In this document: positions 1 to 35,486 of the stretch, piece by piece
How positions within the stretch are numbered: the first letter of the stretch is position 1
Layout: each line of letters starts with the position of its first letter
Source of the DNA: a virus
Virus record (IMG/VR): IMGVR_UViG_3300031227_000200
Location: 1 to 35,486 of that record
Reading direction: 5' to 3' (one strand)
DNA length: 35,486 bases
Notes under the pieces: generated by a model
Databases searched by the model: none
Seen by the model: the letters and a program-made list of their open reading frames with translations, nothing else
Told to the model about the DNA's origin: nothing
Made by a program: the position numbers and the translations under genes

Positions 1-131
1 CGGCCTGGCGAGGGTGTCCGCTCTATGTCGTAGGCGACACCTTGCGCCGAGACTATCTTGCCGTCAGCGTCCTTGACGAGCGGGCTGCCGGTGAAGTTTG
101 CGTAGAGTGTTCTCAGCTTCCAGGTGAGCAT
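1..131 (-). CDS. Hypothetical protein, cut by the left edge
   Basis: Only the first 43 codons are inside the window; the frame is open to base 1. The protein starts MLTWKLRTLYANF and continues with a short polar segment. The ATG at 131-129 is preceded by AGGAGGAGG about eight bases upstream, a strong ribosome site, and it overlaps the end of the preceding gene by 19 bases, as is usual in this map. I do not recognise a family. Lying downstream of the terminase genes it could be structural or accessory; nothing seen settles this. Confidence 0.75.
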   Translation of the reverse strand, partial: MLTWKLRTLYANFTGSPLVKDADGKIVSAQGVAYDIERTPSPG

Positions 132-463
132 GGGGCTCGCCCTCCTCCTGCGACCTGCTTGTACGTTGACCGCGTCTTGCCATCCGCCACTTGTTGCGTG
201 TATTCTCCGCAGGCCGCTTTGAGCCTGCCAGCTTGCACCGGGCTAGGGTCGCTCCACTCCGCCTTCTCGACTGCTTCCGCCAGCAACGCAAGGGCCGCGT
301 CAAGTGTCGGCGCGGTCGCTTGTATCGCCGAGTCCCGAAAGTGCGGGCTCCACATACCTGCGAGCGCCGATGCTACGTAGTCATAGCCATCATGCTCGAT
401 AAGCAGCTTGCACCCGTGCTCGGCGAGCTTCTGGACTAGGGCCTCAAGCTCAGTCTTGGTCAT
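113..463 (-). CDS. Hypothetical protein, paralogue of the next gene upstream
   Basis: A 116-residue protein starting MTKTELEAL. I chose this ATG, not an earlier in-frame start, because AGGAGG lies about nine bases before it. The helical first 65 residues resemble those of the protein at 450-701: both have a short amphipathic helix, a Cys near residue 17-19, a histidine region, then A-x-PT-hydrophobic and a leucine/alanine helix. I infer a diverged tandem duplication. The tail is basic and glycine-rich. No known domain is recognised. Confidence 0.8.
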   Translation of the reverse strand: MTKTELEALVQKLAEHGCKLLIEHDGYDYVASALAGMWSPHFRDSAIQATAPTLDAALALLAEAVEKAEWSDPSPVQAGRLKAACGEYTQQVADGKTRSTYKQVAGGGRAPCSPGS

Positions 464-701
464 CGGGTTCAACCTCCTCTTCTTCTTGAGCGCCCCGCGC
501 CAAACTGCACAGGACATCCTCTACTGTCGGGCCTGCTGCTACAACGCCCGCCCAGAGGTCGTGGTGACCACCGCCGCGCTCCTTCAGGTAGCCGTTGAAG
601 TCCATGCCGCTCCCGTCAAGTATGGCGCAATCAATGCGCATCGCGCACCTGTGATTCCTCAGCTTGTCTTCGATTATCAGCAACGCCTCTCTGAGCGTCA
701 T
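450..701 (-). CDS. Hypothetical small protein with acidic tail
   Basis: 83 residues starting MTLREALLIIEDKLRNH and ending in a strongly acidic tail (EEEEVEPDDQD). Its start codon overlaps the stop of the upstream gene as ATGA, so translation is probably coupled. It resembles its downstream neighbour (113-463) over the helical core, including the HH/HF and GPT or APT positions. The family is not recognised. Confidence 0.8.
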   Translation of the reverse strand: MTLREALLIIEDKLRNHRCAMRIDCAILDGSGMDFNGYLKERGGGHHDLWAGVVAAGPTVEDVLCSLARGAQEEEEVEPDDQD

Positions 702-1198
702 GCTCCGCCCTCCTCGTCGTCCTCTTCCCGCTGCTTCTGTATCCGGCCAAGCTCGGCCACCGCAACATCTCGCCGCACGGTCAACCGGAAGCGTTCGCTA
801 TCGCCTAGCCTCGGCCTGTCTAACTGCTCTCTCAGGACTACAGCAACGCTCTGGAGCTTGTCGCCGAAGTAGCATGGGTCAAGCACAAGTTCGCCGCTTT
901 CGAGACCTGCCTGAATCGCGGCGGTGAAGTCTATCATAGCGCAGCCTTCTGGGTAGCCCGGAGTCTGCTTCGCCCGCACCGGCACCATCGCGTTGTAGTC
1001 CTCTGCGAAGCCGACGCACAACGTCCGTATGGCAATCTCGCCGCTGTCTATGCCTGTCGCGATTTCGAGAAGCCTGTAAGCCAGCCCCTTGCAATCAAGG
1101 TCATACCAGCGCGTCTCGTCTCTTCGTTTCCCGTAGTGTTTTGGCTTACTGCCTTGCTCAACTTGCATTATCTCTGCGTATAGAAATATGTCGCCCAT
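698..1198 (-). CDS. Hypothetical protein
   Basis: 166 residues starting MGDIFLYAEIMQVEQG. The middle is mixed alpha/beta and the last 40 residues are highly charged (RIQKQREEDDEEGGA). It overlaps the upstream stop by one base and the downstream start by four. No catalytic motif or membrane segment is seen. Its place two genes downstream of the large terminase is where portal-proximal accessory genes often lie, but that is only position. Confidence 0.8.
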   Translation of the reverse strand: MGDIFLYAEIMQVEQGSKPKHYGKRRDETRWYDLDCKGLAYRLLEIATGIDSGEIAIRTLCVGFAEDYNAMVPVRAKQTPGYPEGCAMIDFTAAIQAGLESGELVLDPCYFGDKLQSVAVVLREQLDRPRLGDSERFRLTVRRDVAVAELGRIQKQREEDDEEGGA

Positions 1199-1452
1199 TA
1201 GCTTCCGCCCTCCTCTCCGCCAAGCCCCTCCATCTGCTCAGCCACCGCCGCCATGTCAGTCATCATCCAGTCGAGCCGGTCCTTGGCGAGGGCCTCCGCC
1301 AGCTTGTCGGTACACTTCATGCCCTCCGCCTGCATGACCCGCTTGATGCGCTTCTGCGTCTGGTTCAACAGGTCGGCGAAGAGCATCATTGAATCCATGC
1401 CCTTCTGCGCTTCGCCGAACTTGCCGATGAGCCCGCCTAGTCCGTCTGCCAT
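1198..1452 (-). CDS. Hypothetical small helical protein
   Basis: 84 residues, rich in Met, Leu and Lys, starting MADGLGGLIGKFGEAQKG. The composition suggests an all-helical protein. It begins five bases after the terminase stop and abuts the next gene, so it should be co-translated with the packaging genes. It is not recognised. Confidence 0.8.
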   Translation of the reverse strand: MADGLGGLIGKFGEAQKGMDSMMLFADLLNQTQKRIKRVMQAEGMKCTDKLAEALAKDRLDWMMTDMAAVAEQMEGLGGEEGGS

Positions 1453-1457
1453 TGTCC

Positions 1458-3284
1458 TCAGCCCTTTCTTCGTTTGTCATCTCTGTCCGTCCGTGCCCTT
1501 CGTTGGTCGTGCCGTGTCAACCGCGCTTGCTCTTCCTTCCCGCGTTGTCTACTCCTCCGTTCCGCCCTTGCGTCATCGCCGCGCTCGCCCCCGCTTGCCA
1601 TGCCGACCACATAATTCCAACAGTTGTAGGTGGCCCCCGCTACCGCGTCCGAAGCGTCTTTGCTGCGCCCCGGCAGGTGGTCAACCTTCTTCCCGTTTAT
1701 CAGGTCCAGTCTCATATACTCCGCCATCCACACGCTGCTCCCGTAAACCAGCCGGCCCGTGTGGAGCAGTCTCTTCACGGTCTGGTAAGCGGCGATGTCG
1801 CGGTCAACCGATAGCAGTCTGGTAGTCACCCCGCGCCGCGCAAGCATCTGCCGGCTGTCGGTGGATTGGAAGCCGTCGTATGACACGCATCCTATTCTAA
1901 CACCTGCGGCCTGTAAATCATAGACCAATTGTCGCGTGTCTTCAACCGACCGCTCGCCGCCGACGTGCTCCGGCATGATCCGGGCCGCGAAATCCACTAC
2001 CACCGCCCAGTTGCAATAAGGCTCGCCACGGAACGCTTCCGTCGGCCATAGTTCCGCGTCACTCCACTCCTCGGCATGGGTCATCGCGACGCCGAGGCCG
2101 TCCGCCTGAGGGTTGCCCGATACCGCGAGGTCGAAGTGGATGAAGTAAACCGCCTCCGGTAGCGGTCGCCAGTCGGGGTCGAGCGTGTAGGGCGAACCCG
2201 GTATCTCGGCAAGCACTGGCGGCGGCTCCAGCAGCGGGCCTCTCCCTTGCGGCGGCGGGTCCTCCTCCAGCAGGCCGCGCGCCAGGGCGTCGAAGGGCTG
2301 CTCCGCCTCGTAGCGTTTGCAGCCATAGTCGCGCAGGGCCGCCTCGGGGTCGCGGTCGAAGTCGGGGTGCAGGTCCTCCGGGATGCCCGGCCAGACCTTG
2401 ATCGTCTCGCCCTTGTCATCGCACTCGGTGTAGTCAAATGTCTCTGTCGAGGAGAAGCGTTCCGGCGGCTTGACCTCCCACGTCGGCGCGCGCATGAAGA
2501 AGACGTGACTGCCCTCTGCCGCCGCCTCCCGCTCCTTCTGGGTCGCCATATCGCCCTCGTAAGCTGAGGAGGAGATCATTAGCAGTTGACCGTTCGGCCC
2601 GAAACGGCTGCGCAGGCGCCGCGTAACCGCCGAGTAGGTGTCTTCAAGGGTATCGCCCGACACACCCGTCGAGCGCGGCCAGAAGCCCGCCTCGTCGATC
2701 ACGGCGGCGAAGAGGTTGCGGCCCAGCTTCGTGGTGGAGGAGCGCCCACGCGGCACTATCTCCAGCGGCCAGTAGTCACCCGTTCGCCCTGGCCGGCAGA
2801 AGCGTATCCGGCGCTTCATCTTGTCATCCACCGGCGCGTACCGCTCAAACCAGGGAGCCTCCCGCGCCTTGCCAGACAACTCCGAGTAGAGAACATCAAC
2901 CGCGCTGGTCAGTTCGGGAGCGAAGCAGGTCAACTCTATGCGGCTGCCACCGGCGAGTCCGTGGTCACTCCAAAACGTGCCGAGGATCATCCCGCGTAGA
3001 ACCTCGGCGGCCTTGATAAGCAGGAAGACAGAGGAAGCATAGTCCTTGCCCGCGCCGATGCCCCACTCGAGGAACGCTTCGTGCCAGCCGCCTTCGAGAA
3101 TCTTTGCGAGGGTTTGGACTACGAGAGGATATGGTTCGTCGCCAAGGTCAAGGCCGGACTCGTCGCGGATGAATGACTCGACGGAGAAGTCATCGCCGCT
3201 GAGGCCAACGCCTTCGCCCGCCGCGTCATCAAAACCTTGCAGCGCTAGCGTGCTCCAGTTTTGTGCAAGCTGCTCAACCGCCAT
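1458..3284 (-). CDS. terL: Terminase large subunit (packaging ATPase and nuclease)
   Basis: A 608-residue packaging motor that should translocate DNA into proheads and cut concatemers. Visible motifs: a Walker A-like loop GIGAGKD at residues 75-81, a Walker B strand FAAVIDEA at 192-199, and the coupling motif LLMISSSAY at 234-242. A RuvC-like nuclease follows with metal-binding aspartates at FDLAVSG (D385), SYDGFQS (D470) and KDASDA (D543, D546). The length is normal for the family. The C-terminus is a basic Arg/Lys tail. I chose the ATG preceded by GGAGGGCG rather than an in-frame start ten codons earlier; it overlaps the small-subunit gene by 11 bases. The motif order makes the call secure, though the Walker A is degenerate. 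Confidence 0.93.
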   Translation of the reverse strand: MAVEQLAQNWSTLALQGFDDAAGEGVGLSGDDFSVESFIRDESGLDLGDEPYPLVVQTLAKILEGGWHEAFLEWGIGAGKDYASSVFLLIKAAEVLRGMILGTFWSDHGLAGGSRIELTCFAPELTSAVDVLYSELSGKAREAPWFERYAPVDDKMKRRIRFCRPGRTGDYWPLEIVPRGRSSTTKLGRNLFAAVIDEAGFWPRSTGVSGDTLEDTYSAVTRRLRSRFGPNGQLLMISSSAYEGDMATQKEREAAAEGSHVFFMRAPTWEVKPPERFSSTETFDYTECDDKGETIKVWPGIPEDLHPDFDRDPEAALRDYGCKRYEAEQPFDALARGLLEEDPPPQGRGPLLEPPPVLAEIPGSPYTLDPDWRPLPEAVYFIHFDLAVSGNPQADGLGVAMTHAEEWSDAELWPTEAFRGEPYCNWAVVVDFAARIMPEHVGGERSVEDTRQLVYDLQAAGVRIGCVSYDGFQSTDSRQMLARRGVTTRLLSVDRDIAAYQTVKRLLHTGRLVYGSSVWMAEYMRLDLINGKKVDHLPGRSKDASDAVAGATYNCWNYVVGMASGGERGDDARAERRSRQRGKEEQARLTRHDQRRARTDRDDKRRKG

Positions 3285-3843
3285 CGCCCTCCGCCTCTTG
3301 TCCGTTCTCCTCAAAGACCTGCTGCAGTTCCTCGCCGAAGAGCGTCTGGAATCGCTCTATCTCGTCGGCCTCCATGCCAGTCCGCTCCAGCGCCCGCCGC
3401 ACCGCGCCGCCCACAAGGATAACGATATGCTCGGTGCGCTTCTCAGTCAGCGGCTCCTCGGCAAGCTGAAAGTAGAGCTTGGTCAACTTCTCCAGCGCCG
3501 CCGCGTCATCGGCCATGACCTCGGTCTCTGTTATCCGCAACCGCTCGATGTACCGGCTGACATCAACCTCAAGGCCCGTGAGCACAGTCTGCCGAAAGCG
3601 CAGGGCACGCTCGCGCAACTGCTCGCGGACTATCTCAGCTTCCTTGATGACGCGCTGCTTGAGGCGGGCCTGCCAGGTGTATTCAGTTGACCACTTGGAT
3701 AGTTGGCCGAGGTGCGTTTTCACCTTGCTTTTAGTATACTTTTGCTCTACATCGTTTTCAGCCAGCTTCTGCAAGCTCCGCGTCGGCCCCAAAGCCCAGT
3801 ACCGCTCGAATGCCTCAAGTGCTTTTGGAGTTTCCTTTGCCAT
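3274..3843 (-). CDS. terS: Terminase small subunit-like DNA-binding protein
   Basis: 189 residues starting MAKETPKALEAFERYWALGP. The first 60 residues (ALEAFERYWALGPTRSL, then KSKVKTHLGQLSKWS and TWQARLKQ) match the pattern of small terminase subunits and related phage proteins that open with a helix-turn-helix recognising packaging sites. The rest is helical and probably oligomerises; the tail is acidic. The start lies two bases after the stop of the ParB-like gene with AGGGA upstream. An in-frame start 25 codons earlier lies inside that gene and is less likely. Its position directly before terL supports the call. Confidence 0.78.
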   Translation of the reverse strand: MAKETPKALEAFERYWALGPTRSLQKLAENDVEQKYTKSKVKTHLGQLSKWSTEYTWQARLKQRVIKEAEIVREQLRERALRFRQTVLTGLEVDVSRYIERLRITETEVMADDAAALEKLTKLYFQLAEEPLTEKRTEHIVILVGGAVRRALERTGMEADEIERFQTLFGEELQQVFEENGQEAEGDGG

Positions 3844-3845
3844 AA

Positions 3846-4565
3846 TTAGCTTCCCTGCTTCTCCGCTTCCTCGGCCAGCGCCTTCTGTTTCACTATCACT
3901 TGGCTGCGCGTCACCCATGCTTGCTTATACTGCACGTCCGCAAAGAGCTTTGAGAAGCCGGTGATGTGCTTGAGGCGCAATAGTTCCTCCGGCTCCATGC
4001 CGAGTTCGTTACACACCTGCGCATCAGTTAGCCCCGTGTCCAACATCCCGAATACGAGGCTTGACATGCCCTCTACGGTATGCTTCCCGCGCGCCCTGTT
4101 GTAGCGGACTGTTGACGCCATGCAATCGCCGACACCATTGTCGATGACTACGCACGGTAGTAGGCCATCAGTTGAATCACGCACTCCCTGATTCATGACC
4201 ATAACATAGTAGCGGTGGAAGCCATCAACGATCACGTACTTATCCCGCTCTTCATCATAGATCGTAACCACTGGTTGGGTGTAACCGTCGTGCTGGATAG
4301 ATGTAAGCAGCAGGCCCATTTCTATCTGCGCGACCTTGTTCGGGTTGTAGTCGTTCGGCTCTATCTGCTCAAGTGGTATCCAGATGACCAAGTCAACCGG
4401 TTGGGTCTTGCATGGCGACAGTTCGTGTAACCACTGCCGCACCTGCGCTATGGCGTCCAGGCGGTCGGGTTGAGCACTTACCCATGCATCTATTGCCTGA
4501 CTGCTTACGCTGGTTCCTGCTTGCACCTCTGCCATGCTTGATGTGCCGCTAGCCATGTTGACCAC
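3846..4565 (-). CDS. ParB/sulfiredoxin-fold protein, IbrB-like
   Basis: A ParB N-terminal-type domain fills the middle: IPLEQIEPNDYNPNKV, then IQHDGYTQPVVTIYD, then the GFHR of VDGFHRYYVMV, matching the G-x-x-R phosphate-binding motif of the fold. A helical C-terminal half with a likely HTH (LTDAQVCNELGMEPEELLRL) follows. Proteins of this type are often encoded beside a PAPS-reductase-like gene, as with IbrB and IbrA of E. coli prophages; the next gene upstream is exactly that. The two overlap by up to 61 bases. The start is uncertain: a GTG at 4565 has a weak GGA site, and in-frame ATGs at 4556 and 4535 are possible. The biochemical role is not established here; DNA or nucleotide modification, or gene regulation, is inferred. 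Confidence 0.82.
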   Translation of the reverse strand: MVNMASGTSSMAEVQAGTSVSSQAIDAWVSAQPDRLDAIAQVRQWLHELSPCKTQPVDLVIWIPLEQIEPNDYNPNKVAQIEMGLLLTSIQHDGYTQPVVTIYDEERDKYVIVDGFHRYYVMVMNQGVRDSTDGLLPCVVIDNGVGDCMASTVRYNRARGKHTVEGMSSLVFGMLDTGLTDAQVCNELGMEPEELLRLKHITGFSKLFADVQYKQAWVTRSQVIVKQKALAEEAEKQGS

Positions 4566-5596
4566 TTCGTTCCGTGATAGTCATTCACGAGAACCATATT
4601 GACATGGAGCTTGTGCAGCTCTTCGTGGTACTCGTCTGCTATATACTTCTCGCCCTTAGCAAACTGCTTACGCAACTCTGCGCGTATGTCTGGGTCGGCT
4701 ATCATATTCTCGCAAAGATGGTCTCGATATTCCCGCCAGTCAACAAACATCGGCGGGAGTTGTTTTGGTGCGTACCAACCGCCCTGCAACTGTTTGACGC
4801 AGTTGACTCCAGTAAGCCGTTCGGTGAGCTTGTTCCAAGTATCGCCCTCAATTTCTTGTAGGTATTCTAGCGTGTGCACAGCCGTCTCGTGATGAACATT
4901 CGATACGCGCATATTTCGCGTAGGGATACCATGCTGGTACATAGCATCATAGATTGGACAGTATTCCCATCCATGTTCGTGAATGGCCTTCCAGACATCA
5001 GTATATGACCAGTCGTAAATTGGATGAAAAATGTAGGAGTCTTTGTACTCTCGTTTACCCCAAGTCATGCCCTTGTACACGTTGCCCCGCGTCAAGCCCG
5101 CTCGCCGCGCCGGGCTTTCTTCGGCCCGTACTCCAGTAATGCGACAGCACTTCTCGCCTGGGTGTTCCTTCTTCATGTACGCGGCGAATAATTCTATAAA
5201 CCTGTCGGTGCCATAGATATTTTCATGTATGCTGTTGGGTTCCTTTTCCCGCATCCAGTTCGCGCCGGGCTCCCAGCAGTGTAGCCACGGATCAAATGGC
5301 GATGTGGCATTGAATATCCTGATAGGGCATTGCAGCCACAGCGGCTCTACTTCTGGCCTGTCCATAACTAAGCGCATATAGCTGATAACTGATGCCCACT
5401 CCGCTTCTTGGTCAATGAAAAAGACAGGCACCGGCAAGCGACCTTTCTCCCTCGCAACCTCTATGGCTAGGTTGGCAATAACGGTGGAATCCTTGCCGCC
5501 GGAGAAGTTCACGATGACCACCGGGAACTCATCGAATAGCCACCCGATGCGTTCGGTAGCCGCCTCCAATACGTTCTCTGGCAGGTACATTCTCAC
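4505..5596 (-). CDS. PAPS reductase-like protein, IbrA-like
   Basis: 363 residues with the PP-loop signature SGGKDS at 32-37 and the downstream GVRAEESPARR typical of PAPS-reductase family proteins of the IbrA type. PP-loop enzymes activate substrates by adenylation; known relatives act in sulfate reduction, tRNA thiolation and, in the DndC branch, DNA phosphorothioation. Other visible elements are FHPIYDWSYTDVWKAI, NMRVSN and Cys residues at KCCRITG. The stop of the methyltransferase gene upstream overlaps a GTG start (GTGA); an ATG two codons later is an equal alternative. It pairs with the ParB-like gene. A sulfur-related DNA modification is a hypothesis only. Confidence 0.88.
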   Translation of the reverse strand: MRMYLPENVLEAATERIGWLFDEFPVVIVNFSGGKDSTVIANLAIEVAREKGRLPVPVFFIDQEAEWASVISYMRLVMDRPEVEPLWLQCPIRIFNATSPFDPWLHCWEPGANWMREKEPNSIHENIYGTDRFIELFAAYMKKEHPGEKCCRITGVRAEESPARRAGLTRGNVYKGMTWGKREYKDSYIFHPIYDWSYTDVWKAIHEHGWEYCPIYDAMYQHGIPTRNMRVSNVHHETAVHTLEYLQEIEGDTWNKLTERLTGVNCVKQLQGGWYAPKQLPPMFVDWREYRDHLCENMIADPDIRAELRKQFAKGEKYIADEYHEELHKLHVNMVLVNDYHGTKWSTWLAAHQAWQRCKQEPA

Positions 5597-6474
5597 TGGC
5601 TATCAACCACCAAGAAGTTTCCGAATGGTTGAACGTCGGTGAAGATGCCGCCGGGCTGGACGCTGCTGCTTACTATGAATATGCCAGTCTTGCGATAGGT
5701 CTCCGGCGTATAGCGCGGCCCATAGAACATGATGAATGCGCGTCGAGCTATGCGCGGGAGCATCTCTAATTCGTCCCGCGAAAGGTAACTACCGACGCCA
5801 AATAAGCCCACCGCCAAATCAAATGCGTTGCTCGCGGTCGCGGCGTAGTCTGCAAGGGCCGTCTGCAAGACCTGCTCGGCATAGTCAGGATGTCGTTCCT
5901 TGAACTTCTCAAGCATCCTGCTCGAGGGATCAATACCGACATACTCTTGCGGGCGGGCATAGTCCAGGAAGATACCTGTGCCACAACCGACGTCGAGGAC
6001 GCTCAACCTGCTTACGTCACCAATCATGCCGAAGACTGCTTCATTCTCACGGCGACTTGTATCATCCGCGAAAAGCCTATCATAGTCATTGGCTATCAAG
6101 TCATAGGCTTCAGTCGAATCATTCAGGATCTGATGCCCGTGTCGTCTGGCGGTTCGCAGACCCGCGCCCCTGATAAGGCCAGCTACCTGCTCCGGCGAGT
6201 AGCCAGCCGTACGCTTCCGGTTTACCAGGATTGTCTCCGATAGCGGCGCGCCCATTGTCCAGTAGAAGTAATCGCCTACGTCTAACTGCACATAAGGACG
6301 CCCGTGGTAACGGGTTGCATAGCCTTGCTCGCGTATGTGCAGCACCAACAAATCGAAGAGCGCGTCATCGTTCCACTCCTTCCGCAAAGTGTATTCATGC
6401 GGGTCATCCGACATGGTCTTGGCGTATATCCATTCATGCCGCTCAATTAGTACCCGCGCCTCTTCATTTGTCAA
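5593..6474 (-). CDS. Class I SAM-dependent methyltransferase with N-terminal extension
   Basis: About 293 residues. The Rossmann motif I, LSVLDVGCGTGIFLDYA, lies near residue 160, and motif II acid EYVGIDPSSRMLEKF follows. The first 90 residues form a separate conserved-looking piece (EYTLRKEWN, RPYVQLDVGDYFYWTMGAP). The substrate cannot be read from the sequence. I chose a TTG start at 6474 because AAGGAG lies seven bases before it, while a GTG six codons upstream has no ribosome site. The gene overlaps the ParB-like gene upstream by 11 bases. Its place between two ParB-like genes and the PAPS-reductase suggests a role in nucleic acid or nucleotide modification. Confidence 0.85.
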   Translation of the reverse strand: MTNEEARVLIERHEWIYAKTMSDDPHEYTLRKEWNDDALFDLLVLHIREQGYATRYHGRPYVQLDVGDYFYWTMGAPLSETILVNRKRTAGYSPEQVAGLIRGAGLRTARRHGHQILNDSTEAYDLIANDYDRLFADDTSRRENEAVFGMIGDVSRLSVLDVGCGTGIFLDYARPQEYVGIDPSSRMLEKFKERHPDYAEQVLQTALADYAATASNAFDLAVGLFGVGSYLSRDELEMLPRIARRAFIMFYGPRYTPETYRKTGIFIVSSSVQPGGIFTDVQPFGNFLVVDSQ

Positions 6475-7075
6475 TCTGAAACTCCTTCCCACAATATGGG
6501 CACATCACCGGCACCTTCTCTTTCTGCCCCTCAAACTTATGATCTAGCTTGTCGCCCTCTTTTTGTACGTCTTCATCGCTATATTCTTTCACCTGCAGTT
6601 CAGGCGACAGGTTCGGATTATATGGGAATGGCCCCGGCGTCATGGACTGCTCAAGCAGCGCGTCAAGCTCGGCTTTGTCGAATGAGACTGGCGCGGCGTC
6701 AGCTTCTTGTAGCGTTACCAGCAGCCCGGCCAGCGCAGCTTCGTCATCTTCGGCGAACCGCTGCAAGCTATTGTCATCCACTAAATAGGCGGCGGCCTCG
6801 GTATCATCACAAGTCCAGACATCGCAGCGAACGGTATCCCAACCGAGGCGCTCTGCCGATTGTACTACCGCGTGGTGAGCGATGATCCGCATGGTACTGG
6901 CCTGCACGACTACTGCGGAGCGTTGCCCGTAGCGGCGGAGGCTCTCGTCAAGCCTGAGCAGTTGGGATTCGGGATGGGTGCGGTAGTTCTGTGGATGTCT
7001 AGTAAGCTCCGCTATGGCTACGTCTCGCATCTCGCCCTGCGCCGCGTGCTTGTCAAATGCTAGCTTCTCAGCCAT
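6464..7075 (-). CDS. Second ParB-like protein with C-terminal zinc knuckle
   Basis: 203 residues starting MAEKLAFDKHAAQ. The ParB-like part reads VAIAELTRHPQNYRTHP, then LDESLRRYGQRSAVVVQ, then MRIIAHHAVVQSAERLGW, DV-x-TCDDTEA and LVDDNSLQRFAEDDE, the usual order of the fold. The G-x-x-R motif is replaced by AHHAVVQ, so the nucleotide-hydrolysing or clamp function of chromosomal ParB may be absent. The C-terminus has CPYCGKEFQ, half of a zinc finger. GGAGG before ATG 7075 fixes the start; an in-frame start 26 codons upstream is inside the next gene. It overlaps its upstream neighbour by eight bases. Confidence 0.82.
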   Translation of the reverse strand: MAEKLAFDKHAAQGEMRDVAIAELTRHPQNYRTHPESQLLRLDESLRRYGQRSAVVVQASTMRIIAHHAVVQSAERLGWDTVRCDVWTCDDTEAAAYLVDDNSLQRFAEDDEAALAGLLVTLQEADAAPVSFDKAELDALLEQSMTPGPFPYNPNLSPELQVKEYSDEDVQKEGDKLDHKFEGQKEKVPVMCPYCGKEFQIDK

Positions 7076-7409
7076 CAGTTCCCTCCAACGCTGCGAACAC
7101 GCCTTCCCATCCGTCAAACCTGTGCCCGTGATCATCCACGTACAGGATACCACAGGGCTTCGCGCAGTGCAACTCCTGAAAGTGGGTTAGCCACTCGATG
7201 CCGTGCTCTTTCAGCCACGCGATAGTCAGGTCGCGATACTCTTCTGGCCGCGCCGTGTGAAGCACTACAAGGTACTGCCGTCGGAATAGTTCGCGCAATG
7301 CCTCCTCTGCTCCTGGCAATACGTCGGCTTGCCGAAACTTCTGCGCCCATGTAAGCGTGTCGTCCTCGAAGTTGCTTGTGTCAGCTATCACCCCGTCAAT
7401 ATCAACCAC
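7068..7409 (-). CDS. HAD-superfamily phosphatase-like protein
   Basis: 113 residues. The N-terminal strand VDIDGVIADT carries the HAD nucleophile motif D-x-D-G-V, VVLHTARPEEYRDLT fits motif II, and ILYVDDHGHRFDGWEG fits the acidic motif IV. Such small phage HAD proteins are commonly 5'- or 3'-nucleotidases or kinase-linked phosphatases. The only usable start is GTG at 7409, directly before the first strand, 18 bases after the upstream stop, with only a weak GGCGG site. The substrate is unknown. Confidence 0.78.
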   Translation of the reverse strand: MVDIDGVIADTSNFEDDTLTWAQKFRQADVLPGAEEALRELFRRQYLVVLHTARPEEYRDLTIAWLKEHGIEWLTHFQELHCAKPCGILYVDDHGHRFDGWEGVFAALEGTDG

Positions 7410-7427
7410 GACGATGTACCGCCAAAA

Positions 7428-8222
7428 CTACATGTCCTCGGGATCCACGCCTTCGCCGGTAGTAGTCGGCATGGCGCCGCGCTCTGTGATAGCCTTTGCA
7501 TGAGCTCCCGCATGTACGCCATCATCTTCTCCGCCGGCCACTGCCAGCCGCTTCCAAATCTCTGCGAGGCCGTCAGTCCACCCGCAGAACCATAGGCGGG
7601 CCTCCTTCGTTATGCCCTCGAAGGGAACGTATGTCGGCTGCAACGTGCGCAGCATTTCGCAGCAAGCGTTGAAGCCTTTGTACCAGTCGGCGCTGTCTGA
7701 CACGTCTTCACACCATACCTGGTGTCCGGTGATTTCCGTATTCGCCGCGTTGAACCCGTCATGGAATAGTTGCTCCTCCGGCGAGCAGTCTTCGTACATG
7801 CCGATACAGTGGTTGCCCGCCTTCTCAGATATGGCGTCGTCGAGCGATACTCTGCCGTCGCGATAAGCGCTGCTTGACTGGATGGCGCGGGTCTCGTCCG
7901 CTTCGCGGGTACGGCTCTCTGCCTCCATCTGCCTGCAACGCTCCTCGTGCTTCCGTTGGTGTTCTGCGTTGATGGCGTCCTGCTTCTCTGCCTCTTCGCG
8001 TGCCGCATTGAGGATCCTGTTTATCAGCTCAGGTGCTTCTGTTACGTGAATGAATATGGGTGCCCTGAAGCCGTCCGCGAATCCGATGATGCTCCCGTTC
8101 CCGAAGTCCGTCGTTTCAACCGACGTGATGGAGCGAGCGTCGGTCTCAAATCTCTCAAAACGGAGTGGATCAGTCTTTATAACATGCAGTGTTATCATCT
8201 CGGTTGTCCAGGAATACATCAT
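7428..8222 (-). CDS. Hypothetical protein with an N-terminal FlbD-like module
   Basis: 264 residues starting MMYSWTTEMITLHV. Residues 9-80 read ITLHVIKT, then ARSITSVETTDFGNG, then PIFIHVTEAPELINRIL. This is the same pattern (beta strand TLH, I-x-SIE, then I-x-V-x-E-x-P-x-x-I) as the five repeats of the large protein at 8880-10991. A charged helix follows, then a Cys-rich half with internal similarity (HDGFNAANTEI, YKGFNACCEML). Two adjacent ATGs overlap the upstream stop, with GAGGAG before them. The first 24 bases of the gene are nearly identical to those at 30451-30474. The function is unknown. Confidence 0.82.
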   Translation of the reverse strand: MMYSWTTEMITLHVIKTDPLRFERFETDARSITSVETTDFGNGSIIGFADGFRAPIFIHVTEAPELINRILNAAREEAEKQDAINAEHQRKHEERCRQMEAESRTREADETRAIQSSSAYRDGRVSLDDAISEKAGNHCIGMYEDCSPEEQLFHDGFNAANTEITGHQVWCEDVSDSADWYKGFNACCEMLRTLQPTYVPFEGITKEARLWFCGWTDGLAEIWKRLAVAGGEDDGVHAGAHAKAITERGAMPTTTGEGVDPEDM

Positions 8223-8809
8223 GGCGTTGTCTCCTCTCCGCCGCCGTACAGCCCCTCGAGCAACGCGCACAGGTTCTCGTGGGCCTGCTCAGTCAAGTGC
8301 GGCCAGTCGGCGGTACCCGCGTTCTCCGCCTTGTCCGAGGACTGCACAACCAGATAGCTGGTATGCCCGGAATAGTCAGTCCCGTACATTTCCTCGTGGT
8401 CAACTTTGTGCAGGCTCAGCGTGTACTGCCGCTCGCCGAAGCGGAGCACCGGATGGGCCTCAACGAATGCCTCCATCTCATTCCAGCCTCCATAACCCAT
8501 CTGCTCGTAGTACCAATTCGAGTGCAAGCGCACCGCGTCGGCGTCGTCAAAGTCACTGCTACGGTTGCGCTCCCGGATGATCCGCTCGCCCTCGGCCTCG
8601 CAGTCGGCGGCTGTGCCTACTACCAGCAGGCGCAGAATGCTTTGCAGCCGCGTTATCTGGATCGCCTGCGATTCGGCTTGCTGCTCCGCCTGCTTTGCCT
8701 GTTTTGAGAGTGCCACCAACCCGTTGTGCAACCTCCACAACCAAGCCATTGCGCTTACAACAAAGACAGTTACGCTTCCGGCCCATAACATCTCGATAAC
8801 GCCTTCCAT
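8219..8809 (-). CDS. Membrane-anchored coiled-coil protein
   Basis: 196 residues. Residues 5-27 form one hydrophobic segment (MLWAGSVTVFVVSAMAWLW). A glutamine/alanine-rich coiled coil follows (SKQAKQAEQQAESQAIQITR), then a soluble C-terminal domain with WYYEQMGYGGWNEMEAF. This resembles a spanin- or Rz-like topology, but it lies in the replication region, not beside the lysis genes, so I do not name it so. GAGGAG lies nine bases before ATG 8809. It overlaps the next gene by four bases. Confidence 0.8.
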   Translation of the reverse strand: MEGVIEMLWAGSVTVFVVSAMAWLWRLHNGLVALSKQAKQAEQQAESQAIQITRLQSILRLLVVGTAADCEAEGERIIRERNRSSDFDDADAVRLHSNWYYEQMGYGGWNEMEAFVEAHPVLRFGERQYTLSLHKVDHEEMYGTDYSGHTSYLVVQSSDKAENAGTADWPHLTEQAHENLCALLEGLYGGGEETTP

Positions 8810-8879
8810 CCCATCATCTCCTCTTCGGATTCTCTCTGCGCCCCTCTAAACAGTTGCGGGCGCGAGGTGTATGCTTACC

Positions 8880-10991
8880 CTACTCTGCTCCCGAATCGCC
8901 ACCTGCGGAAGCCTCGTCGCCACAATCACCGCTTGCGGCTTGGTGCGCGGCATCCCTCTGTGTCCGCGCCTGCTCGAGCGAGTCCGCCTTGCCCGTCTGC
9001 GCCTGCTGGTCGAGCGAGAAGTACGGTACGCCGTCCGGCGTGCCATCGTCCAGATAACCCGCCGGCACGCGATAATCCCATCGGCATCTGCCGTTCGGCT
9101 CCTCGATGATGTAACTGACGGCGCCGGATGGGAAGCAGGTCGTTTTGATCGTGCATTGAGTGGCTTCGTCGAAGGCGGTGTGCTCGGGCTCGGGGCGCGG
9201 GTCGGCGGTAGCAGCATGGAGGTTCCGGAGCGCCTCGTTGAGGTCGGCCTGGATAGTGTTGCGCTCCTGCTTCAATCCCTCTACCCGACCGAGTAACCCG
9301 TCGCGCTCGATCCGCAAGGCCTGCTCCACGTCGCGCCTTGCAGCTACGTCAGCCTCCAGTTCCGCCACGCGCTTCTGGAGCTTCACTTCTTCAGGGCTAA
9401 AAGCTGCCCCACACGCTCGGGCGAACTCTTCATCAGTGCCCCAGGTCGCCTGCGCCATAACGGTAACAGCCTCCACGGATTCTCTGGCCTGCAAATCTAG
9501 CCGGCCCACCTGTGTATCATTGCAGACCACTCGGGTAGCTCCGGGGAATAGTGACGACGGCCCCATGGAGTAGATTTGGTCGATAACGTGAACGCATCCG
9601 CTATCGTACCCATGAAGCACCATTGTCGGCGGCGGCGAGGTTTCCAGTTCCGCGACATCGGGCTCAGGTTCCGGCTTCTCCGCATCGCAACAGGGGACGC
9701 TTGCGGGGCGCCTCTTCATCGCCGCGATCTCCCCCTTGATTTCCTCGAGACTCTCGCGCACGAACGCATTGAACCGTCTCCCGCTATCGCTCATCCAGGA
9801 TACTGCCATGCTGTCGCACGTGTGGCTATACTCAATGTGGGTGTCGTGAATATCGCAGATGATTGGTTCGGCATCCGGCCCCTGGTAGTGCAGAATGAAC
9901 TCGTCGGGGCCACAATCTGGTTCCGGCTTCTCTGCCTGCGGGCAGGGGACGCCAGCAGTAGTGGCGACGGCGATGATGCCTTCTTCGGGCATCTCAACGT
10001 AGAAGCCACAGTCAGTATTGTCCCACCGATTATTCCAGGGGGCGGAGTATGACCCCTGCACGTTGTAGTACAGGCCATCATCCTCCACAGCAGTCAGCGC
10101 AGTGATTTCGCGAAATGCTATGGGACCGCTGGTGGTCGCCAGCACCACGACCGGCGGCTCGGCACCTTTGCAGCTCCACGGTTGCCCGGGAGTATCCCAC
10201 GCTTTGCGGGCAGCAATGGTGATTTCGGCGGGGGTCTCAATGACGATGCAGGAATAACCGACCGGCAACTCTACCCCGCCTTCTTTCCGTCCGCGCACCA
10301 TTCGCCTGCGGCCCTTGTCCTCAATGGAAGTTATGGTCTCGAATACGAGTGGCGCGGGCAAGAGTCCAATGCCATCATGCAGCGTCACCGTCTTCGCCAG
10401 TCTCGGCACCGCACCATCGCAGTCGAAGTCGGGCCAGACCTTGCGGGCGGCGGCGGTGACTTGGGCGGGGGATTCGGACACAACGGCGACACTACTGCGT
10501 GAGCCGTCGCCATATGTACATAGCCCTACCACAAGGCAGGCATCTCCAACATGACCCTCGTATGGCTTGATTTCCGCAATCGCCGAAAATGCGGGGAATA
10601 GGCTAGAATCAAAAGCGCTTGTCAGCGCCACCGTCTTCGGTTTGTTCTCCGCCGGTTCCCGCTCCATCCGTTCAAGCCAGTCCGTCAACTTCCCGGCCAA
10701 TGGCCCATCGCCGCTGCGCTGAAACACTGCCCTGGCCTTGCGAACATCCTCCATGCACCCGTCTCCGAGTTTGCCCATCTCTGCACCTCCAGATTTGACT
10801 ACCTCACCCGTAAGTATCGCGTCCATCTGCTCAAGCACCGCAAGCCTGCCAGCCATGTTCGCCGCCCACGTTTCCTGCTCGTCCGTGCGGGCATGGGCTG
10901 GTATTACGCGGACTTCGTCGAGCCGCCTGCGCACATCGGCCTTCTGCGCGGCGATCCACAAGCGCAGCTTACCAACTCTGGTTCGGATCAT
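8880..10991 (-). CDS. Large protein with five divergent FlbD-like repeats and a coiled coil
   Basis: 703 residues, the longest product here. Residues 1-60 are helical. About 120-517 hold five diverged repeats of 61-67 residues starting near 120, 201, 281, 365 and 457. Each opens with a strand such as TVTLHDG, ILHYQG or MVLHGYD, has a central I-x-x-I, and ends in E-S/T-P-x-E-I or RESVEAV, four then running into an alanine helix and Trp. This resembles the short FlbD-like beta module. Residues 533-590 are a coiled coil (LQKRVAELEADVAAR). The tail carries a piece shared with the protein at 18293-18550 (FPSGAVSYIIEEPNGRCRW). ATG 10991 has AGAGGTGA upstream and overlaps the helicase gene by 23 bases. 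The role is unknown. Confidence 0.85.
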   Translation of the reverse strand: MIRTRVGKLRLWIAAQKADVRRRLDEVRVIPAHARTDEQETWAANMAGRLAVLEQMDAILTGEVVKSGGAEMGKLGDGCMEDVRKARAVFQRSGDGPLAGKLTDWLERMEREPAENKPKTVALTSAFDSSLFPAFSAIAEIKPYEGHVGDACLVVGLCTYGDGSRSSVAVVSESPAQVTAAARKVWPDFDCDGAVPRLAKTVTLHDGIGLLPAPLVFETITSIEDKGRRRMVRGRKEGGVELPVGYSCIVIETPAEITIAARKAWDTPGQPWSCKGAEPPVVVLATTSGPIAFREITALTAVEDDGLYYNVQGSYSAPWNNRWDNTDCGFYVEMPEEGIIAVATTAGVPCPQAEKPEPDCGPDEFILHYQGPDAEPIICDIHDTHIEYSHTCDSMAVSWMSDSGRRFNAFVRESLEEIKGEIAAMKRRPASVPCCDAEKPEPEPDVAELETSPPPTMVLHGYDSGCVHVIDQIYSMGPSSLFPGATRVVCNDTQVGRLDLQARESVEAVTVMAQATWGTDEEFARACGAAFSPEEVKLQKRVAELEADVAARRDVEQALRIERDGLLGRVEGLKQERNTIQADLNEALRNLHAATADPRPEPEHTAFDEATQCTIKTTCFPSGAVSYIIEEPNGRCRWDYRVPAGYLDDGTPDGVPYFSLDQQAQTGKADSLEQARTQRDAAHQAASGDCGDEASAGGDSGAE

Positions 10992-12363
10992 CCTGCTCAC
11001 CTCTTTCGCTGCCTCTTTCTACATCAAAAAACCGAGAGCCGTGGGCATAGTCCACAAAATAGGGCAGCTCCCCGAACTCACGGATGCTCCGTGCCGCCTG
11101 GCATCGGATGATGCCAGTGTCCTTCTTGCGCTTCTTCTCATCCATATCGCGAATCAAAGACATAACGATGCTTGCGTCCTGTGTGGCACCGCGACTGCCA
11201 TACGTCAACGGGTTCCCGCGTTCATCCCAACTAATCTGTGAAGACAGGAGCAGCGGTGCCCGCACGTCCTCAGAGACCGACTGGAGCGCCCGCGCTATCT
11301 GCGTCAATGATTCACGTTCCTTGGCACCTTCACTCAGGCGTTGCAGATAGTCCACGACAATCAGGCCAATGTCGCCGCGCTGCTGCTCTACCTGTATCGC
11401 GGCGACTGCTTCATCAACGCTACGAATCCTATCGGCAATGACCACCGGCAACTCGCACAACTGTCCATGCCCTTCCGCGATACGTTCGCTGATTTCGTCC
11501 TTCTGTTCTTCCGGGCACCTGCCGGGCAAGCTCAGTTGTGAGTTCACCCGCGCTAGCCAGCAGCAAGCAAGCCGAATCCACGACTGGCGGCCCTCCTCCA
11601 ACGGAATGACAAGTACGCGCTGGCGCGTAGCCTCGTCCTGCGCGGCGAATTGTATCGCACTACTCAATGCGCTCTGGACTGAAAACGATGTTTTCCCCGA
11701 CTTTTCTTGGGACATCATCACCACAAGGTACATCCCTCCGTATCCTCCGGTCGCATTGTCAAGCGCGGGGATGCCGCTCCGTGCCGCTGTTACGCCATAG
11801 GGCTGGTTGATAGCCGCGTGCAGGTTTAGCGCGTCCTCTTCCCAGCCGTCGGCAACCGAAGCCGTCTGTGCCCGTGTGTTTCCCTCAGCCAGCTTCAAGG
11901 CGCCCGTCACGGCCTCGGCAAGCAGCGCGCCGGCGTCTTCCGGGTTGGCGAGTGCCTTTTGTTGCAGTTCTGTGCCGAAGGCTATCATGCGCCGCACGCT
12001 GCTCCGGTCGCGGACAATTATTGCCGAGGCCATCGCGTCTGCGGCATTGCCAATCAGCGCGACCTCGTGGATCAACGCCATCAGATACTCGCCGCCGCCA
12101 CACTCTTCGAGCTGGCCCCGCTGCTTGAGTAGCGCCGCAACAGTCACCAGGTTTACCGGCTCTCCCGCTGCGGCCACGGTAGCGACTGCGGCAAAGATGC
12201 TTCGGTGGGCCTCCCGGTAGAAGTCGTCTGCGGTTAGCTCCCGCACGCACAACAACGCAGCCGCCTTGTCGATAAGCGCGTTGCCGATGACAGCTTGCTC
12301 GGCCTTTAAATCCTCGGGAGGTAGGCGTTGCTCGCCCGGCGGTAGTGCCCGCTGGTTGCTCAT
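10969..12363 (-). CDS. dnaB: DnaB-like replicative helicase
   Basis: 464 residues. The N-terminal helical domain of DnaB is recognisable (LKAEQAVIGNALIDK, DDFYREAHRSIFAAV, VNLVTVAALLKQRGQL). The RecA-like core has an unusual Walker A loop, SQEKSGKTS (219-227), where most DnaB proteins have a G-x-x-x-x-GKT loop, and a Walker B strand LIVVDYLQRL (334-343). The arginine-finger region near the end is less clear. It should unwind DNA ahead of the fork after loading by the DnaC-like protein encoded two genes upstream. Its start overlaps the Mom-like gene by four bases (ATGA). The length is typical of phage DnaB. Confidence 0.92.
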   Translation of the reverse strand: MSNQRALPPGEQRLPPEDLKAEQAVIGNALIDKAAALLCVRELTADDFYREAHRSIFAAVATVAAAGEPVNLVTVAALLKQRGQLEECGGGEYLMALIHEVALIGNAADAMASAIIVRDRSSVRRMIAFGTELQQKALANPEDAGALLAEAVTGALKLAEGNTRAQTASVADGWEEDALNLHAAINQPYGVTAARSGIPALDNATGGYGGMYLVVMMSQEKSGKTSFSVQSALSSAIQFAAQDEATRQRVLVIPLEEGRQSWIRLACCWLARVNSQLSLPGRCPEEQKDEISERIAEGHGQLCELPVVIADRIRSVDEAVAAIQVEQQRGDIGLIVVDYLQRLSEGAKERESLTQIARALQSVSEDVRAPLLLSSQISWDERGNPLTYGSRGATQDASIVMSLIRDMDEKKRKKDTGIIRCQAARSIREFGELPYFVDYAHGSRFFDVERGSERGEQDDPNQSW

Positions 12364-13013
12364 GCGTCGCCTTTCTCGATTTGTTGGAGCGTGCGGGTCG
12401 GGTTCGCACCGCCTGCCTCAGGTGGTCGCCGAGGCCCTTCTTCAAGGCGCACGCTCTTATCCAACAGGTATATCCAACAGTCCTTGTCGTGGTCATAGTC
12501 CGAATGACCTTCGCGGTGCCCGCGCTTGCTCGTTGGGCTATTGCCGTGCAACTGCCCCTTGGCGCGACGCAACCATACGAAGTTCGCCGCCTTGTAAATC
12601 GCGCCAGTGTGCCGCGTACTGTCTGACCAACTGACTACAAGCCGAGGCGTCTTTGCATCGCGATACACAGTCAACCAGTCATGGACTATAATCCGCAGTG
12701 ACTTGCCAATAGCGCAACTGGCAACGTTCGGAGTATTTGACGCGAGGTACAGGCGAGCAAACTCAAGTAGTTCGTCGGAAGGTACACCGCACAACGGCAC
12801 GGACATCATCGGGTAGGCGTAGGTCAGAACACCGTCCACCTCTCCATCAAGCAGGACGGCATAATTCAGTTGCCTGCCGGTTCGCGCCCGTCGCAAGTAG
12901 TGACGTTGTTCAAGGGCGAAGCGGGCATCGGCAACTGATACACGTCGCAACTCTACGCGATGCTTGAGCGACGCCGCCTTGTCTGGGCCAAAGAGTGAGC
13001 GTTGGCCTATCAT
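12360..13013 (-). CDS. Mom-like DNA modification protein (GNAT-fold)
   Basis: 217 residues starting MIGQRSLFGPDKAAS. The pattern ALEQRHYLRRARTGRQLNYAV, LLEFARLYLASNTP, CAIGKSLRIIVHDWL, LVVSWSDSTRHTGAIYKAAN and FVWLRRAKG fits the Mom family. Phage Mu Mom uses a GNAT-like fold to turn adenine into a carbamoylmethyl form that blocks restriction enzymes. The S-x-D-x-x-x-x-H-x-G-x-IYKA-x-NF stretch is the most telling. A perfect AGGAGGTGG lies before ATG 13013; an earlier in-frame start 25 codons upstream is rejected. It lies between loader and helicase, an odd but compact place. The family is likely; the exact chemistry is inference. Confidence 0.75.
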   Translation of the reverse strand: MIGQRSLFGPDKAASLKHRVELRRVSVADARFALEQRHYLRRARTGRQLNYAVLLDGEVDGVLTYAYPMMSVPLCGVPSDELLEFARLYLASNTPNVASCAIGKSLRIIVHDWLTVYRDAKTPRLVVSWSDSTRHTGAIYKAANFVWLRRAKGQLHGNSPTSKRGHREGHSDYDHDKDCWIYLLDKSVRLEEGPRRPPEAGGANPTRTLQQIEKGDA

Positions 13014-13780
13014 GCGTCCACCTCCTGCCAATCCGCAATATTCATCTGCGTCCGTTGACTCGCCGCGTTCGTCTGCAATAGTACGCACCGTTCTTTCAGG
13101 CGGTCAAAGATGCGCCGCAACGAACCATCCTCCGCAAGCTGCTTCGCCATGGCGTTGCTGGCTACACAGGTTGACAGCCGCAGCCCGTGCCGATGTTCGA
13201 TGAATCTGTGAAGCTCGGCCAGCGGCCAGGGCGCAGCGTATTCCTCGCCCAAACCATCAAGCAGTATAAGCTCTGCTTCGAAGTAGTAGGCCGCGTCATC
13301 GCCCCGGTGGAATATGCCGAGGAGGTCGGCGACGTGGATATAGGTCATGCGCTCAACGTAAGCCGTTGCCGCCGCCAATGCTATCAGCGACAGGGCGCAG
13401 GTCTTGCCGACACCGACATCGCCCAGGAGCAACACTCCGTCGCCGGCCCGCGTGCGCCTGAGTATCGTATCGCAGTAGAGCTTGACGCCCTCCTGAAACT
13501 CGGCGGGCAGGCGGTCGAAGCTCGGATGCTGCGCGTCTATCGGTATCCGGGTATTCTCCCGGTACGCAGCCCGCGCAAACTCCCGGCGGCCTGCGATGTG
13601 CGGACAACCAGCGCGACCAAGCGGGCAGGGAAGCAGGAATGACTGGACGCCGACAAGCCCGTCGCAGGCAACCGGATCGGTTGGACAAAGCGCATCCCAG
13701 TCCTTCGCGGCCACCGTCCCTTGCAGTTCGGCCTTCGCGTTAGCTACCTGCTGCTCGTAAATGTCCCGTTGCGAGGTCAT
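13010..13780 (-). CDS. DnaC/IstB-like AAA+ helicase loader
   Basis: 256 residues. Walker A GDVGVGKT at 120-127 and Walker B LILLDGLGEE at 171-180 are clear, with SNAMAKQL as the probable sensor region and RIFDRLKERCVLLQ at the arginine-finger position. Four Cys in the N-terminus (CPTDPVAC, CPLGRAGC, residues 32-59) may bind zinc, as in some loaders. It should load the DnaB-like helicase encoded just downstream onto origin DNA. The start overlaps the initiator stop (ATGA). Order initiator, loader, helicase is a classic phage replication module. Confidence 0.9.
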   Translation of the reverse strand: MTSQRDIYEQQVANAKAELQGTVAAKDWDALCPTDPVACDGLVGVQSFLLPCPLGRAGCPHIAGRREFARAAYRENTRIPIDAQHPSFDRLPAEFQEGVKLYCDTILRRTRAGDGVLLLGDVGVGKTCALSLIALAAATAYVERMTYIHVADLLGIFHRGDDAAYYFEAELILLDGLGEEYAAPWPLAELHRFIEHRHGLRLSTCVASNAMAKQLAEDGSLRRIFDRLKERCVLLQTNAASQRTQMNIADWQEVDA

Positions 13781-14859
13781 CTGTTATCATGGCTCCCCGT
13801 CATAGTGCTAAGGTCTATCTCACCTGTTGGCGCAGTGGAGAAGTCACCGGGCTCCCACACGCCGGGGCCTTGGTTGCCGGAGGTGCCGCGTGCGCTGTCC
13901 TTCTGTACCCCAAATCCCCAAGGCTGATTGACCGCCAATCGGAACTGCTTGCAAAAGAATGCCCAGGGATTGGCGTTTCCGGTCGGTTGCGGCTTTGTGG
14001 CAAAGCACATCTTCACCTGTTGTTCGATGACTTCCCACCCGTCTGCTACAAAAAGTTGAGTGAGCCGCGAGTAACCCTTCAACTTACCGTCCGGCATGTT
14101 GCCAAGGTCAAGCATCTCCCAACACTCCCGGATGACCCTCTGGACATCCGTTTCATTCGGCTTCTCTGGAGCAGGTGGTTCGGGAGTATCATCGGGGAAA
14201 AGAGTAGGAGAGTTTTCAGAACCCGCCGCGTCAGCGGCGAGGTTGTTAAGGCCGTTACTTCTTAACTTCTTAACGTCGTTAACTTCTTGTGAATCGCAAC
14301 CTCCGTCCCGAGAGGTTGTTTCCTCCGAAGTATCCTCGCCACCAGCCCCTGCGCCAGTTGGTGTGCCAGCTTCCAATCCTCCGTTTGGGAAGGTTGGATT
14401 GTTCAAAGTGTCATCCTCCGTTTCAGGAGGTTGGCATCCTCCGTTTGAGAAGGTTGGAACCTCCGGCTTAGGAGGTTGAGCGTTTTCTGCAGGAGTGGCA
14501 TCCTCCGTTTCAGAAGGTTGTTGAAACGCATCATAATTCATGATCCGCAAGCGGCCCCGGCTGTTGTGGTGCGAGGTCCTGCCGCGCTTGTCAATAATGA
14601 CTAGCCCCGCCTCGATCATAGCGGTCTCTACTCGTTGCGCGGTAGAATACCCAACCTGGAGCGCTACCGCTCGCTGTTCGCGCGGCCAGGGCTTCCCGTC
14701 GAGATCGCACAGGCAACCACGGTACGGCTCCTGCCACCGGGCCAGCATGACGTACTTGAGGAATGCCAGTTGTGCCGACTTATCTAGCTTCATCAAGCTG
14801 CTCTCGGGCCGCAATGCCTGCCGGTGAAACTTCACCCAACCGTTTTGTTCTACGCCCAT
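13777..14859 (-). CDS. Replication initiator (O-like), winged-helix N-terminus, carries the likely origin
   Basis: 360 residues. The N-terminal ~105 residues (GWVKFHRQALRP, LDKSAQLAFLKYVMLARWQE, VALQVGYSTAQRVETAM, AGLVIIDKRGR) look like the winged-helix DNA-binding part of phage initiators. A long, low-complexity linker (residues ~115-265) is encoded by the repeat array at 14298-14521. The C-terminus (VIRECWEMLDLG, KGYSRLTQLFVADGW, ANPWAFFCKQF) probably contacts the loader or helicase. Lambda O has the same plan, with iterons inside its own gene. ATG 14859 has AGGAAG upstream; 37 extra in-frame codons before it overlap the next gene and are rejected. Confidence 0.85.
   Translation of the reverse strand: MGVEQNGWVKFHRQALRPESSLMKLDKSAQLAFLKYVMLARWQEPYRGCLCDLDGKPWPREQRAVALQVGYSTAQRVETAMIEAGLVIIDKRGRTSHHNSRGRLRIMNYDAFQQPSETEDATPAENAQPPKPEVPTFSNGGCQPPETEDDTLNNPTFPNGGLEAGTPTGAGAGGEDTSEETTSRDGGCDSQEVNDVKKLRSNGLNNLAADAAGSENSPTLFPDDTPEPPAPEKPNETDVQRVIRECWEMLDLGNMPDGKLKGYSRLTQLFVADGWEVIEQQVKMCFATKPQPTGNANPWAFFCKQFRLAVNQPWGFGVQKDSARGTSGNQGPGVWEPGDFSTAPTGEIDLSTMTGSHDNR
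14298..14521 (+). repeat. Iteron-like repeats, likely replication origin
   Basis: Six copies of a ~22-base unit with core CCTCCG-TTTN-GRAGGTTG lie at 14298, 14375, 14412, 14435, 14458 and 14499, three of them spaced 22-23 bases apart. Most are themselves imperfect inverted repeats; the one at 14458-14477 is AACCTCC-N6-GGAGGTT with perfect arms. They fall in the linker of the initiator gene. Copies are read in two different reading frames (QPxETED in some, PTFxNGG in others), so the DNA, not the peptide, is what is conserved. By analogy with lambda O I infer initiator-binding sites. Confidence 0.7.
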
Positions 14860-14869
14860 TGGTGACTTC

Positions 14870-15022
14870 CTAGTCGCGAAGCAGTATGCCCAACAGCGCG
14901 CTAAAGCAGGCGAATATGCCCATGAAAATAGCACCGTCCACGTCGGCGCAATACTGGATGCAGATAGCACACCCCATGACGAGTATTGATACGCCCCAGA
15001 ATACGAATATGCTCCAGTTCAT
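14870..15022 (-). CDS. Small two-helix membrane protein
   Basis: 50 residues, too short for a routine length cut, with two hydrophobic segments (WSIFVFWGVSILVMGCAICI and IFMGIFACFSALLGILL). GGAGGT lies eight bases before ATG 15022. It is the first gene after promoter and leader element E1 and directly precedes the initiator gene. The function is unknown; small inner-membrane proteins at the head of early operons sometimes alter host physiology or superinfection. Confidence 0.8.
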   Translation of the reverse strand: MNWSIFVFWGVSILVMGCAICIQYCADVDGAIFMGIFACFSALLGILLRD

Positions 15023-15047
15023 ATTATCCACCTCCAGACAAAAAGAC

Positions 15048-15173
15048 AAGGCCACCCGCGTATCGCAAACCGCATGCCCGGCGAGGGGAATGGAGGTCAT
15101 TGCCGCAGGTGGCCTTTATCGGTTGTGGTGTTCGTGGTGACATGAAAAAACTCCATTCTCTCTCTCGCCGGGT
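15048..15173 (-). ncRNA. Leader RNA element E1 with interleaved stems (A-B-A'-B')
   Basis: The 5' strand of stem A starts at the predicted +1 (15173). Stem A pairs 15164-15172 with 15077-15085 (CCCGGCGAG with CTCGCCGGG) and, after an internal loop, 15151-15158 with 15088-15095. Stem B pairs 15104-15116 with 15048-15060, 13 bp with one G-U. The linker between stem B 5' and stem A 3' is 8 nt. The strands come in the order A, B, A', B', which is pseudoknot order. A U-run follows B', then the ribosome site of the small membrane gene 25 bases on. E2 and E3 share the plan. The function is unknown. Confidence 0.72.
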
Positions 15174-15179
15174 GCCCTC

Positions 15180-15208
15180 AGTATATACCCCGCCGGCGCA
15201 GGAGTCAA
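15180..15208 (-). promoter_or_regulatory. Sigma-70-type promoter for the replication operon
   Basis: On the minus strand TTGACT (15203-15208), a 17-base spacer, and TATACT (15180-15185). Six bases after the -10 lies the predicted +1 at 15173, where element E1 begins. The -35 box includes the TGA stop of the methyltransferase gene. I see no operator palindrome. Confidence 0.85.
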
Positions 15209-16128
15209 GCCTCATCCGGCCAAGTATCCATCTGCGGCTGCGCGGGCTGGGCTTCGGCGACAGCCTCAGGGATGCGGAGCGCTGTCTCTGCCTCCATCAG
15301 CGTTGCCCCCAGAAGCTCCGCGCAGCGCGCCATAACGACTGCCGCCACTTGCGGAACCCATCCGTTACCGAGCACTCGCAGCCTGTCCACCCAATTGGGA
15401 ATCCCATCAGCCACTCTATCCACGTCGGGTTCAGCGGCCCACCAGTTTCCCGCGCTATCGCCGTCGCCAAGTCGTCGCCTCCGCTGCCCGGCCTGTTCGC
15501 CCTCGCATAGTCCGGCCCCGAGGGACTGCCCTTTGGCGTCGGCCACATCCTTCTTGCCATTACCACTTCTAGATTGGGAAACTTCTCCTTGGCAATCGCT
15601 GGTATAATAGTTCTTGTCATTATGATAGAGCTGCGCGGTGTAGGCCACGATCCAGACTCGTTTTCGCAGGTGCGGCGCACCAACGTCTGCAGCCGATATA
15701 GTTGCCCATTCCGCATCAAGCCCGTCGCTGGCAAACTCTCCGAGTATTCTTCCCATCCCCCGAGCAAGCAAGCCTGGTACGTTCTCAATGAGCACGAGTC
15801 GGGGTCGTATCTCGCGAATGATTCGCCTTGTGTCGGGCCATAAATCACGCTCGTCGGCTGCTCCTCGGCGCTGCCCTGCAACGGAATAGGGCTGACAGGG
15901 GATGCCTCCAAAGAGGAAATCCACTCGGTCACGCCACGGTCGCCCGTCGAAGGTCCGGAGGTCATCCCATATTGGCGCGTCGCAGATAACTCCGTCGCGC
16001 ATCCGGGCTTGCAGGAGCTGCTGGCAGTAGGGGTCGCGCTCGACGTAGCAGACGGTTCGCCCGCCGAACTCTTTCCAGACTGCGCTTCCGATGCCACCAC
16101 CGGCGCATATATCCAGGCCATTTAGCAT
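15205..16128 (-). CDS. dcm: DNA (cytosine-5) methyltransferase
   Basis: 307 residues with the C5-methyltransferase motifs in order: motif I LDICAGGGIGSAVWKEF (from residue 5), the catalytic GGIPCQPYSVAGQRRG with Cys78, ENV at 115-117, ISAADVGAPHLRKRVWIVA (motif VIII region), and the late GIPNWVDRLRVLGNGWVPQVA (motifs IX-X). The target-recognition part between ~165 and 240 is short. Motif X reads GNGWVP rather than the common GNAVVP. AGGAGG precedes ATG 16128, and a longer in-frame form is rejected. It should methylate a specific cytosine and guard phage DNA. An open frame of 274 codons overlaps it in another frame on the same strand. Confidence 0.92.
   Translation of the reverse strand: MLNGLDICAGGGIGSAVWKEFGGRTVCYVERDPYCQQLLQARMRDGVICDAPIWDDLRTFDGRPWRDRVDFLFGGIPCQPYSVAGQRRGAADERDLWPDTRRIIREIRPRLVLIENVPGLLARGMGRILGEFASDGLDAEWATISAADVGAPHLRKRVWIVAYTAQLYHNDKNYYTSDCQGEVSQSRSGNGKKDVADAKGQSLGAGLCEGEQAGQRRRRLGDGDSAGNWWAAEPDVDRVADGIPNWVDRLRVLGNGWVPQVAAVVMARCAELLGATLMEAETALRIPEAVAEAQPAQPQMDTWPDEA
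15297..16121 (-). CDS. Possible overlapping gene in an alternative frame of the methyltransferase
   Basis: 274 codons stay open in a second frame on the same strand. The product has pieces I recall from phage and prophage proteins annotated near C5 methyltransferases: SFARYDPDSCSLRTYQACLL, WEEYSESLPATGLMRNGQL, WPTPRSS, WPTPKGS and GPLNPTWIEWLMGFPIGWT. The last is encoded by the same bases as the methyltransferase segment RVADGIPNWVDRLRVLG. It has no good ribosome site, so it may be read by overlap or be a passive by-product of the conserved main frame. I rate expression as unproven. Confidence 0.35.
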   Translation of the reverse strand: MAWIYAPVVASEAQSGKSSAGEPSATSSATPTASSSCKPGCATELSATRQYGMTSGPSTGDRGVTEWISSLEASPVSPIPLQGSAEEQPTSVIYGPTQGESFARYDPDSCSLRTYQACLLGGWEEYSESLPATGLMRNGQLYRLQTLVRRTCENESGSWPTPRSSIIMTRTIIPAIAKEKFPNLEVVMARRMWPTPKGSPSGPDYARANRPGSGGDDLATAIARETGGPLNPTWIEWLMGFPIGWTGCECSVTDGFRKWRQSLWRAARSFWGQR

Positions 16129-16298
16129 GATTCCTCCTGTGATCTGTCCCTCGGCATAACCCACTTCACCGGACGAAAACCGCGACAGAGATGACCGTAT
16201 GGCTTGCACCTATAGCCGGCGGGGTCCTCCGTGTAGTGGCGGAAGTCACTGCACTTCCCGCACCAGATGCGCGTGTTCTTCTTGTTGGGCGCTGGCAT
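16122..16298 (-). CDS. Small Cys-rich protein, possible zinc ribbon
   Basis: 58 residues starting MPAPNKKNTRIWCGKCSDF. Cys13-x2-Cys16 and Cys31 with Cys38 (YRCKPYGHLCRGF) could hold one zinc. GGGAGG lies before ATG 16298, and the stop overlaps the methyltransferase start by seven bases, so it is probably coupled to it. The family is not recognised. Confidence 0.8.
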   Translation of the reverse strand: MPAPNKKNTRIWCGKCSDFRHYTEDPAGYRCKPYGHLCRGFRPVKWVMPRDRSQEESC

Positions 16299-16300
16299 GG

Positions 16301-16351
16301 TTAGGCCTCCCTCACAGTCTCAACTATGCGTTGGGCTTCACCGATGGTCAT
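16301..16351 (-). CDS. Possible 16-residue peptide
   Basis: MTIGEAQRIVETVREA. The ATG overlaps the upstream stop (ATGA) and has GAGG five bases before it; the stop is two bases from the next start. This fits the spacing of neighbouring genes, but so short a frame can arise by chance. Confidence 0.35.
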   Translation of the reverse strand: MTIGEAQRIVETVREA

Positions 16352-16719
16352 ACAAGCCTCAATAGGAGCATCAGGGTCTCTTCCGCAATTCTTAGTCCGT
16401 ACTGGATTTTGCGGTCACTGTCATAGTCAAACTTCTCTTCTCTCCGCCGCAGAAGCTCGGCAACCTGTTCGCGCACAGCTTCGGCCAACTGCTCAGAACT
16501 CAACTCGCCATACATGTATTCGGGCGTGTTGCGGCGCTCTGCGTCGGGGTCCTCCGCCTGCATCTCCGCCACGTCCGCGATATGCTGCTGGACAACGCTT
16601 GCCACTATCTCCGCACCACGTATCATCCCCTTGATAGCAGACAGGTCTCGGAGTATGTCATTCTGCTTGTCGCCGAACTCGCGAATCCTGCTGTGCAGCT
16701 TCTCCATCAGTCCTTGCAT
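16348..16719 (-). CDS. Hypothetical helical protein
   Basis: 123 residues starting MQGLMEKLHSRIREFGDKQN. It is predicted by eye to be almost all helix with heptad character (LRDLSAIKGMIRG, AEAVREQVAELLRRREEK), so a coiled coil or dimeric DNA-binding protein is possible. AAGGGTGA lies before ATG 16719; a GTG three codons upstream is too close to it. The downstream neighbour may be the 16-residue peptide. Not recognised. Confidence 0.78.
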   Translation of the reverse strand: MQGLMEKLHSRIREFGDKQNDILRDLSAIKGMIRGAEIVASVVQQHIADVAEMQAEDPDAERRNTPEYMYGELSSEQLAEAVREQVAELLRRREEKFDYDSDRKIQYGLRIAEETLMLLLRLV

Positions 16720-16751
16720 CCCAATCACCCTTTCTCAGTCTGTTTAGTGCA

Positions 16752-16854
16752 GGGCCGAGCCTGGTGTTCAGCATCGGGAGCATCACCAGCAGTCAGCGAT
16801 TTGTACCCACGCAAGGGGCACCCGATTTCCGGTTGCCACAGCAACGCTCGGCCC
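16752..16854 (-). ncRNA. Candidate four-way-junction RNA in a 145-base gap
   Basis: The gap between two genes (16720-16864) holds nested inverted repeats: a 9-bp closing stem GGGCCGAGC/GCTCGGCCC (16752-16760 with 16846-16854), GTTGC-4-GCAAC (16832-16845) touching its inner end, GTACCC-7-GGGCAC with one G-U pair when read as minus-strand RNA (16803-16821), and CTGGTG-17-CACCAG (16761-16789) touching the other inner end. Together they fold as a cloverleaf-like four-way junction. No tRNA T-arm or good promoter is seen. It could be a leader, a processed RNA or a DNA site. Confidence 0.45.
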
Positions 16855-16864
16855 CGTAGAATTG

Positions 16865-17095
16865 TCATCCGAATGGATGCGATACAACGTCTGGATATAT
16901 GTGGTCGCGGTCAACGCGTTCCCGCGTACACGTTGGGCAGAAGTAGTCGTAGTCGCCATCATCGCGCATCTCGTTTGACCACCCGTACCTATCCATCCAC
17001 GCGCCAAGGTCTCCGTCGGGCGCGACACCTGTGTTGCAATCCACCCCGCACTCATCGCAGGTGATACAGATATGGCCCTCGTATTCACTTAGCAT
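16865..17095 (-). CDS. Small zinc-ribbon protein
   Basis: 76 residues starting MLSEYEGHICITCDECGVDC. Two Cys pairs (ITCDECG and FCPTCTRER) about 45 residues apart form a plausible zinc ribbon, with an acidic GWSNEMRDDGDYD stretch between. GGGAGG precedes ATG 17095. Overlaps the next small gene upstream by 11 bases. The role is unknown. Confidence 0.82.
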   Translation of the reverse strand: MLSEYEGHICITCDECGVDCNTGVAPDGDLGAWMDRYGWSNEMRDDGDYDYFCPTCTRERVDRDHIYPDVVSHPFG

Positions 17096-17234
17096 CGGCG
17101 GCCTCCCATCTGTCCTTGTAGCGTTCCCATTGTATGCGTCCAGTCTCGACCCATTTGTCCCAATCGGGGCCGAGAAGCGTGGCGGGCGGCTGAGGCGGAA
17201 ATGGCCTCCATACACAGTCGGCTTTAGTCCACAT
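17085..17234 (-). CDS. Small Trp-rich hypothetical protein
   Basis: 49 residues starting MWTKADCVWRPFPPQPPA, with six Trp. AGGAGG lies seven bases before ATG 17234. It overlaps both neighbours by 11 bases, as part of a chain of tiny genes from 16.3 to 19.8 kb. No family is recognised. Confidence 0.78.
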   Translation of the reverse strand: MWTKADCVWRPFPPQPPATLLGPDWDKWVETGRIQWERYKDRWEAADAK

Positions 17235-17385
17235 CGGCGGCCTCCTCAGTCGCGGCGTGCTTGGCTGCCCGTTGCTCTTCTGCTTGCCAGCGACAATGAC
17301 TCACCACCGGAGATGGCACATAGAAGACATCGCATGAGAAACAGAGAGGACCTTCGTACAATCTCTCGCCTCTGCGCCTACTCAT
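17224..17385 (-). CDS. Small hypothetical protein with Cys pair
   Basis: 53 residues starting MSRRRGERLYEGPLCFSCDV. A perfect AAGGAGGT lies six bases before ATG 17385. One C-F-S-C pair and a later His-Cys might bind metal. Overlaps the upstream gene by eight bases. Not recognised. Confidence 0.8.
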   Translation of the reverse strand: MSRRRGERLYEGPLCFSCDVFYVPSPVVSHCRWQAEEQRAAKHAATEEAADVD

Positions 17386-17737
17386 CGGGGACCTCCTTAG
17401 TCGCGGCGAGAACCTCGTCGACAATGCTCGATAGACACCACGGCCAGAAATGGAGCCCATCTACAGTCGGCGGCATATCGGATACGGTTAGTTGACGCAG
17501 GTGATCCATCGCCCGCTCAATGTGCGCTGGCGAGTGGCCCACTACCGGGTTCCCCTCCGCGTCGAAGCCGAGGGGCCTGCCACAGGAAGGACAATAATGA
17601 GCTTCTACTGGGGAACCGTCAATTTCCCCCTCCAATAACGTCCAGTAACCATAGCCCGCGTTGTTATACCATTCGCATCTATGGCAACCGCAGTGAGCAT
17701 CCCCCGCCCCGTCAGTCGGCGCTGGTTGCATGGTCAC
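17378..17737 (-). CDS. Zinc-ribbon protein, GTG start
   Basis: 119 residues. Cys pairs CGCHRCEWY and YCPSCGRPLG form a zinc ribbon of the type common in small phage proteins. The C-terminal half is helical with a Trp-rich spot (GLHFWPWCL). The start is GTG 17737 because AAGGAGG lies six bases before it, while the ATG two codons later is too far. Overlaps the upstream gene by 26 bases. Confidence 0.83.
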   Translation of the reverse strand: MTMQPAPTDGAGDAHCGCHRCEWYNNAGYGYWTLLEGEIDGSPVEAHYCPSCGRPLGFDAEGNPVVGHSPAHIERAMDHLRQLTVSDMPPTVDGLHFWPWCLSSIVDEVLAATKEVPDE

Positions 17738-18296
17738 GGGCGGCCTCCTTAGTGATTTCTCTGTCCGTCAGTTGAGCTATCTCCGGCCAAGGGTCGTCGC
17801 CTTCGCGTGTGCCAGTCAACGCCCGTGCGCTATCTGCCAGCATGGATAGGTATTCTCTATCTCCAGGTTCACTCCAGCCCGCAGAGAGCATGCACCCCAA
17901 TCGCGTCTGGAGCAGATTGGCCGTGCGCAGGATCGCGACATTCGCTTCTTCACGCTCGGCCTCCGCATTCAAGCAGTCCACACCACGCCCGCGCAGCATA
18001 TCGGCAAGGTCGAGCGCCCTCTGTTTAGCTTCCTCAAGCTCCTGCACCACCTCCGCGTGCGCGGCATCAAGCTCCGCCGCGTAGACAGCATCAACAGCAG
18101 ACATTGCGTCCTCCAGCGTTGTATGGTCGCCATCTGGTATTATTGGCAATGTCGTAGGCCACGGCCAGTATTCGCACAGGAATAGGCCTTCCACTTCCAC
18201 AACGGATGAATTAGGCGCTTTCCGGCCCGCGCCATAGTTTCGTCTCCAGCCCCAACTGTAACGCACCCACCCATCTGGCAGCTTCTCGTTGCTCAT
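17712..18296 (-). CDS. Hypothetical protein, NEKLPxGW family, coiled coil
   Basis: 194 residues. The start MSNEKLPDGWVRYSWGW and a following LFLCEYWPW match the 93-residue protein at 18543-18824 (MNEKLPEGWERVPRGW, then a Trp/Tyr strand), so the two are paralogues. After about residue 75 it has an extra coiled coil (AAHAEVVQELEEAKQRALDL) and a helical tail. It overlaps the next gene by four bases. No function is known to me. Confidence 0.82.
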   Translation of the reverse strand: MSNEKLPDGWVRYSWGWRRNYGAGRKAPNSSVVEVEGLFLCEYWPWPTTLPIIPDGDHTTLEDAMSAVDAVYAAELDAAHAEVVQELEEAKQRALDLADMLRGRGVDCLNAEAEREEANVAILRTANLLQTRLGCMLSAGWSEPGDREYLSMLADSARALTGTREGDDPWPEIAQLTDREITKEAARDHATSAD

Positions 18297-18550
18297 CCCG
18301 CCATCTCCTTCCGCTTCTTCTCAAGCTCCGCCGCGTCTCCCGTCAAGATAGCCCGTTGTCCATCTCTGGCTTTTCTCAGCGCTGTCTGTGCTGCCTGATA
18401 GCTCATAGCGGTATCGCCCAACCGTCCACCTCCGGGCGGCTCGTATGCCCATCGCCACTGTCCATCACCAACCTCATCCAACTCAGATTCCCCGCCATTC
18501 GGATAGCGCGTGAGCGTCGTCCTGAGGCATTTGTAGTCGGGATTATTCAC
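18293..18550 (-). CDS. Hypothetical protein sharing a domain with the large repeat protein
   Basis: 85 residues with GTG start behind GAGGAGA. The stretch TRYPNGGESELDEVGDGQWR, then WAYEPPGG, parallels the tail of the 703-residue protein at 8880-10991 (CFPSGAVSYIIEEPNGRCRW, then DYRVPAGY), followed in both by an Ala/Gln helix (AAQTALRKARD; SLEQARTQRD). I infer a shared small beta domain. It lies between the two NEKLPxGW paralogues. Confidence 0.8.
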   Translation of the reverse strand: MNNPDYKCLRTTLTRYPNGGESELDEVGDGQWRWAYEPPGGGRLGDTAMSYQAAQTALRKARDGQRAILTGDAAELEKKRKEMAG

Positions 18551-18824
18551 TCGTCACTCTCCTCTTCGCGGCCTCAAGCTCCGCGTGTTTCTGCTCTACG
18601 GCGGCTATGGCGTCGGCGGCTAATCGGTACGGTTTCCAGGGAGTATGCTGCGCAGTGACCATGTGTGACGCGATAGTCGAATACCGCAGGCAATGATACT
18701 CCCACGGTCGCCCGCGCAGGTCCTCGACGACGGCCCAGGCATAGCGGCCATCTGCGTCAGCAGGAAATTGTTTCATCCATCCGCGCGGCACACGCTCCCA
18801 CCCCTCCGGCAGCTTCTCATTCAT
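18543..18824 (-). CDS. Hypothetical protein, NEKLPxGW family
   Basis: 93 residues, a shorter paralogue of the protein at 17712-18296. It has MNEKLPEGWERVPRGW, a beta region ending WEYHCLRY and one helix (IAAVEQKHAELEAAKRR). GAGGGTGA lies before ATG 18824, which overlaps the upstream stop as ATGA. Confidence 0.82.
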   Translation of the reverse strand: MNEKLPEGWERVPRGWMKQFPADADGRYAWAVVEDLRGRPWEYHCLRYSTIASHMVTAQHTPWKPYRLAADAIAAVEQKHAELEAAKRRVTSE

Positions 18825-18961
18825 CCCTGCTCACCCTCTCCGACTCCCGCCGCCGCGAAGTCCCCGTAGTACAGTTGCGCGGCCTCGCGACGCTTCACCA
18901 TATCCCTGGCGCGCGCTTCTCTATCGCACCGCTCGACGTTATCAACTCGAATTGTGGCCAT
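18821..18961 (-). CDS. Small hypothetical protein
   Basis: 46 residues starting MATIRVDNVERCDREARARD. It is charged and helical with a glycine-rich tail. AAGGGGTGA lies before ATG 18961, and the stop overlaps the next start (ATGA). Not recognised. Confidence 0.75.
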   Translation of the reverse strand: MATIRVDNVERCDREARARDMVKRREAAQLYYGDFAAAGVGEGEQG

Positions 18962-18986
18962 CGCGTCTCACCCCTTTCAGTAGTGT

Positions 18987-19535
18987 TCAACCGAGTCTAT
19001 GCTCACTCTGCCCTGCATCATTCTCAGCGTCCTCAGCCACTACTTCATCTATAGCCTCTTGCATAATTTCCTCGACGGTTTTGTCGCAACTACCCGTGCC
19101 CAAAGTTGTACAATCAACCAGTGCGTTCGCAACCACATAAAGCGCCGCCTTGTAACACTCCGCACTCATCGGCAGCTCATCTTCCGCGAATTCGCCGCTC
19201 AGGATGGACGCGAGGTATGTCACTTGGTCTGCCCGCACTTGCTCCGCGTGGTCAATCGCCTGAGCAACTCCATCGCACCACAACTCATTCAACATGCGGT
19301 CTATGGGTTCCGCCGTGTGTCGCGGCACGTCGTACTCTACCATCGCCAACCCTACGCCCTCGAAAGACAGCCTCAATTCCGAGTCAGCCCGCTCAATGAC
19401 TATTGGCTCATCGTGCGGCCCCTTCTGTGGCATTGACTTGATGATCCCGTCGGTGAAAAGCCACATCCATGTCAACTCCCCCGTATCCGTCTGTGCAACT
19501 ATCTCTGCCACTACTGCTGTCGTCGCGTCACTCAT
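18987..19535 (-). CDS. Hypothetical acidic protein
   Basis: 182 residues. Mixed alpha/beta first half (ELTWMWLFTDGIIKSM, IVIERADSELRLSF), then helices and a very acidic tail (DEVVAEDAENDAGQSE). The ATG at 19535 has AAGGGGAG five bases upstream; a GTG one codon before is less likely. The strong negative charge recalls DNA-mimic anti-defence proteins, but no fold is recognised and this is speculation. Confidence 0.8.
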   Translation of the reverse strand: MSDATTAVVAEIVAQTDTGELTWMWLFTDGIIKSMPQKGPHDEPIVIERADSELRLSFEGVGLAMVEYDVPRHTAEPIDRMLNELWCDGVAQAIDHAEQVRADQVTYLASILSGEFAEDELPMSAECYKAALYVVANALVDCTTLGTGSCDKTVEEIMQEAIDEVVAEDAENDAGQSEHRLG

Positions 19536-19818
19536 CACAACTCCCCTTTCTGATATGCCAGTCTGATACGTTGCTCAATCCGTAATGGTAGCTTTCCCAA
19601 CGGTCTGCGCCAGGGGGTAGCCAAATACATATTCTGCCCGCTTGCTCCAGTCGGCGGGCCGCTAATTTGACAGCTAGGTGCATGGAGCCCGCCTTGCGGT
19701 CGTCATTGTTCTCAATTATCCTAGCGATGGTAAATGCCGTATTGGTCTCATTGGTGGACTGTTGAAGTAGCAAAATGATTCGCTCATCCAACAGATACTT
19801 TTCCTTGGCTGGCTTCAT
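19528..19818 (-). CDS. Hypothetical protein, possible winged helix
   Basis: 96 residues starting MKPAKEKYLLDERIILLLQQ. The order helix, helix (TAFTIARIIENND), helix (MHLAVKLAARRLEQAGR), then a short beta hairpin (ICIWLPPGADRW) suggests a winged helix-turn-helix, so it may be a regulator. It is the first gene after promoter and leader E2, some 290 bases from +1. AAGGGGG lies before ATG 19818. Confidence 0.78.
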   Translation of the reverse strand: MKPAKEKYLLDERIILLLQQSTNETNTAFTIARIIENNDDRKAGSMHLAVKLAARRLEQAGRICIWLPPGADRWESYHYGLSNVSDWHIRKGSCDE

Positions 19819-19849
19819 GGTAGCGCCCCCTTACGGTACGCCTGCTCTT

Positions 19850-19971
19850 GCGAGGGTGGCCCGATAGCTTTTTTGGCTCACGCAGCCATCGGAGGTTTGA
19901 CCAGCGTGTAAACTAAGCCCCGGTCTAGGGGCCGCGCCAACTATTGCGGCAACTGCGGCCACCACCCTCGC
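19850..19971 (-). ncRNA. Second structured domain of the E2 leader
   Basis: Between E2 and the first start codon a 10-bp perfect stem GCGAGGGTGG/CCACCCTCGC (19850-19859 with 19962-19971) encloses three further helices: CCGATAGCT/AGCCATCGG (19861-19869 with 19884-19892), GCCCC/GGGGC (19917-19921 with 19928-19932) and GGCCGC/GCGGCC (19930-19935 with 19955-19960); the last two share three bases and compete. It sits 31 bases before the start codon. A riboswitch-like or protein-binding leader is possible; I match it to no known class. Confidence 0.55.
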
Positions 19972-20007
19972 ATATCAATGTGCGCTACGAACATGCTGCT
20001 CAAACAA

Positions 20008-20107
20008 AAGGCCCGCCTAGCGAGTTTCCTACACCTGTCGAGGGCGCAGCGCTCGTTGATAGGCGGGCCTTATATACACACAAAAGAACGCTACTCCTTC
20101 GACAGGT
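20008..20107 (-). ncRNA. Leader RNA element E2 with interleaved stems (A-B-A'-B')
   Basis: Starts at the predicted +1 (20107). Stem A pairs 20099-20107 with 20033-20041 (9 bp), has a 6x6 internal loop, then AGCG/CGCT (20089-20092 with 20048-20051). Stem B pairs 20060-20071 with 20008-20019, 12 perfect base pairs. The linker between stem B 5' and stem A 3' is 8 nt (TCAACGAG). Same plan as E1 and E3. B' is followed by a U-rich stretch. The leader then runs a further ~190 bases, with another structured domain. Confidence 0.75.
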
Positions 20108-20113
20108 AACCCG

Positions 20114-20142
20114 ATTATATAGGATGCAAGTATTGGTGTCAA
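20114..20142 (-). promoter_or_regulatory. Consensus sigma-70-type promoter
   Basis: On the minus strand TTGACA (20137-20142), a 17-base spacer and TATAAT (20114-20119): a full consensus match. Predicted +1 at 20107, six bases after the -10, is the first base of E2. It lies just past the stop of the 3D-domain gene. Confidence 0.9.
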
Positions 20143-20150
20143 GGCCTTTC

Positions 20151-20663
20151 TCACCTTCGCTCAATCCAGATTGGCCGCACATACGTCGCGCCACAACGCC
20201 CTGGCATATACAAATCAATCCAGGTCTCGCCGCCTTCTCGTCGCGCCCGGCCTGCGTTGCGTCTGCTCCCTGTGTCCCATACCTGCCGTAACTCATAACC
20301 CGCTGGCAAATCCACCAGCACAAAGGTCCCCCAGGGCATCCCGCTTCGAGGCTCCAGCATTGCGGCAGTGCGGCCTCGCTCCACACGGCGGCCAGAGGCG
20401 GTCGTGGAGTTCACGCCAGGTTCGCCTGACCAATAATGCGTGATCCATGCTATGCGCTTCCTCGCACCATGCTTCAGCAGGCGAGAAAATCCTACTTTCT
20501 GCCACTCGTGCAATTCTCCATACGCTCCCGCCAAGGCCTTCTCCGCACAGCGCAAGCAGGGGTCTTCGGTCTGAGCGGCCTGCGGTAGTTGCTGCGTATC
20601 GGCGGCACCGGATAGCACCGTCAGGACTATGGCTGCTGCTGCAAGGACGCGCTCAGGATTCAT
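20151..20663 (-). CDS. Secreted 3D-domain (double-psi barrel) protein
   Basis: 170 residues. A signal peptide is visible (MNPERVLAAAAIVLTVLSG, then AADTQ). The C-terminal half, WITHYWSGEPG, TTASGRRVERGRTAA, PWGTFVLVDLPAGYELRQV, then WDTGSR and ETWIDLYMPG, follows the pattern of 3D domains (conserved Asp at DTG and D-L-Y), found in MltA-like lytic transglycosylases and cell-wall proteins. I infer a peptidoglycan-acting protein, perhaps for entry or exit. It lies far from the main lysis cassette. AGGAGG precedes ATG 20663. Confidence 0.72.
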   Translation of the reverse strand: MNPERVLAAAAIVLTVLSGAADTQQLPQAAQTEDPCLRCAEKALAGAYGELHEWQKVGFSRLLKHGARKRIAWITHYWSGEPGVNSTTASGRRVERGRTAAMLEPRSGMPWGTFVLVDLPAGYELRQVWDTGSRRNAGRARREGGETWIDLYMPGRCGATYVRPIWIERR

Positions 20664-20988
20664 CGGTATTGCCTCCTATGGCGATGGCCTCGACCCGCTG
20701 GCGTTCAAGCTCGATATGCTCCTTGCGCCATTCCCGCCACCACATCGGCGCTTTCTTATTCATCTCATCCACCGGCATAGGCTTGCCAAGCGCGAAGGCC
20801 CGCCAGCAGCAGGTGCAGTCCAGTGGCCCATCGCCGGAGTCTTCCGTTGTCCAGCATTCAGCGCACTCGGGAAACTCATGGTTAGCGTCTTGGCGAAGAG
20901 CATGGCACGGACACCAAGGACGTTCCTCGTCAGTGTCCACGCATGTGCCCAACACGCCTATCATAGTCTCGACACGTTCACTCTTCAT
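20653..20988 (-). CDS. Cys-rich hypothetical protein
   Basis: 111 residues starting MKSERVETMIGVLGTCVD. Eight Cys in the middle (WCPCHALRQ, ECAECWTT, LDCTCCWRAF) probably form metal sites. A basic/aromatic helix follows (MWWREWRKEHIELERQR). I use ATG 20988, nine bases after AAGGGG; longer in-frame forms overlap the upstream gene. Not recognised. Confidence 0.75.
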   Translation of the reverse strand: MKSERVETMIGVLGTCVDTDEERPWCPCHALRQDANHEFPECAECWTTEDSGDGPLDCTCCWRAFALGKPMPVDEMNKKAPMWWREWRKEHIELERQRVEAIAIGGNTDES

Positions 20989-21574
20989 TCTCGTCATCCC
21001 CTTCGCTTTTGGCAGCCTCGGTCTCAGCCGCCAGTTGCTTCGCGGCTTGCTCCAGCAGGTAGGTGTGCCAACACTCCTCTTGCTGGTCGCTCCCGCAAGG
21101 CTTGAAAACTCCATCGAGCGCATCGGGGCCTGTTGGACGCGGCAGTTTGCATCCATCCCACCACGGCGACGGGAGTTCAATAATGTTCGGGCATTTGTCC
21201 CAACAGAGCAAGCGTGCCGCAATCTCCAGCGCCCGCCGCGTCGGGTCGGGACTGAGCTTCTCGGCTACCAGGCGGAGGGCGGTAGCGGCGTCGGCGGGAG
21301 TGGCGGGTTGATACTTGTTGCCAACGTCCTTGTCTTCCCATGATGCAAATTCGGGTTCGCAATCGAAACTCCGAACATACATCACTCCGCGCCAAGGCCC
21401 TTCATCCTGCGGGCAGTTTGCGCCTATGGCAATGTCCCAGGATACTACTCCGTTCTCTGCCTGCGCCTTCCGCACCGCCTCGGTTATCGGTGTCTTGCTC
21501 TTTGCCTGCTCGACCATACGCTGATCTTCGCGCCCTGCGTCTTCTGCGCCGCGTCGCTCGTTACTCACCGCCAT
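20978..21574 (-). CDS. Hypothetical protein
   Basis: 198 residues. Basic N-terminus, then VVSWDIAIGANCPQDEGPW, a helix (PADAATALRLVAEKL), a Cys/Trp-rich segment (RLLCWDKCPNII, PCGSDQQEECWHTYLLE) and an acidic tail. The two Cys pairs may hold zinc. ATG 21574 has GAGAGGA upstream. The family is unknown. Confidence 0.8.
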   Translation of the reverse strand: MAVSNERRGAEDAGREDQRMVEQAKSKTPITEAVRKAQAENGVVSWDIAIGANCPQDEGPWRGVMYVRSFDCEPEFASWEDKDVGNKYQPATPADAATALRLVAEKLSPDPTRRALEIAARLLCWDKCPNIIELPSPWWDGCKLPRPTGPDALDGVFKPCGSDQQEECWHTYLLEQAAKQLAAETEAAKSEGDDENEE

Positions 21575-21689
21575 CACGTCCTCTCCGCGTGATCCGTCTC
21601 AGCGCCTCGGGCAGGCGCCCCCAACCTACGACTAGGAGGACCAGCAGGGCTAGAAACCATCCGCTCGGGGTTGCTCCGTCAATCATCAT
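21561..21689 (-). CDS. Tiny single-pass membrane protein
   Basis: 42 residues starting MMIDGATPSGW. One hydrophobic segment (WFLALLVLLVVGWG) is followed by a basic tail (RLPEALRRITRRGRDGG), so the C-terminus probably faces the cytoplasm. GAGGAGG lies seven bases before the first of two ATGs. Overlaps both neighbours. Confidence 0.72.
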   Translation of the reverse strand: MMIDGATPSGWFLALLVLLVVGWGRLPEALRRITRRGRDGGE

Positions 21690-21960
21690 GGTCATCCTCC
21701 TCATCGCCAGGAAGCCGAGACCATCCGCTCTCTAGCTCACGGGCCACCTCTGCGCCGCCAATCTGTATCTCCTCGACAGTGACGGAGTCGTACTCCTCGC
21801 CGAGGGAGACCTCAATCGGCTCTGGCAGCAGGATAGTCAGCACGGCATCTGCCGGCATGATTGAGGAGAGGCTACGACAGTTCCCGTCGCTATCCCACGT
21901 TTCTACAACGCCGCCGATACCCAAAATATGACCTGTCTCTATGCACCTAATCACCATCAT
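21679..21960 (-). CDS. Hypothetical acidic protein
   Basis: 93 residues starting MMVIRCIETGHILGIGG. Mostly beta (AVLTILLPEPIEVSLGEEYD) with an acidic tail (GDEEDDHDD). The ATG pair at 21960/21957 has AAGAGAGA upstream. The 80 bases before it hold a CTCCCC-3-GGGGAG hairpin but no gene. Not recognised. Confidence 0.76.
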   Translation of the reverse strand: MMVIRCIETGHILGIGGVVETWDSDGNCRSLSSIMPADAVLTILLPEPIEVSLGEEYDSVTVEEIQIGGAEVARELESGWSRLPGDEEDDHDD

Positions 21961-22040
21961 TCTCTCTTTCCGGGCAGGCCGACCGGCTCCCCGGTGGGGA
22001 GGCGAAGCCAGCCACTGGTTATTGCCTACTGTCCATCTCC

Positions 22041-22430
22041 TCAAGTTGCGAATGGGTCATCATCGGCGAACGGATCATCATCAGGCGGCGTGGAGTTGTC
22101 GGTAGCCTGCTGCTGCCCTTGCCTCGCTTGGTCGCCGAACGTAACAGTGTGGGCGATGACCTTCCAGCCTGTCCGTTTCTCGCCGCTATCGGCAGTCCAG
22201 CTCTCCTGCTGCACTCGACCAGACACGGCGACATTCGAGCCTTTGTGGAGATATTCCACAACCGCTTCCGCAACCGCATCAAATGCTATACAGTTGAACC
22301 AACCAGGCTCATCCTTGTTTTGATGTGCGGCGCGCACTGCTACGGAAAACACGCAGAACTTCTTCCCGCCCTGGCTGTTCTTCTGCTCCGGCTCGCCGCC
22401 CAGGCGACCGGCGATATTGATACTGTTCAT
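22041..22430 (-). CDS. ssb: Single-stranded DNA-binding protein
   Basis: 129 residues with the OB-fold order of bacterial SSB: MNSINIAGRLGGEPEQK, KFCVFSVAVRA, PGWFNCIAFDAVAEAVVEYL, KGSNVAVSGRVQQESW, KVIAHTVTFGD. It ends in a short acidic tail, DDDPFADDDPFAT, like the conserved SSB tip that binds partner proteins, but with AT after the last Phe. GGAGGT precedes ATG 22430. Encoded beside the annealing protein, it should coat DNA in replication and recombination. Confidence 0.95.
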   Translation of the reverse strand: MNSINIAGRLGGEPEQKNSQGGKKFCVFSVAVRAAHQNKDEPGWFNCIAFDAVAEAVVEYLHKGSNVAVSGRVQQESWTADSGEKRTGWKVIAHTVTFGDQARQGQQQATDNSTPPDDDPFADDDPFAT

Positions 22431-22453
22431 TTCTGTAACCTCCGTTTGTAGTG

Positions 22454-23407
22454 TTATGCGTCCGGTTGTGCGTCCTGCTCAGGTGTTGCCTCCGGCTGTG
22501 CGTCAACTGCTGCCCCGCTATCTTGGTGGCGGCGCCAGACTGCAGCACACATCGTGGCATCAAGATCATCGATTGCTACCCATTCATGATTAGGTTGCGT
22601 GAGCTTGATTAGTGCATTGACTACATTGTCGTGACTGGCAGGCTCATTCCCTTGCTCGCTGAGGTAGAATGCGAGGTCGCCAGGCGTCTGCGGCGCGTCT
22701 GACGGTGGCCCGCCCATGCGCTGAGGTTGTGGTTCCGGCGGCGCAGGCTCCTGTGGTGGCGCGTCTTGCTCGTTCGGTGATGCTACGGCTTCGGCGATAG
22801 CGCCCTCCGTTATGGCGTCTGCGATGTCGCAGGTGCCCTTGCACTTGGGATATGTGCTACACCCGTAGAATTTTCCCTTCTTGCCATCTCGCAATCGCAT
22901 GGGCGCGCCACAGTCAGGACACGTCACGTTGCCAACAACCTGCTCCTGCGCGGCGTTGCTTGTTGCGGCAGGGCCGTTGCCCTGCTGCTGGCCTCCCTGC
23001 GCCGCCTGCGGACGTGTAGCGCCCGCGTTGCCCACAGGACCATCTACAATCCGCTTACCCTCATCAAGCTCTTCGCCGCAGAACTGCGTACCGTAGCCGA
23101 GCAATGCCAGTGCCCGCCCGATAGCTCCGGTCTCTGCCTTCTCAACGAAATCAGCGAAGCCGCCCTTGGTCTCCGTCTTCGTTGCCGTGGCAACCATGCG
23201 CCCCTCTGGATCGTAGATGTTCGCGCGGTATCGCGCTGCCTGCTCAGTAACATCTTCGCCAACCGTGCTGATGCCCCACCCGCTGTCTGCTGGGTAATCC
23301 TGCCGAAACCACACGAGGCGCCACTTCACCTCCAGATATTCCTTGCCCTTGATGTCAGTCAGGTGCGACCGTGGGTCAAACTGCCCGTTGCTCACTGCTT
23401 CTGCCAT
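22454..23407 (-). CDS. Probable single-strand annealing protein with C4 zinc ribbon
   Basis: 317 residues. The first ~125 residues (HLTDIKGKEYLEVKWRLVWF, RANIYDPEGRMVATATKTET, DFVEKAETGAIGRALALLGY, GTQFCGEELDEGKRIVD) match a phage family seen with recombination genes; ETGAIGRALA also occurs in ERF/Rad52-like proteins. A linker leads to a topoisomerase-type zinc ribbon, CPDCGAPMRLRDGKKGKFYG then CSTYPKCKGTC (residues 163-193). The C-terminal ~60 residues are a separate helical piece. Neighbours SSB and Gam-like protein support a recombination role. ATG 23407 has GAGGAG upstream. Confidence 0.75.
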   Translation of the reverse strand: MAEAVSNGQFDPRSHLTDIKGKEYLEVKWRLVWFRQDYPADSGWGISTVGEDVTEQAARYRANIYDPEGRMVATATKTETKGGFADFVEKAETGAIGRALALLGYGTQFCGEELDEGKRIVDGPVGNAGATRPQAAQGGQQQGNGPAATSNAAQEQVVGNVTCPDCGAPMRLRDGKKGKFYGCSTYPKCKGTCDIADAITEGAIAEAVASPNEQDAPPQEPAPPEPQPQRMGGPPSDAPQTPGDLAFYLSEQGNEPASHDNVVNALIKLTQPNHEWVAIDDLDATMCAAVWRRHQDSGAAVDAQPEATPEQDAQPDA

Positions 23408-23412
23408 TTGCC

Positions 23413-24180
23413 TCAGCTCCTCTTTGTACAATTTTCTGCGAGGGCGTCCTGCTCCCAGCGGAGGCGGACTAGCCTGCCCTCGTTGGTATGTATCCAACCT
23501 ATATGGCACCTCTCGCAAAGGCAGATACCATTTGCTTCGTCACTGCGTAGTTCGGGATAGTCTGCAAAAGCCGCTTTGTGGTGGACGTGCAGGCCCTTGC
23601 TGTGCTTATCGAAGACCTTGCCGCAAAGCTGACAGGCGTAAGCATCACGCTTGCGGCAGGCGCGCCTCCACTCACGGGAGCCATTCTGTTCCCACCTGCC
23701 GCGCTCGTCACTTGCACCGCCCTTCCAGCCGGGATGACTCTCGCCAGTCTGATGTTCGCTCATCCACACCCCTTTGCACTTAGTACCACAAAAGTGGTGT
23801 TTTGAGCGCGCCAGCTGGTCGGGCTTTCTTTCTACTAGTGCACCACATTGCGCACAGGCACAAGTGGCGAGGCCGCCGTTCCAATTGCAACTATTCTCGC
23901 CAGTTCGATGTTCGCTTCTCCATGCCCCGTGACATTCCTTGTCGCAAAAGTGGTATTTCGACTTTGCTAGCTCACTGGGTTTTCTCTTCAATGGTGTGCC
24001 GCACTGCGCACAGATACAGGCGACAGGGCCGCCTTTCCAACGGGGATGATTCTCGCCAACTTGATGCTCACTTCTCCAAGCCCCCATACACTTATAATCG
24101 CAAAAGCGGTGCTTCGAGCGCAATAATTCGCAGGGATTTCTCCATAGCGACTTCCCGCACTGATCGCACGTACAAATCAT
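23413..24180 (-). CDS. HNH endonuclease with three tandem zinc-binding repeats
   Basis: 255 residues. Residues 3-154 are three copies (period 52) of C-x2-C-G...RKP-x-L-x-RSK-x-x-FC-x3-C-x-G-x-W-x-SEH-x-x-GE-x3-x-W-x-GG. Each can bind one zinc and probably contacts DNA. The nuclease part (181-231) has ACQLCGKVFD, LHVHHKAAFADYPELRSDEA and NGICLCERCH, a complete HNH motif with Cys4 support. Such free-standing enzymes are often homing endonucleases. It is the first gene of its operon, between E3 and the annealing protein. The start ATG 24180 is 39 bases after E3. Confidence 0.92.
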   Translation of the reverse strand: MICTCDQCGKSLWRNPCELLRSKHRFCDYKCMGAWRSEHQVGENHPRWKGGPVACICAQCGTPLKRKPSELAKSKYHFCDKECHGAWRSEHRTGENSCNWNGGLATCACAQCGALVERKPDQLARSKHHFCGTKCKGVWMSEHQTGESHPGWKGGASDERGRWEQNGSREWRRACRKRDAYACQLCGKVFDKHSKGLHVHHKAAFADYPELRSDEANGICLCERCHIGWIHTNEGRLVRLRWEQDALAENCTKRS

Positions 24181-24219
24181 GACTTCGCCTCTTTGGATTT
24201 CTCTGCGCCACACAACGAG

Positions 24220-24319
24220 ATAGCCCGCCCGCGATTCGATTTTGCTTGCCTGCCGAGGCGTAGCGTTATCGGTTGCGGACGGGCTATAGAAAGCACAAAA
24301 CGCCACGGTCTCGGCAGAC
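24220..24319 (-). ncRNA. Leader RNA element E3 with interleaved stems (A-B-A'-B')
   Basis: Starts at the predicted +1 (24319). Stem A pairs 24310-24319 with 24248-24257 (GTCTGCCGAG with CTCGGCAGGC, one G-U), internal loop, then GCGT/ACGC (24300-24303 with 24263-24266). Stem B pairs 24275-24287 with 24220-24232, 13 bp. The linker between stem B 5' and stem A 3' is 8 nt (AACCGATA). Same plan as E1 and E2 with different bases at paired positions. The HNH gene starts 39 bases downstream. Confidence 0.75.
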
Positions 24320-24325
24320 GTTTCA

Positions 24326-24354
24326 ATTATACAGGAGGCGAATAGCGAAGTCAA
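24326..24354 (-). promoter_or_regulatory. Sigma-70-type promoter for the HNH/recombination operon
   Basis: On the minus strand TTGACT (24349-24354), a 17-base spacer and TATAAT (24326-24331). The -35 contains the TGA stop of the SWIM-type gene. Predicted +1 at 24319 is the first base of E3. Confidence 0.88.
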
Positions 24355-24620
24355 GCTGCACCCTCAGCTCCTTTTCTCACTGCAATCCAGATCATCTCGA
24401 CGGCTAGAATATGGCTACACCTGCGGTTTGGTCGATGCATCCAATATTGACATTCACAATACCAGCATCGCCCGTCGTTGCGTACATCATAGGTTGCGGT
24501 ATCTCCTTGCACCGTGGCGTGGCAACCGTCTAGCCCGCCGGAGTGCCACGCAGCCTTCCCGCGTGCCAGCAGCCGCGCCGCTTTCCTCCACTGGTTGCCA
24601 GTCGGCTTGTGTTTCTTCAT
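24351..24620 (-). CDS. Small SWIM-type zinc-finger-like protein
   Basis: 89 residues. A basic N-terminus (GNQWRKAARLLARGKAAWH) precedes a beta part and CWYCECQYWMHRPNRRCSHI, which fits C-x-C...C-x-H of SWIM zinc fingers (YDVRNDG-CWYCEC also matches). SWIM domains bind nucleic acid or protein partners. It is the last gene of its operon and its stop overlaps the next promoter. The ribosome site before ATG 24620 is weak (GAGGT, 13 bases away), so coupling to the Gam-like gene is likely. Confidence 0.8.
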   Translation of the reverse strand: MKKHKPTGNQWRKAARLLARGKAAWHSGGLDGCHATVQGDTATYDVRNDGRCWYCECQYWMHRPNRRCSHILAVEMIWIAVRKGAEGAA

Positions 24621-24624
24621 CTGG

Positions 24625-25302
24625 CTACACTACCTCGAATGTCCGCTCTTCGTCGGGCTGCTTCATCCGCACGAACTCGACAACCAGGCCGGTGCCGGAA
24701 TGCACGAAAGAGCCATCTGCCTGTTCCTCGAGGCGCTCCTTGAATGGCGTCCTTGCTAGCGTTTCATTGATGACGCCGAGCATTTCCTGTGCGTGCGCGA
24801 AGCCCAGCGCGGCGTCCTCATCCCATACAATATACGCCCGGTTCTTCTTCATCATCAGCTTGACGCCGCAGGGCAACGCCACGCTCGTCTCGTCGGCATG
24901 GAAGTCGCCGAAATACTGCTCCAACACATAGGCGAAGAAACTCTGCGCCCGCAGGTGCTTCTGCGTCTCAGTCTGCTGCCACTTCCGTATCTGCGCTATC
25001 TGGCTATCGGCTACCGTGTCCACCTCGGCACATTTCTCCCGCGCCCGCGCAACCTTCTGCGCCGCCCAGTCTGCCAAGCGCATTGCGCCTCCGGCCTCGC
25101 CGCCTGCGTGATCGCGGATGTTCCAGCCGGTACGTTCCGCGTCAACTATCTGGCCGGCAGTGATGCCAAACTCCGCCGCTACATACTCCTCCAGCGCGCC
25201 TTCGAGGTCGCCTTCGTCGGTCACGCCCAGAACCTTCATCAACTCATTGCGTTCTTCGTCCGTTGCGTCATCCAACATTTCCCGTGCGTCTGCCATTGTC
25301 AT
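24625..25302 (-). CDS. gam: Gam-like host-nuclease inhibitor
   Basis: 225 residues. The central coiled coil (VADSQIAQIRKWQQTETQKH) followed by SFFAYVLEQYFGDFHADE, VALPCGVKLMMKKNRA and IVWDEDAAL matches the Mu Gam type, which binds DNA ends and blocks host exonuclease degradation. An extra N-terminal ~100 residues holds short helical regions. A GGAGGG precedes two ATGs six bases apart; the first is at 25302. Together with annealing protein and SSB it forms a recombination set. Confidence 0.83.
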   Translation of the reverse strand: MTMADAREMLDDATDEERNELMKVLGVTDEGDLEGALEEYVAAEFGITAGQIVDAERTGWNIRDHAGGEAGGAMRLADWAAQKVARAREKCAEVDTVADSQIAQIRKWQQTETQKHLRAQSFFAYVLEQYFGDFHADETSVALPCGVKLMMKKNRAYIVWDEDAALGFAHAQEMLGVINETLARTPFKERLEEQADGSFVHSGTGLVVEFVRMKQPDEERTFEVV

Positions 25303-25457
25303 TCGCCCTCCGTTGCAACCGGCACATCATCCGGTCGCCGATAGTGCTTGCTATTCGTCCAGCCAAGCCGCACTGCCTCGGCCTGCACCGCCACCGTTTC
25401 GCTGAAGCTGGTCCGCAAAACTTGCTCCGGTCGCGTGGCTGTCTGCTTAGTTGCCAT
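25299..25457 (-). CDS. Small hypothetical protein
   Basis: 52 residues starting MATKQTATRPEQVLRTSF. GGAGGTAAG lies before ATG 25457. Stop and start overlap both neighbours, so it is in the operon of the HTH and Gam-like genes. Not recognised. Confidence 0.78.
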   Translation of the reverse strand: MATKQTATRPEQVLRTSFSETVAVQAEAVRLGWTNSKHYRRPDDVPVATEGE

Positions 25458-25746
25458 CGTTGCTTACCTCCAACGCGGCCCGCACTACCTCGCGAGCCTT
25501 CTTTGTAGCCCTCAGCGGCTTGCCGGTCTGGATGCCGAATACCTTGCCGAACGCAACCCGCAGGCCCTCGTTGGCAAGCCACCTGCTCAGTGTGTTCGTG
25601 TTTACGCCCAACACCGCCGCAACGGCCTTGAGCATCCCTGCCTCGGCCAGCAAGCCCAGCAGGAGTTGCTTCATTGACAGCGGCGCAAACCGCGCCAGTG
25701 CATCTCGTTGCTTCGCGTACCTCGAGTCCTTCGGCACATCAATCAT
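25447..25746 (-). CDS. Helix-turn-helix DNA-binding protein
   Basis: 99 residues. KAVAAVLGVNTNTLSRWLAN is a good helix-turn-helix; a leucine-rich helix precedes it (PLSMKQLLLGLLAEAG). Its own promoter (25771-25800) has a palindromic operator, which suggests it is a regulated or self-regulating early regulator. AAAGGAG precedes ATG 25746. Whether it binds the operators at 25773 and 32372 is inference. Confidence 0.82.
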   Translation of the reverse strand: MIDVPKDSRYAKQRDALARFAPLSMKQLLLGLLAEAGMLKAVAAVLGVNTNTLSRWLANEGLRVAFGKVFGIQTGKPLRATKKAREVVRAALEVSNDGN

Positions 25747-25770
25747 AGCGATTACTCCTTTCTATAGGAC

Positions 25771-25800
25771 ATTATAGTCCAGTCTATAGTACGGTGTCAA
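25771..25800 (-). promoter_or_regulatory. Promoter with palindromic operator, copy 1
   Basis: Minus strand TTGACA (25795-25800), 18-base spacer, TATAAT (25771-25776). A 16-base palindrome, TATAGTCCAGTCTATA (25773-25788), covers the spacer and -10. A near-identical one lies at 32372-32387, same position relative to the boxes. A repressor bound here should block RNA polymerase. The -35 overlaps the TGA stop of the upstream small gene. Confidence 0.87.
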
Positions 25801-25934
25801 GTGTTCTTTCGGTAGCGCCGGTATGCTTCCTCGGCGTGGTCATCGCTGGCCCGTGCTATCCATGCCAGGGAGGTCAGGAAGAGCAGGCCGATTGCGACGT
25901 AGAGCAGGACGGCGATAAGTTGCCAGATAGTCAT
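25797..25934 (-). CDS. Tiny single-pass membrane protein
   Basis: 45 residues starting MTIWQLIAVLLYVAIGLLFL. One hydrophobic segment is followed by a charged tail (DDHAEEAYRRYRK). The start overlaps the upstream stop (ATGA); AAGGAA lies upstream. It is the last gene of the operon from 32.3 kb, and its stop lies inside the next -35. Confidence 0.76.
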   Translation of the reverse strand: MTIWQLIAVLLYVAIGLLFLTSLAWIARASDDHAEEAYRRYRKNT

Positions 25935-26272
25935 GTAGATGGCTTCCTTTCCTTCCAGACTATGCCGAACGCCTCTTGCAGAAGTGACCTCAACACCTCG
26001 GCGGACACGCGCTTGTGCTTGGCAAGCTCGCGCATGGCGGTAATGTACTCATCCATTTCCTCGACCTGAAGGCCGAACTTTACGAAGCTGCACAGAATGC
26101 AGAGAATATTCGACATAGCCTCGTCGGGAATTACAACCCCAAAGCATCTTGCGTACAGGTGATACCAAGCAAGCTCCATCGCGATCCGCGCAACCCGTCG
26201 CCGCGCCCGCCAGCAAAGCAGGCAGCGTCCCCAGCATCCTACTGTTGTCCAGATGCGCTTCCAGTTAGGCAT
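25931..26272 (-). CDS. Hypothetical helical protein
   Basis: 113 residues starting MPNWKRIWTTVGCWGRCLLC. The middle and end are helical (AMSNILCILCSFVKFGLQVE, AEVLRSLLQEAFGIVWK). Cys-rich at 13-20. GGAGGG lies before ATG 26272; a longer in-frame form would run through the repressor gene and is rejected. Not recognised. Confidence 0.75.
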   Translation of the reverse strand: MPNWKRIWTTVGCWGRCLLCWRARRRVARIAMELAWYHLYARCFGVVIPDEAMSNILCILCSFVKFGLQVEEMDEYITAMRELAKHKRVSAEVLRSLLQEAFGIVWKERKPST

Positions 26273-26588
26273 CGGGTAGGCCCTCCGTTTCGCTGTCCGC
26301 CGCCTGCGGCACGTCAATAGTCTTCGCGACCATGCCTTGCGGCTTTTGCAGCACCGGCCGCCTGTTGAGCAGCCGCGCCCAGAAGCTGAGCGCCGGCCCA
26401 TATAGCAGGTGCGCGGTCGCGCAGTCGAGCGTTGTTGCCAAGTCCTCCACAGTCTCGACGCGCGGGCTGGTTCTGTCCTTCTCCAGCTTGCTGATTGTCG
26501 AGGTGCTTAGGCCTGCGCGGTCGGCAAGTTCCCGTTGCGTCCATCCGGCGGCCTTGCATAGCTCGCGGATACGGTCTCCCATCGTCAT
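26265..26588 (-). CDS. XRE-family repressor-like protein
   Basis: 107 residues. A classic Cro/CI-type helix-turn-helix: DRIRELCKAAGWTQRELADR, then AGLSTSTISKLEKDRTSPRV, with ETVEDLATTLDC as its last helix. The C-terminal ~40 residues are unlike CI cleavage domains. It lies in the operon controlled by the operator at 32372, so it is the best candidate for the factor binding both operators, but this is inference. AAGGAG precedes ATG 26588. Confidence 0.9.
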   Translation of the reverse strand: MTMGDRIRELCKAAGWTQRELADRAGLSTSTISKLEKDRTSPRVETVEDLATTLDCATAHLLYGPALSFWARLLNRRPVLQKPQGMVAKTIDVPQAADSETEGLPDA

Positions 26589-26633
26589 GCTGATTTCTCC
26601 TTGCGCGTTGGAGTCGCGCCCCTCAAGTTGTGC

Positions 26634-26822
26634 CTATCGTATATTCCGCTCTTCACTAACAACCACCAGTAGGTCGGCGGGAAAGTTCTGTTGCTCCATC
26701 CAACCCAGGTAGCCGGTCGGTACCTCGTCGAGGTGGTCGCCCATGTGCTTGCCGAAGTCCAGGACGATCCGGTCACCGTGACAGTGCGCGCGGCCCTCGA
26801 AGTCGTATTCGTCAGTGGGCAT
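26634..26822 (-). CDS. Small DUF3820-like protein
   Basis: 62 residues. FGKHMGDHLDEVPTGYLGWM and QQNFPADL match the short motif (F-GKH-G..L.++P..YL.W+) of DUF3820-like proteins found in phages and at the end of exonuclease X. GGAGGTGG lies before ATG 26822. The function is unknown; a DNA-linked role is possible. Confidence 0.75.
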   Translation of the reverse strand: MPTDEYDFEGRAHCHGDRIVLDFGKHMGDHLDEVPTGYLGWMEQQNFPADLLVVVSEERNIR

Positions 26823-27042
26823 TGGCGGCCACCTCCGCCCGATGCTCTATGAAACGCCGAAGCTCCGAAAGGTAAAACCGGCGCTTGTCGCCAGGACCTC
26901 GGAAGCACTTTAGCCTCCCGCGTCGAACGTACCTGCGCACGGTAGCCGGGCAGACGCCGAGGAGCCTTGCCGCCTCGCCCATCCAGACAACGCGGTCGAG
27001 TAGCCGCGCCTTGTACGCTTCGTGTGCTTCGATGGTAGTCAT
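26812..27042 (-). CDS. Excisionase/MerR-like helix-turn-helix protein
   Basis: 76 residues. VVWMGEAARLLGVCPATVRR, then YVRRGRLKCFRGPGDKRRFY and LSELRRFI is the standard excisionase-type (HTH_17) DNA-binding domain. It may act as Xis or as an early regulator; no integrase gene is in the window. GGAGGTGG precedes ATG 27042; it overlaps both neighbours. Confidence 0.87.
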   Translation of the reverse strand: MTTIEAHEAYKARLLDRVVWMGEAARLLGVCPATVRRYVRRGRLKCFRGPGDKRRFYLSELRRFIEHRAEVAANAH

Positions 27043-27242
27043 TCCGCCACCTCCGCCTTCTCGACCTTCGCTTCCGGCTCGTCCGCGCTCATCACCTGCA
27101 CGTCATCGTCCGTCAGGCCCGCGTACCAGACCGTCTTGCAGACCGGGCAGGTGACGCGGTGCAGATACAGGTAACCCGGCTTCGCGATACGCTCTTTGCG
27201 GAAATTGTGACAGTTACACTTACGGTTCCAGCAGGTTTGCAT
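27039..27242 (-). CDS. Small zinc-binding protein
   Basis: 67 residues. MQTCWNRKCNCHNFRK and VTCPVCKTVWYAG give C-x4-C-x-C and C-x2-C, a likely zinc ribbon. Tail acidic (SADEPEAKVEKAEVAE). AAGGAGGT lies before ATG 27242. Not recognised beyond that. Confidence 0.8.
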   Translation of the reverse strand: MQTCWNRKCNCHNFRKERIAKPGYLYLHRVTCPVCKTVWYAGLTDDDVQVMSADEPEAKVEKAEVAE

Positions 27243-27262
27243 ACCAAACCTCCTTCGTCCAG

Positions 27263-28435
27263 TTATCGCATGACCTGCATCGGCATGAGAACGTACAACC
27301 CGCGCTTCCCGCTACTGCAACGCAGAGGAGACAGCGGCCCGTTGGCTTCGATTGTGACCTTCCCGTCGCCAAGCCGGTCGAGATACTGTGTCAGATATTC
27401 ACCGTTGAAGGCGTGCGCGAGCGCTGGTTCTTCTATCGCCATGATTTCTGCGGAGACTGGCATGGTGCTCTCCGCGACAGCCTGCCCTTCGTCATTAGCC
27501 GTCATCGCGCTCAGGTGCCAGATGCCGTCGCCGAGGTGGGCCACCACTCGGCAAGCATCCTGTTTGGCTATCGGCGCAAGCGCAGTCAAAGCCGCCCGCG
27601 CCTCCTCCACGTCCACTATCCACTGATAGGTGCGGCCCTCTTCCGGGATGACCTTCGGATAGTTGACGTAGGTGCCCTCGAGACACAACCCGCGCACCTG
27701 GCGATTGCAGGCGGTGAACGATAGGGCCTTCGCCTCATCCCGGCCCTTCGCTGGCCGCACTGCCGCAACGGTCACCAACTCGTCCTCGGCTACTGTGCTC
27801 AACGCCTTCTGCACGTTCCTGAGCGTCGCCGTGGGCAGCAGGGCGTAGTCGGCAAGGCGCTTGCCCAGCTTGATCCTCGCCGCGCCCGTGACGAGCCTGT
27901 AGGTGTCCGTTGCCACTGCGGTGAGGCGGCTTCGATTGGTAGCCAGATACACGCCGGTGAGTATGGGCCGCGTCAGGTCAGTTGATGCCGCGAAGCTCAC
28001 GTCGGCCAGCAACTCCTGCAAGTCGCCCGCCGGAATGGTGAACCAGTGCCGTGCATTGTCCGTGTTGACGCATTTCCACTCGCTGGGTTTCGGCGTCTTG
28101 GTGGCACAGATTACTGAGCGCAATTCACCAACCCGGAGCACCTGATTGCCTGCGGCTTCGCTCAGGCTGAATTGCACACCCCGCTTCGTTACCGGCTTCA
28201 ATGCTGCGCGGAGAAGCGCGGTCGGTAGAATCATCTGTCTGTCTTTGAGCTTCGCGTCCCGCTCTACCTCGAGCGTCACCGAGGCATCGTGCCGCTCGCC
28301 GTCTGATAGCCGCAACGTGCAGGCGTTGCCCTTCGCGGATAGTTGTAGGTAGGGCGTCTCCTGAGCGCCGAGCTTGCCCGGCATACTGATACTTGTGAGT
28401 GCTTGTTTCACGTCTTTGGCGTCCGCTATAATCAT
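27263..28435 (-). CDS. dnaN: DNA polymerase III beta sliding clamp-like protein
   Basis: 390 residues, the length of bacterial DnaN. Recognisable elements of the three-domain clamp are FAASTDLTRPILTGVYLATN, RLTAVATDTYRL (domain 2), ALAHAFNGEYLTQYLDRLGD and GKVTIEANGPLSPL (domain 3), and YVLMPMQVMR at the end, where DnaN has YVxMPM. Such clamps encircle DNA and bind polymerase. There is no polymerase gene in the window, so it may recruit the host's. GGAGGG precedes ATG 28435. Confidence 0.9.
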   Translation of the reverse strand: MIIADAKDVKQALTSISMPGKLGAQETPYLQLSAKGNACTLRLSDGERHDASVTLEVERDAKLKDRQMILPTALLRAALKPVTKRGVQFSLSEAAGNQVLRVGELRSVICATKTPKPSEWKCVNTDNARHWFTIPAGDLQELLADVSFAASTDLTRPILTGVYLATNRSRLTAVATDTYRLVTGAARIKLGKRLADYALLPTATLRNVQKALSTVAEDELVTVAAVRPAKGRDEAKALSFTACNRQVRGLCLEGTYVNYPKVIPEEGRTYQWIVDVEEARAALTALAPIAKQDACRVVAHLGDGIWHLSAMTANDEGQAVAESTMPVSAEIMAIEEPALAHAFNGEYLTQYLDRLGDGKVTIEANGPLSPLRCSSGKRGLYVLMPMQVMR

Positions 28436-28470
28436 GTCCGTCCCTCCGTTGTCCTTGATTGTCCGTACTG

Positions 28471-29337
28471 TTATGCCAATACTATCGGCGGTGTCTGTCC
28501 GTCGGTACTACCTAGGCCGAGGAATGTCACTCGCTCCATCTGGCGCGGGAGCTTCGGCACGGGATAGAGCATTGTCTGCCAACACGTGTAGAGTATACGC
28601 GGCAGGCTGAGACTGAGCGAGTTTGCGCCGCGCGCCAGTTCGATACTCAGCGCCGCTTCTTCGCCCTCTGCGAAATCGGCATAGATAGCCGATGCCATAA
28701 GGTCGCGATGGATAGCCCCGGTCACTCGGACACCAGCGCAGTTTGCCAGGCCCCACGGCGGCACATTCACAGCTTCCTCTATGGAGTTGTCTGCCGTGAT
28801 TGTCACCTCGCCGAGCGAGGCGGGCTCCAACGCCCCTCCGTCGGTTGCCAATTCCATCTCGGCTTCCTTGTAGATGTACGGAGCCGCCGTCGGCATGACC
28901 GGATGGTAGCCCGTGCCACGTTCTGCGCGCAGGCCGACCACGCTCAACTTGCACAAGACTGGTTCGTTGGGGTGTAGGAAGAAGGTCGCCTGCCGCACCT
29001 TTGCATCCCGCACCTTGAGCGGACTGGAGCTACCGTCAATGTCAACAAGCACCGAAGCCCACTTGCCCTGATTCTGCGTGTCGCGGTCTTGTATCCACGA
29101 CAGCAGGTTAGCCATGACGCCGGGCACCAGCGGGATAAGCAGGTCGCCTTCTGCCCAGGTGCCGGTCGGGTTGTACCTGTTCACGTAGCCGCTTCTTGGC
29201 GTGCTGTACGTTCCATAGCTCTTTCGCAAGGCAATCGCGTCTTCAACCGCCAGTGTCGGCAACCACGTGTCGGGCGTAGTGAAGCTGCCCTTTTCCTTCT
29301 GGATCGCAAAGCCGAAACTGCCCGTCTCCGTTGTCAT
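28471..29337 (-). CDS. Phage tail tube-like protein
   Basis: 288 residues. The N-terminus (GSFGFAIQKEKGSFTTPDTW, LRKSYGTYSTPRSGYVNRYN, GDLLIPLVPGVMANLLSWI) and YIYKEAEMELATDGGALEPA, then GEVTITADNSIEEAVNVPPW, and EEAALSIELARGANSLSLSL follow the order of phage tail tube proteins. These form the hollow tube through which DNA passes. Its place among early/regulatory genes is odd. GGAGAC lies before ATG 29337. Confidence 0.72.
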   Translation of the reverse strand: MTTETGSFGFAIQKEKGSFTTPDTWLPTLAVEDAIALRKSYGTYSTPRSGYVNRYNPTGTWAEGDLLIPLVPGVMANLLSWIQDRDTQNQGKWASVLVDIDGSSSPLKVRDAKVRQATFFLHPNEPVLCKLSVVGLRAERGTGYHPVMPTAAPYIYKEAEMELATDGGALEPASLGEVTITADNSIEEAVNVPPWGLANCAGVRVTGAIHRDLMASAIYADFAEGEEAALSIELARGANSLSLSLPRILYTCWQTMLYPVPKLPRQMERVTFLGLGSTDGQTPPIVLA

Positions 29338-29380
29338 GTCTTGTCTCCATTTCTCTGTTGGTGTTGGTGCGCTTGCTTGC

Positions 29381-29644
29381 CTATTCCTCGCCCGCCAGGT
29401 GCTGCTCCTGGAGCTTCTCCATCATGCGTTGCCGGTAGCCCTCGTCGGCGCGGATCACGGTGCAGACTTTGTTCTTCAATTCATCTGTGTCTTCGATGAT
29501 TTCCACCAGGTCGTTATCGCTGATGTCAAACTCCTTGCAGAGTTCCTCCAAGTCCATCCCGGCGAGCTGCGAGTCCACGTTATCTGCGGCATAGTCGGCG
29601 GCCTGGTGCAGCCGGTCATTGTCGGGATCGTTGCCATTGGTCAT
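29381..29644 (-). CDS. Hypothetical acidic protein
   Basis: 87 residues starting MTNGNDPDNDRLHQ. Strongly acidic, mostly helical (LEELCKEFDISDNDLVEIIE, YRQRMMEKLQEQHL). AAGGAG precedes ATG 29644. Just downstream of a tail-tube-like gene lie assembly factors in some phages; here the order is reversed (this gene is upstream) and no such call is made. Confidence 0.76.
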   Translation of the reverse strand: MTNGNDPDNDRLHQAADYAADNVDSQLAGMDLEELCKEFDISDNDLVEIIEDTDELKNKVCTVIRADEGYRQRMMEKLQEQHLAGEE

Positions 29645-29787
29645 TTCGACTTCTCCTTCAACTTCCTGAGTTGCTCGACAATCGCGCCGAGGTAGACGGC
29701 CATTATCGTCAACACCGCAGTTGAGCATATACCCAACAAACCTACTATTGTTGCCAGCTTTGTGACTACAACGATGAGTTCATTCAT
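29641..29787 (-). CDS. Tiny single-pass membrane protein
   Basis: 48 residues starting MNELIVVVTKLATIVGLLG. One or two hydrophobic stretches (VGLLGICSTAVLTIMAVYL) precede a basic helix (EQLRKLKEKSK). AGGAGG lies before ATG 29787. Overlaps both neighbours. Confidence 0.75.
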   Translation of the reverse strand: MNELIVVVTKLATIVGLLGICSTAVLTIMAVYLGAIVEQLRKLKEKSK

Positions 29788-29935
29788 CTTGGTGTGCCTC
29801 CTCCGCTATACGTATACCCGTTGCCATACCGGCCATGAGTCGCGCTACTGATTTCTTGAGCTGCTCGGGGTCCGGAACGAACCTGCGCCGTCCGGCAATC
29901 CGCCACCGCACTCGTTCTCGTTGTTGCCAAGTCAT
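29780..29935 (-). CDS. Small basic hypothetical protein
   Basis: 51 residues starting MTWQQRERVRWRIAGRRRF. Very basic N-terminal half, then an amphipathic helix (LKKSVARLMAGMATGIR). It could bind nucleic acid. GAGGAG precedes ATG 29935, which overlaps the upstream stop (ATGA). Confidence 0.75.
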   Translation of the reverse strand: MTWQQRERVRWRIAGRRRFVPDPEQLKKSVARLMAGMATGIRIAEEAHQDE

Positions 29936-30183
29936 GCCGGGGGCTCCTCAGTCTCGTTGATTTCGTCGAATAGTCGCTGCGCTTCCTTGTAGGCGTCGCC
30001 GGTCTTCGCCTGAGTCCAGGTCAGCGCCGCCTGTCCCGCCTCCGCACCGTAAGCCGACGGATAGGTGGTGCGGGCGCAGGCAGTGAAGGCGCCGAAGAAA
30101 TATTCCTCGTTCGTTCTGGCCTGTCCACGAATCAGTACGCGGTTGTGTTTCCACAGAACGTCAACGGCTTCGGTCAATGTCAT
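29932..30183 (-). CDS. Hypothetical protein
   Basis: 83 residues starting MTLTEAVDVLWKHNRV. Helical with GAFTACARTTYPSAYG in the middle. The ATG at 30183 is one base after the upstream stop; a TTG three codons earlier is possible. Ribosome site weak, so re-initiation is likely. Not recognised. Confidence 0.75.
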   Translation of the reverse strand: MTLTEAVDVLWKHNRVLIRGQARTNEEYFFGAFTACARTTYPSAYGAEAGQAALTWTQAKTGDAYKEAQRLFDEINETEEPPA

Positions 30184-30184
30184 A

Positions 30185-30478
30185 TTACTCAACCCCTTCT
30201 CTCTGGCAGACCTCGCATCGGCCCGCCTTGTTATCCCACGCGGCTTCCCACTCGAGCCCGCCGCCCGTAGTTACCGTAGCGATCCGGCACTCGTGCTCGC
30301 CCGCGCTTGTCACGTCAACCAAGCCGATAGTATCGCCCGCCTTGACCTGCACGCTCTCCCGCCAGTGTATCCGCGAATCTGAGTAGCCGGAGTTGAGCGT
30401 GTCCGGCCAGGCGATTGTTCTGTGTGCGCCGCCTGACCGTTGATGACAGTCGGTCGTCCAGGAATACATCATGGGCAT
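30185..30478 (-). CDS. Hypothetical protein, MMYSWTT start
   Basis: 97 residues. The first codons share 23 of 24 bases with the gene at 7428-8222 and give the same MMYSWTT peptide. The remainder (DTIGLVDVTSAGEHECRIAT, CEVCQREGVE) is unrelated. GGAGG lies before ATG 30478; the ATG pair six and nine bases on is the alternative. The C-terminal C-x-x-C may bind metal. Confidence 0.78.
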   Translation of the reverse strand: MPMMYSWTTDCHQRSGGAHRTIAWPDTLNSGYSDSRIHWRESVQVKAGDTIGLVDVTSAGEHECRIATVTTGGGLEWEAAWDNKAGRCEVCQREGVE

Positions 30479-30527
30479 TTAGCTGGCCTCCCCTGCGCGT
30501 TAGTCGCGCCCGTCGGATTGACAATAG

Positions 30528-30734
30528 CTACCACGGGTCTTCGATGTCACCGCTGGCATAGCCAACTTGGTCGCCAGTCTCAAGCCGCAGGTTGCCATTC
30601 TCGTCTAGGCCGACCTCGCCGACTTCATACTCCAGGCTGCAATGAGTTTGGCACAGTACGAGCTTCACCTCCATCTCATCATTACCCTTCGCCAAGAACG
30701 TGTCTGCCAAGTCCCTCAAGTCACCTATGGTCAT
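30528..30734 (-). CDS. Small hypothetical protein
   Basis: 68 residues starting MTIGDLRDLADTFLAKG. Helix, then a beta sheet (MEVKLVLCQTHC, LDENGNLRLETGD). GGGAGG precedes ATG 30734. Unrecognised. Confidence 0.78.
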   Translation of the reverse strand: MTIGDLRDLADTFLAKGNDEMEVKLVLCQTHCSLEYEVGEVGLDENGNLRLETGDQVGYASGDIEDPW

Positions 30735-30777
30735 TGTCCTGCCTCCCTGTCTGTTGATCCGCCCGCCACTGCCTCAG

Positions 30778-31005
30778 CTACTCATCCGCTTCCTCGAATA
30801 TACGCACGACCATCTGCGGGTACTTGGCTGTGATCCTGTCCGCCACATTGACGGCAAGGGTCTCGTCGCCGAACCTTGTGCCCCGGCCTGATTTGACGAG
30901 GCTTAGTTGGCCGCCCGAATCCACGCACACCTCTTCCGGCCCGTCGGTTGTCCACCTCGCCGCACTCCTGTGAAGAGCCTCAATGTAAATCTTGCGCACT
31001 GGCAT
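30778..31005 (-). CDS. Small hypothetical protein
   Basis: 75 residues starting MPVRKIYIEALHRSAARW. Alternating strands and helices (QLSLVKSG, VNVADRITAKYPQMVVRIFE). GGGAGGT lies before ATG 31005. The 70-base gap upstream has a GCCCTC-11-GAGGGC hairpin. Not recognised. Confidence 0.78.
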   Translation of the reverse strand: MPVRKIYIEALHRSAARWTTDGPEEVCVDSGGQLSLVKSGRGTRFGDETLAVNVADRITAKYPQMVVRIFEEADE

Positions 31006-31075
31006 GTTTGACCTCCCGTTAGTTGATCCGCCCGCTACTGCCCTCGGCCTCGCGGGGAGGGCAGGTGCGGAAGGG

Positions 31076-31435
31076 TTAGCCCTCGTCAAGTAGCGTTTCA
31101 ATTTCGGCGAGCCGCTCTTGTAGCCGGTTACGCTCTGCCTGCAGATAGTCCACTCCGATGGTCTGTTTCAGCCGATAGATATGCCCGCTATTTCTGCGGG
31201 AGACTTCCAAGTCGCCAGCCCGTTCCCCTTCGCGTTGAGACAGTAGCCCGTACCGCCCCAACTCCGAACTGACCGCGTACCAGAACGCCAAATGCGATGG
31301 CCCGATGTTCTCCGGCTCTGGCAACGCTGCGCCGGTGCGGAGGTCGGCGACGAACGTCTTCGCAGCAGCTCTTGCCTGCTCCCGGTTGCGTCGCATTGCA
31401 TCCCGCGATTCCTGTGTTTCACGCGCTATGGACAT
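31076..31435 (-). CDS. Hypothetical helical protein
   Basis: 119 residues starting MSIARETQESRDAMRRNREQ. Two long helices around a middle (HLAFWYAVSSELGRYGLL), ending in a coiled coil (LQAERNRLQERLAEIETL). AAGGAGG lies seven bases before this ATG; an ATG two codons earlier is one base from it and unlikely. Not recognised. Confidence 0.78.
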   Translation of the reverse strand: MSIARETQESRDAMRRNREQARAAAKTFVADLRTGAALPEPENIGPSHLAFWYAVSSELGRYGLLSQREGERAGDLEVSRRNSGHIYRLKQTIGVDYLQAERNRLQERLAEIETLLDEG

Positions 31436-31516
31436 TGTCATTCCTCCTTGCTCGCTGTAACCGCCCGCGCAGGCCTTCGGTGAAAGCCCGCGCCGAGGGT
31501 TAGGTCGGCTTGCGGC

Positions 31517-31759
31517 TTACTCGTCCTCTTCATTGGCCAGCAGGCCGAGGTGCTCTCTCAACAGGGGCAGAAGGCCTCCGCTCATCACTATGCTGTAGTA
31601 GCTCGGGTCAACATTCTCGGCCCTCTGGCAAGCCTCTATCAACCCGCCCTCTATCGTGTCTTTCAACACGATACCCTCTTTGGCGTCTCCGCCGCTAACC
31701 ATCACGCGGTCAGTACCTCGTTCGTGGTCCTGTGCTACATCAATCTTCACGTCTGCCAT
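31517..31759 (-). CDS. Small hypothetical protein with repeat-element leader
   Basis: 80 residues starting MADVKIDVAQDHERGTDRV. Its ribosome site (GGAGGA) directly touches a 48-base repeat (31770-31818) that can fold as a three-way junction, so translation may be controlled. Acidic end (LLANEEDE). Not recognised. Confidence 0.8.
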   Translation of the reverse strand: MADVKIDVAQDHERGTDRVMVSGGDAKEGIVLKDTIEGGLIEACQRAENVDPSYYSIVMSGGLLPLLREHLGLLANEEDE

Positions 31760-31769
31760 TTCGCTTCCT

Positions 31770-31818
31770 CCGGTTTCTGCCTCGCGGCGTTATCGAACCC
31801 CACTGGCGGGGTGACCGG
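31770..31818 (-). repeat. Three-way-junction leader repeat, copy 1
   Basis: Identical over 48 bases (31771-31818) to 32001-32048. It can fold as a closing stem CCGGT/ACCGG (31770-31774 with 31814-31818), a hairpin ACCCC-6-GGGGT (31797-31812) and GCC-GCGA-GGC (31779-31788). The 3' arm of the closing stem runs into the ribosome site of the next gene. Confidence 0.72.
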
Positions 31819-31828
31819 ATTGCTCCGG

Positions 31829-31987
31829 CTAGTTGGCTCTTTGCTCCGCGCTGACTTCGGCGAGACAAAGGACGAAGCTGAAGAATTCCTCGTCGCGTTT
31901 CATGGCAGCTACTATTGCATCGCGATTCTCGCGGGGCCAGGTAGCCATCTCTTCTGCAACTTCATTCAGGGCTTCTTCCTTCGTCAT
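31829..31987 (-). CDS. Small hypothetical protein with repeat-element leader
   Basis: 52 residues starting MTKEEALNEVAEEMATW. All-helical and acidic. Its GGGAGG site abuts copy 2 of the leader repeat (32000-32048). Longer in-frame forms would run through the repeat. Not recognised. Confidence 0.78.
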   Translation of the reverse strand: MTKEEALNEVAEEMATWPRENRDAIVAAMKRDEEFFSFVLCLAEVSAEQRAN

Positions 31988-31999
31988 CTCTCTCGCCTC

Positions 32000-32048
32000 C
32001 CGGTTTCTGCCTCGCGGCGTTATCGAACCCCACTGGCGGGGTGACCGG
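32000..32048 (-). repeat. Three-way-junction leader repeat, copy 2
   Basis: The second copy of the repeat at 31770-31818, identical over 48 bases, 230 bases away, in the same place relative to the next ribosome site (ACCGGGAGG). Confidence 0.72.
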
Positions 32049-32060
32049 CGGAGGGCCGGT

Positions 32061-32333
32061 CTAGTCATCTTCGGGCATATCAAAGAATATGTCACAGCGC
32101 TTGTACCAGTCATCCGCCCACGACACATCGCAGCGCACATCTATGATAATTGCATCAGGTAGTGCCATCCGCAACAAGACAAAAGCATTAGCGCGATTCT
32201 CATCAGTGGTCGGGCCAGCACAGTGCGCATCCTGCCGCCAGACCCAGTGGCCCTCCTTGCGGTTCTTCATAACATGGTGGGCCAAGTGGCGCGGCACATT
32301 TGCTGTTAGCTTCTCGCGAGCCGTCTGGGTCAT
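32061..32333 (-). CDS. Hypothetical protein, first gene of the operon
   Basis: 90 residues starting MTQTAREKLTANVPRHLAHH. Mixed fold with WVWRQDAHCAG and IIIDVRCDVSWADDW. GGAGG lies eight bases before ATG 32333; an ATG nine codons upstream sits within ten bases of the promoter's +1 and lacks a site. Not recognised. Confidence 0.78.
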   Translation of the reverse strand: MTQTAREKLTANVPRHLAHHVMKNRKEGHWVWRQDAHCAGPTTDENRANAFVLLRMALPDAIIIDVRCDVSWADDWYKRCDIFFDMPEDD

Positions 32334-32369
32334 CTCTCTCGCCTCCGGTGCGTTGTTCATTCTGACTAC

Positions 32370-32399
32370 ATTATAGACCACTCTATATACTGGTGTCAA
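32370..32399 (-). promoter_or_regulatory. Promoter with palindromic operator, copy 2
   Basis: Minus strand TTGACA (32394-32399), 18-base spacer, TATAAT (32370-32375). Operator TATAGACCACTCTATA (32372-32387) is a perfect inverted repeat with a 4-base centre. It drives the long early operon. Confidence 0.88.
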
Positions 32400-32517
32400 G
32401 GGATTTCTGCCCTGGCAAGCAAAATAGCCAGACTTTTTTATGGCCTCGTAGCGTCAAATCTAATGGACGCAAGGCGCAACGTAGGCCCACTTTGCCAGCA
32501 GGCCCGAGCCCAGGCGC
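32400..32517. other. Intergenic stretch between terminator and promoter
   Basis: No gene is seen. A plus-strand stem CTGGC-10-GCCAG (32414-32433) is followed by a run of six T, a possible weak terminator facing the other way; no plus-strand gene uses it. Confidence 0.4.
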
Positions 32518-32550
32518 AAAAAAAGTCCCGCCGCGATGGTCTGCGACGGG
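32518..32550 (-). terminator. Rho-independent terminator of the lysis operon
   Basis: On the minus strand CCCGTCGC-8-GCGGCGGG (one G-U pair) followed by AC and seven T. It lies 37 bases after the stop of the secreted protein gene and ends the late transcript before the early promoter. Confidence 0.85.
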
Positions 32551-32586
32551 CATGGATTGCTTGGTCGGCGAGGTGAAACGGTTGTC

Positions 32587-32919
32587 TCAGAAGCTCGCGT
32601 TGATGATGTACAGCCGTGCCTTGATACAGTCGTATCGGAAGCTCCAGTATGCGCAGAAGCCGCCGCCTTTCACCAGCGGAATGATGTCGGCCAGCTTGTC
32701 ATGCCTGCCGGACAGTCCGAGCGCAAAGGCGTCTTCGCTGCATAGATACATCAGGTCGGCATGGCCGGAGAAATCGCCGCTCTCGATGAACTTGTAGCTG
32801 CCCATCGGGTTCACCGGAATCTTGCCCGTGCTTGTCATCACGCTGAAGCTGAGGTTGTCGGCGGCGAACGCGGTGCAGGTCAGGGCCAGCAACGCAAGCA
32901 CAACCATCAAGTGTCTCAT
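32587..32919 (-). CDS. Small secreted protein in the lysis cassette
   Basis: 110 residues with a clear signal peptide (MRHLMVVLALLALTCTAFAA; cleavage probably after AFA). The mature part has Cys at 60-95 (YLCSEDAF, FCAYWSFRYDC) that could form disulfides. GGAGGTGA precedes ATG 32919. It directly follows the amidase and could be a spanin-like or periplasmic lysis factor or a virion protein; not recognised. Confidence 0.78.
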   Translation of the reverse strand: MRHLMVVLALLALTCTAFAADNLSFSVMTSTGKIPVNPMGSYKFIESGDFSGHADLMYLCSEDAFALGLSGRHDKLADIIPLVKGGGFCAYWSFRYDCIKARLYIINASF

Positions 32920-32921
32920 TG

Positions 32922-33653
32922 TCAATCACCTCCCCTCGGTTCGGGGTCGGGTATGTGCAACGCGGAAACGTACAGCTTGTGGTCATCATCCATGTGGTCC
33001 CCGCGCGGCACCACGAGCGCAGTCGCCGCGACCACTGGCGGGTCAGTGTCGTGTATGATGATCTTCACCGGCGTCACCTGCCCGGACAATCGCTTCGTGA
33101 GTTCGGCGCGCACCCATCCCATGCTGACCTTGCTGCCAGGGCAAGTCTTGTTCGCGACATCCCGGTGGGCAAAGCATTTCTCTACGGGAATCTCCCACAG
33201 CCGGTGAACCATTGCTAGCACGTCGAGCGAGGTCGCCATCGCGCGGGAAGTCTTCGGGTCCTCCGCGTCAAAGTCGCCGATGGTCTCAATGCCGAAGCCA
33301 AAGTGATTCGGCCAGTTGCGGTCGAAGTTGCAGCAGGCAAAGAGCTTGCGATTGCGCTGCCTCACGTCGGCCCACGAACGCGATACATAGGCATGGCACC
33401 AGTTACCCGGACGGAGGTTGCGGCCATTGAAGACAGTCCCGTCCGGTCCAGTGTAGCAGTTGGCCGCGATGTCGCTCCAACCCTTGCCCAGGTGATACCG
33501 GCGGATGGTCTCAACGCTGCTCAAGCCCCGATACTGAGAAGCGTTGGGAATCCAAGTGTGGTGCAGGAAGGTCGCTAGCGGTGCCCGAAAGAGCATCTGC
33601 CCGCGCAGGTACTTCTCAAACTCTGCGAGTGTGTGCGGCTCAATGGTGACCAT
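32922..33653 (-). CDS. N-acetylmuramoyl-L-alanine amidase (endolysin)
   Basis: 243 residues. The amidase_2/PGRP fold is visible: FLHHTWIPNASQY (zinc His31 or 32), RRYHLGKGWSDIAANCYTGP, DGTVFNGRNL, HFGFGIETIGDFD, and CFAHRDVANKTCPGS with zinc ligands His163 and Cys171. It should cut between muramic acid and the stem peptide. A ~45-residue C-terminal tail follows. AAGGAG lies before ATG 33653. It follows a holin-like gene. Confidence 0.9.
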   Translation of the reverse strand: MVTIEPHTLAEFEKYLRGQMLFRAPLATFLHHTWIPNASQYRGLSSVETIRRYHLGKGWSDIAANCYTGPDGTVFNGRNLRPGNWCHAYVSRSWADVRQRNRKLFACCNFDRNWPNHFGFGIETIGDFDAEDPKTSRAMATSLDVLAMVHRLWEIPVEKCFAHRDVANKTCPGSKVSMGWVRAELTKRLSGQVTPVKIIIHDTDPPVVAATALVVPRGDHMDDDHKLYVSALHIPDPEPRGGD

Positions 33654-33657
33654 GTGC

Positions 33658-33984
33658 TCACGCTCCTTCGCCCTGGTCATCATCCCACTCGGTGATTGTG
33701 GCGATATGGTCTGCGGTCTTGCGAGGTGCCCGCGCAACATCGTGGACAATCTTCGGCGCATAGAGCGCAACCATTGCGAATGCCAGCACCGCTACCCATT
33801 CAGGCAGGATGCCCAGCACGCCGCAAGCGGTCGCGGTCACGGTGAGCAACCCTGCGATAGCTGCAGCCGCTTCGCCGCCAAGCGACGGGATGATACGCTT
33901 CGCCAAGTCAACCAGTGCCGCCGACGCCGGCGCGAATATCGCGATGAGAATAGCCGCCTGCTTTGCTGTCTCTGCATAGTCCAT
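33658..33984 (-). CDS. Holin-like membrane protein
   Basis: 108 residues with hydrophobic segments at about 9-28 (AAILIAIFAPASAALVDLA), 40-60 (AAAIAGLLTVTATACGVLGI) and 63-79 (EWVAVLAFAMVALYA), and a charged C-terminus. Three-segment proteins just before an endolysin are typical class I holins. AGGAGG lies before ATG 33984; a TTG two codons earlier is too close. Confidence 0.78.
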   Translation of the reverse strand: MDYAETAKQAAILIAIFAPASAALVDLAKRIIPSLGGEAAAAIAGLLTVTATACGVLGILPEWVAVLAFAMVALYAPKIVHDVARAPRKTADHIATITEWDDDQGEGA

Positions 33985-34006
33985 TGTCAATTCCTCCTAT
34001 TGCTTG

Positions 34007-34654
34007 CTAGATGGATATTCCCTGCCAGTACACCGGGACCGCCAGGATATCATCATATATCGGCAGGCCTCTGCTCGCTATGATGCCGCGTTCTGTCTGC
34101 GCACCGTCCGACGCCTCCCAGTTTGGCATCATCATCATGGCCTCACTGGGGTCAAGCCACGCGATACAGTTGTCCAGGTGAGCCTTCCTCAGTATGTCAG
34201 GAAACTTGCTCTCAAAGTGTGCGCTCTCCGTGTGGGGGCAGTAGGTATAGTGTCCCCTGCGCATAAGTGCTGCTTTCATCATCGCAGCCTGCTGGATATG
34301 CTCTTCGACGCAACTCTCGGGCAGCGCATTGTACGGGCCGCTGATAAAGAACCTGAGCGGATCGTCGCACTTGGGCAGGTTCTCAGTGGCGACATTCAGG
34401 GCTATCGCTGCTGCCGCAATCCTGTCCTGCGGGACATCCATCCCGCGCCGCGCCTGCAGGACAAGATAAATCCAGTTATCCATCAACTCCTGCAGGGCCT
34501 CGAGCGCATGGTCAACCCACGGGTGCAGGTGATTGTCCGCACCATACTCTGCTTGTCCTGCGCGAAACCGGCTGAGCAGGATATCCTGTAGCGGCTCCGT
34601 TAGCTCGTTTCGTTGCGCCTGCTCATTGATTAGCTCAATGGTCTCGTCTGGCAT
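34007..34654 (-). CDS. Deoxyribosyltransferase-like protein with MazG-like N-terminal part
   Basis: 215 residues starting MPDETIELINEQAQ. Residues ~25-72 (LLSRFRAGQAEYG, HALEALQELMDNWIYLVLQA) look like the helical nucleotide-binding part of MazG-type phage proteins. Residues 100-215 (LRFFISGPYNA, CPHTESAHFE, AWLDPSEAMMMMPNWEASDG, AQTERGIIASRGLPIYDD) match nucleoside 2-deoxyribosyltransferase/DUF4406 proteins, which move or cut deoxyribosides. I infer nucleotide-pool work. GGGAG lies before ATG 34654. Confidence 0.8.
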   Translation of the reverse strand: MPDETIELINEQAQRNELTEPLQDILLSRFRAGQAEYGADNHLHPWVDHALEALQELMDNWIYLVLQARRGMDVPQDRIAAAAIALNVATENLPKCDDPLRFFISGPYNALPESCVEEHIQQAAMMKAALMRRGHYTYCPHTESAHFESKFPDILRKAHLDNCIAWLDPSEAMMMMPNWEASDGAQTERGIIASRGLPIYDDILAVPVYWQGISI

Positions 34655-34681
34655 ACCGTCATCTCCCTTTACCCGCACTCA

Positions 34682-34960
34682 CTACGCTTGCCCCGACTTC
34701 TCAACAAAAGCTGCGCACCTCACGACTGGTGTAACCATGTCGTGCTCCACGCAAAGCCCATAGAGCGCCTGCGCAATCGGGCAGTTATCGGGGTTACTGG
34801 GTTCGCCCTCAGGATGGTTGGGGGAATTGGGCTTGAAGTTAGCACAGTACCAGCACAGGCATATTTCCCTGTGCGCACTCATTGCGGGTGCCATCTCTGC
34901 ACCGGGTTCCCCCGTATGCTTGCCGGGTACGCCTATCCGAATCTGCTGTCCATAGTCCAT
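34682..34960 (-). CDS. Cys-rich hypothetical protein
   Basis: 92 residues. The core LCWYCANFKP, NCPIAQALYGLCVEHDMVTP and VVRCAAF has five spaced Cys like small phage metal-binding proteins. AGGAGG precedes ATG 34960 at slightly long spacing. Two competing hairpins lie just upstream. The role is unknown. Confidence 0.78.
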   Translation of the reverse strand: MDYGQQIRIGVPGKHTGEPGAEMAPAMSAHREICLCWYCANFKPNSPNHPEGEPSNPDNCPIAQALYGLCVEHDMVTPVVRCAAFVEKSGQA

Positions 34961-34979
34961 TGAGCCGTCTCCCTCCTGT

Positions 34980-35011
34980 AGCCAACTGCAAACGGTTGGC
35001 TGCGGTTTGCA
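34980..35011 (-). promoter_or_regulatory. Two mutually exclusive leader hairpins by a ribosome site
   Basis: On the minus strand TGCAAAC (35005-35011) pairs with GTTTGCA (34987-34993), and AGCCAAC (34995-35001) pairs with GTTGGCT (34980-34986). Both have 7 bp; they interleave with no linker, so only one can form. The second ends two bases before AGGAGG. A translational switch is possible. Confidence 0.5.
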
Positions 35012-35066
35012 TCAACTGGTGGGCGCTACTGCACGCGTCCAGTTTGGCAGATAGTGCTACTGAATG

Positions 35067-35486
35067 TCACTCTACTACCCTCAACTTGTGCTCCTTCGCG
35101 CCCATGTGGATCGCCGCCGCGCCTAGTGCGCTCGGCCTGTATGCCCCGTCCTGCGGATAGCCCCGGTAGGCGAAGAACGAAGGCAGCATGACCAGCCGCT
35201 GCTTCGCATTCTCAATGTAGTTGTCTTCGCCCATAGTCCGGCGTAGCAACTTCACGGTCGCCTCGAAGTGCAGGTGCCCCACGGTCACAAGCTCGCTGGT
35301 TACGATATTCGCGATGGCCTCTCCGGCATTGAGCTTCGCGCCATCGGTGCGTGCCGAGCCGCGTCCGTGGTGGTGGAAGTGCGTATAGGATTGCTTGCCA
35401 ACAACGTGTTTGATATGGCCGCAGATACCCATGTAGGGAATGTCGAGTCGCTCGGCGAGGTCCTCGGCAGGGCAAGCATCGATGTC
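35067..35486 (-). CDS. Metallophosphoesterase-like protein, cut by the right edge
   Basis: The last 140 codons; the frame is open to the window end. Motifs: YTHFHHHGRGSARTDGAKLN, with the metal-binding GHLHF later, and LPSFFAYRG near the end. This order (H-GRG...T-GAKLN..., GH-x-H, S-F) fits calcineurin-like phage phosphoesterases. The N-terminal metal motifs are outside the window. The 105-base gap downstream holds the competing hairpins and no gene. Confidence 0.75.
   Translation of the reverse strand, partial: DIDACPAEDLAERLDIPYMGICGHIKHVVGKQSYTHFHHHGRGSARTDGAKLNAGEAIANIVTSELVTVGHLHFEATVKLLRRTMGEDNYIENAKQRLVMLPSFFAYRGYPQDGAYRPSALGAAAIHMGAKEHKLRVVE

Follow-up and report, generated by a model that had tools for sequence, protein, structure and literature searches.

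An iteron array inside the initiator gene of an uncultured phage as its predicted replication origin

Origins within initiator genes

Origins of replication formed by iterons inside the initiator gene are already known from lambda, SPP1 and some staphylococcal plasmids. Lambda has four annotated iterons in gene O, imperfect dyads in the part of the gene encoding the linker of the initiator, which occupy the codon phases 0, 2, 2, and 1 and are followed on the C-terminal-coding side by an AT-rich stretch. Six iterons are carried by the Stx phages 933W and P27 (PMC7466680). In SPP1 the origin oriL, located in gene 38, likewise combines direct repeats with an AT-rich element inside the initiator gene, and gp38, gp39 and gp40 provide the initiator together with a loader and a phage-encoded DnaB-family helicase (PMC6316719). 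In pSK41, a RepA_N plasmid, four Rep boxes placed centrally in rep are bound by the N-terminal domain of Rep, the central linker of the protein is encoded by ori, and in the chimeric pPR9 the N-terminal domain and the origin have been swapped as one unit (PMC5703833).

The DNA analysed here stems from an uncultured phage and comprises 35,486 nucleotides (the window). Its architecture suggests, with a probability of roughly 85%, that the linker region of the initiator gene doubles as the replication origin of the phage, i.e. as an intragenic theta origin bound by its own product. What is new in this case is an initiator foreign to the sequence libraries. Like lambda, the phage has imperfect-dyad iterons in the initiator-gene linker in more than one codon phase, and an AT-rich block on the same side of them. 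Unlike lambda, the initiator has no detected similarity to O families in Pfam and PHROG, helicase loading is assigned to a DnaC-like loader and a phage-encoded DnaB, and the iterons are spaced wider and less regularly. In the number of iterons it equals 933W and P27, and the layout of initiator, loader and helicase genes is that of SPP1, although no counterpart to the second SPP1 origin, oriR, was seen. It differs from pSK41 and pPR9, which are plasmids with four boxes and a RepA_N initiator, a domain for which the Pfam search gave no match in the present protein; the contact of the pSK41 Rep C-terminal domain with DnaG primase is a further difference. The features are listed in Table 1.

Table 1. 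Positions of the iterons, neighbouring elements and replication genes in the window
Feature	Position	Strand	Sequence	Basis or remark
Replication initiator gene, 360 aa	13777..14859	-		likely ATG 14859, stop 13777; C-terminal homology
Iteron 1	14298..14318	+	AACCTCCGTCCCGAGAGGTTG	codon phase 1; most diverged; adjoins AT-rich block
Iteron 2	14376..14396	+	ATCCTCCGTTTGGGAAGGTTG	codon phase 1
Iteron 3	14413..14433	+	ATCCTCCGTTTCAGGAGGTTG	codon phase 0
Iteron 4	14436..14456	+	ATCCTCCGTTTGAGAAGGTTG	codon phase 1
Iteron 5	14458..14478	+	AACCTCCGGCTTAGGAGGTTG	codon phase 0; perfect 7-bp arms
Iteron 6	14500..14520	+	ATCCTCCGTTTCAGAAGGTTG	codon phase 0
AT-rich block, candidate DNA unwinding element	14255..14294	.		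stability rank and repeats versus synonymous shuffles
Junction segment, 27 bp, shared with L006/L007	14215..14241	-	CTCGCCGCTNNCGCGGCGGGTTCTGAA	alignment
DnaC-like helicase loader	13010..13780	-		PHROG 50 and 3277; start overlaps initiator stop
Mom-like DNA modification gene	12360..13088	-		PF25680; inserted between loader and helicase genes
DnaB-like replicative helicase	10969..12363	-		PF00772, PF03796, PHROG 19

Iterons and AT-rich block

A repeat search, for which positions 13500-16000 were read, located six units of 21 bp in the linker of the initiator gene. They are direct repeats of common orientation and imperfectly palindromic. The six copies announced by the original prediction for 14298-14521 are thus present, the sixth ending one base short of that range. 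An approximate alignment yields the consensus A[A/T]CCTCCGNNNNNN[G/A]AGGTTG. The start-to-start spacings of 78, 37, 23, 22, and 42 bp are unequal, so that the array is not a simple tandem; iterons 3-6 form a compact group, from which iterons 1 and 2 are set apart without regular phasing. The arms AACCTCC/GGAGGTT pair at seven of seven positions in the copy at 14458 and at five to six of seven in the remaining five, which bears out the inverted repeats described earlier. No extra copy is found on either strand in the rest of the window. A search of viral contigs with the iteron pattern returned six contigs with a single copy apiece, matches expected by chance in a collection of this size.

The occupation of two reading frames had been claimed before, and it is real. 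On the coding (minus) strand the three copies in phase 0, at 14413, 14458 and 14500, are translated to QPPETED, QPPKPEV, and QPSETED, respectively, and the three in phase 1, at 14298, 14376 and 14436, to TSRDGG, PTFPNGG, and PTFSNGG, the peptides named at that time. The property is not a special one, however. As the lambda iterons span three codon phases, keeping iterons across frames is a trait of the textbook case, and the earlier remark that the lambda origin also lies inside gene O holds for all four annotated iterons.

Selection at the level of the DNA, as originally proposed, was assessed by shuffling synonymous codons with protein sequence and codon usage fixed, and counting the repeat copies. 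A thousand shuffles of the initiator gene gave at most three copies and an independent set of 500 at most four, versus the six in the actual gene. When five more genes of the window were tested likewise, each reached one to three copies and none more, those of the highest case being in-frame. Lambda O, the only positive control, gave back its own four iterons. Further support comes from the distribution of the changes. Thirteen of the 21 columns of the unit are invariant, and one of 16 in the flanks; the eight variable columns are column 2 and seven consecutive ones (9-15) forming the central spacer, a clustering with a P of about 0.001 under random placement. Invariant arms around a variable spacer are the pattern expected of a dyad bound by protein, as predicted here, and one which selection on the peptide or neutral duplication would be hard-pressed to create because the codon phases differ. 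Shuffle test, arm/spacer pattern and lambda control together show the constraint at the level of the DNA to be real.

Flush against iteron 1, the outermost repeat, lies an AT-rich block which the original prediction had not mentioned. It ranks fifth in instability among the non-overlapping 40-mers of the 35-kb contig, with about 0.07% of positions scoring higher, and similarly unstable regions are present elsewhere along the contig. Its coding strand reads AGAAGTTAA at 14287-14279, again AGAAGTTAA at 14270-14262, and AGAAGTAA at 14262-14255, so that three copies of AGAAGT(T)AA fall in three different codon phases. This threefold repetition was reached in none of 2000 synonymous shuffles, and in AT content the block surpasses 98.9% of them. 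The block is likely the unwinding element completing the origin, with melting as its predicted role.

The initiator and its relatives

In its layout the protein consists of a predicted N-terminal DNA-binding domain, the linker encoded by the repeats, and a C-terminal domain also present in L006 and L007, a pair of uncultured phages which are nearly identical to each other and count as one independent comparison. Neither domain matches a Pfam or PHROG family, even at E-values up to 5, and the protein does not match the lambda O / Phage_rep_O profile. Its identity as an initiator is supported by the C-terminal domain shared with L006, by the gene order, and by the repeats. From the designation as O-like initiator in the original prediction the second word can therefore be retained, whereas the likeness to O is an analogy without a family match. 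Predictions of the structure from the single sequence were poor, with a pLDDT of 40 for the whole protein and 45 for the N-terminal domain. The order of helices and strands in the latter is compatible, at low confidence, with a winged helix; Foldseek with this prediction gave, as was to be expected, a meaningless result and no confident fold. No relatives of the N-terminal domain were found among the viral contigs, phages and plasmids searched. Five matches in Roseibium genomes turned out to be DnaG primases having the short stretch AMIEAGLVI in common with it.

The initiator gene is followed by the loader gene, the Mom-like gene and the helicase gene. A reading frame of 706 amino acids at 8880-11000 (minus strand), which has no convincing match in Pfam or PHROG, overlaps the DnaB-like gene. 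Upstream of the initiator gene a C5-cytosine DNA methyltransferase is encoded at 15205-16209 (minus strand). Three of the distant DnaB relatives (L010-L013) were read, and their initiators are different ones with no evident similarity to the present one.

Over its C-terminal 84 residues the initiator shares 82% identity with a protein of L006 and L007. In L006 this protein has an N-terminus with a match to PHROG 1408 (replication initiation protein) at an E-value of 1e-7, and a homologous loader follows which is 32% identical to the present DnaC-like loader. In the alignment, similarity between the two initiators starts at LAA.AAGSE, and nothing detectable is shared upstream of this junction. 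In the junction segment, which contains a CGCCGC-4 nt-GCGGCG dyad at 14224-14239, all eight codons for identical residues are themselves identical, compared to 55 of 88 over the whole aligned part. Up to 14241 the N-terminal domain, iterons and AT-rich block are all different in L006/L007, and their contigs contain no copy of the present iterons. The L006 linker (L006:2887-2993) has 11- and 12-bp direct repeats of its own, candidate iterons of that phage; the 12-bp repeats are all in one frame and hence indistinguishable from peptide repeats. The N-terminal domain and its predicted sites have been replaced together in the relatives, as would be expected if the two are functionally matched, which would add a further case of joint exchange of an initiator half and an origin. 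When other phages were searched for the junction segment, only the L006/L007 contigs came up. The segment is a possible recombination anchor. It is a tentative and rather doubtful extension of this that DNA-binding domain, iterons and melting element make up a self-contained cassette which moves between unrelated phages at this fixed site; if so, a single crossover inside an open reading frame would swap the origin specificity.

Predicted initiation and alternative explanations

The components of an intragenic iteron origin are found together at this locus: direct repeats between the DNA-binding and the C-terminal domain, an adjacent AT-rich element, and a module of loader and helicase. From this architecture a course of initiation can be proposed. 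The six iterons would be bound by the N-terminal domain (about residues 1-115) of the protein in the middle of whose gene they lie, each imperfect dyad probably taking up a dimer, and the complex formed would melt the adjoining AT-rich block. The conserved C-terminal domain would then bring in the downstream-encoded DnaC-like loader and DnaB-like helicase, after which theta replication would begin. All of these steps, from binding and melting to the recruitment of the helicase and the activity as an origin, are deduced from the arrangement of the sequence elements.

A cluster of dyad sites could just as well serve a regulator, and autoregulation is common among initiators. The repeats might hence be operators at which the initiator or another regulator tunes or represses transcription, with the true origin located elsewhere, and a sigma-70-like promoter candidate (10/12) is indeed present at 15208-15180 (minus strand) upstream of the replication genes. 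The sites lie, however, away from this promoter, 340-560 bp inside the gene, and no copy occurs elsewhere in the contig; they adjoin an AT-rich block and have been exchanged jointly with the N-terminal half of the initiator, all of which renders the operator explanation improbable. Still less probable is that the repeats arose by recent duplication on the spot, in a linker under no constraint and devoid of any binding function, their frames differing by spacings which are not multiples of three. Against this, variation is limited to the central spacer and one arm position, both arms are kept in the diverged copies 1 and 5, and the flanks are otherwise unrelated. A few extra flanking bases shared by copies 3, 4, and 6, the low complexity and tolerance of the linker, and the availability of one genome only speak for this origin of the repeats. 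That the repeats act as hairpins in the mRNA is very improbable indeed: the RNA of the region does fold better than shuffles (z -3.1), but a comparable excess (z -2.6) results with parameters for single-stranded DNA, as with any inverted repeats, the arms contain mismatches in five of six copies, and an Rfam search was without match.

The prediction of an origin from the initiator iterons thus stands as the best-supported reading. The switch in GC skew suggested as a check is absent from the site; as the skew is negative throughout the contig, it is uninformative on the origin, neither for nor against. The reading places a specific and testable candidate origin at about 14215-14530 in an uncultured phage, and this despite an initiator which the family libraries do not recognise. 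Where protein homology fails, such origins can thus be revealed by intragenic repeats that occupy several codon phases.

Elsewhere in the window, far from the replication module, a DNA polymerase processivity factor (sliding clamp-like, PHROG 947) is encoded at 27263-28435. A Mu Gam-like end protection protein (PHROG 2205) is found at 24625-25302, a phosphoadenosine phosphosulfate reductase-like gene at 4505-5596, and a nucleoside 2-deoxyribosyltransferase-like gene at 34007-34678, all four on the minus strand.

Follow-up and report, generated by a model that had tools for sequence, protein, structure and literature searches.

A leader RNA with interleaved stems recurs at predicted phage transcription starts and may protect the 5' ends of messages

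The window analysed here, that is, the whole 35,486-nucleotide stretch of the viral record IMGVR_UViG_3300031227_000200, carries three elements on its minus strand, E1 (15173-15048), E2 (20107-20008) and E3 (24319-24220), in each of which two stems interleave in the order A-B-A'-B'. A sigma-70-like promoter precedes each element, which starts 7 nt past the -10 box, the +1 being predicted as the 7th base past the -10 hexamer. The features, with promoters scored out of 12 and the two strands of each helix separated by a slash, are as follows.

15180..15208, minus strand: E1 promoter, TTGACT-17-TATACT, 10/12
15048..15173, minus strand: E1 leader RNA, predicted +1 = 15173
15172-15164/15085-15077, minus strand: E1 stem A; 15157-15151/15095-15089, P1b
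15116-15104/15060-15048, minus strand: E1 stem B; 15103-15100/15068-15065, putative helix C
14870..15022, minus strand: first ORF after E1, 50 aa, hydrophobic by eye
13777-14970, minus strand: next ORF after the 50-aa ORF, without a family match
20114..20142, minus strand: E2 promoter, TTGACA-17-TATAAT, 12/12
20008..20107, minus strand: E2 leader RNA, predicted +1 = 20107
20107-20099/20041-20033, minus strand: E2 stem A; 20094-20089/20051-20046, P1b
20071-20060/20019-20008, minus strand: E2 stem B; 20055-20052/20024-20021, putative helix C
19528..19818, minus strand: first ORF after E2, unmatched in Pfam
24326..24354, minus strand: E3 promoter, TTGACT-17-TATAAT, 11/12
24220..24319, minus strand: E3 leader RNA, predicted +1 = 24319
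24319-24310/24257-24248, minus strand: E3 stem A; 24306-24299/24267-24260, P1b
24287-24275/24232-24220, minus strand: E3 stem B; 24271-24268/24240-24237, putative helix C
23413..24180, minus strand: first ORF after E3, HNH endonuclease (PF01844, E 1.4e-6)

The ORF at 13777-14970 is called a putative replication initiator from its place ahead of a DnaC-like gene. An earlier note, made from the sequence alone, had given the coordinates, strand and stem order of E1-E3 correctly, and the helix coordinates were re-read here. It also had each copy begin at +1; the promoters do score 10, 12 and 11 of 12, but the +1 is a prediction, and stem A opens at the predicted +2 in E1 and at the predicted +1 in E2 and E3. 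When the window was searched for interleaved stems with promoters ignored (A at least 8, B at least 12, at most one G-U per stem), the minus-strand matches were E1 (in two registers), E2 and E3 only, and the single plus-strand match was the complement of E2. In 100 simulations with a first-order Markov model the mean was 0.05 matches per strand and the maximum 1. The two strong promoters that remain on the minus strand, at 32399 and 25800 (12/12 each, 18-nt spacers), have nothing similar downstream, in agreement with the note's remark that the element is absent after two operator-controlled promoters.

Two further copies, E4 and E5, occur in a related phage, L107, and are identical in L108; another, E6, occurs in L180, an apparently unrelated phage of differing base composition (39% G+C). 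There are thus six distinct copies of 100-131 nt, spread over three phage lineages. The promoters of E4, E5 and E6 score 11, 9 and 12 of 12, and in all six copies stem A starts at the predicted +1 or +2, with 0 or 1 unpaired nucleotide ahead of it. The idea of one conserved RNA used at three (predicted) starts is supported, and is extended by copies in other phages that bring further compensatory change. The A' strand, said to keep CCTCGNCNGG, does so in E1-E3; the motif is absent from E4-E6 and so is no feature of the class. E6 is 45-50% identical to the other copies, which is chance level (shuffled E2/E3 average 50); what it has in common with them is the architecture alone, and it is at most a possible homologue of E1-E5.

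The strand order A-B-A'-B', which is that of a pseudoknot, is confirmed as predicted pairing in 6/6 copies, and because A and B use separate bases, both stems could form simultaneously. The two segments formerly read as linkers, of 8 nt and 13-16 nt, can pair with each other as helix C. The first had been described as exactly 8 nt long, which holds for E1 and E2 (8, 8); it is 7 nt in E3 and 10, 10 and 13 nt in E4-E6. Helix C, a post hoc find and the least certain part of the fold, would turn it into a long H-type pseudoknot, with a stem 1 (A + P1b) of 15-18 bp containing a small internal loop and a stem 2 (C + B) of 15-17 bp containing a small bulge. The H-type order S1-L1-S2-L2-S1'-L3-S2' is present in 6/6 copies, L2 being 0-4 nt only when the putative C forms; L1 spans 11-38 nt and L3 7-13 nt, and a U-run opens L1 in E1-E5. 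Within 4 nt of the junction, helix C has four or more Watson-Crick pairs in five copies, which 4 of 2000 shuffles equal; within 2 nt it does so in three copies only (equalled by 156 of 2000), and at 0 nt in one (794 of 2000). The summed stems amount to -38 to -55 kcal/mol, with the pseudoknot penalty not yet added, while the nested minima lie at -37 to -51. For E4 the nested minimum lies below the summed-stem energy, and the nested minima of E1-E5 prefer stem 2 over stem 1. As modelled, folding energies do not select the pseudoknot over nested folds.

Support for the pairing comes from shuffling and from covariation. The observed stem strength was matched by 0/4000 shuffles for each of the six copies. 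Within a copy, P1b and C pair throughout (100%), A at 89-100% and B at 82-100%, whereas strands exchanged between copies pair at 68% (A), 43% (P1b), 45% (C) and 67% (B); the compensating changes noted earlier in stem A of E1-E3 are seen again in this strand comparison. At each of its six positions P1b has at least three standard pair types. It is important to note that the six-copy covariation uses hand-assigned helices and is biased towards the structure, the unfitted check being that of E3 and E4 only: in a structure-unfitted MAFFT alignment of these two, 16/16 stem-1 pairs stand, five of them changed on both sides. A model built from E3 and E4 alone found E2 (35.6 bits, E 4.8e-7). E1 and E5 reached no better than E 0.18 and 0.54, respectively. 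Interspersed with the copies in the ranking are the stretch 11344-11408, presumably a chance match (E 0.39), and the complement strands of E4, E3 and E2 (E 0.00086, 0.024 and 0.41). E6 was not in the match list of this model.

Promoter-led scoring separates the six copies from other sequences. Two promoter patterns yielded at least 120 and at least 119 stretches; among the 188 distinct promoter-led sequences scored, E1-E6 reach -41.6 to -50.7, whereas the remaining 182 get no further than -25.0 and 940 shuffles no further than -30.4. A wider scan, over 3.0 Mb of loci with 6598 promoters, left 22 rows with a score of -32 or lower. E1-E6 account for 17 of them, the opposite strand of E1 for two (-33.4), and a single sequence repeated in L208, L259 and L286 for three (-32.6); the last was not counted as a copy. 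Five rows came from the reversed control, with 5679 promoters, and its two strongest (-42.8 and -36.3) are one natural interleaved RNA, in L232 and L160, that survives reversal. A score near -42 is by itself no proof; the case for E6 (-41.6) draws in addition on its promoter, on where its +1 falls and on P1b and C. Phages related to that of E6 were gathered through a QueF-like gene and one match to the window helicase (nine stretches from eight records, including all of Dp-1 and 45 kb of the 214-kb OR844990); their best score, -32.8, is close to the -32.3 of the reversed control and indicates no copy.

Sequence-based routes returned little. No Rfam 15 family reached its gathering threshold within the window; at E up to 5, the part holding E2 and E3 (19500-26500, E1 lying outside it) gave two matches, one of them BTnc201 on E2 (21.8 bits against the 105 required, E 2.5). 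A tRNA and tmRNA search of the window was negative, as were BLAST searches against phages (positions 14000-25000) and against both phages and plasmids (E3 plus its promoter). E6 with its promoter matched 84 phage records; among the matches listed, the pieces cover at most 20% of the query and the best (E 1e-3) lies in the promoter part. A pattern for the A' motif gave 101 stretches, none combining the paired architecture with a promoter of at least 10/12; one of its candidates, L024, has a 9/12 promoter over a G-rich repeat array. The B-stem pattern matched only in the already known L107 and L108. The 13777-14970 and DUF4406 proteins likewise led only to these two among viral contigs and to none among genome contigs, and the window helicase led to four more distant contigs (L002-L005), none with a copy.

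The genes that follow the leaders vary: in order from E1 to E6 the first is a small ORF, an unknown, an HNH, a TnpB, an HNH and an unknown. The next ATG lies 18-39 nt past B' in 5/6 copies, while in E2 the first ORF is 189 nt from B'. Two other readings were set aside: a leader peptide as shared function, since an ATG past the U-run with a purine-rich site occurs only in E1 and E5 (none was seen by eye in E2-E4 and E6), and a self-cleaving ribozyme, on grounds of general knowledge.

With paired anatomy, recurrence, covariation and a position directly after promoter sequences established at the sequence level, we tentatively propose, at somewhat less than even confidence, that the leader is a 5'-terminal long H-type pseudoknot that mechanically protects or insulates phage mRNA. 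Each element would be the 5'-terminal leader of a message whose transcription starts at the predicted +1; stem 1 would start at the predicted +1 or +2, stem 2 would stack on it across a junction of 0-4 nt, L1 and L3 would cross the stems, and both stems would coexist in one RNA. The knotted, paired 5' end would shield the transcript from 5'-dependent decay (of the RppH, RNase E or RNase J type) and would insulate whichever gene comes next. Such a role would account for the constancy of structure and 5' position despite varying sequence and downstream genes. Among the options in the earlier note, 5' stability fits best as an inferred function. Protection or insulation of the 5' end is favoured over ligand sensing, because the copies preserve structure but not sequence and their pairing sets in at the predicted +1 or +2; the ligand sensor, another of those options, is weakened by how little unpaired sequence the copies share beyond the U-rich stretch of E1-E5.

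Knotted folds and paired 5' ends have precedents. ompA is a bacterial 5' stem-loop stabiliser, and flavivirus xrRNA is a knotted fold that stops 5'-3' decay; the latter has another fold and sits in the 3' UTR of eukaryotic viruses, and kinship is not claimed. According to PMC3997798, 5' secondary structure hinders RppH and RNase E, can stabilise a long downstream mRNA in B. subtilis, and is exemplified by the 5' hairpins of papA and bla. The E copies share with such stabilisers the paired 5' end with few or no unpaired nucleotides (0 or 1 before stem A in 6/6, from the predicted +1), but the bacterial ones are single hairpins and not a conserved multi-copy interleaved fold. A plain hairpin would also protect a 5' end, so protection does not explain why the knot is kept.

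A bolder claim, which we regard as possible yet doubtful, is that of a new and nearly sequence-free class of phage leader: a 5' pseudoknot 'cap' of 30-35 bp that blocks 5'-dependent decay or holds RNA polymerase without a protein partner. Such a class would be multi-copy within genomes and would occur in unrelated phages (E1-E5 and E6), where it may have arisen independently. Phage structured RNAs are usually found via sequence similarity, of which this class has next to none; the route here was the combination 'promoter, then interleaved stems'. If the leaders protect or insulate messages, they would supply gene-expression constructs with a 5' element that is compact and portable, and phages would be using knotted 5' ends against host decay.

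The strongest rival, although an unlikely one, is a put-like cis-acting antiterminator, in which the nascent knot would bind RNA polymerase close to its exit channel, so that the enzyme passes pauses and terminators. put RNA suppresses termination, binding to the polymerase near the beta' zinc-binding domain. As described in PMC9378689, the put RNAs of HK022 (putL and putR) are cis-acting, lie past operon promoters and come as two copies per genome; putL lies just past PL and pairs from residue 3. The E copies likewise stand several to a genome, each directly past a (predicted) promoter. The anatomy, however, speaks against this option of the earlier note: put (~70 nt) consists of two stem-loops in succession, its copies resemble each other in sequence, and putR lies ~270 nt from its start (PMC9378689); the E copies are interleaved in 6/6, 100-131 nt long, diverged and always at the predicted start. 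Terminator-like sites in window positions 1-15500 are at shuffled level (9 on both strands against 12.3 expected), those on the minus strand being three 6-bp stems; with so few visible terminators, Rho sites aside, there would be little to antiterminate below E1. Were the leader an antiterminator, put would have a counterpart of different architecture.

It is improbable that the leader is a conditional attenuator, with B-B' and the U-rich tail forming an intrinsic terminator gated by A-A' and giving either a ~110-nt RNA or read-through. The 8 bases past the last G/C of B' hold 6, 7, 4, 4, 4 and 6 T in E1-E6; the counts in E1, E2 and E6 suit a terminator, those in E3-E5 less so, the hairpin loops are long, and A and B have no bases in common and hence are not exclusive. 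A translational operator for a phage protein, like the 5' pseudoknot of T4 gene 32 mRNA with gp32, seems similarly improbable. According to PMC535899, the T4 and RB69 gp32 targets differ in sequence and either gp32 represses both, and the gene 32 structure is a pseudoknot in a 5' leader upstream of the ribosome site, as the E fold would be by predicted pairing only. GGAG precedes the next ATG after E1, E4, E5 and E6, and an SSB is encoded within the window (22041-22430), but the first genes after E1-E3 are others, and the B' of E2 lies far from its ORF. The gene 32 pseudoknot is also ~28 nt long, serves one gene, has UUAAA/UAAA repeats after it and is bound by gp32 (PMC535899), whereas the E stems are much longer, the downstream genes are unrelated, and no such repeats were seen by eye between B' and the ATG (E2 being read short of its ATG).

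A separate small regulatory RNA, for example a decoy or anti-defence RNA that merely lies ahead of a gene, is very unlikely: the element is compact and strongly paired and has its own promoter, but the U tract is weak in 3/6 copies, the next ATG follows B' closely in 5/6, and a conserved seed sequence was not seen. Finally, that unrelated hairpins came to lie near promoters by chance, as the low overall identity might suggest, is hardly credible given the covariation, the promoter-blind search, the promoter-led scoring, the E3/E4 alignment, the strand swaps and the shuffles all pointing the other way.

The record, 35,486 bases from an uncultured virus, has 59% G+C, and the genes recognised in it (terminase, DnaB-like helicase, DnaC-like loader, sliding clamp, SSB, Mom-like and DNA methyltransferase) all lie on the minus strand. 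An earlier note had claimed that three leader RNAs share one plan of interleaved stems, A-B-A'-B', and this plan was found at three intergenic places, E1, E2 and E3, with coordinates as given in the note. An interleaved-stem search blind to promoters returned only E1 (in two registers), E2 and E3 on the minus strand, and the E2 complement on the plus strand, against a background of 0.05 per strand on average and 1 at most in 100 first-order Markov simulations. A promoter scan placed a promoter with a 17-nt spacer directly upstream of each. Two other promoters, at 32399 and 25800, are equally strong, have 18-nt spacers and, as had also been claimed, are followed by no such leader. Both (minus strand) have a common CTATAGA-TGG-CTATAATGT pattern, operator-like in look, near which lies an ORF (26265-26588) that is XRE-like by reading. 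Promoter 32399 (32399-32320, minus) and a related-phage promoter in contig L114 have in common a short leader, AATGAACAACRCACYGGAGGCGA, ahead of the first gene, and a strong intrinsic-terminator-like hairpin (32550-32527, minus; 8 bp, then a T-run) lies just upstream of promoter 32399.

With the protein of window ORF 13777-14970 as query, two IMG/VR contigs, L107 and L108, were retrieved, which carry two copies, E4 and E5, identical in both contigs. A scan for a promoter followed by a loose stem-A signature gave one further copy, E6, among the matches listed.

Copies of the leader RNA and the first gene after each
E1, window 15173-15048, minus strand; 50-aa ORF
E2, window 20107-20008, minus strand; gene unknown
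E3, window 24319-24220, minus strand; HNH gene
E4, L107 5225-5330, promoter 11 of 12; TnpB gene
E5, L107 8992-9097, promoter 9 of 12; HNH gene
E6, L180 4523-4653, contig of 39% G+C; gene unknown

Two or three copies are present in each of two phage genomes, both partial records. E5 lies shortly upstream of the counterpart of gene 13777-14970, and E1 is likewise placed before that gene. Between genomes, overall identity reaches 69% (E3-E4) and 62-63% (E1-E5); within a genome it is 52, 54 and 64% (E1-E3) and 59% (E4 and E5). Judged by sequence, the copies in one genome are therefore not recent duplicates of each other. E6 resembles the other copies in sequence at chance level and supports a shared architecture, which may reflect descent or convergence; its contig has a DnaB-like ORF and a QueF-like ORF matching phage Dp-1, and then come ORFs named by reading as QueC, QueD and QueE, in Dp-1 order. 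Rfam gave no family at threshold over the whole window, and none of the papers listed on phage leader pseudoknots, put sites, structured phage RNAs, gene 32, RppH or structured leaders describes such an element, as judged by titles and abstract starts and with subscription journals largely outside scope. We class the element with the structured phage leader RNAs and keep open a broader reading as a 'structural cap'.

All lengths for E1-E6 depend on the helix assignment, with +1 predicted at the seventh base past the -10. After 0 or 1 unpaired bases in each copy come stem A (9-10 bp), an internal loop (3-6 / 2-4 nt) and the continuation P1b (6-8 bp), which together form stem 1; then the crossing loop L1 (34, 17, 11, 17, 25 and 38 nt in E1-E6), which starts with a U-rich run in E1-E5. 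Stem B (9-13 bp) is followed by a bulge and by helix C (4 bp; 8 in E6, counting G-U pairs), the two forming stem 2. A junction of 4, 0, 0, 2, 2 and 1 nt leads to P1b', A', the loop L3 (8, 8, 7, 10, 8 and 13 nt), C' and B'. Because helix C lies in the two linkers described earlier, these can pair with each other in the modelled fold. Of all its parts, helix C is the least secure: four or more Watson-Crick pairs, no farther than 4 nt from the junction, are present in 5/6 copies (equalled by 4/2000 shuffles), while 3 copies qualify at a 2-nt limit (156/2000) and 1 at 0 nt (794/2000). After the U-run, E1 (window 15143-15024, minus) and E5 (L107 from 9018, plus) also have an ATG with an upstream purine-rich site; the E1 frame continues through the element, its TAA ending just before the next ATG.

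The interleaved-stem score, more negative for stronger stems, was -41.6 to -50.7 for E1-E6 among the 188 distinct promoter-led sequences in the matches listed; the remaining 182 went no lower than -25.0, and 940 shuffles no lower than -30.4. When each element was resampled beyond its first ten bases, 0/4000 were as good, for every copy. Membership is not proven by score alone, because in a wider scan a single natural RNA scored -42.8 with its sequence reversed. An unrelated phage RNA, similar in two contigs (L232 ~3975-4090, plus; L160 ~181-66, minus), has long interleaved stems of its own, read by eye as CTCCATTACTA/TAGTGATGGAG and CCCACACAGG/CCTGTGTGGG; tRNAs were the sole Rfam matches in that region.

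That pairing is kept through compensating changes, as the earlier note had it, holds when E3 and E4 are aligned by MAFFT with no fitting to structure: 16/16 stem 1 pairs stand, five through two-sided and two more through one-sided change. In stem B, 1/12 pairs changed on both sides and 11/12 are unchanged. With hand-assigned helices in all six copies, own strands pair almost fully, and strands swapped between copies pair at 68% (A), 43% (P1b), 67% (B) and 45% (C); in the shared register the exceptions are one A position in E2, one B position in E5 and two in E6. A covariance model of stem 1, built from E3 and E4, recovered E2 (E 4.8e-7), with E1 and E5 at only 0.18 and 0.54, mixed in rank with a presumed chance match at 11344-11408 (E 0.39) and with the complement strands of E4, E3 and E2; E6 was absent from its matches.

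Stems A and B have no common bases and the loops are long, so a pseudoknot would be expected rather than two exclusive states. At the nested-fold minimum E1-E5 prefer stem 2, whereas E6 prefers stem 1, and the E4 minimum lies below both stems summed; such modelled energies do not decide between pseudoknot and nested fold.

One fold is seen by predicted pairing, and each copy lies right after a promoter sequence and upstream of differing genes. Because the paired 5' end is kept, and loop sequence and downstream gene are not, we favour a mechanical role at the mRNA 5' end, where the leader would shield the transcript from 5'-dependent decay and insulate the following gene. In bacteria, 5' structure acts this way in decay protection, according to an excerpt of PMC3997798. 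Such protection or insulation gives no reason for a knot over a hairpin; retention of the knot would be explained by 5'-3' exonuclease resistance or by RNA polymerase contact. A phage leader pseudoknot with a protein partner is already known from T4 gene 32 (PMC535899, excerpt), and the E leaders are predicted leader pseudoknots. Second comes an antiterminator like the put RNAs of HK022, of which putL also starts at its own promoter. Against it, put consists of two stem-loops in a row (both from an excerpt of PMC9378689), whereas the E stems are interleaved, and the minus strand below E1 showed no strong intrinsic terminator. An attenuator does not cover E3-E5, because their tails have 4 T of 8.

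Whatever the role, the distance from B' to the ATG is 18-39 nt in 5/6 copies and 189 nt in E2, and mobile nuclease genes seem to accumulate behind the element, with TnpB directly after E4 and HNH genes after E3 and E5. The TnpB gene (L107 5349-6659, plus) has no internal stops and carries PF01385 and PF07282. Between E2 and the next gene lies a second structured RNA (window 19850-19971, minus), for which Rfam gave nothing with E as high as 5 allowed, and in which a 10-bp closing stem, GCGAGGGTGG/CCACCCTCGC, encloses a branched fold; for window 19835-19990 the folding energy is -68.7 kcal/mol (z -2.9; 0/200 shuffles as good).
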